Source: Candidatus Thioglobus sp. (GTDB taxonomy: Bacteria; Pseudomonadota; Gammaproteobacteria; PS1; Pseudothioglobaceae). From it: a DNA stretch of 64,000 bases. The stretch spans positions 112,739-176,738 of the forward strand of contig JAOMEO010000001.1 of the NCBI GenBank assembly GCA_028345955.1. Reading direction: 5' to 3'. The notes beneath the pieces were generated by a model. That model worked only from the letters and a program-made list of their open reading frames with translations, was not told where the DNA came from and ran no database searches. Positions within the stretch are counted from its first letter, which is position 1; every line of letters starts with the position of its first letter. Of this stretch, positions 1 to 64,000 are shown piece after piece. A program made the position numbers and the translations under genes.

Positions 1-519
1 AACAATAGGACGCTCTGATATTTCAATAGCCTCCAGTGTTGAACGTTCAGCTGAGTGACTCATGTCAACAACCAAACCTACTCTATTCATCTCCTTGATA
101 ACTTGCCTTCCCATTCTCGTAACCCCAGAATCATTCTGTTCATAGCAACCAGTTGCTAACAGGCTTTGGTTGTTATAGGTAAGCTGCATGAATCGCGCCC
201 CTAGTTCATAGCATGCCTCTACTAACTCAATGTCGTCTTCAATTGGTGAACAGTTTTGGAATCCAAAAAAAATCGCTGTACGTCCCTCTTTTTGCGCCTT
301 CCGCACATCACTTGCAGTTCGGCCTAAGAAAATTTTATCTGCATACAGCTCAAATCGATCGTTCCAATCATTCACATTTTGCAACATTTCATCAAAATCC
401 TCGTGGTAGCAAATAGTGACATGAATTGCACTTAAGCCACCCTCGTTGATTTGCTTGAAAACTTCTTCGCTCCAGTTGTTATATTGCAGAGCGTCAATAA
501 ATAGAAATGGATGTGGCAT
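1..519 (-). CDS. membrane dipeptidase (peptidase M19) family, partial (3' end beyond window)
   Basis: Translating the minus strand from ATG at 519 gives MPHPFLFIDALQYNNWSEEVFKQINEGGLSAIHVTICYHEDFDEM...GRTAIFFGFQNCSPIEDDIELVEACYELGARFMQLTYNNQSLLATGCYE..., continuing to the window edge with VVDMSHSAERSTLEAIE, an M19 dipeptidase pattern. Start codon overlaps the stop of the upstream ALDH (TAATG). Confidence 0.8.
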   Translation of the reverse strand, partial: MPHPFLFIDALQYNNWSEEVFKQINEGGLSAIHVTICYHEDFDEMLQNVNDWNDRFELYADKIFLGRTASDVRKAQKEGRTAIFFGFQNCSPIEDDIELVEACYELGARFMQLTYNNQSLLATGCYEQNDSGVTRMGRQVIKEMNRVGLVVDMSHSAERSTLEAIEISERPIV

Positions 520-1967
520 TACGGGGTTCCTGCCAGGATATAAGATGTTTTGACTTGGGTATAGAGCTCTTTTGCATACTGTCCTTGCTCTCTTGGACCA
601 AAACTGGAATTCTTTCTACCTCCAAAAGGCACGTGGTAATCAGTACCTGCAGTTGGAAGGTTGACCATTACACATCCACTCTCTGCATTTCTGCGAAAGT
701 GATTTGCTCGTGACAATGATTGAGTAATAATGCCTGAAACTAGGCCAAAATCAGTATCATTAGCTACTGCAAGCGCTTCATCATAATCCTTGACTTTAAT
801 AACACAGGCCATCGGCGCAAATAACTCTTCACGATTAACTCTCATTGAGTTATTACCTCCTATCAATAAAGCTGGTTGCATATAGAAACCAGGGGTCTTT
901 AATTCAAGCTGCTCTCCACCACAAACTACTTCACAACCTTCCTCTCTAGCTAAATCCATATATCTAAGGTTTGAAGCTAATTGTTCCTCGCTTGATGCAG
1001 GACCAATTTGAGTGCCCTCTTCAAGTGCATGTCCCACTTTAAGCGCAGAAGTTGATTTTTGCATACGATCGATAAACTCGTCATGGATTGACTCGTGAAC
1101 AACTAATCGAGAAGAGGCTGTACACTTTTGACCAGTACTCCCAAAAGCTCCACCTGTTGCTGCTGCAACAGCAACTTCAATATCAGCATCATCCATTACC
1201 ACCAAAGGATTCTTTGAACCTAATTCTAATTGGAATTTGGTTAAATTTTTTGCTGCAGCGCCCGCAATCTGAAGACCAACATCATAAGAACCTGTAAAAC
1301 TGATGGCATGGACCATAGGACTTTCTGCTAGTGCTTGACCAATAGAAGAACCAGAACCCATAACTAGGTTAAATAAACCTGTTGGAATATCCTGTTTAGA
1401 GATAATCTCAGTTAATGCAACCGCACTAGCAGGGGTTAGATTTGCAGGCTTCCAAATAACGGCATTACCAAACGCAAGTGCTGGGGCAATTTTCCAACTC
1501 GCAGTCGCTGTAGGAAAATTCCAAGGGGAAATAATTGCAACCGTGCCCATAGGTTCACGACGAACGTCAACCTCTATGCCCGGCCGAACGGAGTCTGCCG
1601 TATCACCACTTTGACGAAGTACCTCAGCAGCGTAATAAGTAAAAAATTGACCAGCCCTATAAACTTCTCCTTTGCCTTCAGCCAATGGCTTTCCCTCTTC
1701 ACGAGACAACAACTCACCTAACTCTGCACTACGAGCCATCATCTCTTCACCGATCTTCATTAGCACAGCCTGTCTCTGCTCTAAGCCTGTAGCTGACCAT
1801 TGCTTTTGAGCAATCTGAGCGGAATTTAGTGCGTCTTCAAGTTGCGACTTGCTTGCTTGTGCATACTCACCAATAACATCATGGGTATCGGAGGGATTAA
1901 TGTTTGATATGGAGCTAGGACCTGTAATCCAGTCTCCAGCAATAAAATTATTTGATAGATTAGACAT
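519..1967 (-). CDS. NAD(P)-dependent aldehyde dehydrogenase (alpha-ketoglutarate semialdehyde DH-like)
   Basis: ORF 519..2057; likely start at internal Met (MSNLSNNFIAGDW...). ALDH motifs ISPWNFP, FQLELGSKNPLVV, GQKCTASSRLVV, VPFGGRKNSSFGPREQG. Confidence 0.85.
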   Translation of the reverse strand: MSNLSNNFIAGDWITGPSSISNINPSDTHDVIGEYAQASKSQLEDALNSAQIAQKQWSATGLEQRQAVLMKIGEEMMARSAELGELLSREEGKPLAEGKGEVYRAGQFFTYYAAEVLRQSGDTADSVRPGIEVDVRREPMGTVAIISPWNFPTATASWKIAPALAFGNAVIWKPANLTPASAVALTEIISKQDIPTGLFNLVMGSGSSIGQALAESPMVHAISFTGSYDVGLQIAGAAAKNLTKFQLELGSKNPLVVMDDADIEVAVAAATGGAFGSTGQKCTASSRLVVHESIHDEFIDRMQKSTSALKVGHALEEGTQIGPASSEEQLASNLRYMDLAREEGCEVVCGGEQLELKTPGFYMQPALLIGGNNSMRVNREELFAPMACVIKVKDYDEALAVANDTDFGLVSGIITQSLSRANHFRRNAESGCVMVNLPTAGTDYHVPFGGRKNSSFGPREQGQYAKELYTQVKTSYILAGTP

Positions 1968-2159
1968 GTAATATTTTGAAGATTTGAAAGAACTGAATTT
2001 TACTCTGTGTTTATGATTTTTCAATGGATTAAGGCTTTTATTAGCCAAATAATACACTTTTTAACTAAATCAAGACTATTTTTATGCTGGCTTCAAATAT
2101 TATTGACTTTTAAATAACAATGCATAATAATCTTTTGTATTCATTTATCTTAATTTATC

Positions 2160-3701
2160 ATGAGTAGTAACACAGAGCGTCTTGGTCGGAACGTAAGGAG
2201 AGCTGATCGATTAAAAACTAAAATCGAAATGCTCCCAACATTAAAGCGCAACATTCCCTTAACGGAACCGATGAGCGAAGAGCAGATTCTGCAAATGGAC
2301 AACGCCTCTTTATCAATCCTTGAGGAAGTAGGTGTTGAGTTTCACGACCCCATTGCCCTTCAACATTGGACTGATGCAGGTGCTGATGTCAAGGGAGAAC
2401 GCGTACACTTTGATAGAGGCCTTATTCGTGAATTAATTTCGACCATTCCTGAAAATCTTACCATGGAGGCGCGTGACCCTGAAAAATCACTTGAAATTGG
2501 AGGCAATAATTCAATCTTTGTGCCCATGACTGGCGCCCCATTTATCTCTGATCTTGAAAACAAAAGACGCCTTCCAACTCTGGAGGACCTGGCCAACTTT
2601 CACAAACTTTCGCATATGCTTCCTGCCCTACATTCGAGTGCTCACCACATTGTTGAGCCAATGGACCATCCGATTTCTCATCGTCACCTGAGAATCACTT
2701 ATTCATCAATGAAATACTCAGATAAAACCTTTATGGGTATGACGACTAGTGGCAAAAATGCTGAAGACGTGATGGAAATGTGCAAGATACTCTTTGGTGC
2801 AAAATATATTGATAGTCATCCAGTAGTCACTGGTAATGTAAACGGAAATTCACCACTAGTATGGGATCAAACCATGCTCTCAGCGCTACGCGTTTTTTCT
2901 GCCCACAACCAACCTGTTCTTTGCTCACCATTTGTTCTAGGTGGCGCCAATACGCCAGCAAGTGTCGCCCCGACTGTTGCTCAACTAAATGCAGAAGCTC
3001 TATCGGCGCTCGCTTATACGCAAGTTATCCGCAAAGGGGCGCCGGCTATCTATGGTCACTATCTTGCTACAGTATCAATGCAATCAGGAGCACCAATGGC
3101 GGGGACACCTGAGATCTCTTTAATGAATTTTATGATTGGACAAATGGCGCGTTATTACAAAGTGCCCTGGCGCAGTTCAAACACACTAGGTGGTTCAAAA
3201 CTATTTGATGCACAATCAGGCTATGAAAGCGCCTCGACTATGATGGCTGTTCTTCTGTCAGGGGCTAACTATATTTGGCACTCTGCCGGTTGGAATGAAG
3301 CTGGAATGCACTGCTCAATGCCAAAGTTTGTAGTCGATGCTGAACAATGTGAAATGGGTTATAGAATGGCAGAAGGTATTCGCTGGGATGATTTTGATGA
3401 AGGTTTAGCTGCCATTAGAGATATAGGTCCTGGTGGCCACTATCTCGGACATCAACATACAATGGATAATTTCCAAAGGGCGTTTTTTATGCCCAAATTA
3501 TTTGACAATAATTCTATCGAGCAATGGGAGGCTGATGGAAGTAAGGATACAATACAGAGAGGGATCGAGGGTGCCAAGAAATTACTAGCTGACTACCAAG
3601 AACCTAAATTGGATGAAGATAAGGATGAAGAACTTCTTGATTTTATTACTAGAAGAGAAACAACAATTCCCGAAATGGAAGCGCTTAACCAGGAATATTA
3701 A
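2160..3701 (+). CDS. trimethylamine methyltransferase (MttB) superfamily protein, non-pyrrolysine
   Basis: 513 aa uninterrupted ORF; MttB-family pattern (SILEEVGVEFHDP, GNVNGNSPLVWDQTMLSALRVFSAHNQPVLCSPFVLGGANTPAS). Confidence 0.85.
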   Translation: MSSNTERLGRNVRRADRLKTKIEMLPTLKRNIPLTEPMSEEQILQMDNASLSILEEVGVEFHDPIALQHWTDAGADVKGERVHFDRGLIRELISTIPENLTMEARDPEKSLEIGGNNSIFVPMTGAPFISDLENKRRLPTLEDLANFHKLSHMLPALHSSAHHIVEPMDHPISHRHLRITYSSMKYSDKTFMGMTTSGKNAEDVMEMCKILFGAKYIDSHPVVTGNVNGNSPLVWDQTMLSALRVFSAHNQPVLCSPFVLGGANTPASVAPTVAQLNAEALSALAYTQVIRKGAPAIYGHYLATVSMQSGAPMAGTPEISLMNFMIGQMARYYKVPWRSSNTLGGSKLFDAQSGYESASTMMAVLLSGANYIWHSAGWNEAGMHCSMPKFVVDAEQCEMGYRMAEGIRWDDFDEGLAAIRDIGPGGHYLGHQHTMDNFQRAFFMPKLFDNNSIEQWEADGSKDTIQRGIEGAKKLLADYQEPKLDEDKDEELLDFITRRETTIPEMEALNQEY

Positions 3702-3704
3702 ATT

Positions 3705-4472
3705 ATGAGTGATGAAATGACAAAAGTGGCATTGATTACAGGAGCCTGTGGTGGAATCGGCAAGGCACTCGTTTATAAATATGCCAGCCAAGGGGTTTCA
3801 CTTGCGATAGCTGATAAGTCTTTAGAGGAAGTTACATTGCTTGTAGATGAGGTCGTAAGCATGGGTGGAACTGCTAAGGCTTTTTCAGGAGACTTAACTA
3901 AACAGGGCTATTGTGACAATTTACCTAATGACGTTAAACAAGAATTTGGCAGAATTGATATTCTTGTAAATAACGCAGGCTTGATGCGTCGTGGAACTAT
4001 AACTGATACAACTGATGAAGATTATAATTTATCAATGTCTGTAAATGTTGAAGCGCCTTTCCGTATCGTTAGAGCTGCAATACCCTTAATGGCAGCAGCT
4101 GGGGGCGGGGCGATTGTTAATACCTCTTCTTGCTGGGGCATCAATCCGGGTCCAAATCATCTAATTTACTGTACGACTAAGGCGGCCTTAGCAGCGATGA
4201 CGCAATGCTTAGGACGAGACCATGCACATCAAAATATCCGAATTAACGCTGTTTGCCCTAGCGAAGTCAACACATCTATGCTGAGAACGGGCTTTGAAAT
4301 ACGTGGACTGGATCCAGATGCTACAATTGATGAATTAAATAAATCAGTGCCATTAGGTCATATCGCTGAACCAGAAGAAATAGCAAACGTTATTGCATTT
4401 TTAACTTCTGATGAGGCTGGATATATCTGTGGATCTTTGGTGGAGGTTAATGGTGGAAAAGCGGTTTACTAA
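3705..4472 (+). CDS. short-chain dehydrogenase/reductase (SDR)
   Basis: TGACGGIG Rossmann motif, NNAG, YCTTKAAL active site. Confidence 0.85.
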   Translation: MSDEMTKVALITGACGGIGKALVYKYASQGVSLAIADKSLEEVTLLVDEVVSMGGTAKAFSGDLTKQGYCDNLPNDVKQEFGRIDILVNNAGLMRRGTITDTTDEDYNLSMSVNVEAPFRIVRAAIPLMAAAGGGAIVNTSSCWGINPGPNHLIYCTTKAALAAMTQCLGRDHAHQNIRINAVCPSEVNTSMLRTGFEIRGLDPDATIDELNKSVPLGHIAEPEEIANVIAFLTSDEAGYICGSLVEVNGGKAVY

Positions 4473-5196
4473 TAAAGTCGTTATTGTTACTGGCGGTTCT
4501 CAGGGCATCGGCTTTGCTTGTGCGAAACGCTTTCAAGAAGAAGGTGCAATAGTTTGTGCTGTCCAACGTAGCAAGTCCAAAAACTTTGAATCCTATGAGT
4601 TTGACCTAAGCAAGGAAAAGGACTGCTTAAAAAGCATGGAAATGATTATTAATAAACATCATCGTATAGACGTCTTGGTAAACAATGCAGGAATGTTGGA
4701 GGAGGCCTTAATAGAAGATATGACCCTTGATAGTTGGAACCAAACCATATCACTTAACCTAACAGCGCCATTTTTAATGAGCAAATATGCAATGCCACAT
4801 TTAATCAAATCGGTGGGCTCTATTGTCAATATAGGATCCATTGAAGGATTAGGGTCAAACCCAAAACATGCAGCATATTGTGCCAGTAAGGCAGGCCTGC
4901 ATGGACTAACCCGAGCTATCGCTATTGATCATGGTGCGGATGGTGTACGTTGCAATGCGGTCGCACCTGGATGGATAGACACAGCAATTAATGAGGATTT
5001 TATTGAGTCAATGCCAAACCCCGATAATTTTAGAGATAATATTGGTAAGGTTCATCCACTCAAAAGAACTGGAAAGGCCGAAGAAATTGCATCTCTAGTG
5101 GCATGGCTTGCCTCAGCTGAGTCAAGCTTTGTTACCGGTCAGATTTACACCGTTGATGGTGGACGTATGGCAAAACTTAGCCTACCAAACGTTTAG
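4450..5196 (+). CDS. short-chain dehydrogenase/reductase (SDR)
   Basis: ORF 4411..5196 with likely start at ATG 4450 (MVEKRFTNKVVIVTGGSQGIG), overlapping the preceding stop; NNAG, YCASKAG. Confidence 0.85.
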   Translation: MVEKRFTNKVVIVTGGSQGIGFACAKRFQEEGAIVCAVQRSKSKNFESYEFDLSKEKDCLKSMEMIINKHHRIDVLVNNAGMLEEALIEDMTLDSWNQTISLNLTAPFLMSKYAMPHLIKSVGSIVNIGSIEGLGSNPKHAAYCASKAGLHGLTRAIAIDHGADGVRCNAVAPGWIDTAINEDFIESMPNPDNFRDNIGKVHPLKRTGKAEEIASLVAWLASAESSFVTGQIYTVDGGRMAKLSLPNV

Positions 5197-5204
5197 GGGG
5201 AGAA

Positions 5205-6113
5205 ATGAAATTTGAAGGAATATACACACCAATTGTCACTCCCTATGATGACAATCATGGCATCAATTACGACGCAGTTGAGGCCATTGTTGATGATCTC
5301 ATTAGTAGTGGTGTTCATGGCTTAATTGTAGCCGGCACTACCGGTGAATACTACTCCCAAGAGAAAGATGAACGCCTGCAGTTAATGAAAACCTGTAAGG
5401 AAGTTATTGACAATCGACTGCCCTTCGTTGTCGGCACGGGCGCTATTCGAACTGAAGATTCTGTTTTTTTTGCTGAAGAGGCGGCTAAGGTTGGAGCTGA
5501 TGCAATTTTAGTTTCAACTTCGCCTTATGCGCTACCGACAGAAAGAGAAAATGCACTCCACGCCCTTGCTATTGATCGAGCCGCAAATTTACCTATCATT
5601 CTATACAATTATCCTGGACGTACTGGTGCTATGATGGGTGCAGAATATCTGGATAGAGTTGGAAGGTCTTCTAATTTTTGCGCCATTAAGGAAAGTAGCG
5701 GTGATATTGACCGACTCCACTTATTGGCAAGAGATTACTCGCATTTGCAACTATGTTGTGGCATGGATGACCAGGCATTAGAATTCTTTGCTTGGGGTGC
5801 AAGCTGTTGGGTCTGTGCTGGCTCAAACTTTGCCCCAGAAGCACACGTTGCTCTTTATCAAGCTTGCCGAGTTGAGGGTGACTTTGATAAAGGTAGACGC
5901 ATAATGTCTGCAATGATGCCACTCATGAGAGTACTCGAACAAGGTGGCAAATTTATTCAATGTGTAAAACACGGATCAATAATGAGAGGTCTTCCGGTAG
6001 GTCCACCAAGAAAACCGTTACAACCACTCAACAAAGATGATAAACGCCAACTCGAGCAGGTCATCAGTGTCATGAACCACACGATTAATCTAATTACAAA
6101 GGAGGGTAGCTAA
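5205..6113 (+). CDS. dihydrodipicolinate synthase/N-acetylneuraminate lyase (DapA) family aldolase or deaminase
   Basis: GIYTPIVTPYDDNHGINYDAV, GTTGEYYSQEKDER, YNYPGRTG, CAIKESSGD (Schiff-base Lys). Confidence 0.85.
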   Translation: MKFEGIYTPIVTPYDDNHGINYDAVEAIVDDLISSGVHGLIVAGTTGEYYSQEKDERLQLMKTCKEVIDNRLPFVVGTGAIRTEDSVFFAEEAAKVGADAILVSTSPYALPTERENALHALAIDRAANLPIILYNYPGRTGAMMGAEYLDRVGRSSNFCAIKESSGDIDRLHLLARDYSHLQLCCGMDDQALEFFAWGASCWVCAGSNFAPEAHVALYQACRVEGDFDKGRRIMSAMMPLMRVLEQGGKFIQCVKHGSIMRGLPVGPPRKPLQPLNKDDKRQLEQVISVMNHTINLITKEGS

Positions 6114-7616
6114 ATGCCAGATTTACTAACTCACGAAGAATACCAAGCGATTGGGAAATCACTAGATTTTCCAACTAATGCTTTTATTAATGGGCAATTT
6201 CAAGCCTCAAAATCAGGCAACACTTTCGAAACAATTAACCCAGCAACGGGTCAAGTGATTGCCAAAATAGCTGCCTGCAATGCTGATGATGTTGAACATA
6301 CCGTCATTAAGGCACGAGAAGCCTTCGACCAAGGTCACTGGTCTAAGCTACACCCAAGTGAGAGAAAAGAGGCACTCATTAAACTTTCAAAACTCATTAA
6401 ACGAAACATACAAGAACTCGCTGTCATGGAAAGTATTGATTCGGGTAAACCGATTCGTGACTGTGTAACAATTGACCTTCCTGAGACCATTAATTGTCTT
6501 CTTTGGCATGCCGAAGCAGTTGATAAGATTTATGATCAAACCGCCCCTGCAGGTGAAGACGCGCTGGCAGTTATAGTTCGTGAACCAATAGGTGTAGTTG
6601 GCTGTGTTTTACCATGGAATTTCCCGTTATTGATGCTGGCTTGGAAAATAGCGCCTGCACTCGCTGCTGGTAACTCGGTTATTGTTAAACCAGCTGAACA
6701 AACCAGCCTAACAGCTCTTAGGATAGCGGAACTATCAATAGAGGCAGGCATGCCAAGAGGTGTTTTTAATGTACTAACAGGAATGGGTCCAGATGTAGGA
6801 CAGCCCTTAGGTTTACATCCAGATGTTGATATGGTTTCATTCACAGGTTCAACGGAAACTGGTCGTCGATTTCTACGTTATTCAGCTGACTCTAATCTGA
6901 AGAAAATCGTCCTTGAGTGTGGTGGAAAGAACCCAGCAATTGTTTTGGATGATGCCGAAGAATTGGATTTAGTTGCCGAACACTTGATCAGCGCCTCTTT
7001 TTGGAACATGGGCGAGAATTGTTCAGCCAACTCTAGGTTAATCGTTCAAGAAAACATTAAAGAAGCCTTGTTAGATAAAATGCTTGCCCATCTTCGTGAT
7101 TGGAAAACAGGAGATCCACTTGACCCTTCCAACTACCTTGGCTCTTTAGTTGATGTGGAACATTTCAAAAAAGTTTGCAGTTATTTGGATAACGACAACA
7201 TCATTACTGGTGGTGTCACTGAGAGCCCTTGCTATGTCCTGCCCACTATAGTTGATAAGGTTGATCCTAACTCTAAGTTAGCTCAAGAAGAAGTTTTTGG
7301 ACCAATACTCTCGGTAATAACTGTGAAATCATTTGATGAGGCAATCGCTGTTGCAAACAATACCGATTATGGTCTTGCTGCAAGTGTATTTACAGCCAAT
7401 GGCAAAAAAGCAATCAGGGCCGCAAGGTCAATTAAGGCTGGCACAGTAACAGTAAACTGCTATGGCGAGGGTGACATGAGCACACCATTCGGTGGCTATA
7501 AGCAGTCAGGCTTTGGCGGAAGAGACAACTCTATTCATGCACATGATCAATACACAGAATTAAAAACGATCTGGATAGATCTTTCCGACCGTGCTCCTGA
7601 AGAGTCTGTCGACTAG
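6114..7616 (+). CDS. aldehyde dehydrogenase (PuuC-like)
   Basis: LPWNFPLLMLAWKIAPALAAGN, LECGGKNPAIV, GENCSANSR, TPFGGYKQSGFGG. Confidence 0.85.
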   Translation: MPDLLTHEEYQAIGKSLDFPTNAFINGQFQASKSGNTFETINPATGQVIAKIAACNADDVEHTVIKAREAFDQGHWSKLHPSERKEALIKLSKLIKRNIQELAVMESIDSGKPIRDCVTIDLPETINCLLWHAEAVDKIYDQTAPAGEDALAVIVREPIGVVGCVLPWNFPLLMLAWKIAPALAAGNSVIVKPAEQTSLTALRIAELSIEAGMPRGVFNVLTGMGPDVGQPLGLHPDVDMVSFTGSTETGRRFLRYSADSNLKKIVLECGGKNPAIVLDDAEELDLVAEHLISASFWNMGENCSANSRLIVQENIKEALLDKMLAHLRDWKTGDPLDPSNYLGSLVDVEHFKKVCSYLDNDNIITGGVTESPCYVLPTIVDKVDPNSKLAQEEVFGPILSVITVKSFDEAIAVANNTDYGLAASVFTANGKKAIRAARSIKAGTVTVNCYGEGDMSTPFGGYKQSGFGGRDNSIHAHDQYTELKTIWIDLSDRAPEESVD

Positions 7617-7639
7617 CCTTACGATAGTAAGTGGCTAGT

Positions 7640-8986
7640 ATGATCCATCTCCCTGCCAACCCTGGGATCTCAGGCTGGAGAGAGATCCTGTCTCCTAGAC
7701 AGGCCCATAAACAATTGGATGAAAATCTGAATGCTGATTATCTTGTAATTGGTGCAGGTTTTGCAGGGCTCTCTGCAGCACGTCGCCTTAATCAATTACA
7801 GCCCGATGCCAAGATTATAGTATTAGAGGCTTGTGAGGTGGGTGAAGGTCCGGCTGGTCGTAATTCAGGTTTCATGATTGATCTACCTCATGACTTATCA
7901 TCTGACGATTATTTAGGCAGCGTTGAAAAAGATATTGAGCAAACACTTATTAATCGATCTGCAATTGAATTTGCAAAAAGTGCTTCCGAAGAGTATCAAA
8001 TGCCTTCAGAAGCACTACAACAAGTCGGCAAAACTAATGCGGCTGCAACCCCTAAAGGTATGGCTTTCAACGCCGACTATGCAAAACATTTAACCAAAAC
8101 AGGCGAGGATTATCGACTATTTGATGCCACTGAAATGCGTGACCTTACTGGTATCGACTATTATCAAGGGGGATTATGGACGCCCGGTGCCGCACTCTTA
8201 CAACCCGCTCTCTATATCCAAGGCTTGGCTGATGGTGTTTCACAATATTCAAATTTACATCTCTATGAAAACTCTCCGGTCATTGATTTGTTTGATGATG
8301 GTAAGCACGAGGGTCAGACAATTTGGAAAGCTAAAACTTTGGTCGGCTCAGTTGCCAGCCCTAAAGTCATTTTGGCTGTTAACGGTTTGATTGAAAAATT
8401 TGGATATTTTCAAAATAGACTGATGCATATTTTTACATATGCTTCTATGACCAGACAACTTAGCTCTGAGGAAGTTCGGAGTTTAGGGGGTCAATCTGAA
8501 TGGGCATTTACTTCAGCAGACCCGATGGGTTCTTCAATTAGGCGCTTGTCTGGAATAGGTGGTGATCGGATTGTGGTTCGCAATCGTTTTACCTATGATC
8601 CCAACATGGAAGTCTCACAATCACGAATGGCTGCGGTTTCCAATAGTCATATATCAGCCTTCAATGCTCGCTTCCCGATGCTAGACAAAGTATCGATGGA
8701 GTATTGCTGGGGAGGACGCCTATGTTTAAGTTTAAACAACGTCTTTGCACAGGGTGAGGTTGCAGAAGGAGTATATTCTGCATGCTGTCAGAATGGCCTT
8801 GGTACAGCTAAAGGTACGGCCATTGGAATTATCTCTGCCGAAAAAGCAAGTGGTACAAAAGAAAGCCTTGTTCCTAATTTTAAAACGGAAGAAGCACCAA
8901 AAAAACTTCTCCCAAAACCATTGATGTGGATTGGTGTTAATAGCTATATCCGCTGGAAAGAACTAGGCGCAGGAAAAGAAAAATAA
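7640..8986 (+). CDS. FAD-dependent oxidoreductase (DAO family, PuuB/OrdL-like)
   Basis: ORF 7631..8986 (GTG 7631; ATG at 7640 preferred). GAGFAGLSAARRL dinucleotide-binding motif, GPAGRNSGFMIDLPHDL. Confidence 0.8.
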   Translation: MIHLPANPGISGWREILSPRQAHKQLDENLNADYLVIGAGFAGLSAARRLNQLQPDAKIIVLEACEVGEGPAGRNSGFMIDLPHDLSSDDYLGSVEKDIEQTLINRSAIEFAKSASEEYQMPSEALQQVGKTNAAATPKGMAFNADYAKHLTKTGEDYRLFDATEMRDLTGIDYYQGGLWTPGAALLQPALYIQGLADGVSQYSNLHLYENSPVIDLFDDGKHEGQTIWKAKTLVGSVASPKVILAVNGLIEKFGYFQNRLMHIFTYASMTRQLSSEEVRSLGGQSEWAFTSADPMGSSIRRLSGIGGDRIVVRNRFTYDPNMEVSQSRMAAVSNSHISAFNARFPMLDKVSMEYCWGGRLCLSLNNVFAQGEVAEGVYSACCQNGLGTAKGTAIGIISAEKASGTKESLVPNFKTEEAPKKLLPKPLMWIGVNSYIRWKELGAGKEK

Positions 8987-9136
8987 TCGCTAATTAAAAC
9001 TCATAACTGAATCAGAAAATATCTGGTCGAAGTTAAATATCCAAGCCTAATATTATTGATGTTAAAATTATGAAATTTCCTTTTATGAGAGCGATAAATT
9101 TAGACTCAGAATACAAATAAATTAAGGTTAATTATT

Positions 9137-10117
9137 ATGATTGATAAGTTTGAAAGAATTAAATTAGGCCATTTTCCAACCCCTATAGAATATTTAAATA
9201 ATATTACCGAATATTTAAATGGTCCTCAGATATATATAAAAAGGGACGATTGCACTGGTTTAGCGACAGGCGGAAACAAAACAAGAAAGCTGGAATTCCT
9301 AATGCCTGATGCCATTAAGAACCAGGCTGATCTTGTTGTTACTGTGGGTGCCGTTCAGTCCAACCATACCCGTCAAACCGCTGCTGCATGCGCAAAACTT
9401 GGTTTGAAATGCCTCATTGTTTTGGAACAAAGATTAAAAGATGCTCCAAATGTTTATATGACCTCAGGAAATGTTTTCTTGGACAAGCTTTTTGGCGCTG
9501 AAGTCGTGCTATGCCCTGATGGAAAAGACGTCAAAGAACATGCTGAAGAAATAATGGCAGAAAGAAAAAATGATGGTGCCAATCCTTATTACATTCCCGT
9601 TGGTGGTAGCAATCATATTGGTGAACTCGGATATATTGAATGTATGAGGGAAATTATTGAAGACGATAAAGACAATTCTTTTACTCATATTGTGTTGGCA
9701 AGTGGCAGTGGAGGAACACATTCAGGTTGTATAGCAGGCAAAACATATTACAAAAGTAATATAAAAATTGTTGGTATTAGTGTTAAAGACAAAAAACATG
9801 ATCAAGAAGAAAAGGTTTTTAAACTAGCTAAGGAAGGTTGCAACTATATCCAATGCGACGAACCAAAACGTGAAGATATACTTGTTTTTGATGACTATGT
9901 AGGTGGCGGTTATGGTGTTCCAACCGATGGAATGAATGAAGCCGTTAATCTAATGGCAACAAAAGAAGCTATACTCTTAGACCCCGTTTATTCAGGAAAA
10001 GGATTTGCGGGTCTGATTGATTTAATACAAAATAAATATTTTACAGATACAGATAAAATCTTATTTATTCATACTGGAGGCGCCATTTCATTGCATGCCT
10101 ATGAATGGGCTTTCTAA
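9137..10117 (+). CDS. PLP-dependent D-cysteine desulfhydrase / L-cysteate sulfo-lyase family
   Basis: LGHFPTPIEYL, YIKRDDCTGLATGGNKTRKLEFLM, QSNHTRQTAA. CuyA/DcyD-type fold-II PLP enzyme. Confidence 0.8.
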   Translation: MIDKFERIKLGHFPTPIEYLNNITEYLNGPQIYIKRDDCTGLATGGNKTRKLEFLMPDAIKNQADLVVTVGAVQSNHTRQTAAACAKLGLKCLIVLEQRLKDAPNVYMTSGNVFLDKLFGAEVVLCPDGKDVKEHAEEIMAERKNDGANPYYIPVGGSNHIGELGYIECMREIIEDDKDNSFTHIVLASGSGGTHSGCIAGKTYYKSNIKIVGISVKDKKHDQEEKVFKLAKEGCNYIQCDEPKREDILVFDDYVGGGYGVPTDGMNEAVNLMATKEAILLDPVYSGKGFAGLIDLIQNKYFTDTDKILFIHTGGAISLHAYEWAF

Positions 10118-10141
10118 ATATATCATTTTATAAAAGAACGT

Positions 10142-11638
10142 TTACATTTTCTTCTTACCTTGTATGACTTGATCAAGTATTAAAGCGCAAAACAAGATGG
10201 CAATACCAGCCAAAATTCCTTGGCCCACATTTGCATATTGCAACGCTTCTAAAACGTCTTGCCCAAGCCCTTTTGCACCAATCAGAGAGGCAACAACAAC
10301 CATTGCTAAACTCAACATAACTGTCTGATTAACGCCGGCAAGAATTGTTGGCATAGCGAGAGGCAAGTCAACCTTTGTTAATAGATACCATTTAGAGGCA
10401 CCATAAGCTATTGCAGCCTCTCTTATCGCCTCAGGAACACCTCTCAACCCTAAAACTGTCAACCTGACTACAGGAGTTCCGCCAAAAATCATGGTAATAA
10501 TTACAGCAGAAACCTTTCCAGTTCCAAAAAAAGCAATTACTGGAATCATAAACACGAATGCAGGCATGGTTTGCATAAAATCCATTATGGGTCTAATGAA
10601 AGAATAAAATTTAGGTCTTGTAGCACAATAAATTCCAAGCGGGATTCCAATAGATATACTTAATATAGCAGCAGTACCCAATAAAGCCAAAGTTGTCATG
10701 GCCTTTACCCAAAACCCTAAAAAGCCCATATAAGCCAAAAATGCGAGAGAATAGATTGCAGCACGCGGTCCTGCAGAGAGTCCGGTCATTAATACTATTG
10801 CACTTATGACCACAACCCATGGCGTTTTAACAAATAACATTTCCAGTGAATCCAAGACACTTCTTATTCCATATGTGATGGCACTAAAAAGAGCATCACC
10901 CTTAATAACTGCATAATCAAAGGCCCCTTCTACACCATCTATTGAGGCAAGCCTTATATCTGGATGCGTAGGAAAGTCAGCAAACAACTTCACTAAATCT
11001 GGAAAACTATAGTGAATCGTCGAAAAGATAATAATTATCAGTGAAAAACTTATACTCAGCAGGTAATTTTTAAAATCCATTCCTGGACTGATAAGCTTAT
11101 TTGAAAGCCATTCAGAAAATCTCTTTTCTAAAATTGAATTGGCTAATACTCCTTGTAGCGATCTTATAAGAATAAATAAAACAATTCCTCCAATGGCAAT
11201 TGCAACTCCAGAAGCTTCTATACGTTGAGCCTCTTGTAAGTAGCCAGCTATTGAATCTTCCAGTGACTTGATCGTTCTTCTGAACATTTCTACTTTGTCT
11301 GAATTGCTTTCTATTGCAGCTTGGAGTTGTTTCTGTCGAAAATCAATCGTTGACTGAATTTGATCAATTTTTTTATAAGCCTCTATACTAATATTTCCAA
11401 AGAAGCCTCTAACAATTTGAACAATAGCAAAGGTCTCAATAATTAAAAATGCCAGTGACCAGTTCCATATATTTCTAATTCCAAACCATATTGAACCAAA
11501 TAAAAATGCTGATAAATTGAATGAAAGAATAAATTTTGAGGCATTGTTGATTCTCTCAAATTCATGAATATAGTAGTCAGGATTGGTCTTTACAAAATCT
11601 TTAATTCGATTTGTATTTAGATAGTTATTTTCACTCAT
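10142..11638 (-). CDS. glycine betaine/proline-type ABC transporter permease (ProW family)
   Basis: ORF 10142..11659, likely start MSENNYLN at 11638. BPD_transp_1-type region (LGIPLGIYCATRPKFYSFIRPIMDFMQTMPAFVFMIPVIAFFGTGK). Long N-terminal membrane/coiled extension. Confidence 0.85.
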   Translation of the reverse strand: MSENNYLNTNRIKDFVKTNPDYYIHEFERINNASKFILSFNLSAFLFGSIWFGIRNIWNWSLAFLIIETFAIVQIVRGFFGNISIEAYKKIDQIQSTIDFRQKQLQAAIESNSDKVEMFRRTIKSLEDSIAGYLQEAQRIEASGVAIAIGGIVLFILIRSLQGVLANSILEKRFSEWLSNKLISPGMDFKNYLLSISFSLIIIIFSTIHYSFPDLVKLFADFPTHPDIRLASIDGVEGAFDYAVIKGDALFSAITYGIRSVLDSLEMLFVKTPWVVVISAIVLMTGLSAGPRAAIYSLAFLAYMGFLGFWVKAMTTLALLGTAAILSISIGIPLGIYCATRPKFYSFIRPIMDFMQTMPAFVFMIPVIAFFGTGKVSAVIITMIFGGTPVVRLTVLGLRGVPEAIREAAIAYGASKWYLLTKVDLPLAMPTILAGVNQTVMLSLAMVVVASLIGAKGLGQDVLEALQYANVGQGILAGIAILFCALILDQVIQGKKKM

Positions 11639-12695
11639 CTTGACCCTCAACAACAGCAACTAATAAGTCTTTTTGAGATATGACCCCTATATCTCTACCG
11701 TCTGCATTAGTTATAACAATAGGGCTATCATTGGATACTGATTTTTCAATTAAACTACTTAAAACATCACTTTCATTCATTCTTACCGCATCTTTTGGAA
11801 TATCGCCATAACTCTTACTATATTCATCTATTGGCTTCATAATTGTATTTGCTTGTACAACTTGGAGTCTTGAAATCCCTTTCACAAAGTCCGCCACATA
11901 ATCATCCTCTGGCTTCAAGACTATTTCTTCAGGGGTTCCTACTTGAATAACTTTGCCATCCCTCATAATTGCAATACGATGGCCAACTTTAACTGCCTCA
12001 TCTAGGTCATGAGTGATAAAGACTGTTGTTTTTCTTAATTTTTTTGATAGCTTAATAAACTCTATTTGAAGCTGCCTTCTGATTAATGGATCTAGGGCAC
12101 TAAAAGGCTCATCCATTAATAATATCTCAGGATCAGCCGCCAAAGCTCTTGCCAATCCTACGCGCTGTTGCATACCTCCAGATAGCTCATGTGCATATTT
12201 ATTACCCCATCCTGTAAGTTCAACTGTATTTAAAATTTCATTCGCCTGTGCGTATCTTTTGTTTTTATTAATACCTCTAATCTCTAATGGCATAGCAATG
12301 TTATCAATTACAGATCGATGGGGCATTAAGGCGAAATTTTGAAAAACCATACCTATCTTTTTATTTCTAAATTCTTGTAGTTGATTTTTTTCAAATGCCA
12401 TTACATCTTGCCCATCAATTAAGATTTTCCCCAGTGTGGGCTCGAGCAACCTATTAATATGCCTTACAAGGGTTGATTTACCGCTTCCAGAGAGTCCCAT
12501 GACACAGAATATTTCTCCTGGATTAACATCAAATGAAACATCGGAGACTCCAATTACTGAGTTGTACTTCTCTAAAGCATCTTGCTTAGAAATATTCTTT
12601 TTAGTTATTGCTTCTAGTGCTTCAGGAGAATTGTTTCCAAATACCTTAGTGATATTTTGAATCTCAATGAAGCTTCCAGAGTTTTCAGACGACAT
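11631..12695 (-). CDS. glycine betaine/proline-type ABC transporter ATP-binding protein (ProV family, C-terminal CBS region)
   Basis: GLSGSGKSTLVRHINRL Walker A, LSGGMQQRVGLARA, LLMDEPFSALDP; C-terminal CBS-like DGRDIGVISQKDLL. Confidence 0.9.
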   Translation of the reverse strand: MSSENSGSFIEIQNITKVFGNNSPEALEAITKKNISKQDALEKYNSVIGVSDVSFDVNPGEIFCVMGLSGSGKSTLVRHINRLLEPTLGKILIDGQDVMAFEKNQLQEFRNKKIGMVFQNFALMPHRSVIDNIAMPLEIRGINKNKRYAQANEILNTVELTGWGNKYAHELSGGMQQRVGLARALAADPEILLMDEPFSALDPLIRRQLQIEFIKLSKKLRKTTVFITHDLDEAVKVGHRIAIMRDGKVIQVGTPEEIVLKPEDDYVADFVKGISRLQVVQANTIMKPIDEYSKSYGDIPKDAVRMNESDVLSSLIEKSVSNDSPIVITNADGRDIGVISQKDLLVAVVEGQDE

Positions 12696-12716
12696 AATAT
12701 TTATTTTTAATGAAAA

Positions 12717-12743
12717 AAAACCGGCGCCTAAAACGCCGGTTTT
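12717..12743 (-). terminator. intrinsic terminator/attenuator between the ProX-like and ProV-like genes
   Basis: AAAACCGGCG-CCTAAAA-CGCCGGTTTT; on the minus strand the stem is followed by a run of T (complement of gaaaaaaaa). Confidence 0.85.
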
Positions 12744-12760
12744 AAGACGAACTAGTTAAA

Positions 12761-13723
12761 TTATAAACCTAACCAGCCATCAACAGTACCTTCGTTTTGA
12801 GACATCCAATCTCTAGCAACTTCTGCAGGATCTCTCTTATTGACAGACACTTCATAAGCTAGCCATGAAACATCATCAGATGTAAGCTGGAAGTTATTGA
12901 AAAATTCAACAATTGCTGGTGACTTAGCTTCTAGCGAAGTGCCCCAACCAATTTGAATGTTCTTCAATGCATCCTTTGAAGCTACATATGATTTTGTATA
13001 CCAATCTGCATCAGTTTTTGGTTGAATCATTATGTATTTCTCAGGGTCATGAGTAGGCTCAGTCAACATAACAACATCAGCCATTCCCCAAATAGCGTGT
13101 GGCTTATAGCAGTAGAATGCATAGCCTTCACCTTTCTTAATTGAGTCTAATACTCGAGCATTTTTCACAGCTTCAGCAGCTCTAATTGGCTCAATTCCAG
13201 CATCAAGTAGTTGGTAATCTCTTACCTTTACTTCATTTACGTTTGCAGATGCCCATCCATCAGCACCAATCCAAAACTCGCCTTTACCGTTGCCATCACT
13301 ATCCATGGCAGCAACAACTTCAGGTCTACCAAGATCGAAAATTGAAGTTATATTCATCTCTGCTGCAAAAGCTTGCGAGACACAGTAACCTTGGTTTCCT
13401 TCGTAGCTTAGAGGACTTAACTTAAGTGTTCCTTTAGGTACGAGGTCATTAGTGTAGGCCTGTTGATTGGGAAGCCAGATATCAGGGTGAACTTCAATCT
13501 CACCTTTGCTCCTATCAATAGCTGCATAAATAGCTGTATTGTTTCCAGGAACAAGCTCCACTTCTCCGCCCATTTTATCGGTAATAACGGCAGACAGCAA
13601 GTTAGCAATTGCCGTTGCTCCTGTCCAACCTGGATCACCGATATTAACTTTTTCTGCATAGCTAGACATTGACATAGTCAATGCAATTAATCCTGCCATG
13701 CAAGTCTTACTTAATATTTTCAT
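12761..13723 (-). CDS. glycine betaine-type substrate-binding protein (ProX/OpuAC family)
   Basis: ORF 12761..13768; likely start MKILSKTCMAGLIALTMSMSSYA (signal peptide). OpuAC-like VNIGDPGWTGATAIANLLSAVI. Confidence 0.85.
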   Translation of the reverse strand: MKILSKTCMAGLIALTMSMSSYAEKVNIGDPGWTGATAIANLLSAVITDKMGGEVELVPGNNTAIYAAIDRSKGEIEVHPDIWLPNQQAYTNDLVPKGTLKLSPLSYEGNQGYCVSQAFAAEMNITSIFDLGRPEVVAAMDSDGNGKGEFWIGADGWASANVNEVKVRDYQLLDAGIEPIRAAEAVKNARVLDSIKKGEGYAFYCYKPHAIWGMADVVMLTEPTHDPEKYIMIQPKTDADWYTKSYVASKDALKNIQIGWGTSLEAKSPAIVEFFNNFQLTSDDVSWLAYEVSVNKRDPAEVARDWMSQNEGTVDGWLGL

Positions 13724-13940
13724 TTTTACATCTCCTTTACATATTAAATTGATACAAAACCACATCAAAATGCTTTCATTTTAGAAAAAAGTTCGCCCGA
13801 ATCAATTAATAAATTGAAGCAATTTGTTATTGTGGAAAGGGAATATTAACACGAAATTAACTATGATAAAACTTATATATAAAAAAGAAAAATAATAATT
13901 AAACTTAAAATAGAAAAGAAAAAAATTGATTATAGAAAAT

Positions 13941-14684
13941 TTAATATAGAAAATCTTTTACCATTTTATTAAATAATTTTGGTTTTTCCATGTGTGAATT
14001 ATGAGCACAGTTTTCAATGATCTCTAATCTAGAATCAACTATGCCTTTTTTTAATATTTTTTGCTGAGACCAATCATAAGAACGATCTTTATCTGACCAG
14101 ATAATAAGAGTTGGGCACTTAATATGTTTTAGTTGTTCCCTTCCATCCCAACACTCCCAAGCATCAAGACTAGCAAGTGCAGCTTGTGTTGAAGCCTTTT
14201 TACCTTCATCGATACATAAATTAAATCCATCACCAATTAAATAATCAATAAACCATGTTTTCGCTATATCTTGTCTAACTTTATTTAAACCAAATTTTTT
14301 AATTTTAGTTCTTGATTCATTTATGGTTTCAAATCTGTTGGGTAAAACTCCAATAGAGCCTGTTCCAAAACAAATTAACTTATTTATACGTTCTGGATAA
14401 AGAGCAGCCATTTCTTGAACTATCATTCCACCCATAGAATGACCGAGTAAATTAAAGTTTTCTATTTTTAAATAATCTAAAAGCTCAAATACTTGATTTG
14501 CATTTTCTTTTATTGTTGATGGCGCAGTCATATGAGAACTTTCTCCATAACCAGCCAAAGATGGCATGATTAAATCATAATCATTCTTTAATTCTTCCTG
14601 AAATTTCCACATGGATTGACCACCAAGATATCCATGAATTAATACTAGAGGATATCCGGTTCCTATTTTTTTATAAGACAACAT
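13941..14684 (-). CDS. alpha/beta hydrolase
   Basis: LIHGYLGGQSMW, LLGHSMGGMIVQE nucleophile elbow, late His (NCAHNSHMEKP). Confidence 0.8.
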   Translation of the reverse strand: MLSYKKIGTGYPLVLIHGYLGGQSMWKFQEELKNDYDLIMPSLAGYGESSHMTAPSTIKENANQVFELLDYLKIENFNLLGHSMGGMIVQEMAALYPERINKLICFGTGSIGVLPNRFETINESRTKIKKFGLNKVRQDIAKTWFIDYLIGDGFNLCIDEGKKASTQAALASLDAWECWDGREQLKHIKCPTLIIWSDKDRSYDWSQQKILKKGIVDSRLEIIENCAHNSHMEKPKLFNKMVKDFLY

Positions 14685-14693
14685 AATTAACTA

Positions 14694-15788
14694 TTAGTTA
14701 GGTGGGACCAAAACCAGTTTTCCGACATATTTTTTCGCCAAGAAATCTTTCTGCGCTCGAACAATATCTTTGAGAGAGTAGCTCTTTGCGATCAAAGGTT
14801 TGATTTCATTTCTCTCAATATAACCAATCAAATTTTCAAAAACTTCGCTGCTCTGAAAAGTACACCCTATAAACGTTAAATCCTTTAAATATAGAGTCCT
14901 AACATCCAATTCAACGATTGGCCCAGCAATCGCCCCTGCTGTTGCATAGCGACCGCCTTTCTTAAGCACCTCAAGTAATTCTCCCCATTTACTACCTGCA
15001 ACGAGATCAATCACTACATCTACGTACTCCTTACCCAGAATGTCAATTAAATTGTCCTCTCGTTTTACGACATGATCGGCACCAATACTTTTAACATCGG
15101 AGATTTTTTGTTCGTTAGTTACTGCGATAACTTTTGCTCCACGTCTCTTAGCTAACTGGATTGCAGCTGATCCAACGCCACCAGAGGACCCCGTAATCAA
15201 AACAGTTTCACCCTTACTAACATTTGAGCGCTCCAAGAGATTTTCAGCTGTTGAGTAGGCACAAGGAATAGAGGCTAATTCAATATCACTCCAGTCGCTC
15301 TCGATTTTATAACTTTCATCACTAAAAGCAACCATGAACTGTGCAAAGGCGCCATTGCATTCCGAGCCTACGGACCAGCTCTCAAAGGGCCGGTAGTCTA
15401 CTGCATATTGCTGCATGGTGCGTACTAAAACACGCTCACCTATTCGCTTACTATCGACCTGTTCACCAACTGCAACAATTTCACCATAGCAGTCTGCTCC
15501 CTGAATGATGGGAAAACTGAGAGGAACACCTGACCAACTTCCGTCATCATTCTCAGCATTATCAAAACCTTCAGCACCTCCAACACTTGTTTCACCTGTC
15601 ACCGATTTTGAATACCAGGCAGTACGTGTGTTGATGTCGGTATTGTTAATTCCTGCGCCCAAAACCTTAATAAGCACTTGATCTGAATTTGGACTAGGCA
15701 CTTCAACATCAGTGCGGAAATCCAAAACATCAAAACCGCCATGGCCAGTCGTTAAAACTGCACTCATCTTTTTTGGAATACTGATCAT
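14694..15788 (-). CDS. zinc-binding/MDR-family alcohol dehydrogenase-like protein
   Basis: GAGINNTDINTR, QGADCYGEIVAVGEQV, VLITGSSGGVGSAAIQLAKRRGAKVIAV. Confidence 0.8.
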   Translation of the reverse strand: MISIPKKMSAVLTTGHGGFDVLDFRTDVEVPSPNSDQVLIKVLGAGINNTDINTRTAWYSKSVTGETSVGGAEGFDNAENDDGSWSGVPLSFPIIQGADCYGEIVAVGEQVDSKRIGERVLVRTMQQYAVDYRPFESWSVGSECNGAFAQFMVAFSDESYKIESDWSDIELASIPCAYSTAENLLERSNVSKGETVLITGSSGGVGSAAIQLAKRRGAKVIAVTNEQKISDVKSIGADHVVKREDNLIDILGKEYVDVVIDLVAGSKWGELLEVLKKGGRYATAGAIAGPIVELDVRTLYLKDLTFIGCTFQSSEVFENLIGYIERNEIKPLIAKSYSLKDIVRAQKDFLAKKYVGKLVLVPPN

Positions 15789-15819
15789 CCCGTCTCCCTA
15801 AAACACTATTCAGTTAACA

Positions 15820-17136
15820 TTACAGCAACAAGTCAGATTCGAAAGGGTAATTGGATAACACCTCGTGGCCCTTTTCAGTAATCAAAACCTGTTCCTCTAG
15901 TTTGACGCCTGGTCCACCATCATGGCGTCCGACATAGCTCTCCACGGTTAAAACCATTCCTGGTCTTATGACGCCATCATAACTGTTTTCATCCCACTCC
16001 CATGTGAAGGGAATGGCGGGATATTCGTCACACAATCCGACTCCATGATACAACATCGAATAGTGTCGAAACTCACTTTTCGGGTACTCCCTACAAGAAA
16101 ATGACAACTCTTTAAAGGTAATACCTGGTCGTAATATCTCTAAATTTTGTTGAACTTGTTCGTAAGCCATAGTATAGATTTCTTTTTGTGCTGAACTTGC
16201 AGACTTATCACCACACATCCAGGTACGAGAAATGTCGGTACAGTAACCGTACGCACCAACTAAATCTGTATCAAAACCTATTAACTCTCCATTCTGAATA
16301 GGGCGTGAGGAGCATTCGTGATACCATGGATTAGCCCTGGGGCCGGCCGCAAGTAGACGCGTCTCGATCCATTCAGCTCCTCTAGAAACAGCCTCCATTT
16401 GGAAATGACTCCAGAGTTTTTGCTCAGTAATTCCAGGTTCAGAATGGGAACGCATTAACTCAATAGATTTTTCACAGGCAAATATAGAGCATCTCATTGC
16501 AACGATCTCTTCTTCCGATTTGATCAACCTTGCCAATTCCATCACCTCCTCACCATTAGCTAGCTCCAAGCCTAGCTCTTCAAGCTGATGAATACCCTCA
16601 GTTGCGCAATGATCTAGAGCCAATCGTTTATTGCCATGACCAAACTGAGCAACTATTTCTGCAATCTCCTGGGCCCAGATTTTGGCCTTGCGTTTGCTAA
16701 ATTCACCCGCAAGAAAATACAGATAGGTAATCGCTGTACGCACTTCCGTTATTAGTGGGTTATGGTTAGAAAGAAACTCATTTCCTTCAAACTCGAAAAT
16801 AATCACAGGACCTTGTGCCATTACTAAAGCGTATCGTGCTGCGTTATGCGATGTCCAGGCAGACATATTTGTGCTGTCTATTGCATAGCGAATATTGACT
16901 GGATCATAGAGTAGAATACCGGCACAATCAAACTCAATCAATTTATCACGAACCCTTTGTAATCGGTACTCCCGAATACTTGTCATGTTCGGACTTACCA
17001 ATCCAGCCTCTACCCACTCGGATTCTGCAAGAGCGCCTGGACCGAGCGCATGTTTATTTAGACTATAAATATCTTCATCACCTGCCGCTTGAGAGGCAAT
17101 TTTCGTTTCATACTTTTTGTTTTGTTTAAAACTCAT
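15820..17136 (-). CDS. M24 metallopeptidase-fold protein, DddP (DMSP lyase)-like
   Basis: Motifs NIRYAIDSTNMSAWTSHNAAR, GAEWIETRLLAAGPRANPWYHECSSRPIQNGELIGFDTDLVGAYGYCTDISRTW, YHGVGLCDEYP, VLTVESYVG, VKLEEQVLIT; matches my recollection of the DddP family with M24 metal ligands retained. Confidence 0.7.
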   Translation of the reverse strand: MSFKQNKKYETKIASQAAGDEDIYSLNKHALGPGALAESEWVEAGLVSPNMTSIREYRLQRVRDKLIEFDCAGILLYDPVNIRYAIDSTNMSAWTSHNAARYALVMAQGPVIIFEFEGNEFLSNHNPLITEVRTAITYLYFLAGEFSKRKAKIWAQEIAEIVAQFGHGNKRLALDHCATEGIHQLEELGLELANGEEVMELARLIKSEEEIVAMRCSIFACEKSIELMRSHSEPGITEQKLWSHFQMEAVSRGAEWIETRLLAAGPRANPWYHECSSRPIQNGELIGFDTDLVGAYGYCTDISRTWMCGDKSASSAQKEIYTMAYEQVQQNLEILRPGITFKELSFSCREYPKSEFRHYSMLYHGVGLCDEYPAIPFTWEWDENSYDGVIRPGMVLTVESYVGRHDGGPGVKLEEQVLITEKGHEVLSNYPFESDLLL

Positions 17137-17153
17137 AGTCTAGTTATATCTTA

Positions 17154-19568
17154 TTAACGCATTTTCGACCCACTTGGATCGTATAGTGGTTTCATAATAA
17201 CACTCGCTCGATGAAACTTACCTAATATCTCCACTTCAAGCTCAGTATCCTCGTCAATTAATTCAACTGGCAAGTATGTCATCGCTAGTGATTTACCAAC
17301 TGAATGACCATAACCACCTGAAGTAACATAGCCGACACATTTATCATTATGCATCACAGCCTCATCTCCGCTGACTTCAGTTTCTGTTTCAATCTCAATG
17401 ACTGATAAATGTTTACTTGGGCCATTCTTTTGTTCTTCCAAGGCAGCATCTTTACCAATAAAGTCTTTATTCCAGTTTACAAAAAAATCAAGACCAGATT
17501 CCATTAAAGTAAAGTCAGGTCTAAAATCCAATGTCCAAGCGCCCCAACTCTTTTCTAGTCTCATTGACATTAATGCTCTTCCACCAAACCACTTCACATC
17601 TAAATCTTTTCCGGCCTCTTCAATCTCTTCAAATAACTTCAACTGGTATTGAGGAGCTACATATATTTCATAACCAAGCTCACCAGTAAAGGAGAGTCTG
17701 ACACATAAGGCTGGAACGCCTCCTATAAATGTGTCTCTAATATCACGGAACTTGAAAGCATCAGAGCTGACATCTTCTCGAGTCAGTCTTGACAATAATT
17801 CTCTAGAATTAGGCCCAGAAATTGCAATGCCATGAAAGTCGTCTGTCATGTTTTTATAAATAACATCATTAACTCCTTCTAGATGTTTTTCAAACCAACG
17901 AAGATGCATATTTTGTGCGACACTTGAACCGAACAAATAGTAAGTTTCATTATCAATACATGCAACTGTTAGATCGCCATTCAACTTACCACTCTCAAGA
18001 AGCATTGGCGAAAGGTTGACCCGTCCACTCTCAGGCATATGGCCTGCAAGAATACGATTCAAGAAAGCCCGAGCACCACTACCAGTAAATTTATGATTAG
18101 CAAAACTAGCAACCTCACTTGCTCCAAGGTTTTCACGAACAGCCTTGACTTCTTGTGCAACATATTCATGTGACCTTGACCTATGAAAAGTTGGGTCTTC
18201 ATAAGCATCCTCAGGGGAATCAGCAAACCAAAGTACATTTTCTAATCCAAAGGTATCTTGCCATACGGCACCTTTTTGGGTTAAACGGTCATATATCGAT
18301 GTTGTTTTTTGGCGTCTACCTTTTGGCAAAGTTTCGTTAGGGAAGGTCATCACAAAGCGACGCTCATAATTTTCAGACGACTTGATTACACCCCATTGAG
18401 GCGTTGCAAAGTCACCAAAGCGAGCAATGTCCATTGCCCAAACATCCACCGAAGGTTCACCTTCAATCATCCATTCAGCTAGAGTCTTTCCAACTCCACC
18501 AGCTTGACAAAAGCCAGCCATCACACCAACAGCAGTCCAGTAGTTTTTAATACCCGGGACAGGTCCAATCATTGGGTTACCATCTGGAGAAAATACAAAC
18601 GGACCATTGATAATGTTTTTAATACCTGCAGTACCCAGTGCGGGAATACGCTCAAATGCCAATTCTAGTCTATCAGCAATACGGTCCAGTTTTGGATCCA
18701 ATAAATCATGTCCAAAATTTTGTGGCGTTCCGTCCAATGACCACGGGGTTGAAAGAGGCTCATAGGTTCCCAATAACATGCCAGTATTTTCCTGACGCAA
18801 ATAAATATTTGCTTCAAAGTCAATGCAATGCGGTAAACGACGGCCTTCAGGTAAATTGGCAATCTGTTCAATTTCTTCTGTAATTAAATAATGATGCTCC
18901 ATTGGAACAACAGGTAAGTGAACATTAGCCATTCGACCAACCTCACGCGCCCACAATCCACCTGCGTTGACAATATGCTCTGCATGAATATTACCCTTTT
19001 CAGTGATCACATCCCAAGACCCATCAGGCCTTTGATTGGTCTCTATGACTGGCGTATGAGTGAAGAACTCAGCACCATGCACACGCGCTGATTTAGCATA
19101 AGCATAAACAACGCCAGAGGGATCAAGATCACCATCAGTCGGATCCCAAAGTGCCGCAACATAATGTTCAGGATTGATCAATGGATGCTTTTCTATTACC
19201 TCGTCAATAGATACAAACTCTTGATCTAATCCTATCGATCTAGCTTTTGAGCGTTCTCGCTTTAGGTAGTCATGCCAACTTTGATTAGAGGCCAAGTAAT
19301 AGCCGCCAGTTTTGTGCATGTTGATTGAATGACCAGAGGTCTCTTCAATTTCCTTATATAAACTGATTGTGTAGTCTTGAAGCTTGGAGACATTAGGATC
19401 TGAACTAAGTGTATGAAATGAACCAGCAGCATGCCAACTAGAGCCCGAGGTTAGTTCATTGCGTTCCAGTAAAACGACATCTTTCCAGCCCATTTTTGCT
19501 AAATGAAACAAAATAGAGCAACCAACCACGCCACCGCCAATAACGACTACCTTAGCATGTTCCTGCAA
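17154..19568 (-). CDS. FAD-dependent oxidoreductase with C-terminal GcvT-like domain (dimethylglycine/sarcosine dehydrogenase family)
   Basis: 804 aa. N-terminal VVIGGGVVGCSILFHLAKMGWKDVVLLERNELTSGSSWHAAG, C-terminal GcvT-like folate-binding region (GISGPNSRELLSRLT, GELGYEIYV, GGRALMSMRLEKSWGAW). Confidence 0.85.
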   Translation of the reverse strand: MQEHAKVVVIGGGVVGCSILFHLAKMGWKDVVLLERNELTSGSSWHAAGSFHTLSSDPNVSKLQDYTISLYKEIEETSGHSINMHKTGGYYLASNQSWHDYLKRERSKARSIGLDQEFVSIDEVIEKHPLINPEHYVAALWDPTDGDLDPSGVVYAYAKSARVHGAEFFTHTPVIETNQRPDGSWDVITEKGNIHAEHIVNAGGLWAREVGRMANVHLPVVPMEHHYLITEEIEQIANLPEGRRLPHCIDFEANIYLRQENTGMLLGTYEPLSTPWSLDGTPQNFGHDLLDPKLDRIADRLELAFERIPALGTAGIKNIINGPFVFSPDGNPMIGPVPGIKNYWTAVGVMAGFCQAGGVGKTLAEWMIEGEPSVDVWAMDIARFGDFATPQWGVIKSSENYERRFVMTFPNETLPKGRRQKTTSIYDRLTQKGAVWQDTFGLENVLWFADSPEDAYEDPTFHRSRSHEYVAQEVKAVRENLGASEVASFANHKFTGSGARAFLNRILAGHMPESGRVNLSPMLLESGKLNGDLTVACIDNETYYLFGSSVAQNMHLRWFEKHLEGVNDVIYKNMTDDFHGIAISGPNSRELLSRLTREDVSSDAFKFRDIRDTFIGGVPALCVRLSFTGELGYEIYVAPQYQLKLFEEIEEAGKDLDVKWFGGRALMSMRLEKSWGAWTLDFRPDFTLMESGLDFFVNWNKDFIGKDAALEEQKNGPSKHLSVIEIETETEVSGDEAVMHNDKCVGYVTSGGYGHSVGKSLAMTYLPVELIDEDTELEVEILGKFHRASVIMKPLYDPSGSKMR

Positions 19569-19690
19569 AATATACCTCCAATTACAAGTTCTCTAAAATC
19601 AAAGATGATAATTCAAACTGTGAATGAAAACAAGTGAATAATATGTCTCAATTTTAATGAAATATCTTCACTTACGTTTTGGGTTTTTAT

Positions 19691-20686
19691 CTATTTTATC
19701 TGAGCTAAAATATCCACACCTTGTTGATGCCAGAAATGTAAAAAATCAATAAATATCCAATTTTCGGATAACTTATCTCCTTCCCGTCGATACATATCTA
19801 TAACACGCATGTCAACAGGTTTGGCTTGCGTAGGCATTCCCATATACTCACCTGTAGGTGTCAAGGTTAGATTTGGCCAACCAAAAAAGCCACCGAATTT
19901 TCCTTCGGCAAATCTACAAAGATGCCCATTAAATATACGATCTGTAAAAGCAGCACGAAACGGTCCCGAATGTTGCTCAGCATAACGCTCTATTGTGTAC
20001 GTTGCCCCGATGCCTGCAGGACCCCACCAGATCATATCTTCATGCCAGCTTCTTCTAAGTTCTTCAACTAGGGGTAGTTTTTTTGGATCTTTCCAATTCT
20101 TCAGATCATTGACCATGAAATCTATTGCAGCTAGAGTTTTCTCACCTTCTTTAGGATCCTGCTCTTCAAACATCACACCATCATGTGTCATTGGTCCTGG
20201 CTGCACCAAGTGAGCTGCAGTTTTAGTTGGGAAGGGCCGCAAACCCGCCTGCATCATTAGATGAGGAATGTCAAAGAACATTGCTGTTTCTGTGATCTTC
20301 CCATGCTCGATTTTGTTAAACTCGCAGTAGCGCAAAAAAATCATTTTGCCTGTTGGGGCAATACCTAACCACTCATTATCAAACAGGCCCACCAAGTGCC
20401 CCATTGAGGTGACCCATACAGATTCAGAACCATCAATTTCATTACGACCTGCCATGAAAATATCCATGCGACGTTGCATATGTCGCAAAGCATGGCGTAG
20501 TGGTTGCCAAAAAAGTTCTGACACTGCCTTAGCGCTTGATTGCTCATTAAAGGGATGAAACCCACGCCAGATATAATGATCATCTAAGTATCGTTCCATT
20601 ACCTTAGTAATGTTGTTTTTTGATGCTGTATCTAGCTCTTGATAATAATTTAGAACTAACTGCTTTTCGCCCTGGTAGTTGCTCAT
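19691..20686 (-). CDS. double-domain NTF2/SnoaL-like protein (paralog A)
   Basis: 331 aa with two internal NTF2-like halves; shares motifs with 24165..25145 (HPFN, RRxDIFMxG, SMGxxVGxF, LRYxEF, DIPxLM, WHxxMxWxGP, GWPxLT, ENWxFxD). Confidence 0.7.
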   Translation of the reverse strand: MSNYQGEKQLVLNYYQELDTASKNNITKVMERYLDDHYIWRGFHPFNEQSSAKAVSELFWQPLRHALRHMQRRMDIFMAGRNEIDGSESVWVTSMGHLVGLFDNEWLGIAPTGKMIFLRYCEFNKIEHGKITETAMFFDIPHLMMQAGLRPFPTKTAAHLVQPGPMTHDGVMFEEQDPKEGEKTLAAIDFMVNDLKNWKDPKKLPLVEELRRSWHEDMIWWGPAGIGATYTIERYAEQHSGPFRAAFTDRIFNGHLCRFAEGKFGGFFGWPNLTLTPTGEYMGMPTQAKPVDMRVIDMYRREGDKLSENWIFIDFLHFWHQQGVDILAQIK

Positions 20687-20707
20687 TTACAAGTTACCCA
20701 ATCAAAA

Positions 20708-21589
20708 TTATCCCTTGACAGCTCCCGCCGTAAGTCCACTCACTAGCTGTCTTTGAAAAAACATCACTAGTATAAATAAAGGGATTATAGCTGAAACAAC
20801 GGCTGCAACTGCAAACATGACATTACCCTCTGTTTGAGTTGTTCCCATAAAGCTATTAATTTTAGGGACCATCGTTTGATTTTCCTGAGATAGCAACATT
20901 GCAGTAATAGCAAAATCATTGTAGGCCAAAAGGAATGAAAAGAGTCCAGCTGTAATTACTCCTGGCCACATAATAGGAATTATGACATGCTTAAATGCTT
21001 GGAACTGGGTGCAACCATCCACTTTAGCACTTTCATCCAATTCTTTTGGAATTTTCTGAAAAAATGAGTGCAGCATCCACAAGGTAAATGGTTGATTTAT
21101 TGCAACTAAAACAATGATGGTAGTTGGCAGGATTCCCCATATGTTCCACTGAAAAAATGGTAATAAATAACCTGAAACTAATGTGATTGGCGGTAATGCG
21201 CGGAAAATAAGCGCAATAATTAATAGCCAAAATGCATAACGAAAACCAGAGCGTGATAAAGCATAGCCACCGAGTGTCGCAATGGTTAATGAAGTAAGTA
21301 CAGTAAAAAAGCACACTATGCCTGTATTACGAAAAGCTCTCCAAAACTCTTCCTGTATCCATGCACCGTCGTAGCCCGCACCTGTAAAAGCTTTACCATA
21401 TACAACCTGAGTCCTCGCACCTGAAATTGCATTTGTCCAGTCTGCCTTTGAGAAAAAATCAAGCTCTACCTTGAACGATCCCCATACGGTCCATAAAAAT
21501 GGAAAAGCCGCCAAAATAAACCAGAGCAGAACAAATCCATATATCAATATTTGAAGCCCTAATGGTTTTTTTATTTGGGTGGAAGACAT
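20708..21589 (-). CDS. carbohydrate-type ABC transporter permease (MalG/UgpE family)
   Basis: Membrane protein; EAA-loop region KELDESAKVDGCTQFQAFKHVIIPIMWPGVITAGLFSFLLAYNDF. Confidence 0.9.
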   Translation of the reverse strand: MSSTQIKKPLGLQILIYGFVLLWFILAAFPFLWTVWGSFKVELDFFSKADWTNAISGARTQVVYGKAFTGAGYDGAWIQEEFWRAFRNTGIVCFFTVLTSLTIATLGGYALSRSGFRYAFWLLIIALIFRALPPITLVSGYLLPFFQWNIWGILPTTIIVLVAINQPFTLWMLHSFFQKIPKELDESAKVDGCTQFQAFKHVIIPIMWPGVITAGLFSFLLAYNDFAITAMLLSQENQTMVPKINSFMGTTQTEGNVMFAVAAVVSAIIPLFILVMFFQRQLVSGLTAGAVKG

Positions 21590-21593
21590 ATAA

Positions 21594-22619
21594 TTATCCC
21601 TTCGGGTTGAATTCGCGCCAAGTCCTAACTAGAACTGGAGCCAGAAGTATAGAGACGCCAATAATTGTTAAAACTGATGTAGTTGCTGCTGAAGAAAGCA
21701 GACGTGTCTCACCCCCAAGGTCATTATAAATAATCCAAGAAAGGGAGGTTGCATGGGCCTCTGCATGAAATCCAATTATAGGTTCGAACACGCGGAAATT
21801 ATCCATCAGCTGCATTAAGGCCACAAAAGCCACCAAGGGCACTAAATGAGGAATAACGACATGGAAAATCTGCTGAAAACGGGTTGCTCCATCAATCATC
21901 GCGGACTCAAGTGTCTCCTTTGGCACAGTTTGAAGTCCAGCATAAAAAACAATGAAGGCAAAAGGAGCTGCATGCCAAATACCATAAATAATTAATGTAA
22001 CCCATGTTAATCCTGTAGAGGCCTTTAGGGATAAGTCAGGGTTTTCGAGTAAAACCTGAAGCCCTGTTCCAATAATGCCTCGAGAATCAATCATCCAAAA
22101 CAAGATAAGTGAACCAATCAAAGGCGTTACAATCATCGGCAGAAGAGAGAAAAATATCATCAGCCCTTTCAAGCGCTGATGCAGTGAATTGACAGCTAAA
22201 GCAATTAAAAATCCGACTAATATAACCAAGGGCGTCACTACAAAGGTGAACGTCAATGTAAATCCCATTGCGCGATAAAATGGAAGATTCTTAAGGGTGG
22301 AAAAAAAATCACCCAAGTCAGAACTACCTCTCCACATCTCACCAACCTCTGTAATTGCAAGGTGGCCTCTGTCAAAATAGATTCCGAGTCCAGCCCATTG
22401 ACCTAAAGGCTCAGCTTCATACAATTCCTGAGTTAACGTGTGATCAATTTGCGTTTGAGAAGTACAACCAAATGGGTCGCAGTTTTCAACAGTTATTAAA
22501 ACCTTATCGTGAGGAACATGAAAGGACTGCGATACCACTGATACTAGTGGCAAGGCTATAAACAAAAACATTGCCATGGCAGTGGGTAAAAAGAACCAAA
22601 AAAATGTCTTATGTTTCAT
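21594..22619 (-). CDS. carbohydrate-type ABC transporter permease (MalF/UgpA family)
   Basis: KETLESAMIDGATRFQQIFHVVIPHLVPLVAFVALMQLMDNFRVFEP. Confidence 0.9.
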   Translation of the reverse strand: MKHKTFFWFFLPTAMAMFLFIALPLVSVVSQSFHVPHDKVLITVENCDPFGCTSQTQIDHTLTQELYEAEPLGQWAGLGIYFDRGHLAITEVGEMWRGSSDLGDFFSTLKNLPFYRAMGFTLTFTFVVTPLVILVGFLIALAVNSLHQRLKGLMIFFSLLPMIVTPLIGSLILFWMIDSRGIIGTGLQVLLENPDLSLKASTGLTWVTLIIYGIWHAAPFAFIVFYAGLQTVPKETLESAMIDGATRFQQIFHVVIPHLVPLVAFVALMQLMDNFRVFEPIIGFHAEAHATSLSWIIYNDLGGETRLLSSAATTSVLTIIGVSILLAPVLVRTWREFNPKG

Positions 22620-22662
22620 CGAAGTTTACAAAGTTAGTGTGGTTACCATATTACAGAAAAAA

Positions 22663-22686
22663 AGAGGGGTGTGTGTACACCCCTCT
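22663..22686 (-). terminator. intrinsic terminator/attenuator downstream of the SBP gene
   Basis: Perfect 10-bp stem AGAGGGGTGT-GTGT-ACACCCCTCT; on the minus strand followed by TTTTTTTCTG. Confidence 0.85.
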
Positions 22687-22712
22687 GGAGGAAATTACCT
22701 AACAAAAAAATC

Positions 22713-23942
22713 TTATAGGTAACCTTTTTCTGTCGCAGCTGCTGTATATGCCGCTTCTACATCAGCTAGAGCAGTAGTCGCATCTTCCTTGCCCATCATA
22801 AAGTCAATTATCTCAGCACCTAAGGCTGAATGTAGTAGACCTTGATAAGACACCATCGGATATGGTTTTGTGCCCATTTGAGCTGCAGCAACAACGCCAC
22901 GAGATGCAGCAGTTGGCTCATAACCTTCGATCAGCCATACAGCCAGCATTTTAGTTTCATCATTCAACATTTCAGGACGAACCGCGTGCTTCATTGCAAG
23001 GAATGTTGCCTCAGCATCTTCGTCAGAAATATTCTTGGCTACAGTCCAACCATCCCACCAAAGTGTTGATGCCGGAATAGAACCACCGCCAACAGTCATA
23101 GGACCAGCTATATCTGTATTACTAGCTACTTCTGCCGCTACTTCATCACTCTTAAGTGGACCTACACGAGAGCCCCACATATTCATAATAGCAACGTTAC
23201 CTGCTTTCCATTCAGCACTTGTTGCATTTGAATCATGTGTAAGGTAGTCAGGGTTCATAAAGTGTGACAATGCTTTCATCATGTGTAATGCATCGACACC
23301 AGCTTGGTTGTTAATTGAAACCTGAGCTGTACCTGGCTCAAAGAATTCACCACCATGTCCAATGTACATGTTTACAAATTCTTCAGCTATATTCCAGCCC
23401 GCTTTGTAAGCACCACCAACTGGATTCTGCATTAAACCCATATCACGGATTATCGCTGCAGCAACCAACATCTCTTCGTATGTTGTTGGTGGATTTAGGC
23501 CAGCTGCTTCAAGTATGTCAGCACGGAAAACCAAGTGCTGAGCATTAGCCATAAAGGCTACAGCCATTATATTGCCATCCACAGTTACTAACTGGTGTTT
23601 CTGTATATCTTGCCCATGCTTAGCAACAAGGTCATCTAATGGTCTGATGACATCATCAACCATTAATGCAACAATAGATGAATTAGCAATTATTGCTGTT
23701 GTATATTCTGCCGGGTTGCCGGTCATACCTTGGACATTAATTTTTTGATGGTCTGCGGTCAAGTTTTTGGTAACCTCGACACCACCACCTGCGCATTCTG
23801 CTGCCGCTGATCCTACTGCTTGAATTGCAGGAAATTCGTTACCAACGATACTAACACGTCCGTCGCTGATACCACAACCTGCCCAAACACTAGAAGAGAG
23901 GGCTGCAAATGCTATAGCAAATGCTATTTTTTTCTTTAACAT
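22713..23942 (-). CDS. extracellular solute-binding protein, carbohydrate-type ABC transporter (family 1-like)
   Basis: Signal peptide MLKKKIAFAIAFAALSSSVWA; adjacent to MalF/MalG-type permeases; NATSAEWKAGNVAIMNMWGSRVG typical of SBP_bac_1. Confidence 0.85.
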   Translation of the reverse strand: MLKKKIAFAIAFAALSSSVWAGCGISDGRVSIVGNEFPAIQAVGSAAAECAGGGVEVTKNLTADHQKINVQGMTGNPAEYTTAIIANSSIVALMVDDVIRPLDDLVAKHGQDIQKHQLVTVDGNIMAVAFMANAQHLVFRADILEAAGLNPPTTYEEMLVAAAIIRDMGLMQNPVGGAYKAGWNIAEEFVNMYIGHGGEFFEPGTAQVSINNQAGVDALHMMKALSHFMNPDYLTHDSNATSAEWKAGNVAIMNMWGSRVGPLKSDEVAAEVASNTDIAGPMTVGGGSIPASTLWWDGWTVAKNISDEDAEATFLAMKHAVRPEMLNDETKMLAVWLIEGYEPTAASRGVVAAAQMGTKPYPMVSYQGLLHSALGAEIIDFMMGKEDATTALADVEAAYTAAATEKGYL

Positions 23943-24082
23943 AAAGTTCTCCCCGTTATTTATAGTCTATAAATTTAACATTACAACCTTGATAATTGCG
24001 AAAACATTATGTTCTCACTATCAAAGTTTTCAGGGCATGCACCCCGATGTCTTACATCGTATATAAATCAAGAAATCAAATC

Positions 24083-24098
24083 TTGCATACGATTGCAA
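24083..24098. promoter_or_regulatory. putative LacI-family operator O1 (proximal, P1)
   Basis: TTGCATACGATTGCAA, 16-bp near-palindrome immediately downstream of TATAAT read on the minus strand. Confidence 0.75.
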
Positions 24099-24136
24099 AT
24101 TATTATAACACAGCCAAACACTTTTGCAAGAACTTT

Positions 24137-24152
24137 ATGCATTCGTATGCAA
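24137..24152. promoter_or_regulatory. putative LacI-family operator O2 (distal, P1)
   Basis: ATGCATTCGTATGCAA, start-to-start 54 bp from O1. Confidence 0.75.
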
Positions 24153-24164
24153 TAAAAAGTTATA

Positions 24165-25145
24165 CTACTTCTGCCAAGTCGGCAATGGGTCATATCCCAA
24201 CTGCAATAAAACATGTGGAACATCGACGAACACCCAATTTTCCACTAAAAGCTCATTTTCACGCCGCCACCAATCACAGACGCGCATTAAAACCCGTTCG
24301 TAGGTTGGACCTTGCCCTAGGAATGGTTTGACGTTAATACCAGTTAAGGATGGCCAGCCTCCTGAACAGGTGTAATTACCCTCACCAAATCTTGTGAAAT
24401 GTTCTGTGAAGCCGTTATTTTTTGATCCGCCTGACCACCCTTCAAACTGGGATTCAAAAGGAACCTGAAATGAAGCGAATTCGTCCACACCAACAAAGGA
24501 ACCAAACGCACCCGGTCCATACCACATCATGTTCCTATGCCAATAGGGTCGCCACGCCTCATCCTTTGTCGCTAATTTGGCAAGCATGTCAGTAACAATT
24601 TGATAACTTAGCTGCCCCTCAGCAGGGTCAGCGGCCCCGATGAGGACACCGTCCCGTGATGCAGGCCCCTGTATCAGCCCTGTGTAACCGCGCGAATGCC
24701 CGGGACCCATATCCAAAGGCCATTGATTACAGGCAATCATCAGTTCTGGAATATCTAGATATATATAGCTTTCAACAGCCTGACCATTCTGGATGCGGTG
24801 GAATTCGCCATAGCGTAAGTAACACAGTGTTTTCGTCGCGCTAAGACCAATCCAATCTCTTGCAAATTGCCCGACATAATAGCCCATTGAGCTGATCCAA
24901 TTTTGTCCCTCGAACTCTCCAACCATGAAGATATCATCACGCCGATAAAGCCCTTCGAATGAATGTTGCAGCGGTAAGAGAAATTCATTGAGGTAGGCAT
25001 CTGCACCTGTCAGCTGATTGAACGGATGGACAACATTAATGTCGGCATCCTGAGCGAAAAAACTCGCGGCATTAGAAGAGAAATCGCCCGGATGGCTCAA
25101 GGCATCTGCATATGTCAAATAGAGTGAACGATCATATATCGACAT
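24165..25145 (-). CDS. double-domain NTF2/SnoaL-like protein (paralog B)
   Basis: 326 aa; motif-by-motif similar to 19691..20686. Confidence 0.7.
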   Translation of the reverse strand: MSIYDRSLYLTYADALSHPGDFSSNAASFFAQDADINVVHPFNQLTGADAYLNEFLLPLQHSFEGLYRRDDIFMVGEFEGQNWISSMGYYVGQFARDWIGLSATKTLCYLRYGEFHRIQNGQAVESYIYLDIPELMIACNQWPLDMGPGHSRGYTGLIQGPASRDGVLIGAADPAEGQLSYQIVTDMLAKLATKDEAWRPYWHRNMMWYGPGAFGSFVGVDEFASFQVPFESQFEGWSGGSKNNGFTEHFTRFGEGNYTCSGGWPSLTGINVKPFLGQGPTYERVLMRVCDWWRRENELLVENWVFVDVPHVLLQLGYDPLPTWQK

Positions 25146-25205
25146 GATTTTTACCTTTTAAATTGAATAAATTTTAGAGCATCTCAGGAAATAAATCACT
25201 TATAA

Positions 25206-25916
25206 CTAGGTACGGGACTTTTCAAAATCCTCCCATGCACTTTTAAAATCATCAAAACTAAATCCTGTTTTTTCTGCTGGATCTAATATGAGCTTTTCTG
25301 AAGCAAACAACTTGTGAACTGCATCTTTCAAAATAGGTATTACTTCATTAGGAATTACAACAGCTCCATGACGATCTGCATGCACTAGGTCTCCTGGTGA
25401 GACTTTAATACCAAAGACACTAACAGGCGTATCTATCTCACGAACATGAACAAAGCCATGGCTGGGGCCAATTGAACCAGCGACAACTGGAAAGTCTTCT
25501 ACAAGATCTCCGAGATCTCTAACTACACCATTAGTCAGAACTCCTGAGAGTCCAAATCCTTTATGAACCTTGGTATTTATCTCACCCCAGTATGCGCCAA
25601 TACATTCAGGATAATCCACATCCTCAATGACAACTACAGCTGGGCCATCAACTTCTGACATGTAACGATAGTAATTCATTCTGCGCTCTTTAATTATGTC
25701 TTGGTTTTCTTTTGGAGGTTCTAAGGCTGCAATTTTTGCTGTTTTAGCAAAACCAACCATAGCGCTGCCCTCTGGGTCTGAACACACCATAGTGCCTCTT
25801 GTAAATTGTGAAAAACCACGCTTACCTTGTGCTACTTCTATAGCATTACACACTGTTGGAGTGTCTACTGATCGAAGAAGCGCAAGTAATTCAGAATCTA
25901 TCAATTCATGAGCCAT
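25206..25916 (-). CDS. RraA-like protein (HMG/CHA aldolase family)
   Basis: LRSVDTPTVCNAIEVAQG, GVLTNGVVRDLGDL, VSPGDLVHADRHGAVVIP. Confidence 0.85.
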   Translation of the reverse strand: MAHELIDSELLALLRSVDTPTVCNAIEVAQGKRGFSQFTRGTMVCSDPEGSAMVGFAKTAKIAALEPPKENQDIIKERRMNYYRYMSEVDGPAVVVIEDVDYPECIGAYWGEINTKVHKGFGLSGVLTNGVVRDLGDLVEDFPVVAGSIGPSHGFVHVREIDTPVSVFGIKVSPGDLVHADRHGAVVIPNEVIPILKDAVHKLFASEKLILDPAEKTGFSFDDFKSAWEDFEKSRT

Positions 25917-26593
25917 GTTTTCAATACCTCCGTGGTTTTTGCTGGTTGCTCTAATGTAGGCAAATGGCCAGCATTCTTGATTACCTCTAACTTTGAATTG
26001 CTAATCATATTATGCATCAATTCATGCTTCTCTATGGGACATAATTTGTCTTCTGAGCCACACATTATCAGTACAGGCATATCCAGAACTTTAAGGTTGT
26101 TTTGTTGATCACTCCTCCTTTGAAGAGCTCTTGATTGATTAATAAAGACTCTAGGACCTAAAGAAAGTGCCATCTCCATACAGATATTTAGAATAATATC
26201 TTGATTTTCACTACTCGCTAAATAGTTGGGTTTCATCTCATCACGAATAACATTTACTAATTTTCCTGACAAAGCATCACTAATTTGAGGCTCACGTTTA
26301 AGTTTTACTTCCTCTAATTCAGCTAGTGGATTAGTATCAATTAGCACTAATTTTTCAATACGCTTTGGATCTTGTGCACATATCTCCATAGCAACAATAC
26401 CACCCATTGAATGCCCAACAAGACAAAATTTTGGCGGTGCATTACTTAAGACATCCGCTGCTAAATCACTAATATTGTCATGTTTAGAAATATCTGCAAT
26501 ATGCACTGATCTCTTTGAGACAAACTCTTCTATTTGTGGAGCGAAAATGCGTTCATCACACATCATTCCAGGAATCATTACCAGAGGTGTCAT
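25901..26593 (-). CDS. alpha/beta hydrolase
   Basis: LVGHSMGGIVAMEI elbow; late His (NAGHLPTLEQP). Confidence 0.85.
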   Translation of the reverse strand: MTPLVMIPGMMCDERIFAPQIEEFVSKRSVHIADISKHDNISDLAADVLSNAPPKFCLVGHSMGGIVAMEICAQDPKRIEKLVLIDTNPLAELEEVKLKREPQISDALSGKLVNVIRDEMKPNYLASSENQDIILNICMEMALSLGPRVFINQSRALQRRSDQQNNLKVLDMPVLIMCGSEDKLCPIEKHELMHNMISNSKLEVIKNAGHLPTLEQPAKTTEVLKTWLMN

Positions 26594-27723
26594 AGTCGAT
26601 TACTTACAAGCGTAGCACCTTCTGATAGTGACTTTAATTTAGCAAAAGCAATGTCTGGATCTACAGCACCAAAACCAGCAAAAGTTCCAAATCCGCAGTC
26701 AGAGCCAGCAATCACTCGATCCACTCCAACTATATCGACAAACTTCTCAATACGTTGCGCAACAAGCTCTGGATGTTCAACAAAATTTGTTGTGGTGTCA
26801 ACAACACCAGGTACGAGTATTTTGTCATCTGGAATTTCATTCTTTCGATTACGAAAAACTGTCCATTCGTGAGCATGGCGTGGATTAGAAGTTTCAAATA
26901 GAGTGTAGCGAGCGTTCGCTTTCATTAATGTTCCAAAAACCTTGTCCATGCCAATATCACAACAATGTGGTCCTTCATAATTTCCCCAACATATGTGAAT
27001 CCTCACTTTTTCTTTTGGAATATTCTTTAATGCGTGGTTAAGTGCCTCCATGTGAGATTCTGCGATTTTCAGAAATTCTGTATCTGACAGATCATTGAAT
27101 AACATGTGTCTGGAGAGCGCTAAATCTGGGCAGTCTAGTTGCAAATCTAGTCCCGATGCAACAATAGTTTCATATTCATCTCGCATTGCATCTGCAAGAG
27201 CAGCGAGATAAGCATCTCTTGTTGGATAAAAATCATTTTGCAGAAAAAGAGAGATAACACCTGGAGAGGCTGCGTTCATAAAACCTCTTTTAATACCATG
27301 AGTCTCCATTGCTGATTTCAAATTAGCAATGTCTTTTTCCAGTTCACCTTGACCTTTTGAACGTACTTCAGAGGTACACATTGGACGAGCATATTGTGGG
27401 GTGCCGCCATCATCAGCTAACCGTTGTAGAAAGCTTGGAAACATTTTCAAATCTTCGGGTGGGTTGCGAGGGCTATCACCTGAAAATCCTGAATATCTAT
27501 CTTTAACATAAGTTGCATAGGATATTTTGGAAGTTTCACCATCACTCACGATATCTATACCCGCGTTTTTTTGTTTTTCAGCGGTAGCCGATACATTTTT
27601 TTTCATGCATACATCAAACTCAGCCTTATCATATTCATGGTTATTTTCTCTGGAAAAAATAAAGTCTACAACCTCTTGAGAGCGAGGCAGTGAGCCTACG
27701 TGTGTTGTTAAAATTCTACTCAT
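26590..27723 (-). CDS. MetE C-terminal-like (cobalamin-independent methionine synthase II family) protein
   Basis: TTHVGSLPRSQEV start, DIVSDGETSK, VRIHICWGNYEGPH, VVDTTTNFVEHPELVAQRI, AGSDCGFGTF Zn-ligand region. Confidence 0.85.
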   Translation of the reverse strand: MSRILTTHVGSLPRSQEVVDFIFSRENNHEYDKAEFDVCMKKNVSATAEKQKNAGIDIVSDGETSKISYATYVKDRYSGFSGDSPRNPPEDLKMFPSFLQRLADDGGTPQYARPMCTSEVRSKGQGELEKDIANLKSAMETHGIKRGFMNAASPGVISLFLQNDFYPTRDAYLAALADAMRDEYETIVASGLDLQLDCPDLALSRHMLFNDLSDTEFLKIAESHMEALNHALKNIPKEKVRIHICWGNYEGPHCCDIGMDKVFGTLMKANARYTLFETSNPRHAHEWTVFRNRKNEIPDDKILVPGVVDTTTNFVEHPELVAQRIEKFVDIVGVDRVIAGSDCGFGTFAGFGAVDPDIAFAKLKSLSEGATLVSNRL

Positions 27724-27754
27724 TTATTGCTCCTTGAATAAAGTATTCGAATGT

Positions 27755-28720
27755 CTATCCTCTCCAAGTCAACCCCGCAGGATCGTCGGTGTTGGTGACA
27801 CGAAAAAGACTTGACTTTTGAGAATTAGTGGGGAAAAGTTGATGCTCTAAACTAGGTGGTACAGAACAAGTATCGCCGGGTCCAAGGACAGTATTGCCTC
27901 CATCCCAACTTAGATTCCAGTGTCCTTTCATGATCATGAGTACTTCATGGCGACTGGTTGAATACATATTTTTTGTACTTGAATCACCAGTCAGAAATTC
28001 AACCTCAAAACCAGGACGATCCTTTAATAAACCGTCTTCTCCAATCACTTTTACTGGCGAAGATTCAGCTAATCCTGTTAAAACAGAATATCGAGCAACA
28101 TAATCTCGAACAACGTCTTCAGAAGGAATTTCAGAAAAACTCTTTAAATCCTCTTCTGTTAGTAATGGAACCGGATTAACATTTTCAGGGAGAGATTCAC
28201 CTTTTTTCATATCATACAATAAGCCATTTTCACCCAAAATGAGTCCATATTTTTTTGCCTCTTCAATTACCTGTGGAGCCCATGTCACTCCACCACCAGC
28301 ATCATCTCCACCGAGTATCGCCATAAGCATACCGTAATCATTTCCGATATTTTCGAAAGCCCGAAACATTCCAGTAGGTACATTAAATATATCCCCTTCT
28401 TCAACAATTACCTCTCCAGCATTACCCCACCTGCCCCAAAAAAATCGCCAGCGGCCTTCCAAAACAAAAAATACCTCAGCTGTTGTATGTGAATGCAATG
28501 AGTTAATGCATTTAGGTGGTTGTCCAGCGGCACCAATATTAAAACCTGGTGTTTCAGAAATATGTACATGTTGATCAGGACTTTCTGACACTCCTGGACC
28601 GATAATCGTGAAGTTATCTTTTTGATCTGAGCCAGGAGTATGTGCATCAATAAATGCCGTTTTGCAAGGTTTCAAGTCATCATAGCGGACAATGTGGGAT
28701 TCCATTTCTTGAGCCGTCAT
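27755..28720 (-). CDS. bicupin-like protein
   Basis: Two cupin-like regions: INSLHSHTTAEVFFVLEGRWRFFWG...VEEGDIFNVPTGMFRAFENIG and SRHEVLMIMKGHWNLSWDGG...LGPGDTCSVPPSLEHQLFP. Confidence 0.8.
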   Translation of the reverse strand: MTAQEMESHIVRYDDLKPCKTAFIDAHTPGSDQKDNFTIIGPGVSESPDQHVHISETPGFNIGAAGQPPKCINSLHSHTTAEVFFVLEGRWRFFWGRWGNAGEVIVEEGDIFNVPTGMFRAFENIGNDYGMLMAILGGDDAGGGVTWAPQVIEEAKKYGLILGENGLLYDMKKGESLPENVNPVPLLTEEDLKSFSEIPSEDVVRDYVARYSVLTGLAESSPVKVIGEDGLLKDRPGFEVEFLTGDSSTKNMYSTSRHEVLMIMKGHWNLSWDGGNTVLGPGDTCSVPPSLEHQLFPTNSQKSSLFRVTNTDDPAGLTWRG

Positions 28721-28724
28721 TTTT

Positions 28725-29696
28725 TTATCCTGTTTTTAGAATAATTTGTTTCCAAATTGCGGTCTCATCAAATACAACGTATTCACGACGTAGACCCCAA
28801 GGACCAAATTCTGCATGAGAAATACCCATCAAATATAACTCTGCACCGCTTGGCTCCCCAAACAAACCCAAACCATCGTGTTTTCCTTTTAAAGTCCATC
28901 TGACTGCAGCCCTTGGAGGCATCATTGAATCTGCACGTCCTATCTGATGTTCAATCGCAAAAGATGCACTTGGAAAAGATGATCTCAAGCCCATCCAAAA
29001 GGCTTCAGCATTCGCATAAGAGTGGCCTGTAACGCCACTTGGATACTCCAATTGACAGGCACGGTCATATTCTTTACGAATAATTAATGTGTCAGAATCC
29101 ATAATACGATTAAGAATATTGCTGTATTTTTCGCCCCATTCGTTTTTATTGCCTTTTCCGTTATAGGGTCCGGGTTGATCAATTGAGGGTGAAAATGGCC
29201 GTACACACTTATCTGGACCACCCTCATGATCAATTTCCTGTCTTGCAAAATTCTTAGGCGTCCATCCCATTTGAAGAACCATAGAACCACGGTCGCGTGT
29301 AAGCCACTCATCGTTGATTTGATTATTAATTGCATGACAGTCAGCAATAACTCGATAGGTCAACTTTTTACCGGTTGCTTTACCGAACTGGCCGTCACCC
29401 AAATGTGTTGCTGTAGATATAATACGATGCGAAGATAACATACCTTCTTCAGGGGAGCCTGACCAGATAACATCTTCACCAATAAGTTTCCTATCTGGGA
29501 ACTCTAATAATGTCGCTTCAGTAGCTGCAATGACGCCCTCATTGCCAATAATGATGGACGAAGGTGTTCTCATTACAACATCGGAAGCATAATACTCGTG
29601 CAACTTTTCTACACCATTCTCCTCTTCCCAGATCTCATAGGTAATGCCGTTTATATAATCAGGAAAATTTTCAAATTTCGAATTAAAACCATTCAT
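28725..29696 (-). CDS. SnoaL/NTF2-like protein (two-domain, divergent paralog C)
   Basis: 323 aa; SnoaL-like pattern LHEYYASDVVMRTPSSIIIGNEGVIAATEATLLEFPDRKLIGEDVIWSG. Confidence 0.6.
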   Translation of the reverse strand: MNGFNSKFENFPDYINGITYEIWEEENGVEKLHEYYASDVVMRTPSSIIIGNEGVIAATEATLLEFPDRKLIGEDVIWSGSPEEGMLSSHRIISTATHLGDGQFGKATGKKLTYRVIADCHAINNQINDEWLTRDRGSMVLQMGWTPKNFARQEIDHEGGPDKCVRPFSPSIDQPGPYNGKGNKNEWGEKYSNILNRIMDSDTLIIRKEYDRACQLEYPSGVTGHSYANAEAFWMGLRSSFPSASFAIEHQIGRADSMMPPRAAVRWTLKGKHDGLGLFGEPSGAELYLMGISHAEFGPWGLRREYVVFDETAIWKQIILKTG

Positions 29697-30730
29697 TATT
29701 CATTTTCCCCAGATGCGTTACTTGAAATTCTTGTTGAACCGCGCATGATAAGTGGCCCATCTATTTGTATTCGACGTGGCTTCGTGTCCTGATCTTCAAT
29801 GCTCTCAAGAATAATTGAAACAGTTTCTGCGACCATACGATTCGCAGGCTGTCTAATAGTTGTTAAATCATAAGCAGGCCATGATGCAATAGGAACATCG
29901 TCATAACCAACAACGGAAACGTGTTCTGGTATTTTTAATCCCAGTTCAAAACGAATAACGTCCATTACTGCAAATGCCATGTCATCACTTGCTACAAAAA
30001 CTGCATCGGGTATTTCGTCATTGGTAAACATTTTGCGTGCAGCCTGTCGAGCATCGTCTTGAATAAAATTACCAACCTCGCGAGTATAAAGAGATCTACC
30101 TTGCTTTTTCAACTCATCGACAAAGCCACTTTCTCTATCACGCTGAGTTGAGGCACCTTCCCAGCCAGCAATATAAGCTATACGCTTGTGACCTCCGGCA
30201 ATCAAGAATTGCGCAACTTGTTTTCCACCCAGAAAGTTGTCTGAAGTAACAACTGAAAGCCTATCGTCATCTTGTGTACGGTTAAATAAAATTACAGGAA
30301 CCCCTGCAGCAGTACATCGACTTGCCAGGTTTGAAGACATTGAAACAGAAGCAAGAATAATACCATCAACCTGATAATCAAGAATTTCATCAACAATATC
30401 ATCAATGTTTCCTGCTGTTTTTGCGACCATAAAAACCAACACATGGTAGCCTTTTTTTTGTAAAGCATTAGAAAGGAGCTCTAACGCTTCCGGATAAAAA
30501 TAATTGTCTAGATGTGCAACCACGAGACCAATGATTCTTGACTTTCCTGTAATTAATGATCTAGCCAAGATATTTGGACGATAGCCGAGCTTTGAAGAAG
30601 CTTTACGAACCTTTTCATTTGTTTTTTTGGAAACAGAGGCGCCAGGCGTGAAAACCCGTGAAACTGCGGACTGACTCACGCCAGCCAGTTTTGCCACTTC
30701 TAGTGAGGTTATCTTTTTAGTTGCCATCAA
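29696..30730 (-). CDS. LacI-family transcriptional regulator
   Basis: N-terminal HTH ITSLEVAKLAGVSQSAVSRVFTPGASVSKKTNEKVRKASSKLGYRPNILARSL; periplasmic-binding-like C-terminus. Confidence 0.95.
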   Translation of the reverse strand: MMATKKITSLEVAKLAGVSQSAVSRVFTPGASVSKKTNEKVRKASSKLGYRPNILARSLITGKSRIIGLVVAHLDNYFYPEALELLSNALQKKGYHVLVFMVAKTAGNIDDIVDEILDYQVDGIILASVSMSSNLASRCTAAGVPVILFNRTQDDDRLSVVTSDNFLGGKQVAQFLIAGGHKRIAYIAGWEGASTQRDRESGFVDELKKQGRSLYTREVGNFIQDDARQAARKMFTNDEIPDAVFVASDDMAFAVMDVIRFELGLKIPEHVSVVGYDDVPIASWPAYDLTTIRQPANRMVAETVSIILESIEDQDTKPRRIQIDGPLIMRGSTRISSNASGENE

Positions 30731-31494
30731 TCTGCCGTCCAGCCTCCATCAACCATCAATGCCGAACCCGTGATCATTGCAGATGCATCAGACGCTAGAA
30801 ATACTACCGCTCCCATGATATCTTCAACCTCACCTACTCTACCAAGCTTAATCTTTTCTTCAATCCAACTTCTATGCTTAGGGTTATTGAAAGTGCTTTG
30901 CGTTAATGGTGTACGAATAAATGTGGGACAAATTGTATTGACTCGGATATTATATGGCCCCCATTCAATTGCCATAGCTTTGGTAAAACCTTCTACTGCA
31001 TGCTTGGATGCGGAATATACGGCTCTATCAATACCTCCTACATGGCCCATCTGGGATGAAATATTGATCAAAGAGCCTGGCTTCTTGTTTTGAATTAACC
31101 CCTTCGCCACGGCTTGAGTCAAAAAATAAGCTCCACGAAGATTGACATTCATTACATCATCAAAATCCTCTTCATTCGTATCCTTGGAAGGAGTGTGACG
31201 AGCCGAACCAGCACTATTCACCAAAACATCAAATGGTCCGTTAGTCAAAATCACTTCTTGTGAGGCTTTGACATCAGAAACATCTAAAGTTATGGCTTCT
31301 GCATTCAAACCTTTTGCTTGAATAGCTTTCACAACTTTATTGAGATTTTTACTATTCCTGGCAGATAAACATACATGTGCGCCTGCCTCAGCCAAAGCAA
31401 CAGCGCATCCTAAACCAATTCCAGACGAAGCGCCAGTGATGATTGCTTTGCGACCATTAAGTGACATAGATGGAGTTTCAGGTAATTCAATCAT
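30727..31494 (-). CDS. short-chain dehydrogenase/reductase (SDR)
   Basis: [25 protein letters not shown]. Confidence 0.9.
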
Positions 31495-32801
31495 TCTGCA
31501 GCTTCTCCATAAGGTATGTCTTTTCCACCATAACGACGAACCCTAATATTGGCCTGTTCAGCGTGCCCAACAAATGATTCCAGCATACAAAGACGAGAGC
31601 AATACTCTCCAATCTTGGTGGCCGCTTCATCAGTGGTTATTTCCTGATAGCTATGTGTTTTGAGGAATTTACCAACCCACAGTCCTCCAGTGTAACGACC
31701 CGCTTTTTTAGTAGGCAATGTGTGATTGGTTCCGATTACTTTATCACCATTTGATACGTTGGTTCTGGGTCCTAAAAAGAGTGCACCATAAGAATGCATA
31801 TTATCCAAAAACCAGTGGTCTCGGTCAGTCATAACTTGAACATGCTCAGAGGCAATATCGTTAGCAACATTAAGCATCTCTTCATAACTGTCACAAAGAA
31901 TAACTTCACCGTAATCTTTCCAACTGACTGAGGCTGTATTCGCAGTTGGAAGAATCTTTAATATTCTGTCTATCTCAGAGAGGGTGTCTTCTGCCAGTTT
32001 TGGGTTATTAGTCACCAAAAAGGCCGGAGAATCATATCCATGCTCAGCTTGACCAAGCAAATCAGTTGCGCATAGTTCAGCATCAACTGTGTCGTCGGCT
32101 ATTACCATGGTTTCTGTTGGTCCGGCAAGTAAATCAATACCTACGCGTCCGAATAATTGTCTTTTGGCTTCAGCGACATATGCATTTCCCGGACCTACCA
32201 TCATGTCAACGGACTTTATAGTCTCAGTGCCAAGCGACATTGCACCAACCGCTTGAATGCCTCCGATTACGTAAATCTCATGAGCTCCACCAAGATGCAT
32301 GGCAGCAATTACTGCAGGATTTGGCTCGCCCTTAAATGGCGGAGTACAAGCAATAATTCTGGGAACTTTTGCAACACTTGCTGTTACCACTGACATATGC
32401 GCTGATGCTACCATTGGGAATTTACCTCCAGGAACATAGCAACCGACAGATTGTACGGGTATGTTTTTGTGTCCGAGAATTACGCCGGGCATGGTTTCAA
32501 TTTTTATGTCTAACATTGAATCTCTCTGGGCTTGAGCAAATTTCCTTATTTGGGATTGAGCAAACTTGATGTCTTCCATGTCACGTTTTGATACTTGCTT
32601 TATTAGATTTTCAATTTCGGCTGAACTCAACTTAAAAGATGTTGGGTTGTAATTATCAAACTTTATAGAGAAGTCTCTGACAGCTTTATCACCTCTTTCT
32701 GAAATTGCTCGAAGTGTGTCTTCGACGATCTTACTAACCTTCGCATCATCTAATGCTCGGTCTGCTTCATGTTTGCCTTTCTTTAAATGTTGAATAGCCA
32801 T
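31491..32801 (-). CDS. histidinol dehydrogenase-fold enzyme, HpsN (sulfopropanediol dehydrogenase)-like
   Basis: [93 protein letters not shown]. Confidence 0.8.
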
Positions 32802-32812
32802 AATGCCCCCAC

Positions 32813-33298
32813 TTACTCAGGTTTTGGCGGATTTTTATCGCCACGATCGAAGGCTTCCCAGCCTTGACCGTTAAATACGTCAACGCCAAGCTGTGCCAAA
32901 ATACTTGGAAAGTCAACCGTTACCCAATTGTCAGTTATGAGACCCTCTTTAACTTCCCAAAAATCAGTGTAGTGAATTTTCACTCGTTTGTTGGTTGGCT
33001 CAACACCCATAAATTCACCGCTATGGATTGCGTCTATATGTCCAAAACATGAAGCCCATTCACCATCAACTAGCCATCTATCTGTTTTATATTTTCGATC
33101 CGAAAAAGCCGCTCTAAGGGGTAGCTGCCAATTGTTACGGAACTCTTCAAGGTTGTTTTTGGTGCCACAACCCTGGTTACCCATCCAACGAAAGTCTTCA
33201 TGGAAGTACTTTCCCATATCATTAGATTTAGCAATCAAAGCTTCTTCCATTGCCCTAACTACAGTAAGTGTTTTTTTTGATTTCTCGTCATAACTCAT
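32813..33298 (-). CDS. single-domain NTF2/SnoaL-like protein (paralog D)
   Basis: 161 aa; [31 protein letters not shown] resembles the C-terminal half of 19691..20686. Confidence 0.7.
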
Positions 33299-33316
33299 TT
33301 TTTATATCTCCAACCT

Positions 33317-34369
33317 TTAGTTCTCTAACATCTCTCCAGTTTCCTTACTGAACAGCAAGCAAAGATTTCGTGGAATATCTGCCATAACCATAGATCCTAT
33401 TTCAGCACTGTAGTTTTTCTCAGATTTGACGGAAACTACTTCGCCTCCAGCCTTAATGGAAACCATCGTCGCATCCCCCAAAAGCTCAACAGAAAAAGCA
33501 GGGCCACTAATCTCGCCTTCACTTTCAACAATGGATGCATCTTCAGCACGGAACCCGAGAGTTACCTCACCAGAATGCTTTTTATTTAATCCTGTAATTC
33601 TGACGTTTTCACCAATAAAGATGCCATCATTAATTGAACCATGCATCAAATTCATAGCAGGAGAACCAATAAAGCCTGCAACGAAACTGTTGGCAGGTTT
33701 GTTATAGATTTCTTTTGGAGTTCCAATCTGTTGAATAGCGCCAGCATTCATAACAACAACTCTATCAGCAAGTGTCATGGCCTCTATCTGATCATGGGTA
33801 ACGTAAATGGTTGTGACACGTAATTCATGCTGTAGATTTTTTATTTGTGCACGAGTAGAGACTCGCAATTTAGCATCAAGGTTAGATAATGGCTCATCCA
33901 TCAAAAACACAGTAGGCTCTCGAACAATTGCTCTTGCCAGAGCAACACGTTGACGTTGACCACCAGATAATTCGGATGGCTTTCGATGCAAAAAGTCATC
34001 AAGTTCAACCATTCCAGAGGCACGCATCACTCTCTCCTCATGAAGCTCTTTATCAATCTTTCGTACCTTTAGCGGAAATCGAATATTTTCGTAAACATTC
34101 ATGTTTGGATAGAGCGCATATGACTGGAAAACCATTGCAACATCTCGGTCTTTTGGTTCCAATCCATTAACGATTTTTCCATCGATTATTACTTCACCCT
34201 CAGTAACATCTTCTAACCCTGCAATCATTCTCATAGTAGTCGTCTTGCCACAACCTGAAGGGCCAAGCAACACAAGAAACTCTTCATCATGAATAGTAAG
34301 GTTGAAGTTATCTACACCAACAAAACTTCCCCATCGCTTTGTAAGATTTTTTAATTGAATTTCAGCCAT
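33317..34369 (-). CDS. carbohydrate-type ABC transporter ATPase (MalK/UgpC family)
   Basis: [51 protein letters not shown]-terminal TOBE-like region. Confidence 0.95.
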
Positions 34370-34413
34370 AGTTTCTCTGAGTGTTATGCGCTTGAAGCAT
34401 TAGATATAAAATT

Positions 34414-34429
34414 ATGCATACGATTGCAA
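34414..34429. promoter_or_regulatory. putative LacI-family operator O3 (proximal, P2)
   Basis: ATGCATACGATTGCAA; same motif as O1. Confidence 0.75.
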
Positions 34430-34467
34430 ACAATTATAGCACAGGCCTTATTTATTATAGTAATTAT

Positions 34468-34483
34468 TTGCATTCGTATGCAA
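34468..34483. promoter_or_regulatory. putative LacI-family operator O4 (distal, P2)
   Basis: TTGCATTCGTATGCAA, 54 bp from O3 (start to start), as in P1. Confidence 0.75.
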
Positions 34484-34517
34484 AAAATATTTAGAGTTAC
34501 TAGTGGACTACGGAAAA

Positions 34518-35480
34518 TTACTTCTGACGATAAGCACTGGGTGAACTATGATAACTTTTCTTGAAAGACCTTGAAAATGATGAAAGACTGTTAAAGCCTG
34601 TTCTGATAGCTATTTCTTGCATTGGTAAAAGCGTATCTGTGACGTACTTTCTTGCACGAAGCAACCTTAGATTTAAATAATACGCTCCTGGAGTAGTTTG
34701 TAAATGTATTTGAAAGAGATTTTCCAATCTGCGACTAGAAATATTTAATCTCTCTGCAACAGCAGTAACCGTAATTGGTTCGTCAAGTTGTGACTCCATG
34801 ATACGTATTGCTTTAGTGACACGTGGTTCAAAATCGTTCAACAACCCCAATGATACGAGTGGCTGTGCATCAGTTGAGAAATGTGTTTCATCATATACAA
34901 AAACACTGGCTACCTCCAAAGCCATAGGGTAACCGAGTCTTGATCTAATTAAATGGAGCATAAAATCAAAGGTTGGCGATGCGCCACCTATTGTAACAAC
35001 ATCTTTATCAATAACAAAACGGTCCGGTTGCACGTTGGTGTTTCTAAAATAATCTTCAAAATCTTCTAAATCTTCCCAATGAGTTGTAACAGATTTACCA
35101 TCTATCAATCCAGCTTTTCCTAAAATCCAAGCCCCGGTATCAACGCCGCCTATTGCCTCAAACTTTGATGAAAACCTTCTGATCAATCTTATCTCATCAC
35201 TAGAAATATATTCAAATTGTTTAAAACCAGAAACAATAAAAAGTAGATTTCCATCTTTAACAGATTCAAGTTTCCCGTCTGGTGTAATCTGAAGACCACA
35301 TGTACATTCAACCGGTAGACCATCAGTTGTAACAATCTTCCAAGCGAAACATTGGCTCTCCGATAATCGGTTTGCAGCCCGCATCGGGTCTATCATAGAT
35401 GCAAGTACCAACATAGAGGATTCAGGTAATACCAATATCGTTACCTGCAATGTTGATTCAGAACTGTTAAATATGCTCAT
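34518..35480 (-). CDS. GlxA/CdhR-type AraC-family regulator (DJ-1/PfpI-like N-terminus)
   Basis: N-terminal amidotransferase-like region (VSGFKQFEYIS, GGVDTGAWILGKAGLIDGKSVTTHWED); C-terminal AraC HTH (ITVTAVAERLNISSRRLENLFQIHLQTTPGAYYLNLRLLRARKYV). Confidence 0.85.
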   Translation of the reverse strand: MSIFNSSESTLQVTILVLPESSMLVLASMIDPMRAANRLSESQCFAWKIVTTDGLPVECTCGLQITPDGKLESVKDGNLLFIVSGFKQFEYISSDEIRLIRRFSSKFEAIGGVDTGAWILGKAGLIDGKSVTTHWEDLEDFEDYFRNTNVQPDRFVIDKDVVTIGGASPTFDFMLHLIRSRLGYPMALEVASVFVYDETHFSTDAQPLVSLGLLNDFEPRVTKAIRIMESQLDEPITVTAVAERLNISSRRLENLFQIHLQTTPGAYYLNLRLLRARKYVTDTLLPMQEIAIRTGFNSLSSFSRSFKKSYHSSPSAYRQK

Positions 35481-35599
35481 TTCGTATTATGTGAAATTTA
35501 TAACGGAAAAAGTATAGCACACCCTTTGTTCAGCAGTAACATATTTAAATCTCAATTTATTTTGTCTAAAATGAAAAGTCTATATTTGGAGAAATTACT

Positions 35600-36511
35600 A
35601 TGATCAACCTACAACCATCAAGGGATGTATTTATTACTTGCGCCGTTACTGGCTCTGGAGACACAACGGGAAGGTCAGATAAGATTCCGATTACACCCCA
35701 ACAAATCGCTGAATCATGTATTGGAGCAGCTCAGGCAGGCGCCGCTGTTGTTCACATCCACGTTAGGGATCCAAAAACTGGTGTACCTGCTCGTGATCCT
35801 GCTTTGTATACTGAAGTTGTAAATTTCATTAGAGAGTCAAAGGTTGATATGGTTTTGAATCTAACCTCTGGAATGGGTGGTGATATGGTTTTTGGTTCTG
35901 CAGAAGACCCGCTAGCTTTAAATGAGAAAGAAACCGATATGGTTGGTGCAACAGAGCGTCTTGAACATGTCACAAATATTCTTCCTGAGATATGTACCAT
36001 TGATTGCGGCTCCATGAATTTTGGCCAAGGTGATTACGTTATGACCAACACCACTTCAGTCTTGAAAGAAATGACGAAACAAGTTCAAGCGCTTGGGGTT
36101 AAACCAGAAATTGAAGTTTTTGATACCGGTCATTTACAGTTTGCAATTTGGCTCAAAGATCAAGGTCTAATTGATGATCCTGTGATGATCCAGCTCTGTA
36201 TGGGCATACCTTGGGGCGCACCAGATGATCTACACACATTTCTCGCAATGACATCAAATGTTCCAAAAGATTGGACCTTTTCTGCCTTCTCAATTAGCAG
36301 GAACCAATTGCCTTATGTCGCCCTGGCAGTTCTAGCAGGAGGTAACATTCGTGTCGGGCTTGAAGATAACATCTATCTCAAACGTGGTGTTCTTGCAACC
36401 AACGAAGAACTCGTTGAGAAAGCTGTACAGACGGCACAAGGCATGGGTTGCGCTATTATGGGACCGCAAGACGTACGCGATAAAATGAAGCTAGTGAAAC
36501 GCTGGGGATAG
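35600..36511 (+). CDS. cdhC: BKACE-family beta-keto acid cleavage enzyme, probable 3-dehydrocarnitine cleavage enzyme
   Basis: FITCAVTGSGDTTGRSDKIPITPQQIAESCIGAAQAGAAVVHIHVRDPKTG; immediately upstream of a fused carnitine DH/thioesterase. Confidence 0.8.
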   Translation: MINLQPSRDVFITCAVTGSGDTTGRSDKIPITPQQIAESCIGAAQAGAAVVHIHVRDPKTGVPARDPALYTEVVNFIRESKVDMVLNLTSGMGGDMVFGSAEDPLALNEKETDMVGATERLEHVTNILPEICTIDCGSMNFGQGDYVMTNTTSVLKEMTKQVQALGVKPEIEVFDTGHLQFAIWLKDQGLIDDPVMIQLCMGIPWGAPDDLHTFLAMTSNVPKDWTFSAFSISRNQLPYVALAVLAGGNIRVGLEDNIYLKRGVLATNEELVEKAVQTAQGMGCAIMGPQDVRDKMKLVKRWG

Positions 36512-36512
36512 A

Positions 36513-37991
36513 ATGACGAGAATTGAATCGGCTGGCATTATTGGTGCAGGCGTTATTGGCAGTGGCTGGATAGCGCGATTTCTTTTAAATGGTATCGATG
36601 TTGCTGTCTATGATCCCTCAAAAGACGCTCCAAAAAATGTAAACAAGGTCATTCAAAATGCTGAAAGGGCTTACACTCAACTACTCACATCTGAACTACC
36701 AAACAGAGGTACTCTTACATTCGTAAACTCGGTTTCAGATCTTTCTAAATCTGCCGATATCATTATCGAAGCTGTCCCGGAAAGAATCTCAGCAAAACAA
36801 TCCGTTTATGATGAGATTGAATTGAGCGCCAATAATAATTCAATTATCGCTTCCTCAACTTCAGGCATTCTACCATCAGACCTACAAGCGAAAATGAAGC
36901 ACCCCGAACGCCTCATCGTAGCCCATCCATTCAACCCGGTCTACCTTCTTCCTTTGGTGGAAATTGTAGGTGGTTCTAAAACATCTCAAGAATTGATTGA
37001 AAGGGCCAGTAGTATTTTTACAAATGTTGGCATGTTCCCGTTACATATTAAAAAGGAAATCCCCGCATTTATTGGCGATAGACTCCTCGAATCAGTCTGG
37101 CGAGAGGCGCTTTGGCTGGTCAATGACGATGTCGCTACCACTGAAGAGATTGATGACGTTATACGTTTTGGGTTTGGCTTGCGTTGGGCACAAATGGGTC
37201 TATTCGAAACCTTTAGACTGGCAGGTGGAGAGGCGGGAATGCGTCATTTCATTTCACAATTTGGACCATGTCTTGAGTGGCCCTGGACTCATCTAATGGA
37301 TGTCCCTGAGTTTACAGAGGAATTAGTGGATAAAGTTTCGAACCAATCTGACGAGCAATCTGGACAATTTAGCATTCGCGAATTAGAAAAAAAACGAGAC
37401 GACAACTTGGTAGATTTTTTAAAGGTCTTGAAGGAGAACCGGTGGGGTGCTGGCAACGCCCTGAAAGAGTTTGAAGATCGTTTAAATAGAGCAAAAAAGC
37501 GCACAGACTTTGCAAAACTTGAACTGACAACTCCACTCTTGACTCTTAAAACCAAGGTACGTAAAGAATGGGCCGACTATAACGGCCACATGACTGAATC
37601 ACGTTATCTGGAATGTTTTTCAGATGCCACCACTGAAATGATGGCTATTGTTGGTGTTGATGAGGAATACATATCTAGTATAGGTTCCTACTTTACTGTG
37701 GAAACGCATATTCGCCATTTAGATGAAGTTCTAATCGGTGAAGGAGTCTACGCAACAACCCAAGTCATACATGGTGCCGGTAAAAAACTTCACCTATTCC
37801 ATTACCTCTATCATGAGGACGACAGATTGCTGGCGACTGCTGAACATATGCTGATCCATGTCAATCTAAAAACCCGTGGCGCCAGCATGCCTAGTGAACT
37901 AGTTATTGATAGAGTTGAGGCTGTTTACGAAGCCCATAAAAATCTTGCTAAGCCGGAAGGTTTGGCTCGAGCGGTGGGTGACAAGGTTTAA
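36513..37991 (+). CDS. cdhA: L-carnitine dehydrogenase fused to a thioesterase (hotdog) domain
   Basis: N-terminal 3-hydroxyacyl-CoA DH-like GAGVIGSGWIARFLLNGIDVAVYDPS, AHPFNPVYLLPLVEIVGG; C-terminal VRKEWADYNGHMTESRYLECFSDAT...GAGKKLHLFHYLYHEDDRLLATAEHMLIHV. Confidence 0.85.
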   Translation: MTRIESAGIIGAGVIGSGWIARFLLNGIDVAVYDPSKDAPKNVNKVIQNAERAYTQLLTSELPNRGTLTFVNSVSDLSKSADIIIEAVPERISAKQSVYDEIELSANNNSIIASSTSGILPSDLQAKMKHPERLIVAHPFNPVYLLPLVEIVGGSKTSQELIERASSIFTNVGMFPLHIKKEIPAFIGDRLLESVWREALWLVNDDVATTEEIDDVIRFGFGLRWAQMGLFETFRLAGGEAGMRHFISQFGPCLEWPWTHLMDVPEFTEELVDKVSNQSDEQSGQFSIRELEKKRDDNLVDFLKVLKENRWGAGNALKEFEDRLNRAKKRTDFAKLELTTPLLTLKTKVRKEWADYNGHMTESRYLECFSDATTEMMAIVGVDEEYISSIGSYFTVETHIRHLDEVLIGEGVYATTQVIHGAGKKLHLFHYLYHEDDRLLATAEHMLIHVNLKTRGASMPSELVIDRVEAVYEAHKNLAKPEGLARAVGDKV

Positions 37992-39529
37992 TACCACTCG
38001 TCATCCATACTGTCCTTCTTTAATCTTATAAAGTCTTTCAATTCTTCATCTATTGCGGGATCCATTGGTGGTTCTATATATTCATCGAGCATAGTATTCC
38101 AGCGCTCGTAAGCTCTCTCTTCGGCATCCTTAGAACCATCCTCTTCCCACTGCTCAAAAGAATTATTGTCAGCTATTTCAGAGCGAAAGTTTGCCGTCTC
38201 AAAGTTTTCTCCAGTATGCTCTGTACCTAAAAAATTCTCACCTGGAGAGTTTTCCTTGAAGGCACTTAAACCTAGAGAATTCTCATTAATGGTCATTCCA
38301 TCACCCATCCGATGCAACATTCCAAGACGGTCCGAATCAAGAATAAATTTCTCATAACCTACCACTAAACCGCCCTCCAGCCAGCCTGCTGCCTGGTGGA
38401 TAAAATTTGCACCCGCTAAAAAAGCTGGAAACATTGAATCCGCTGACTCCTGCATGGCTTGTGCGTCAGTCACTTTGGAAGCCGTGTAGTGACCGCCAGC
38501 CCGAAATGGCAATCCCAACCTCCGTGCCATCTGTCCAACCGCTAGGGTTGCCAGAGTAGATTCAGGCGTTCCGAATGTTGGCGCCCCAGACTTAAGATCC
38601 ATGGTTGTTAAAAAATTTCCATACACGGCACTCGAACCTGGTCGTATCAATTGCGTCAAGGCGACGCCCACCATAGTTTCGGCATGAGCTTGAGCAACCG
38701 CTGCCGGCATGGTAACTGGTGACATGGCACCGCCAAGAATAAAGGGTGTTATAACAACACCCTGATTAGCTCTCGCGTAAGCTTTCAAAGCTCCAGACAT
38801 GGTGTTGTCGTAAACCAGAGGCGAGTTAACGTTGATATTGCCCTGAATAACACAGTTTGACTCTAGAAATTCGTTACCAAAAACAATGCGCGCCATTGTA
38901 ATCGAATCTTCGGCACGCTCAGGTGCGGTAACAGCGCCCATAAAAGGCTTGTCAGAATACTTTATATGGGCATACACCATATCCAAGTGGCGTTTGTTTA
39001 CAGGTATATCAACCGGTTCACAAACTGTGCCACTTGTATGGTGTAGCCAAGGGATCATGTGAGCAAGTTTTACCAAGTTACGGAAATCTTCCATGGTCCC
39101 CTGTCTCCTCCCTCTCTTTCGATCGTAAACAAAAGGGGGTCCGTATGCCGGCCCAAGAACCAATCTATTGCCACCGAATATCGTTGACCTTGCTGGATTT
39201 CGAGCATGCATTTCGAACTCTTTAGGAGCTGTCTTGCAAAGCTCACTGGCATGCCCTTTATCAAATTGCAGCCTGTTACCTTTAACTGTGACACCAGCAT
39301 CCTTGAAGAGTTTTAGAGCCTCTTCATCTCCCCAAAATTCGATACCAACCTCTTGAAGAATCCAGTCTGCATGCTCTTCAATGCTCACCAATTCCTCTTC
39401 ACTAAGTAACTCATAGCATGGAATTTTGCGTGACAAAAACCTTGGCGCTTCTATTTGCGCAGATTTCTTTCTAGATGCAATCTTCGCGGACCGTCCGCCT
39501 TCCCTTCTCTTTCTCTTGTGATCAGTCAT
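37988..39529 (-). CDS. trimethylamine methyltransferase (MttB) superfamily protein, non-pyrrolysine
   Basis: 513 aa uninterrupted ORF; QGNINVNSPLVYDNTMSGALKAYARANQGVVITPFILGGAMSPVTMPAAVAQAHAE. Confidence 0.85.
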   Translation of the reverse strand: MTDHKRKRREGGRSAKIASRKKSAQIEAPRFLSRKIPCYELLSEEELVSIEEHADWILQEVGIEFWGDEEALKLFKDAGVTVKGNRLQFDKGHASELCKTAPKEFEMHARNPARSTIFGGNRLVLGPAYGPPFVYDRKRGRRQGTMEDFRNLVKLAHMIPWLHHTSGTVCEPVDIPVNKRHLDMVYAHIKYSDKPFMGAVTAPERAEDSITMARIVFGNEFLESNCVIQGNINVNSPLVYDNTMSGALKAYARANQGVVITPFILGGAMSPVTMPAAVAQAHAETMVGVALTQLIRPGSSAVYGNFLTTMDLKSGAPTFGTPESTLATLAVGQMARRLGLPFRAGGHYTASKVTDAQAMQESADSMFPAFLAGANFIHQAAGWLEGGLVVGYEKFILDSDRLGMLHRMGDGMTINENSLGLSAFKENSPGENFLGTEHTGENFETANFRSEIADNNSFEQWEEDGSKDAEERAYERWNTMLDEYIEPPMDPAIDEELKDFIRLKKDSMDDEWY

Positions 39530-39621
39530 ACGCTTACTCTGACGAAATAATTAGTGCTTTAAAAATAAAGTAAATACTAACATTAAAAAACTCAATTGCC
39601 AATAGATTTATTAACTCTCTT

Positions 39622-40230
39622 TTACGATCTTGTTAAGCGTAACACACGACCTGTAATTGGCGCTGATATGGTCCGGCGATATGCATGAATAATGCTTTCT
39701 TTTGATGTTGGCTCAAAGCCATCGAAAAGCATTCCATAATCATCTACGGAATTTTCAATAATCGATGGTGAGACAATGTTGATTCGAACTTTACCTGCAT
39801 ACTCTGCGGCCAAAGTTGATACGCACATATTCAGAGCACCGTTTGCAGCAGCAGCACATGCTCCCGAAAGAAGAGGCTCATCACCTATGATGCCACTTGT
39901 TAATGTGATTGACCCATTCTCACTCAAAAACGGAATGGCTGCTTTCGCTAAATTTAATTGGCTTAAACATTTGGTCGATAGTCCGCTCGCAAAATCTTCC
40001 ATGGTAAGTTCTTCAAACGGCTTAAAAGGGGCGCTACCGATACAAGACACTAATCCATCAAAAGGGCCGACGCTGGCAAACACTTCGCTGACACTTGAAA
40101 AATCAAAAGCATCTAGCTTAAGATCAGGGCCAGAACGTCCGGCACGGATAACCTCATAATCTTTTTCCAAGCCATCAACAACCTCTCTGCCGAGTCTGCC
40201 TGTCGCACCAACTACTATTATCTTTTTCAT
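39622..40230 (-). CDS. short SDR family protein
   Basis: IIVVGATGRLGREVVDGL N-terminal NAD(P)-binding motif; about 200 aa. Confidence 0.75.
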   Translation of the reverse strand: MKKIIVVGATGRLGREVVDGLEKDYEVIRAGRSGPDLKLDAFDFSSVSEVFASVGPFDGLVSCIGSAPFKPFEELTMEDFASGLSTKCLSQLNLAKAAIPFLSENGSITLTSGIIGDEPLLSGACAAAANGALNMCVSTLAAEYAGKVRINIVSPSIIENSVDDYGMLFDGFEPTSKESIIHAYRRTISAPITGRVLRLTRS

Positions 40231-40281
40231 ATCATCACCTTTTAATTAATTATTGTTTTGAAAATAGAACTGATATTACCA

Positions 40282-40863
40282 TTAAATAAGTAAATCGCTA
40301 ATAGACTTCTTAACTTCGGATCTTGTTGCGTTAGCATTTAAGGGTGATCCAATATTAATATGAATATCTCTTCTAAAGCAAAACTTTTGTTTCTTTTTAA
40401 TCGCTTTTGGTGCTTTGGAGAAAAAAGTGCCCCACATATCGTTAATTCCAAAAGGAACGACTACGACGTCATCCCTAGATTCCGACAATATCTTTTCAAA
40501 ACCCCTCTTCAAATCAGACAATTCACCGTTGGTAGAAATTGACCCTTCAGGAAATATACCAACGACACAATTTTTATTTAATAAACTAACAATATTCTGC
40601 ATTGCATTACGACTATTTGATGGTCTGATCGGAACAGCACCAACGGCTATCAGAATCCACTTAAAAATTAACATATTGTAGTAATCTTCGTGCACAACAA
40701 ATCGAATTGTTCTTGGGGTTGCCCACTGTATTAGAGCGAAATCTATCCAACTAATGTGATTCCCTAAAAGCAAGACTGGGGCTGACTTTGGAAGGTTCTC
40801 GATACCTTGTAGCTTTAATCGATAACGCCATACAAACAAAAGATAGCCGGCGATTTGTCGCAC
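40282..40863 (-). CDS. lysophospholipid acyltransferase (PlsC-like)
   Basis: NHISWIDF (HxxxxD) and FPEGSIS motifs. Confidence 0.85.
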   Translation of the reverse strand: MRQIAGYLLFVWRYRLKLQGIENLPKSAPVLLLGNHISWIDFALIQWATPRTIRFVVHEDYYNMLIFKWILIAVGAVPIRPSNSRNAMQNIVSLLNKNCVVGIFPEGSISTNGELSDLKRGFEKILSESRDDVVVVPFGINDMWGTFFSKAPKAIKKKQKFCFRRDIHINIGSPLNANATRSEVKKSISDLLI

Positions 40864-40865
40864 TA

Positions 40866-42164
40866 CTATAGAATCGCTTTTAATCTTTTAAGAACAAAAG
40901 TAAATCCAACTACCGCTATCAAGGCATTAAAGTAAAGTATATAGACACTATTGACATTAGATCTAGCGAGTAAAACCGTAAGCAATAAAAGACCAATCAT
41001 TGCCATGTTCTGTATCCAGTTCTTGCCCGCTAATACACTTCCCAAACCATCCTTAGCTGAGTGAGCTTGAATTAGAGCGTTGAGCGGAACCAGCATCATA
41101 CCTGCACCAACGCCAAATAGCAGAATTAAGGTTGATACTATTATTAAAGCCGTGGAGTTTGGTATGAAGCTTAAGGTGGAAGCAACAGGTACCAAAATCG
41201 CACAAACTGTAATTGTAGTTGAGCCCGTATATATGTTATTAACTTTCACTGAATTGACACTTTTTCTTGCAGAAACATAAGCCCCTACCATAATTCCTAA
41301 AATTGAGAGTGCCAACATCGCATTAACCATAAGTGGACTTGTCACTCCCAAATTAACTTTGGCAAGCGCAGGAATAACTGCAACAAGGTTTTGAGACATT
41401 CCCCAAAAAATAGCCGTCCCCCAAATCGAAAACCAAATAATTTGGTTTTCTTTTATGACTCGAATATTGTTCTTTAAGTAATGGAGCGTAATCAGTTTTT
41501 GAACTGACAATTTCACTTCACTAAATTTAGTAGCGTAAAAACGGACCCCAAAGGTAGCCAAAAATTCAACCATTGAAAGACCGACCAGGACCCAACCAAC
41601 TGGAGCGATATGATGCAATATTGCCTGAGGTGTTGAGTATTCCTTGACGCCTAGATAAAGTTCAAACAGATAAGAGAAAAAAACCGTACCCAATAAAATT
41701 GCTGTCAAGGTAACTGCAGAAACGTAAGCGTTACCTATACTCAATCCGGCCTTCTTTAGGCACTCTCTAATATAACCATACTTAGCTGGGGAATAGATAG
41801 CGCTCTGAGTTGCAAGAAGTAGTGTAAAGCCAAATGCAGATTTATAGGCTCCCTGATAATAACAATAGGTAATTGCCAGTGTAATTAAAACAGCTGCAAA
41901 AGCGCTCCAGCGCATTATATGAGGCTTGGCAAACTTATCAGAAAGATGTCCAGAAAGAGTAAATAGGAGGACAAAAGGAATAAGAACCATAGCATTCAAT
42001 ATAGGAGTTAATATAAGCTGTGTTTTCTCGTCATAGATCACAAAAATTGTATTCTGAACTATGATTTTGTGGCCTAAATCAACAAAAGCATTAAGGAACA
42101 ATACAACGAGATAAATAGCAAAGATACCTGCACGTTCTCTCAGAACCGATTTTTCCTCTTGCAT
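40866..42164 (-). CDS. lplT: MFS transporter, lysophospholipid transporter LplT-like
   Basis: Polytopic MFS; LFTLSGHLSDKFAKPHIMRWSAF, ATQSAIYSPAKYGYIREC; next to a PlsC-like gene. Confidence 0.7.
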   Translation of the reverse strand: MQEEKSVLRERAGIFAIYLVVLFLNAFVDLGHKIIVQNTIFVIYDEKTQLILTPILNAMVLIPFVLLFTLSGHLSDKFAKPHIMRWSAFAAVLITLAITYCYYQGAYKSAFGFTLLLATQSAIYSPAKYGYIRECLKKAGLSIGNAYVSAVTLTAILLGTVFFSYLFELYLGVKEYSTPQAILHHIAPVGWVLVGLSMVEFLATFGVRFYATKFSEVKLSVQKLITLHYLKNNIRVIKENQIIWFSIWGTAIFWGMSQNLVAVIPALAKVNLGVTSPLMVNAMLALSILGIMVGAYVSARKSVNSVKVNNIYTGSTTITVCAILVPVASTLSFIPNSTALIIVSTLILLFGVGAGMMLVPLNALIQAHSAKDGLGSVLAGKNWIQNMAMIGLLLLTVLLARSNVNSVYILYFNALIAVVGFTFVLKRLKAIL

Positions 42165-42248
42165 AATTTTTCCCCTTTCAAGCGCTAATAAAAATCACTA
42201 GAGTAAGAGCATTATGACAGAATTATTGACTAATATCTAACCTGCTTG

Positions 42249-43451
42249 TTAGAATTCAAGACCCTCAATTTCGCCAACAGTGTGCATGTCTTTGTCACCA
42301 CGACCAGACAGGTTAATCACTATATTTTTGTCACTTGACCATTGTTGAGCCAACTTAACAGCATAAGAGACGGCGTGTGCAGATTCTAATGCAGGCAATA
42401 TGCCTTCAACTCTTGTTAGTAAATGAAAAGCCTCTAGTGCCTCTTTGTCTGTAACCGATACATATTCAGCTCTTCCAGTATCTTTTAGGTAAGCATGCTC
42501 TGGACCAACACCAGGGTAATCAAGCCCAGCGGAAATAGAGTGGCCTTCGATTATTTGTCCATTTGGGTCTTCCATAAGGTAAGTTCTATTGCCGTGCAAG
42601 ACACCAACACTGCCAGCACACAAAGGAGCTGCGTGAGCAAAGGGTCCCTTTTCAATACCGTAACCTGCGGCCTCAACACCATAAATCTTAACTGAGGCGT
42701 CTTCAATAAAAGGATGGAAAAGTCCGATCGCATTTGAGCCACCTCCTACACAGGCAACCAATGCATCTGGCAAACCTCCAACTTGGTCATTAAACTGCTC
42801 TTTTACTTCTCTACCAATAACGCACTGGAAATCTCTTACCATCATTGGATAGGGATGTGGTCCTGCAACGGTACCAATAATATAAAAAGTATTGTCAATA
42901 TTAGTTACCCAATCACGCATTGCTTCATTCAGTGCATCTTTCAAGGTTCTTGACCCCGCGGTGACCGGAACAACTGAGGCACCGAGTAACTTCATACGAT
43001 AAACATTTTGAGCTTGACGGGCAACATCAACTTCACCCATATACACTACGCACTCTAAACCAAGTCTTGCAGCAACAGTAGCCGAAGCAACGCCGTGTTG
43101 CCCTGCACCAGTCTCAGCAATGATTCTTGTTTTGCCCATTCGACTAGCCAGTAGCGCCTGACCGATGGTATTGTTTATTTTGTGAGCTCCGGTGTGGTTT
43201 AAATCTTCTCGTTTTAAATAGATTTGAGCGCCACCCAACTGCTTGCTTAAATTTTTTGCGTGATATAGTGGACTTTTACGGCCAACATAGTGCTTAAGAT
43301 CGTTTTCAAATTCGGCTAAAAAGTCGGCGTCATCCTTGTATTTTTCATAGGCAAGTTTGAGTTCTGTTACAGCTGTCATTAGAGTTTCTGCAATAAAAAC
43401 ACCGCCGTATTGCTCAAAGTGGCCTTTTTCGTCTGGTAGGTTATAGCTCAT
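42249..43451 (-). CDS. trpB: tryptophan synthase beta chain
   Basis: [60 protein letters not shown]. Confidence 0.97.
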
Positions 43452-44059
43452 GAACGAATATTGTTAATAAAAGATTTTATTTTATCAATATCTTTAAAAC
43501 CTTTTGCACTTTCAACGCCACTTGAAGCGTCCACTGCATAAGGCTTCACTTGGCTGATGGCTGCAGCTACATTGTCTGGATTAAGGCCACCCGCAAGAAT
43601 TACGGGCAAGTCAATTTCAACACATGCCAGGGACCAATCGAAAGGCTTTCCTGTACCACCATAGGTATTGGAACTATAAGAGTCCAGTAATAAAGCGCTG
43701 GCCTTTGAGAAGTCGTTGGAAATCTTTTTAAGATCAGTCTCTGAAGACACCCCAACTGACTTAATGAAAGGCATATCGTATTGCAAACATTCACTAACAG
43801 TTTCGTCTCCATGGAACTGTAATGTATCAAGCGCAACTTCACAGAGAACTTCATCGATTAGGCTTGGATTAGCATTAACAAACAAACCAACCCTATTGAC
43901 GAAAGGAGGTAGGGCAGCAACAATTTCACGAGCTACATCTATGTTGACATGGCGAGGAGATTTATCATAAAACACCAAGCCAACAGCATCTACACCAGCA
44001 AGGGCAGCTTGCTGAGCATTTTCCGCATTTGTAAAACCACAAATCTTAACCTTTGTCAT
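43448..44059 (-). CDS. trpF: phosphoribosylanthranilate isomerase
   Basis: [63 protein letters not shown]. Confidence 0.95.
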
Positions 44060-44171
44060 GCACTCTCTACATTATTTTTTTAAAGTAGGGATTTTCCCAC
44101 AGCCTAGAAAGAATTGCCAGACATTCGGATAGCTACAACTTATTGATGTGATTGGCTTGTTTTTTTTAGAA

Positions 44172-46490
44172 TCAGCTTTTTTTACGCTTTTTTGCCTTAG
44201 CTTTTGCTTTACCTTCGATAGCTTTTTTACATTCTTCAAGTGTCAAATCGATTGGCGCCTTGTCTCCAAATACTTTTTCAACAGTGACGTTTTTTTGCCC
44301 TTTTCCACGTTTTTTCCCATTCCAAATATAGGGTCCAAAGCGACCATTTAGAATCTGAATATCGGAATCATCAAAAACTTTGATAACCCTTTCAGCGTCA
44401 AATTTCTCTTTAGCAGCAATTAACTCCAAAGCGGTTTCAAGTGTAACTTCTTCAGGTGAAACGTCTTTCAAAGAGACGTATTTTTTTCCATATTGAATGT
44501 AGGGGCCAAAGCGTCCATAGTTGGCCTTAACGGTTTCTCCATCATCTGTCTTACCCAAAATTCTTGGCATTTTAAAAAGCTCTAGAGCCTCTGAAAGAGT
44601 TATAGTTTCGATATCTTGTCCTTTTCTCAATGAGGCAAAAGTCGGCTTTTCTTCATCATCCTGATGGCCAATTTGTGCGAATGGTCCATAACGCCCAAAA
44701 CGAACACTAACGGTTTTACCTGTGTCGGGCTCTTCACCCAATTCTCTCTTGCCGTGTGTCTCATCTCGGGACACATCTTTTGCAAGCTGAATCTGCTCGT
44801 GAAATGGATCATAAAAATTTCGAACAACCCCAGTCCACGGTTTAGCTTCTTCTGCAATTTTGTCAAAGTCACTTTCAAGATTAGCTGTAAACTCATAACC
44901 GATAATATTCCTGAAGTTGTTCAATAAGAAGTCAACCAATATATAGGCAACGCTTGTTGGAAATAACTTGTTTTTTTCAGCACCAGTGTTTTCACTTTGA
45001 GTTGATTCCGAGATAACACCGTCCACAATCTCAATCTGTTGATAATCGCGCTGAACACCTTCGCGTGTCTCCTTAAGAACATAATTCCGATCTTGCACCG
45101 TCGTAATCATGGTTGCAAAAGTGGATGGTCTTCCAATACCCATCTGCTCAATTTCTTTCACCAATGATGCCTCTGTATATCTTGCCTTTGCTCGAGAGAA
45201 TGATTCTCTTGACATTAAACCAACCAACGACAAAGGCTCCCCAATATCAAGCTTTGGTAACAGCTTATCCTCAGCAGCCATATAGTCATAAACTTTAAGG
45301 AAACCACTAAAGGACAACACTTCACCATCGGCAATAAAGTGCTCATTTCGATTTGCAATATCGATATTGATTTTGGTTTTTTGTAATTGTGCGTCACTCA
45401 TTTGGGATGCCAATGTGCGCTTATATATCAAAGAATATAGCTTGGCCGATTGATCATCTAAACCCAAAATGCTTGGCTTGGTTAAATCTGTCGGCCTGAT
45501 GGCCTCGTGTGCCTCTTGAGCACTAGATGATTTGGTTTTATATCTCCTAGCTTGATGAAAATCTAAACCATAGGATGAAACTATGACTTCTTGCGCAGCA
45601 GTGATTGCTTCCTCTGATAAGCTTAATGAATCAGTACGCATATAAGTAATCGCACCTTCGCGATATAAATTCTGTGCAATCGACATTGTCTGCTTCACAG
45701 AAAAACCCAGCTTTTGAGATGCTTCTTGTTGCAAAGTTGAGGTAATAAAAGGGGCCTTAGGGGAACGTTTAGAGGGCTTCGTTTCTACGGAAACAACTTT
45801 CATGGTAGCTTCTAACATATCATTTGCAAAATTTTGCGCATCTTCCTTGGTAGCAAAATCTTCATTGAGCTTCACCTCAAACAATTCATTTTCCTCATCT
45901 ACCAGAGTTGCCTTAACTTTATAACTACTGACAGGGCTATGTGCGGTAATTTCACGCTCCCTTTCAACCACTAATCGAACAACTGGAGATTGCACTCTTC
46001 CCGCTGAACGTGCACCAGAAACTTTGCGCCACAACACAGGAGAAATTTCAAATCCGACCAGTCGATCAATAATACGCCTTGCTTGTTGTGCGTCCACAAG
46101 ATCTGAATTAATTGTTCTGGGGTTATTTATGGCATCAGTGATGGCGCCTTTGGTAATCTCATGAAAGACAATTCTTGGCGTATCTTCAGCTAGTGACAAT
46201 GCTTGTTGAAGATGCCAAGCTATCGCTTCACCCTCCCGATCCTCATCCGTCGCAAGGTAAACTTTTTCAGCCGCTTTGACTGACTTTTTAAGGTCAGAAA
46301 CTATTTTTCTCTTGTCACCACTAACTGCATAAGTGGGAAGAAAATTATTATTTAAATCAATGCCCATATCCTTCTTAGGCATATCCCTAATGTGGCCTAT
46401 GCTTGACTTAACAATATAGTCAGGGCCTAGAAACTTTTCAATCGTTTTTGCTTTCGCCGGGGACTCGACAATAACAAGATTTTTTGACAT
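44172..46490 (-). CDS. topA: DNA topoisomerase I
   Basis: LVIVESPAKAKTIEKFLG, ATDEDREGEAIAWHL, AITYMRTDS active-site Tyr; C-terminal glycine-rich repeats. Confidence 0.97.
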   Translation of the reverse strand: MSKNLVIVESPAKAKTIEKFLGPDYIVKSSIGHIRDMPKKDMGIDLNNNFLPTYAVSGDKRKIVSDLKKSVKAAEKVYLATDEDREGEAIAWHLQQALSLAEDTPRIVFHEITKGAITDAINNPRTINSDLVDAQQARRIIDRLVGFEISPVLWRKVSGARSAGRVQSPVVRLVVEREREITAHSPVSSYKVKATLVDEENELFEVKLNEDFATKEDAQNFANDMLEATMKVVSVETKPSKRSPKAPFITSTLQQEASQKLGFSVKQTMSIAQNLYREGAITYMRTDSLSLSEEAITAAQEVIVSSYGLDFHQARRYKTKSSSAQEAHEAIRPTDLTKPSILGLDDQSAKLYSLIYKRTLASQMSDAQLQKTKINIDIANRNEHFIADGEVLSFSGFLKVYDYMAAEDKLLPKLDIGEPLSLVGLMSRESFSRAKARYTEASLVKEIEQMGIGRPSTFATMITTVQDRNYVLKETREGVQRDYQQIEIVDGVISESTQSENTGAEKNKLFPTSVAYILVDFLLNNFRNIIGYEFTANLESDFDKIAEEAKPWTGVVRNFYDPFHEQIQLAKDVSRDETHGKRELGEEPDTGKTVSVRFGRYGPFAQIGHQDDEEKPTFASLRKGQDIETITLSEALELFKMPRILGKTDDGETVKANYGRFGPYIQYGKKYVSLKDVSPEEVTLETALELIAAKEKFDAERVIKVFDDSDIQILNGRFGPYIWNGKKRGKGQKNVTVEKVFGDKAPIDLTLEECKKAIEGKAKAKAKKRKKS

Positions 46491-46498
46491 AAATTGTC

Positions 46499-46987
46499 CT
46501 ACTGTAGGGTAGGATTGTCATCATAAAACACAATGGACTCAATCCATTGAGCTGGAACGGGGGCTTCGGCACTATTTCCGATAACCATCATAACAACCCA
46601 CTTCAAATCATCAATAGTCAATTTTGAGTCTTCCAATGACATAACTTGATCAATGACTATTTCTCGCTGACTCGCACTTAGCTGCCCCATATTTTCCATG
46701 AACATAATGAACCCTCTAGCCTTTTCATCGAGTTTGTTTTTTTCTAACTCATTGTAGATACGCATAGAATTATGTGTGGTATCGAAGGCGGTGATCCTTC
46801 CGTCCTGAAGTGCGGCAATATTTTCCAGCCAATTCAATGCCTTTTCGATTCGATCAGCATCAAATCCAGCATCAGATAGATGAGTCTTTAAAAGATCATC
46901 ATCCAGCTCTTGTGCTGAATCCTGTTCAGCAGATTCAAACAAAATATCGAACATAAAAGTTAATACATCAAGAATATTATTAGTCAT
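46499..46987 (-). CDS. smg: Smg family protein (DUF494)
   Basis: NILDVLTFMFDILFE...; position next to topA. Confidence 0.85.
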   Translation of the reverse strand: MTNNILDVLTFMFDILFESAEQDSAQELDDDLLKTHLSDAGFDADRIEKALNWLENIAALQDGRITAFDTTHNSMRIYNELEKNKLDEKARGFIMFMENMGQLSASQREIVIDQVMSLEDSKLTIDDLKWVVMMVIGNSAEAPVPAQWIESIVFYDDNPTLQ

Positions 46988-47161
46988 ATAGCCTCATCAA
47001 ATTAATACATAATTCACAACATCGTCCTTGTCACTTCAATTAAAAACCCAAGGAGCAAAAACACTTGGATGACTACTTAGGGGCAAGACGCACATTTTTC
47101 AACCACCTGATCAATCGATATTAATTCATATGATAGGTATTTCAATAATATACCTGTTTCG

Positions 47162-47170
47162 TTATCCACA
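47162..47170 (+). promoter_or_regulatory. consensus DnaA box
   Basis: TTATCCACA in the divergent intergenic region upstream of rpmH. Confidence 0.5.
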
Positions 47171-47289
47171 TGTTTATCAAAGCTTGATTTTATTAGGGAC
47201 TTTATAGCATATAAACTGTCATTTAACAAATATAATGACTTTAAGCAAGTATGGTAAAATTTCAAGATTTTTGTTAGCAGATATTCATT

Positions 47290-47424
47290 ATGAAAAGAAC
47301 ATTTCAACCGAGCGTACTAAAACGTAAACGTAATCATGGCTTCAGAGCCAGAATGAAGACGCGTGCTGGTCGTGCCATCCTAAGTGCACGTAGAAAAAAA
47401 GGCCGCAAACGCATAGCCGCTTAA
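47290..47424 (+). CDS. rpmH: 50S ribosomal protein L34
   Basis: [44 protein letters not shown]; absent from the ORF track because it is below the length cut-off. Confidence 0.98.
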
Positions 47425-47425
47425 T

Positions 47426-47779
47426 ATGATGAATCGCTCGCTCGTTCAAGGTGCGCGTATAACCAAAGCAAGAGACTACGCTCACATTTTCCAACATGGT
47501 ATTCACTCTCAGAACAAGTTTTGGAAGTTGATAGCCAGCCCTTCTGAGCAAAAAAATCCAAGACTAGGTCTTGCAATCTCTAAAAAGATATGCAAAAGAG
47601 CAGTTGATCGAAACTTGTTTAAGCGCATAGTGAGGGAAACCTTTAGACAGCATCAAGGTGATTTCGATGTTCTGGACTTTGTAGTGATGATAAAAAACAT
47701 GCCTAATACTAATAACCGAGAATTGGCATCAGATCTACTATCCTTGTTAAAAAACGCTAAACAGGGGCTTAAATCATAA
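47426..47779 (+). CDS. rnpA: ribonuclease P protein component
   Basis: Downstream of rpmH; RLGLAISKKICKRAVDRNLFKRIVRETFR signature. Confidence 0.95.
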   Translation: MMNRSLVQGARITKARDYAHIFQHGIHSQNKFWKLIASPSEQKNPRLGLAISKKICKRAVDRNLFKRIVRETFRQHQGDFDVLDFVVMIKNMPNTNNRELASDLLSLLKNAKQGLKS

Positions 47780-48003
47780 TGCGATACATATTGCTTGTAT
47801 TCATTAAGGGCTACCAGTGGCTAGTTAGTCCATTACTTGGTAATAACTGCCGCCATATACCTAGTTGCTCAGAATACACCTTTGAAGCCATCAAATCTCA
47901 CGGCGCAATTAGAGGTATAGGGCTTGGCGCAAAAAGAATCAGCAAATGCCATCCCTGGTCTGAAGCAAAATTTGACCCCGTACCTAAAAAACTACCTAAC
48001 TAA
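47779..48003 (+). CDS. yidD: membrane protein insertion efficiency factor YidD
   Basis: FIKGYQWLVSPLLGNNCRHIPSCSEYTFEAIKSHG. Confidence 0.95.
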   Translation: MRYILLVFIKGYQWLVSPLLGNNCRHIPSCSEYTFEAIKSHGAIRGIGLGAKRISKCHPWSEAKFDPVPKKLPN

Positions 48004-48023
48004 TTGAAGCCAAGAAAACAGCC

Positions 48024-49664
48024 ATGAATACTCAAAAAATATTCCTCTTTATCGCAATCTTCTTAACTGTATTTCTTCTTTGGGATAAATGGGAACTCAC
48101 TCAAACAACTGACGAATATGGCAATATTGTAACCCAAACTAGAATAGTTGCCACTGATTCGCAAGACAACACCATTGATGTTCCTGAAGTCTCAGATGTA
48201 CCTAGCGCTGCCGCTACTATCATTGAAGATACAACGCCATCAATGAATGAGTCGATTGGCCAAGGACCTTATACAACTGTCACTACAGATTTGTTGACAT
48301 TACAAATTTCACATAAAGGTGGAACAATCATTAATGCCTACCTAAATAAGTACCCAAAAGAGTTAAACTCAGAAGAAAAATTTCAATTACTAAGCAACAA
48401 TACTGGAAGTATTTTCCAAGCACAAAGTGGATTACTTCCAGCTGATCAGATGCCAACTCACCACTCAGAATACTCCTCTGAGCAACAAGACTACTTCCTC
48501 GGGGATAAAGGCGAACTCATTGTGCCACTCACTTGGAAAGGCGACAACAATGTCGTGGTCACTAAAAATTACCACTTCAAACCTAACAGCTATATTGTTG
48601 AGGTTGACTATCAAATCACTAATAACAGTGGCATTGAACAAACCGTCAGCAGTTACACTCAGCTAGTGCGTGACAGTTTAGAAGAGTCTGGAGGCATGAT
48701 TGGCATGCGAGCTTACTCTGGGGCAGCAACTTATAACGACGAAGAGATTTTCGAAAAAATTAAATTCGAGGATTTTGATTCCACACCCAAGACGACCTCT
48801 AAAGGTGGATGGGCAGCAATGCTTCAGCACTACTTTTTTGCAGCATGGATTCCTAACGAAAATGAAATTCATACCTATTCTACTAAATCTAATAATGACA
48901 AATATCTTTTGACAACGGTTAATCCAGGTCTAAAAATCACTCCAGGAAATCAAGCAACGCTTGCAAATAACCAACTCTATATTGGCCCTAAAGAACATGC
49001 ACGTTTGGAACTTCTAGCCCCCGGCATAGACAAAACAGTCGACTACGGCATTCTTTATATTGTTGCCAAACCCCTGTCGGTAGTTCTGCACTGGATCAAT
49101 GGCTATATTGTTAACTGGGCATTGTCTATTGTTGCTTTAACATTTCTTATAAAACTAGCCTTTTATAAACTTTCTGAGAAATCATTCCGCTCGATGGCAG
49201 GCATGAAAAAATTAGCCCCTAGGCTACAAAAAATTAAAGAAACTTATGAAGGTGATAAGCAAAAAATTGGTAAAAAAACAATGGAGTTATATAAAAAGGA
49301 GAAGATCAATCCTGCGGCGGGTTGTTTACCTATCTTGGTTCAGATTCCAGTTTTTATTTCAGTTTATTGGGTGCTCATAGAGATGGTTGAATTGAGACAA
49401 ACTCCATTCTTATATTTGCCAGACCTGGCTATGAAAGACCCATACTTTATATTACCGTTAATTATGGGTGCCTCTATGTGGTTTCAGCAGCGACTTAATC
49501 CACCGCCGGCAGACCCAATGCAAGCAAAGATTATGATGATGCTACCATTTATATTTACGATTTTCTTCTTTTGGTTCCCAGCAGGATTGGTACTATACTG
49601 GGTTACCAACAACGTTCTGTCAATTGTTCAACAAATGTATATCAACAAAAAAATCAATGGCTAG
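48024..49664 (+). CDS. yidC: membrane protein insertase YidC
   Basis: MNTQKIFLFIAIFLTVFLLWDKW; GCLPILVQIPVFISVYWVLIEMVELR; WVTNNVLSIVQQ. Confidence 0.97.
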   Translation: MNTQKIFLFIAIFLTVFLLWDKWELTQTTDEYGNIVTQTRIVATDSQDNTIDVPEVSDVPSAAATIIEDTTPSMNESIGQGPYTTVTTDLLTLQISHKGGTIINAYLNKYPKELNSEEKFQLLSNNTGSIFQAQSGLLPADQMPTHHSEYSSEQQDYFLGDKGELIVPLTWKGDNNVVVTKNYHFKPNSYIVEVDYQITNNSGIEQTVSSYTQLVRDSLEESGGMIGMRAYSGAATYNDEEIFEKIKFEDFDSTPKTTSKGGWAAMLQHYFFAAWIPNENEIHTYSTKSNNDKYLLTTVNPGLKITPGNQATLANNQLYIGPKEHARLELLAPGIDKTVDYGILYIVAKPLSVVLHWINGYIVNWALSIVALTFLIKLAFYKLSEKSFRSMAGMKKLAPRLQKIKETYEGDKQKIGKKTMELYKKEKINPAAGCLPILVQIPVFISVYWVLIEMVELRQTPFLYLPDLAMKDPYFILPLIMGASMWFQQRLNPPPADPMQAKIMMMLPFIFTIFFFWFPAGLVLYWVTNNVLSIVQQMYINKKING

Positions 49665-49674
49665 ATAAATCACA

Positions 49675-50208
49675 ATGAAATTAGATGATGACACAATTGA
49701 AATAGCTAGACAAGTGAAACTTCTAGTCTTAGATGTTGACGGGGTTTTAACAGATGGTGGTATCTATTTTGATGACTCTGGCAAGGAATTGAAAAAATTT
49801 AATTCGTTGGACGGTTATGGCATAAAAATGCTACTTTCTTCAGGCTTTGAGGTTGCTGTGATATCATCAAGAAGTACTCCTTCTGTAGCTCATAGGATGG
49901 AAGGCTTAGGAGTCAAGCACTGTTACCAAGATCAATCTGATAAGAATATCAAAATGCAACAAATCCTTGGGACACTTTCTTTGAATGTCGACCAGGTGGC
50001 TTTTGTTGGTGATGACGTTATGGACTTACCGGTCATGAAAAAAATTGCCCTACCAATAGCAGTTGCAAACGCCCACCTTTTTGTAAAGGAGCACGCACTA
50101 CTTATTACAGAGAATAGGGGTGGAAATGGCGCTGTCAGAGAAGTATGTGATTTCCTACTTAAGGCTCATAGTAAGTATGACGACTTAATGAAGTCACATC
50201 TTAAATGA
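49675..50208 (+). CDS. kdsC: HAD-family KDO-8-phosphate phosphatase
   Basis: KLLVLDVDGVLTDGGIYFDDSGKELKKFNSLDGYGIKMLLSSG; FVGDDVMDLPVM. Confidence 0.9.
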   Translation: MKLDDDTIEIARQVKLLVLDVDGVLTDGGIYFDDSGKELKKFNSLDGYGIKMLLSSGFEVAVISSRSTPSVAHRMEGLGVKHCYQDQSDKNIKMQQILGTLSLNVDQVAFVGDDVMDLPVMKKIALPIAVANAHLFVKEHALLITENRGGNGAVREVCDFLLKAHSKYDDLMKSHLK

Positions 50209-50510
50209 CATCTTTTCAAGCTCAATGCTATAAAGCCTTACAAAAGGTTCCTTCTGGCAAAGTGATTACATATAGTGGTCTTGCCAAAATGGTGGGCCGG
50301 CCTAAAGCACACCGAGCTGTAGGTAATGCAATGAATAAAAATCCCTTTGCACCTCAAGTGCCTTGTCACAGAGTGGTGAAATCAAATGCTGATTTAGGTG
50401 GTTTCGGAGGTGGCTCCAAACTCAAAATAAAACGCCTCCGAGAAGAAGGCGTTAAAGTTCTAAATAATAAGATTGTTGACTTTGAGTCTATCCTGTTTAA
50501 GGCTCATTAA
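50205..50510 (+). CDS. methylated-DNA-[protein]-cysteine methyltransferase (MGMT/Ogt) family
   Basis: KVITYSGLAKMVGRPKAHRAVGNAMNKNPFAPQVPCHRVVKSN (PCHR active site). Confidence 0.9.
   Translation: MTSFQAQCYKALQKVPSGKVITYSGLAKMVGRPKAHRAVGNAMNKNPFAPQVPCHRVVKSNADLGGFGGGSKLKIKRLREEGVKVLNNKIVDFESILFKAH
50431..50453 (-). terminator. putative atp-operon terminator embedded antisense in the Ogt-like CDS
   Basis: Minus strand AACGCCT-TCTTCTCGG-AGGCGTT followed by TTATTTTGAG; 7-bp stem, 9-nt loop. Confidence 0.7.
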
Positions 50511-50923
50511 CGCCTTTTACCACGCATCTTAGTGATCATTTGAAGTTGTGCCATAGACTCGGCCAGTGCAGCTTGGGTTGTGGAGACATCTTGGTCTGAT
50601 TGTGCATTAGACATAGCTTCTTCAGCACGCTGTTTCGCTTCAAGGGCTTTTGACTCGTCGAGGTCATTGGCACGAATAGCTGTATCAGAAAAAATTGTGA
50701 CAGTATCAGGCTGAACCTCAATAATGCCGCCAGAAACAAAAATGGATTCCATGCCATTTTCTGTCTCAACTCTTACCTCTCCAGGCTTAAGTGTACTAAT
50801 CAGTGGCACATGCTGTGGGTAGACACCAATCTCACCCATAGTAGCAGGTGCAAACACACAGTTTGCTTCGCCTGAGTAGATTTCCTCGGTCGCACTAACT
50901 ACATCAACATGAATTACAGACAT
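50507..50923 (-). CDS. atpC: ATP synthase epsilon subunit
   Basis: IHVDVVSATEEIYSGEANCVFAPATMGEIGVYPQHVPLIS; last gene of the atp operon. Confidence 0.95.
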   Translation of the reverse strand: MSVIHVDVVSATEEIYSGEANCVFAPATMGEIGVYPQHVPLISTLKPGEVRVETENGMESIFVSGGIIEVQPDTVTIFSDTAIRANDLDESKALEAKQRAEEAMSNAQSDQDVSTTQAALAESMAQLQMITKMRGKRR

Positions 50924-52327
<1,404 letters not shown>

Positions 52328-53191
52328 CTAAACAGCAGCCGCACCACCAACAATCTCAGAAATCTCCTGAGTTATTGCAGCCTGCCTTGCCTTATTGTAA
52401 ATTAACCCTAACTCTTTAATCATATCTCCAGCATTGTCAGTTGCACTCTTCATCGCAATCATACGGGATGATTGTTCACAAGCCATATTTTCAACAATGC
52501 CTTGGTAAACCAAGGCTTCGATATAGCGAATCAACAATGCAGTTAATGCATCTTCGGCATCTGGTTCGTAGATGTAATCCCAGTAGTGGTCCATGCCTTC
52601 AGTCTCTGTGATCTCCATTGGCACAATTTGTTTAACAGTAGGAACTTGAGTCATGGTATTTTCAAACATGTTGTAAGCAATCATGATTTGATTAAGCTCG
52701 CCTGCATCATAACGGTCTAACATGACTTTAATCACACCTAAAAGGTCATCAAAGCGAGGTATGTCTCCAATATCAGTCAAAACAGATGCAATGTTTAGGC
52801 CAGTATTTTTGAAGAATGAGGTGGCCTTTTTACCAATCGTACAGAGCTCAATTTCAATACTGTCTGATTGCCAAACGGTTATATCTTTCAAAAGACTTCT
52901 AAACAAATTGTTGTTTAAACCACCACAAAGACCTCTATCACTTGAGATAACAATAACTCCAATACGCTTAAGGTCACCAGAGGTTGTCATATAGGGATGC
53001 TTAAACTCAGAATGGGCATGAGTTAAGTGTCCAATAACCTTAAGAATTTTTTCAGAATACGGACGCGAAGCCCGCATCCTATCCTGTGCTTTTTTCATCT
53101 TAGAAGCAGCAACCATTTCCATGGCTGAAGTAATCTTCTGAGTATTTTGAATACTCGAGATTTGCGTCCTAATTTCCTTACCTACTGCCAT
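52328..53191 (-). CDS. atpG: ATP synthase gamma subunit
   Basis: [45 protein letters not shown]. Confidence 0.97.
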
Positions 53192-53197
53192 AGTTTT

Positions 53198-54739
53198 CTA
53201 CCAAGTATTGTTAGCCTTAAAGTCATCAATTGCTGCTTGAAGTTCTGCAGCAATGTCGTCGTTGTAATCGCCAGACTCATTGATTTTAGCCATCAAGTCA
53301 GCTTGGTTTGCATTCATATATGCCAAAAGTGAAGCTTCAAAATCAACCACTTTATTAACTTCAACATCGTCCAAAGCGCCACAGTTTGCAGCAAAAAGCG
53401 ACGCTGCAGTTTCAGCAACATTCAGAGGCGAGTATTGTGCTTGTTTCATCAGCTCAGTAACACGTTGACCACGATCAATTTGTGCTTTGGTTTCTGAATC
53501 AAGGTCTGATGCAAACTGAGCAAATGCAGCTAGCTCTCGGTACTGTGCCAAATCTAGACGTATACCTCCGCCTAACTTCTTAATAGATTTAGTCTGGGCA
53601 GCACCACCAACTCGCGATACTGAAAGACCAGCATTAATCGCAGGACGAATGCCGGCGTTAAAAAGGTCAGTCTCTAAAAAGATCTGACCATCTGTAATTG
53701 AAATGACGTTTGTTGGAACGAAAGCTGATACGTCGCCCGCTTGTGTCTCAATAATTGGTAGCGCTGTTAAAGAACCCGTCTTACCCTTAACTTTACCATT
53801 AGTTATTTTTTCTACATAATCGGCATTCACGCGTGATGCTCTTTCTAATAAACGAGAGTGCAAATAGAATACGTCTCCTGGGTACGCTTCACGACCTGGT
53901 GGGCGCCTCAAAAGAAGTGACACTTGTCGATAAGCCCAAGCTTGTTTAGTTAAGTCGTCATAAATAATAAGGGCGTCTTCACCACGGTCACGAAAATACT
54001 CACCCATTGCACAACCAGCATATGGAGCAATATACTGAAGCGCTGCAGAATCTGATGCAGATGCAGAAACAATAATAGTATGCTCAAGTGCGCCGTGTTC
54101 TTCTAGCTTAAGAGCAACTGCTGCAACTGAAGAGGCTTTCTGACCGATAGCAACATAAATACATTTAACGCCAGTACCCTTTTGATTAATAATGGTATCT
54201 ATAGCAACTGCTGTTTTACCTGTTTGACGGTCACCAATAATCAACTCACGCTGCCCGCGACCAATTGGCACCATTGAGTCAATAGCCTTAATGCCTGTTT
54301 GTATGGGTTGACTAACTGATTGTCTTTCAATTACACCTGGAGCAACAACCTCAAGTGGGCGAGAGTCGGAAGCTTTGATTTCACCCTTACCTTCAAGATC
54401 AAATCCAAGTGGGTTGACCACGCGACCTAGAAGTTCACTACCAACTGGTACTTCCATAATTCGATTTGTACACTTAACCGTGTCACCCTCTGATATATGA
54501 AGGTAGTCACCTAGAACAACCGCACCAACTGAATCTTGCTCAAGGTTAAGCGCTAGACCAAAAGTGTTACCGGGGAATTCTAGCATCTCACCGAACTGTG
54601 CATCAGCTAAACCATGAATACGAACGATTCCATCACTTACGCTGATTACTGTGCCTTCTGTGCGGGCTTCTGCTGAAAAGTCAAAACCCTCTATTTCTTT
54701 TTTAATTAAATCACTGATTTCAGAAGCGTTTAATTGCAT
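53198..54739 (-). CDS. atpA: ATP synthase alpha subunit
   Basis: [24 protein letters not shown]; 513 aa AtpA. Confidence 0.98.
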
Positions 54740-54760
54740 AACTAACCTCTCTATATATAA

Positions 54761-55309
54761 TTAATTTACAGACAAGCACACGCTTAACGCGTCTACTTTT
54801 GCCTTAATTGATGTATCGATTACTTTGTCGCCTTCCTTAATAATCACACCACCTTTTAGTGTCTCATCAACGATAGTGTCGACAGTTACTGTTGTTTTGT
54901 GCTTGCTTGTCAAATCATCAACGATTGCCTTTTTTTCAGCCTCAGTTAACTCAAATGCACTCACAACTTGAAAACTCTTACTCTGATTTGCGTTAGAGAC
55001 AGCGGACTCAAATGCAGAAGAAATACTGCCCAATGCGTCTGTACGTCCATTATTAAGAATAAGATTTATTAGTGCTGACTCTTGTTTGCTCAATTCCCTG
55101 GAAGTTGCTTTTTCAAGTAGTACACAAATCAATTCAACCTTTTGATCCTTGCTTTTGCTAGGGGATGCAACGAAGGCTTGAGTAGCGTCATCAGCCATAA
55201 TTGCACTAGCAGTGCTCAATAGTTCGCTCCACTCCGATAGTGAGCTATTCTCCTCTGCAATTTCAAAAATCGCTTGTGCGTAAGGCTTGGCAATTGTTGA
55301 TAGTTCCAT
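54761..55309 (-). CDS. atpH: ATP synthase delta subunit
   Basis: STIAKPYAQAIFEIAEE; operon position. Confidence 0.95.
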   Translation of the reverse strand: MELSTIAKPYAQAIFEIAEENSSLSEWSELLSTASAIMADDATQAFVASPSKSKDQKVELICVLLEKATSRELSKQESALINLILNNGRTDALGSISSAFESAVSNANQSKSFQVVSAFELTEAEKKAIVDDLTSKHKTTVTVDTIVDETLKGGVIIKEGDKVIDTSIKAKVDALSVCLSVN

Positions 55310-55318
55310 AGCTCTAAC

Positions 55319-55789
55319 CTATAGTGATTTAGAAAGTTTGGAAAGCATGTCTTTATGCGTCTTGGCATCAACTTCTTTCTCTAAGACAGAATTAACGCCC
55401 CGCATAACTAAAGTTGAAACTTGGCCTTTTAGTTCATTACGTGCTTTGACAATTTCTTGATCAAGCTCAGCCTTCGCATGCACTTTAATCTTGTCCGCCT
55501 CTTCAGAGGCCGCACCTTTAGCATTATCAATCATGACGTTTGCTTGTTTGTCTGCATTAGCAATAATATCAGCTGCTTGGTTTTTAGTGTTGGCTAGTAG
55601 CTCTTCAGAATTTTGCTTAGCTTGTGCATGCTCTTCTTTACCACGCTCAGCTGCTTGAAGACCATCTTCAATGCTCTTCTTACGTGCAGCCATCGCTTCA
55701 ACAAGTGGTGGCCAGATAAACTTCATACAAAACCAGACAAACATCGCAAACATGATTGTTTCTCCGACTAGCGTAAGGTTAATATTCAT
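55319..55789 (-). CDS. atpF: ATP synthase b subunit
   Basis: [33 protein letters not shown]; operon position. Confidence 0.97.
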
Positions 55790-55821
55790 AGCTAAATACC
55801 TTTATTTATTAAAAAAACAAA

Positions 55822-56067
<246 letters not shown>

Positions 56068-56099
56068 TTACTCCTACATATAAAAACTACTAAAAAAAA

Positions 56100-57280
<1,181 letters not shown>

Positions 57281-57489
57281 TTTTTTCCCCTTTTTTTTCG
57301 ATAACTACCCTGCCCGATACACAAACGCAACATTATACAATCTTACGCTAAAGAGTCAAGCCTTCCAAGTATAAATTATTGACTACGAATCAACTTTTTT
57401 GTGGCCAATATAGCCATTCTTAAAAGATATTAAAATCTGTTTTTTTTATAAACACATTGTGAGTCTGGATTAGTTTGAAGTTGGACTAT

Positions 57490-59151
57490 TTAAACACTTG
57501 CTTTAATCATTTCTGCTGCAGCTATTCTTGTTTTTTCACTGATTTTAATTCCACCTAAAATTCGAGCTACTTCATCGGTTCGTTGTTCCTGATTGAGTGC
57601 TGAGACTTGTGTAAATGTTGAGCCACTTTGTTGAATCTTGATAACCTTCAAGTGCTCTTTTCCTTGAGCAGCAACTTGTGCCAGATGGGTGACACAAATA
57701 ATTTGATATCGATCCGATAGCTTTTTAAGAAGCTGTCCAACAATTTCTGCAACCGAACCACTAATACCAACATCAACCTCATCAAAAACGATGCTTGGTG
57801 TAAGCTCGGTTTTACTAGTTACTACTGACAGTGCCAGTGAGATGCGTGACAACTCTCCTCCAGAAGCTACCTTGCTTAAAGGCTTAAGATCTTGGCCGAC
57901 ATTGGTTTTCACATGAATAATAATTTCTTCGTTTCCATTTGACCTTATTGAATCTTTATAAGAATTAAGACAAAAGAGAATCTCACTGCCTGGCATGCCT
58001 AAGTCTTGCATTAAGTCAGTCACTTTTTCTGAAAGAGACACACTGGCACGTTGTCTTTTCTCACTCAGTCTTTTTGATTTTTTGAAGTAGTTTTTTTCGA
58101 GCTGCTTCTGTTTTATCAATAATTCTTCTAACTTATGAGAAGAAGTGTCGAATGCATTGAGTTGATTTTGAATACTATTTTGTGCATTTAATAATTCTGG
58201 AATTTGACAACGATGTTTTCTACCCAAGTCATGCAAAATATTAATTCTTGTCTCCAAATCATTGACATTAGCTTCTTGACCGCTTACTTTACTTAGATAA
58301 TTCGTTAAATCATAAATACTTTCTTGAACTTGAACTTGAGCATTTGACAACAAAGATTGAATTATCTCCAGACGATCGTCAAACTCTCTCGCTTGGCGGA
58401 TAACATCTTCTGCCTCTATCAAAACATTATTTACACCCAATTCATCATCCAGAGATTCAAGTATCTTAGAAATTTTTTCAATCAACAAACTGGCATTACT
58501 TGATATTTTGTAGTTATTTTCGATGCTATTTAATTCATCTTGGTCAAGCTGACACTGAATAAGCTCCTCAAGCTGATGATTTAATAAGTCTTTTTGTGCA
58601 GACAAAAGCTCATTACTGTTTTTCAAATCATCAACCTCTTGTAAGACTTGTCTGTAGCCATGAACAATGGTATTGATCTCTTTACAAAGATTATGAGTAT
58701 CCGCAAAGTCATCTAGAATAATACGATGCTGGTGATTACGTAGTAGCAGTTGATGTTCATTTTGACCATGCATATCGATCAAATGACTACCAACATGTCT
58801 CAAAGTTGACAAAGTCACATTACTTCCATTCACATAAGCCCTAGACTTACCATCAGATCCTAAAACTCTCCTCAAAATACATTCATTGCCATCTTCCAAA
58901 TCAAGATCTTCAAGGACAGACTGAATACTTTGATTACCTTCAAGACTAAATGTTGCAATAATTTCTGCTTTACTTTTCCCATGTCGTACCAACGCAGCAT
59001 CTGAACGTCCACCGATAGCTAAGTTGAGTGCTTGAACTATGATTGATTTACCAGCGCCCGTTTCTCCAGTTACAACAGTCATACCATGTAGAAACTCTAT
59101 ATTTAGGTCTTCTACAACCACTAAATTTTTTACAAATAGTTGATCTAGCAT
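57490..59151 (-). CDS. recN: DNA repair protein RecN
   Basis: VVTGETGAGKSIIVQALNLAIGGRSD; ASGGELSRISLALSVV; VFDEVDVGISGSVAEIVGQLLKKLS. Confidence 0.96.
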   Translation of the reverse strand: MLDQLFVKNLVVVEDLNIEFLHGMTVVTGETGAGKSIIVQALNLAIGGRSDAALVRHGKSKAEIIATFSLEGNQSIQSVLEDLDLEDGNECILRRVLGSDGKSRAYVNGSNVTLSTLRHVGSHLIDMHGQNEHQLLLRNHQHRIILDDFADTHNLCKEINTIVHGYRQVLQEVDDLKNSNELLSAQKDLLNHQLEELIQCQLDQDELNSIENNYKISSNASLLIEKISKILESLDDELGVNNVLIEAEDVIRQAREFDDRLEIIQSLLSNAQVQVQESIYDLTNYLSKVSGQEANVNDLETRINILHDLGRKHRCQIPELLNAQNSIQNQLNAFDTSSHKLEELLIKQKQLEKNYFKKSKRLSEKRQRASVSLSEKVTDLMQDLGMPGSEILFCLNSYKDSIRSNGNEEIIIHVKTNVGQDLKPLSKVASGGELSRISLALSVVTSKTELTPSIVFDEVDVGISGSVAEIVGQLLKKLSDRYQIICVTHLAQVAAQGKEHLKVIKIQQSGSTFTQVSALNQEQRTDEVARILGGIKISEKTRIAAAEMIKASV

Positions 59152-59163
59152 AGTTTAAGCGTC

Positions 59164-59982
59164 TTAAACTTTGTGACCCCAGTGCAACTTTGAACGAATA
59201 ATTTTAAAATAGTCATAGCCCTTTGGATGTATTAAGTGAATAAAATTATCATGTTGTCTAACACGAAGACTGTCTCCCAACAAAATTGAAAAAGAGGCTT
59301 GACCATCAAAGCTAACGGTAGCCTTGTCGTCTGAATCTATCAGTGAAATCAACACTTCACTTTCTCCATGAAGAATAAAGGGTCTATGGCTCATCGTATG
59401 AGGACTTATTGATACCAAGCAAATCGTATTAACACTTGGGTGCATAATAGGCCCTCCGCTGGACAATGCATATGCAGTAGATCCAGTAGGTGTCGTCACT
59501 ATCATCCCATCTGCACGTTGTTTATTAACAAAATCACCATCAACGAATAATTCAAATTCAATCATTCTAGGGGTTTCATTGCGATGCACGACCACCTCAT
59601 TGAAAGCCAAATGTTGAGATAAGATCTTGCCATCTCGCTCAACTTGACAGCTCAACAAAGCCCTTTCCTCTTTTATATACTCACCACTTAAAATGTCACT
59701 TACTACAGTCATCATAGACTCAACAGAAACATCAGCTAAAAATCCGAGTCTGCCGAGATTAATACCAAGAATAGGGATGTTACTATCAACATAAGTTCTT
59801 GCTGAACTAAGAATTGAACCGTCACCACCGACAACAATAATCAAGTCTGCACTTTTCTCAATGGCTTTCTCATCTTCTACAAGTAACACACCTAGTTCTT
59901 TAAGAAAAGCACCTAACTCCCTTGCAGTTTCTTCACTGGTAATATCTTCTCGTTTAGTTATAATGCCAATTGTATTAAACAT
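59164..59982 (-). CDS. nadK: NAD kinase
   Basis: LIIVVGGDGSILSSART; LGINLGRLGFLADV; ADGMIVTTPTGSTAYALSSGGPI. Confidence 0.96.
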   Translation of the reverse strand: MFNTIGIITKREDITSEETARELGAFLKELGVLLVEDEKAIEKSADLIIVVGGDGSILSSARTYVDSNIPILGINLGRLGFLADVSVESMMTVVSDILSGEYIKEERALLSCQVERDGKILSQHLAFNEVVVHRNETPRMIEFELFVDGDFVNKQRADGMIVTTPTGSTAYALSSGGPIMHPSVNTICLVSISPHTMSHRPFILHGESEVLISLIDSDDKATVSFDGQASFSILLGDSLRVRQHDNFIHLIHPKGYDYFKIIRSKLHWGHKV

Positions 59983-60046
59983 AGGTCTTGAAATATTCGA
60001 AAGAGTGACTACATAACATGGTAAATATACATTAGTTTATTAAATA

Positions 60047-60592
60047 ATGACAAAAAAGAAAAAACAAAAACAGCAAAAAGAAGAGCATATTGAGACTAAA
60101 GACGAAGCTTCAATCACCAATGAAAAATCTCTTGATCTAGAAGCTCAGCTTGCTGAAGCCCAGCAATCAGCAAAAGATAATTGGGACAAGTTATTACGCT
60201 CTCAAGCTGAAATGGAAAATCTAAAAAGACGTACTGCAAAAGACCTCGAAAAAGCTCATAAATATGCTTTGGATGGCTTTGTAAAAGCACTTTTAGAAGT
60301 GAAAGATTCACTATCTATGGGTCTCAAATCTGCAATGGATAAAAATGCAACCCTTGAACATACTATTGAAGGTCTAGAATTAACCAATAAAGTTTTTGAC
60401 TTAACTCTCGAAAAGTTTGGAGTTGAAACCGTTGATCCCATGGGTGAGATATTTAATCCAGAGCTCCACGAAGCAGTTACTATGGTGCCAATGCCTGACA
60501 AAAAATCAAACACGGTCCTAGAAGTTGTACAAGTAGGATTTACTCTTAATGATCGACTAGTTCGACCAGCAATGGTGATTGTTGTTCAATAA
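60047..60592 (+). CDS. grpE: nucleotide exchange factor GrpE
   Basis: [59 protein letters not shown]. Confidence 0.95.
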
Positions 60593-60847
60593 ATAGGCAA
60601 TATTCTAGTTTTTTATAAACTTCAGGAAAAAGCATTGTTTTTCGATAAAAAACAACAATAAATGCCTTTTTTTGACAAATATTCACCTTTATTATACTTT
60701 TTTTACTTATTTTTCGCATTTATTTGGCATTATTTGACTAATTTGCCGCATTTTTATCAAAATATAGGCTTTTCTCATTAAAAATGAAGTTTTTAGGGTT
60801 AAATAATAGCATTTATCTTTAATATATTTGCTTGAGTTTATGTTGGC

Positions 60848-60876
60848 TTGACATATAACAAGCAATGCTTTATATT
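60848..60876 (+). promoter_or_regulatory. sigma70-type promoter of the right-edge catabolic cluster
   Basis: TTGACA - 17 bp - TATATT upstream of the 60964 gene. Confidence 0.65.
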
Positions 60877-60963
60877 TTCTTCATACTCAAGTCGGCAGGC
60901 AGTGAGCAAAAAAAGGCGTGTGCCTAGTAAAGGATTTTTAGCAACTTAAATACGGAACAGTTT

Positions 60964-61809
60964 GTGCGTGACTTGGGAAAACACAATCTAAAGGTTGTAT
61001 CTACTTTTTATACTAAAGATGGTACTGCCTTTAAATCTTACGGAGATCAAACTTCTTCTTTGATTTTTATTCATGGCGTTGGCATGAGGGGAGATGTGTG
61101 GTCTCCACAGGTTGAATACTTTTCTAACGACTATCAAGTTATAACATATGACTTTCTTGGCCATGGTGAAAGCCCTTTGCCCCCAGAAGAGCCCATACTT
61201 GATCATTACGTGGAACAGCTTAACAATCTTCTCAAGTACCTTGACCTTTCTTTAATTTCTTTGGTGGGACATTCTATGGGAGCGCTCATCAGCGTTGCCT
61301 TTGCAATCAAGTACCCTGATAAAGTTAAAGCTCTTGTGCCAATAAATATTGCATTCAATCGAAGTAAAGAGGCTCAAAAAGAAGTCTTAAATAGAGCCAA
61401 TAAAATCTTACAAACCAACAAAATACTTAATATTGAACAAACATTAGAACGCTGGTTTAAAAACAATACAAGCGCAGATGACTTAAAAAGGATAGACAAA
61501 GTTCGTAACTGGTTAGCGAATACATCGCCACAAGGTTATGGCAGGGCTTATAGACTGTTTGCCTTATCTGACAAAGTTTTTCTAAATAAGCTATCCCGTT
61601 TAAGTCCTCCTGTACTATACTTAACGGGAGAGGAGGATCCAAATTCTACTCCCGCCATGTCCCAACAAATGGCAGAGGAAACGCCCAATGGTTCCAGCTA
61701 CTCTCTTATTGGTGAAGCACATATGATGTCCTATATTGCAGCTGACAAAGTTAACCCAGTCATTGAACAATTTTTTATTGACTCCGAAAAAGAAAATCCT
61801 GATGAATAA
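60964..61809 (+). CDS. alpha/beta hydrolase (candidate TgnD-like)
   Basis: LIFIHGVGMRGDVWSPQVEYFSNDYQVITYDFLGHGES; LVGHSMGALISVAFA; GTG start. Confidence 0.85.
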   Translation: MRDLGKHNLKVVSTFYTKDGTAFKSYGDQTSSLIFIHGVGMRGDVWSPQVEYFSNDYQVITYDFLGHGESPLPPEEPILDHYVEQLNNLLKYLDLSLISLVGHSMGALISVAFAIKYPDKVKALVPINIAFNRSKEAQKEVLNRANKILQTNKILNIEQTLERWFKNNTSADDLKRIDKVRNWLANTSPQGYGRAYRLFALSDKVFLNKLSRLSPPVLYLTGEEDPNSTPAMSQQMAEETPNGSSYSLIGEAHMMSYIAADKVNPVIEQFFIDSEKENPDE

Positions 61810-62749
61810 AGAAGAAATGCGTAACTTCCGACAAGCGCTTGGTTCATTTCCAACTGGAGTTACTGTTGTCACAACTCTAGATAAAGACTCTAAACCGATA
61901 GGTTTTACTGCCAATTCTTTTACTTCTGTTTCGCTTGAACCACATTTAATCCTAGTATGTATTGACAAAGCTTCTTTCAATATAGAGGCCTTTTCTAATG
62001 GTAATTATTTCGCGGTCAGTATCCTCTCAGAAAGCCAACACCAAATTTCTAATACTTTTGCTCTCCCTGCAACAGATCGATTTGACCAGATTAACTGGGA
62101 GCCTAAAATCACTGGCAGCCCAATAATAAATGAATCCGTTGCATGGTTTGACTGCAAAAAGGATAGTTTTATAGACGCCGGTGACCATTTCATTCTTATT
62201 GGACAAGTTCAGGCGTTCGATAGCTCAACACAGACACCATTGGTTTATTTGCGTGGAAATTATGTGAACCTAGGCCTTGAAAAGAAAATGCTACTAGCCA
62301 TGGAGAACGAAGAAACTAAAATACTTGTTGGTGCACTAATTGAATGGCGCAAAAAGATATTCTTGCTCAAGGATGAATCAAACGACGTTCTATATTTTCC
62401 TTCAGCGACTAGGCTTGGTTCTGTTGATGACGATAACAGCCTTCTGGGAAAACTACAAAAACTAAAGATTTCAATCACTGAACATTACCTTTTCTCAGTT
62501 TTTGAAAACAGTGATGATAAAACTAGCCTCATATATTACCGCGCCCAAGTTGAAGACGGATCTTATGTCACTGCTGGTCAATTTTATGAGTTTGATACGG
62601 TTCCCTTTGAACATCTCGCAGACGAACCGAGTAGAATAATGCTTAAACGCTATATTGTGGAGAGAGAATTAAACGCTTTTGGTATATTTGTTGGCAAAGA
62701 AACTGAAGGAAAAGTTGAGGCAATTACAAAAACAAACAATAATTTATAG
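61802..62749 (+). CDS. flavin reductase domain protein with C-terminal extension (candidate TgnB-like)
   Basis: ORF 61736..62749; likely ATG at 61802 ([54 protein letters not shown]). About 150-aa C-terminal extension after the flavin reductase domain. Confidence 0.85.
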   Translation: [315 protein letters not shown]

Positions 62750-62757
62750 GATCTGAA

Positions 62758-63795
62758 ATGGACTTTTCTTTTTTTGCACATATGGAACGTATTGACAAGA
62801 GTCAATCTCAAACACGCCTCTATGAAGAATTTATCGAACTCTGCTTGTTGGCAGAAAAGGGTGGTTTTAGTACCATATGGAATGGTGAACATCACGGTAT
62901 GAACTTCACTATTGCCCCTAACCCTTTCACTAATTTGGTTGACTTATCTCACCGTACAAACAGTATAAAACTTGGGACAGCGACCATTGTTGCGCCATTC
63001 TGGCATCCAATCAAGTTAGCTGAAGAAACTGCAATGGCCGATATTATTACTAAAGGTCGTCTACAGCTTGGTCTCGCTAGGGGTGCATACTCCTTTGAAT
63101 ATGATAGGTTGGCTGATGGGATAGACCCTTTTAATGCTGGTGGTGCACTTCGAGAAATAGTGCCTGCAATTAAAGCAATTTGGAAGGGCGACTATGCACA
63201 TGATGGTGAGCACTGGTCTTTTCCAAAAACGACTAGCTCTCCTAAGCCATATCAAGACCCACACCCACCAATCTGGATTGCGGCAAGAGGTCAAAATTCC
63301 CATGATTTTGCGCTAGAAAATGATTGTAATGTTCAAGTAACACCGCTATGGTTAGGTGACGAAGAAGTTGAATCTTTGATGGAACGATTTAACAAAGCCT
63401 GTGAATCGTACCCTACAAAACCAAGGCCTAAAATAATGGTACTTCGCCACACTTTTGTAGCTGAAACAGAAACAGAATTAGTTCAAGGCGCAAAAGATGT
63501 TTCCAGGTTCTATTGTTACTTCGGAGCCTGGTTCAAGAACGAAAGACCCATTGAACAAGGACTTATTAAAAAACTTAGTGAAGAAGAAATGTCAAAAATT
63601 GAGATGTATTCACCTGAAAATATGCGTAAAAATAGTATTATTGGTACACCTGAGGAAGTTATTAAGCGAATTAAATTCTGCGAAAAACTTGGCTATGATG
63701 AATACAGCTATTGGGTTGATAGCAGCATGAGCTTTGATAAGAAAAAGAAATCGTTAGAACTTTTTATTAATAAAGTAATGCCAGAATTTACTTAA
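62758..63795 (+). CDS. LLM-class flavin-dependent monooxygenase (candidate TgnA-like)
   Basis: Bacterial luciferase-like fold: GFSTIWNGEHHGMNFTIAPNPFTNLVDLSHRTNSIKLGTATIVAPFWHPIKLAEETAMADIITKGRLQLGLARGAY. Confidence 0.9.
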   Translation: MDFSFFAHMERIDKSQSQTRLYEEFIELCLLAEKGGFSTIWNGEHHGMNFTIAPNPFTNLVDLSHRTNSIKLGTATIVAPFWHPIKLAEETAMADIITKGRLQLGLARGAYSFEYDRLADGIDPFNAGGALREIVPAIKAIWKGDYAHDGEHWSFPKTTSSPKPYQDPHPPIWIAARGQNSHDFALENDCNVQVTPLWLGDEEVESLMERFNKACESYPTKPRPKIMVLRHTFVAETETELVQGAKDVSRFYCYFGAWFKNERPIEQGLIKKLSEEEMSKIEMYSPENMRKNSIIGTPEEVIKRIKFCEKLGYDEYSYWVDSSMSFDKKKKSLELFINKVMPEFT

Positions 63796-63811
63796 GAAAA
63801 AAGGAAGCCGA

Positions 63812-64000
63812 ATGGAACAATTTCAACACTATATTAACGGTAAATTTAGTAGTGGAGTAGATTACTTCGAAACACTTAACCCAGCCAATGGAAAACCTTG
63901 GGCAACCTTTCCTGCAGCCAACGAAGAAGAGTCAAATATGGCAATTGAATCTGCCCATGATGCTCTATATAAAGGCCCATGGTCTGAATATACAGCAACT
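63812..64000 (+). CDS. aldehyde dehydrogenase, partial (candidate TgnC-like)
   Basis: MEQFQHYINGKFSSGVDYFETLNPANGKPWATFPAANEEESNMAIESAHDALYKGPWSEYTAT, typical ALDH N-terminus, truncated by the window end. Confidence 0.8.
   Translation, partial: MEQFQHYINGKFSSGVDYFETLNPANGKPWATFPAANEEESNMAIESAHDALYKGPWSEYTAT

Follow-up and report, generated by a model that had tools for sequence, protein, structure and literature searches.

A DddP-like M24 metalloenzyme of Candidatus Thioglobus lies outside the bacterial DMSP lyase clade and is probably part of betaine catabolism

The window, a 64,000-nucleotide stretch of contig JAOMEO010000001.1 from Candidatus Thioglobus sp., contains an intact, ATG-initiated gene for a DddP-like M24 metalloenzyme (Table 1). 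The gene lies in one co-directional run with genes for a LacI-family regulator, a UgpC-type ABC transporter, several SnoaL proteins, a HisD-like protein, and an SDR, and its immediate neighbors are the two that an earlier note on this DNA had named, an MDR-family dehydrogenase and an FAD-GcvT fusion protein. Promoter and terminator scans of the window returned matches at chance level only. The HisD-family protein scored 433 bits against TIGR00069 and, being in a catabolic operon, is probably not a biosynthetic histidinol dehydrogenase. The operon also includes a short MetE-like protein of the core-MetE type, whose function in aerobic marine bacteria is considered an open question (PMC12478193). 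A cluster adjoining the betaine region, which encodes a GbdR/CdhR-like regulator, a BKACE protein (DUF849-type, by eye), and a carnitine 3-dehydrogenase (724.6 bits; cutoff 592), was read as carnitine catabolism. Beside the betaine transporter, a PLP enzyme scored 434.8 bits against D-cysteate sulfo-lyase CuyA (cutoff 450); from this match, it may be a sulfonate-degradation gene.

Table 1. Features of the window around the M24 gene (positions count from the first letter of the window).
Feature	Position	Strand	Remark
DapA-family - ALDH - FAD oxidase block	5205..8986	+	
PLP enzyme	9137-10117		beside betaine transporter
ProW, ProV, ProX, glycine betaine/proline-type ABC transporter	10142..13768	-	172 bp downstream of co-directional run
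Alpha/beta hydrolase	13941..14684	-	9 bp from MDR gene
MDR-family dehydrogenase, PIG3/quinone-reductase-like	14694..15788	-	31 bp downstream of M24
DddP-like M24 metalloenzyme gene	15820..17136	-	intact ORF, ATG start, 438 aa
FAD-GcvT fusion (DAO + FAO_M + GCV_T + GCV_T_C), dimethylglycine/sarcosine dehydrogenase-like	17154..19568	-	17 bp upstream of M24
SnoaL/NTF2-like protein of conserved cluster	19691..20686	-	
Carbohydrate-type ABC transporter: two permeases and solute-binding protein	20708..23942	-	
Further SnoaL/NTF2-like proteins in operon (SnoaL calls partly by eye)	24165-25145, 28725-29696, 32813-33298		
Short MetE-like protein	26590-27723		inside operon
LacI-family regulator	29696..30730	-	within co-directional run
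HisD-family protein	31491-32801		
ATPase of carbohydrate-type ABC transporter	33317-34369		
Carnitine-type cluster	34518-37991		adjoins betaine region
MttB-family (PF06253) paralogue	37988..39529	-	other than cassette MttB

DddP is a climate-relevant enzyme that releases dimethyl sulfide from DMSP, and the M24 protein resembles it in fold, length, N-terminal extension, and sequence motifs. Among solved structures, it is nearest to the DddPs from Ruegeria lacuscaerulensis (4RZY/4S00/4S01; 376 bits) and Roseobacter denitrificans (4B28; 358 bits), at 41-43% identity over 94% of its length. The phmmer match to R. lacuscaerulensis DddP (4rzy; residues 25-436, E 1.7e-111; 42.7% identity, 97% coverage) is far beyond chance. 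The DddP-type motifs that the earlier note had picked out (RYAIDSTNMSAW, EWIETRLLAAGPRANPW, FDTDLVGAYGYCTDISRTW, and HGVGLCDE) all occur in the reading frame, and its statement that every M24 metal ligand is present was borne out: the six DddP ligands as listed in PMC4108388 (D295, D297, D307, H371, E406, and E421 in R. lacuscaerulensis numbering) are conserved as D289, D291, D301, H364, E399, and E414. The proposed catalytic residues Y366 and D377 correspond to Y359 and D370 of the window protein, and DddP Trp95 is kept as Trp94. An AF2 model (pLDDT 78.5, from 15 sequences) had R. lacuscaerulensis DddP as its best fold match (TM 0.85; 4s01/4b28), but its confidence drops to under 50 in two loops with DddP signature motifs (residues 89-98 and 263-274), and the model was therefore not used to argue about the pocket.

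The automatic NCBI name of its relatives, "Xaa-Pro peptidase family protein", would instead make this an ordinary Xaa-Pro dipeptidase or aminopeptidase, a reading that accords with the M24 fold and with the PGAP name on plasmid relatives. The next-best solved match is indeed a prolidase; however, at 70 bits it lies ~300 bits behind DddP. The DddP-type Asp297 ligand, Tyr366, and Asp377 are moreover retained almost throughout, R. lacuscaerulensis DddP is inactive on Val-Pro (PMC5395565), and the gene has a conserved linkage to demethylases, all of which make a peptidase highly unlikely.

Despite its likeness to DddP, the window protein belongs to a separate clade. Against the NCBIfam DddP equivalog NF043017 it scored 461 bits, 139 short of the cutoff of 600; the canonical DddP of genome G020 scored 639 bits and exceeds that cutoff. 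In a maximum-likelihood tree of bacterial DddP-like proteins, the canonical core formed a clade with support of 100/98.5. This clade A comprises the canonical copies, both solved DddPs, and sequences from Oceanimonas, Psychrobacter, and Aliamphritea, whereas the window protein fell into clade B with Chloroflexota and Acidimicrobiia; clade C comprises Mesorhizobium, Aminobacter, Roseibium, Ahrensia, and Kiloniella. Forcing the window protein into the canonical core cost 349 log-likelihood units and was rejected (AU p ~5e-181, run without the outgroup L002, which was a wrong ORF). The earlier note had named placement outside the functional clade beforehand as the outcome that speaks against a true DddP, and this is the placement we obtained. 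The separation is also visible at single sites: no clade A sequence departs from Phe155, Gly282, Pro283, and Ala407, and His333 occurs in 12 of the 13, while the window protein, in common with most of clades B and C, carries F155W, G282S, P283S, H333Q, and A407S.

Forms like the window protein are common in the genus (~455-478 bits against the DddP equivalog), and one of its genomes, G020, holds three paralogues: its canonical DddP, a window-type form (470 bits), and a third protein (274 bits). The M24 protein at locus L062 is nearly identical to that of G016. The third paralogue (L055:9119-10321, L056, L057) shares ~35% identity with the window protein, and its L055 copy adjoins apparent gcvT-gcvH-gcvP genes.

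A true but divergent DddP, converting DMSP (or DMSOP) to DMS (or DMSO) and acrylate with the MDR enzyme handling the acrylate, deserves consideration, since identity, fold, metal ligands, and catalytic residues all agree with it. Identity alone is no ground for denying DMSP activity, since RdDddP and a functional DddP from a fungus reportedly share just 32% identity (PMC4108388). The window genome (1.25 Mb, 81% complete) also uses DMSP, given a DMSP demethylase DmdA that scores above cutoff (421 bits), and one canonical DddP has the same neighbors as the window gene. The clade placement, the equivalog shortfall, and the changed residues at clade-invariant sites nevertheless argue against a lyase, as does the lack of the acryloyl-CoA reductase AcuI, which is a supporting and not a defining trait of a DMSP lyase: no AcuI was found in the 81% complete genome, where the best match reached 57 bits against a cutoff of 440, and at that score the MDR gene beside M24 is ruled out as AcuI. 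An AcuI-like protein (~328 bits) occurs in only three of 29 genus genomes. Terrestrial Mesorhizobium and Rhizobium relatives with betaine genes count against it too, and we regard a true DddP as unlikely. A Labrenzia aggregata dddL mutant lost ~97% of its DMSOP lyase activity (PMC10686828), which suggests a small contribution from clade C, but only if that strain carries a clade C gene; we set this result aside as evidence. The earlier note had left two options standing, a DMSP lyase or an enzyme for another methylated substrate. The family likeness and catalytic residues behind the first option hold, but the AU test and equivalog score disfavor a true lyase, and gene context across several lineages favors the second option, with a substrate of the betaine type.

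That context centers on two demethylation genes, MttB and FAD-GcvT, which recur beside M24. Among genus relatives the typical order is ABC - GMC - SnoaL - MttB - FAD-GcvT - M24 - MDR. The window genome has its orthologue of the cassette MttB (G000:C1:206313-207833; 86% identity to the cassette MttB of G006) on the same contig, ~76 kb off and outside the window, among what by eye are rpsB/tsf-like genes. In G020, similar surroundings hold MttB together with a canonical DddP (L054:9683-12667), where the window genome has MttB only, which suggests that DddP was gained or lost at one fixed site. Linkage was counted by tblastn with fixed references on fetched flanks. FAD-GcvT adjoins M24 in 20 of 22 window-lineage loci, some of which are one genome reached twice; in clade C, where most loci are Mesorhizobium and not independent, MttB was found in 46 of 50 loci and FAD-GcvT in 45 of 50. 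Only one of 11 clade A loci had either partner, namely L054, whose canonical DddP has both. The cassette MttBs of the window lineage and Mesorhizobium share 53% identity; with the window's other MttB paralogues the figure is 36-40%, so the linkage joins related partners.

The three-gene cassette also occurs in Mesorhizobium, Roseibium, Kiloniella, and others, with both demethylation genes linked to M24 in most of the Rhizobiales/Stappiaceae relatives, and on annotated plasmids FAD-GcvT homologues and MttB flank M24 in S. meliloti and in Parasedimentitalea, there with soxBDAG. Composition does vary: in G020 and G001, another MttB paralogue stands in the cassette position; in two Acidimicrobiia, MttB adjoins M24 and FAD-GcvT is not with it; and no demethylase of this kind lies near M24 in several members of clade B (Chloroflexota, Denitromonas, Wohlfahrtiimonas). 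Annotated clade C neighbors (PhnD-like, fatty acid desaturase, HTH) do not narrow the substrate. We found no description of an MttB/FAD-GcvT/M24 cassette in the literature.

Alternatively, M24 may belong to the LacI and carbohydrate-ABC half of the operon and act on a sugar-like compound, a sulfonate, or a lipid head group, with the demethylases as mere neighbors. LacI, the UgpC-type transporter, and the HisD-like, SDR, and SnoaL genes do form one co-directional run with M24, but clade C and the plasmid relatives retain demethylases beside M24 and not the LacI/ABC set, and in G020 and G001 M24 occurs with MttB and MDR with no adjoining ABC genes. We therefore consider this very unlikely.

A second type of demethylase adjoins M24 relatives on plasmids of Rhizobium and Paraburkholderia (Burkholderiaceae), where Rieske proteins and reductases take the place of MttB and FAD-GcvT; their best NCBIfam matches are GbcA (389-410 bits) and GbcB (320-339 bits), both below the equivalog cutoffs. 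The Rhizobium leguminosarum 248 cluster continues with 4-hydroxyproline epimerase, ProXWV, a DapA - ALDH - FAD oxidase block, and formaldehyde-detoxification genes. The window shares this DapA - ALDH - FAD oxidase block, gene order included (61%, 63%, and 49% identity), and its ProXWV genes, with a ProV 50% identical to that of the Rhizobium cluster, lie between this block and M24. Two proteins of the Rhizobium betaine cluster (L165:1682-2287 and 4039-4734), annotated as DMSP lyase and DMSP lyase family and adjoining ETF and formaldehyde genes, had no match in NCBIfam and are possibly misnamed.

Because of this Rhizobium synteny, proline or hydroxyproline betaine is a leading candidate for the substrate class. 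The relatives have an enolase-family neighbor that scored 360 bits as a cis-3-hydroxyproline dehydratase (cutoff 500), with 2ps2 as its best solved match (582 bits). It matched the hydroxyproline betaine epimerase structures 2pmq/4h2h more weakly (166 bits). Since this enzyme is nearer to cis-3-hydroxyproline dehydratase, and since no Pro_racemase/hydroxyproline epimerase was found in the 81% complete window genome, hydroxyproline betaine is only a candidate.

The window genome also has parts of a known betaine system. The Mtg corrinoid system demethylates glycine betaine in Ruegeria, and its authors noted further MttB paralogues with unknown substrates (PMC12478193). Proteins like MtgC and MtgD (NCBIfam) are encoded here with MetF-like and DUF1638-like neighbors (by eye), and MttB-family genes are present; however, the published MtgB/MtgC/MtgD system has no M24 member, and the window-type cassette MttB is another paralogue. 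Other M24 proteins that are not peptidases, creatinase and ectoine hydrolase DoeA/EutD, also use the pita-bread fold for the breakdown of osmolytes or N-methyl compounds, but they share only 15-17% identity with the window protein and match its fold more weakly (TM ~0.65).

Taken together, we think it reasonably probable that the M24 protein is a DddP-fold, dinuclear-metal enzyme, on a branch apart from the ratified bacterial DMSP lyases, in an operon that degrades a carboxylated quaternary-ammonium compound (a betaine); the protein is probably not a DMSP enzyme. The best reading is that M24 is a member of a betaine-catabolism module whose demethylase part is exchangeable. We infer the substrate class (a betaine or its demethylation product) and the reaction, modeling the latter on the mechanism put forward for DddP, in which the metals take the carboxylate, Trp/Tyr take the onium group, and an Asp serves as base. 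An MttB-type enzyme would hand one methyl group on to MtgC, a corrinoid protein, and to MtgD, and FAD-GcvT would transfer further methyls to tetrahydrofolate. The M24 metals would bind the carboxylate of the substrate, Trp94 and Tyr359 would hold the onium group, and Asp370 would act as the base with which M24 would break a carbon-nitrogen bond of the betaine or a demethylated intermediate.

Several points count against the betaine reading. All proposed DMSP-binding and catalytic residues are conserved, so DMSP chemistry is possible judging by sequence. At L054, a canonical DddP stands with MttB and FAD-GcvT, and the cassette is thus not exclusive to non-DddP clades. The clade B members without a nearby demethylase and the lack of a hydroxyproline epimerase in the 81% complete host genome also weigh against it, and the carbohydrate-type ABC transporter and LacI regulator in the operon could signal another substrate. 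To our knowledge, moreover, the known routes for proline betaine and glycine betaine need no M24 step.

Clade placement bears on how dddP is counted in the ocean. A Tara Oceans survey counted dddP at ≥40% identity and ≥70% coverage (PMC10686828), and the 40% identity cut was likewise used in PMC6309047. The window protein passes this 40%/70% rule, as do all sampled members of clade B (35 of 35) and clade C (50 of 50). Since these proteins lie outside the DddP clade, gene-based DMS potential may be inflated, and such genes should be named dddP only after filtering by tree or by residue. If M24 proteins of this kind form a betaine family, a notable share of the dddP in ocean surveys would be betaine genes, and aerobic betaine breakdown would gain a candidate extra enzyme step. 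More tentatively, and at somewhat less than even chances in our judgment, M24 enzymes of Gamma-, Alpha-, and Betaproteobacteria, Acidimicrobiia, and Chloroflexota may share an unrecognized activity that cleaves a carbon-nitrogen bond in betaines or in the products of their demethylation, with DMSP-cleaving DddP as a specialized offshoot. This would give DddP a testable origin: recruitment from betaine catabolism.
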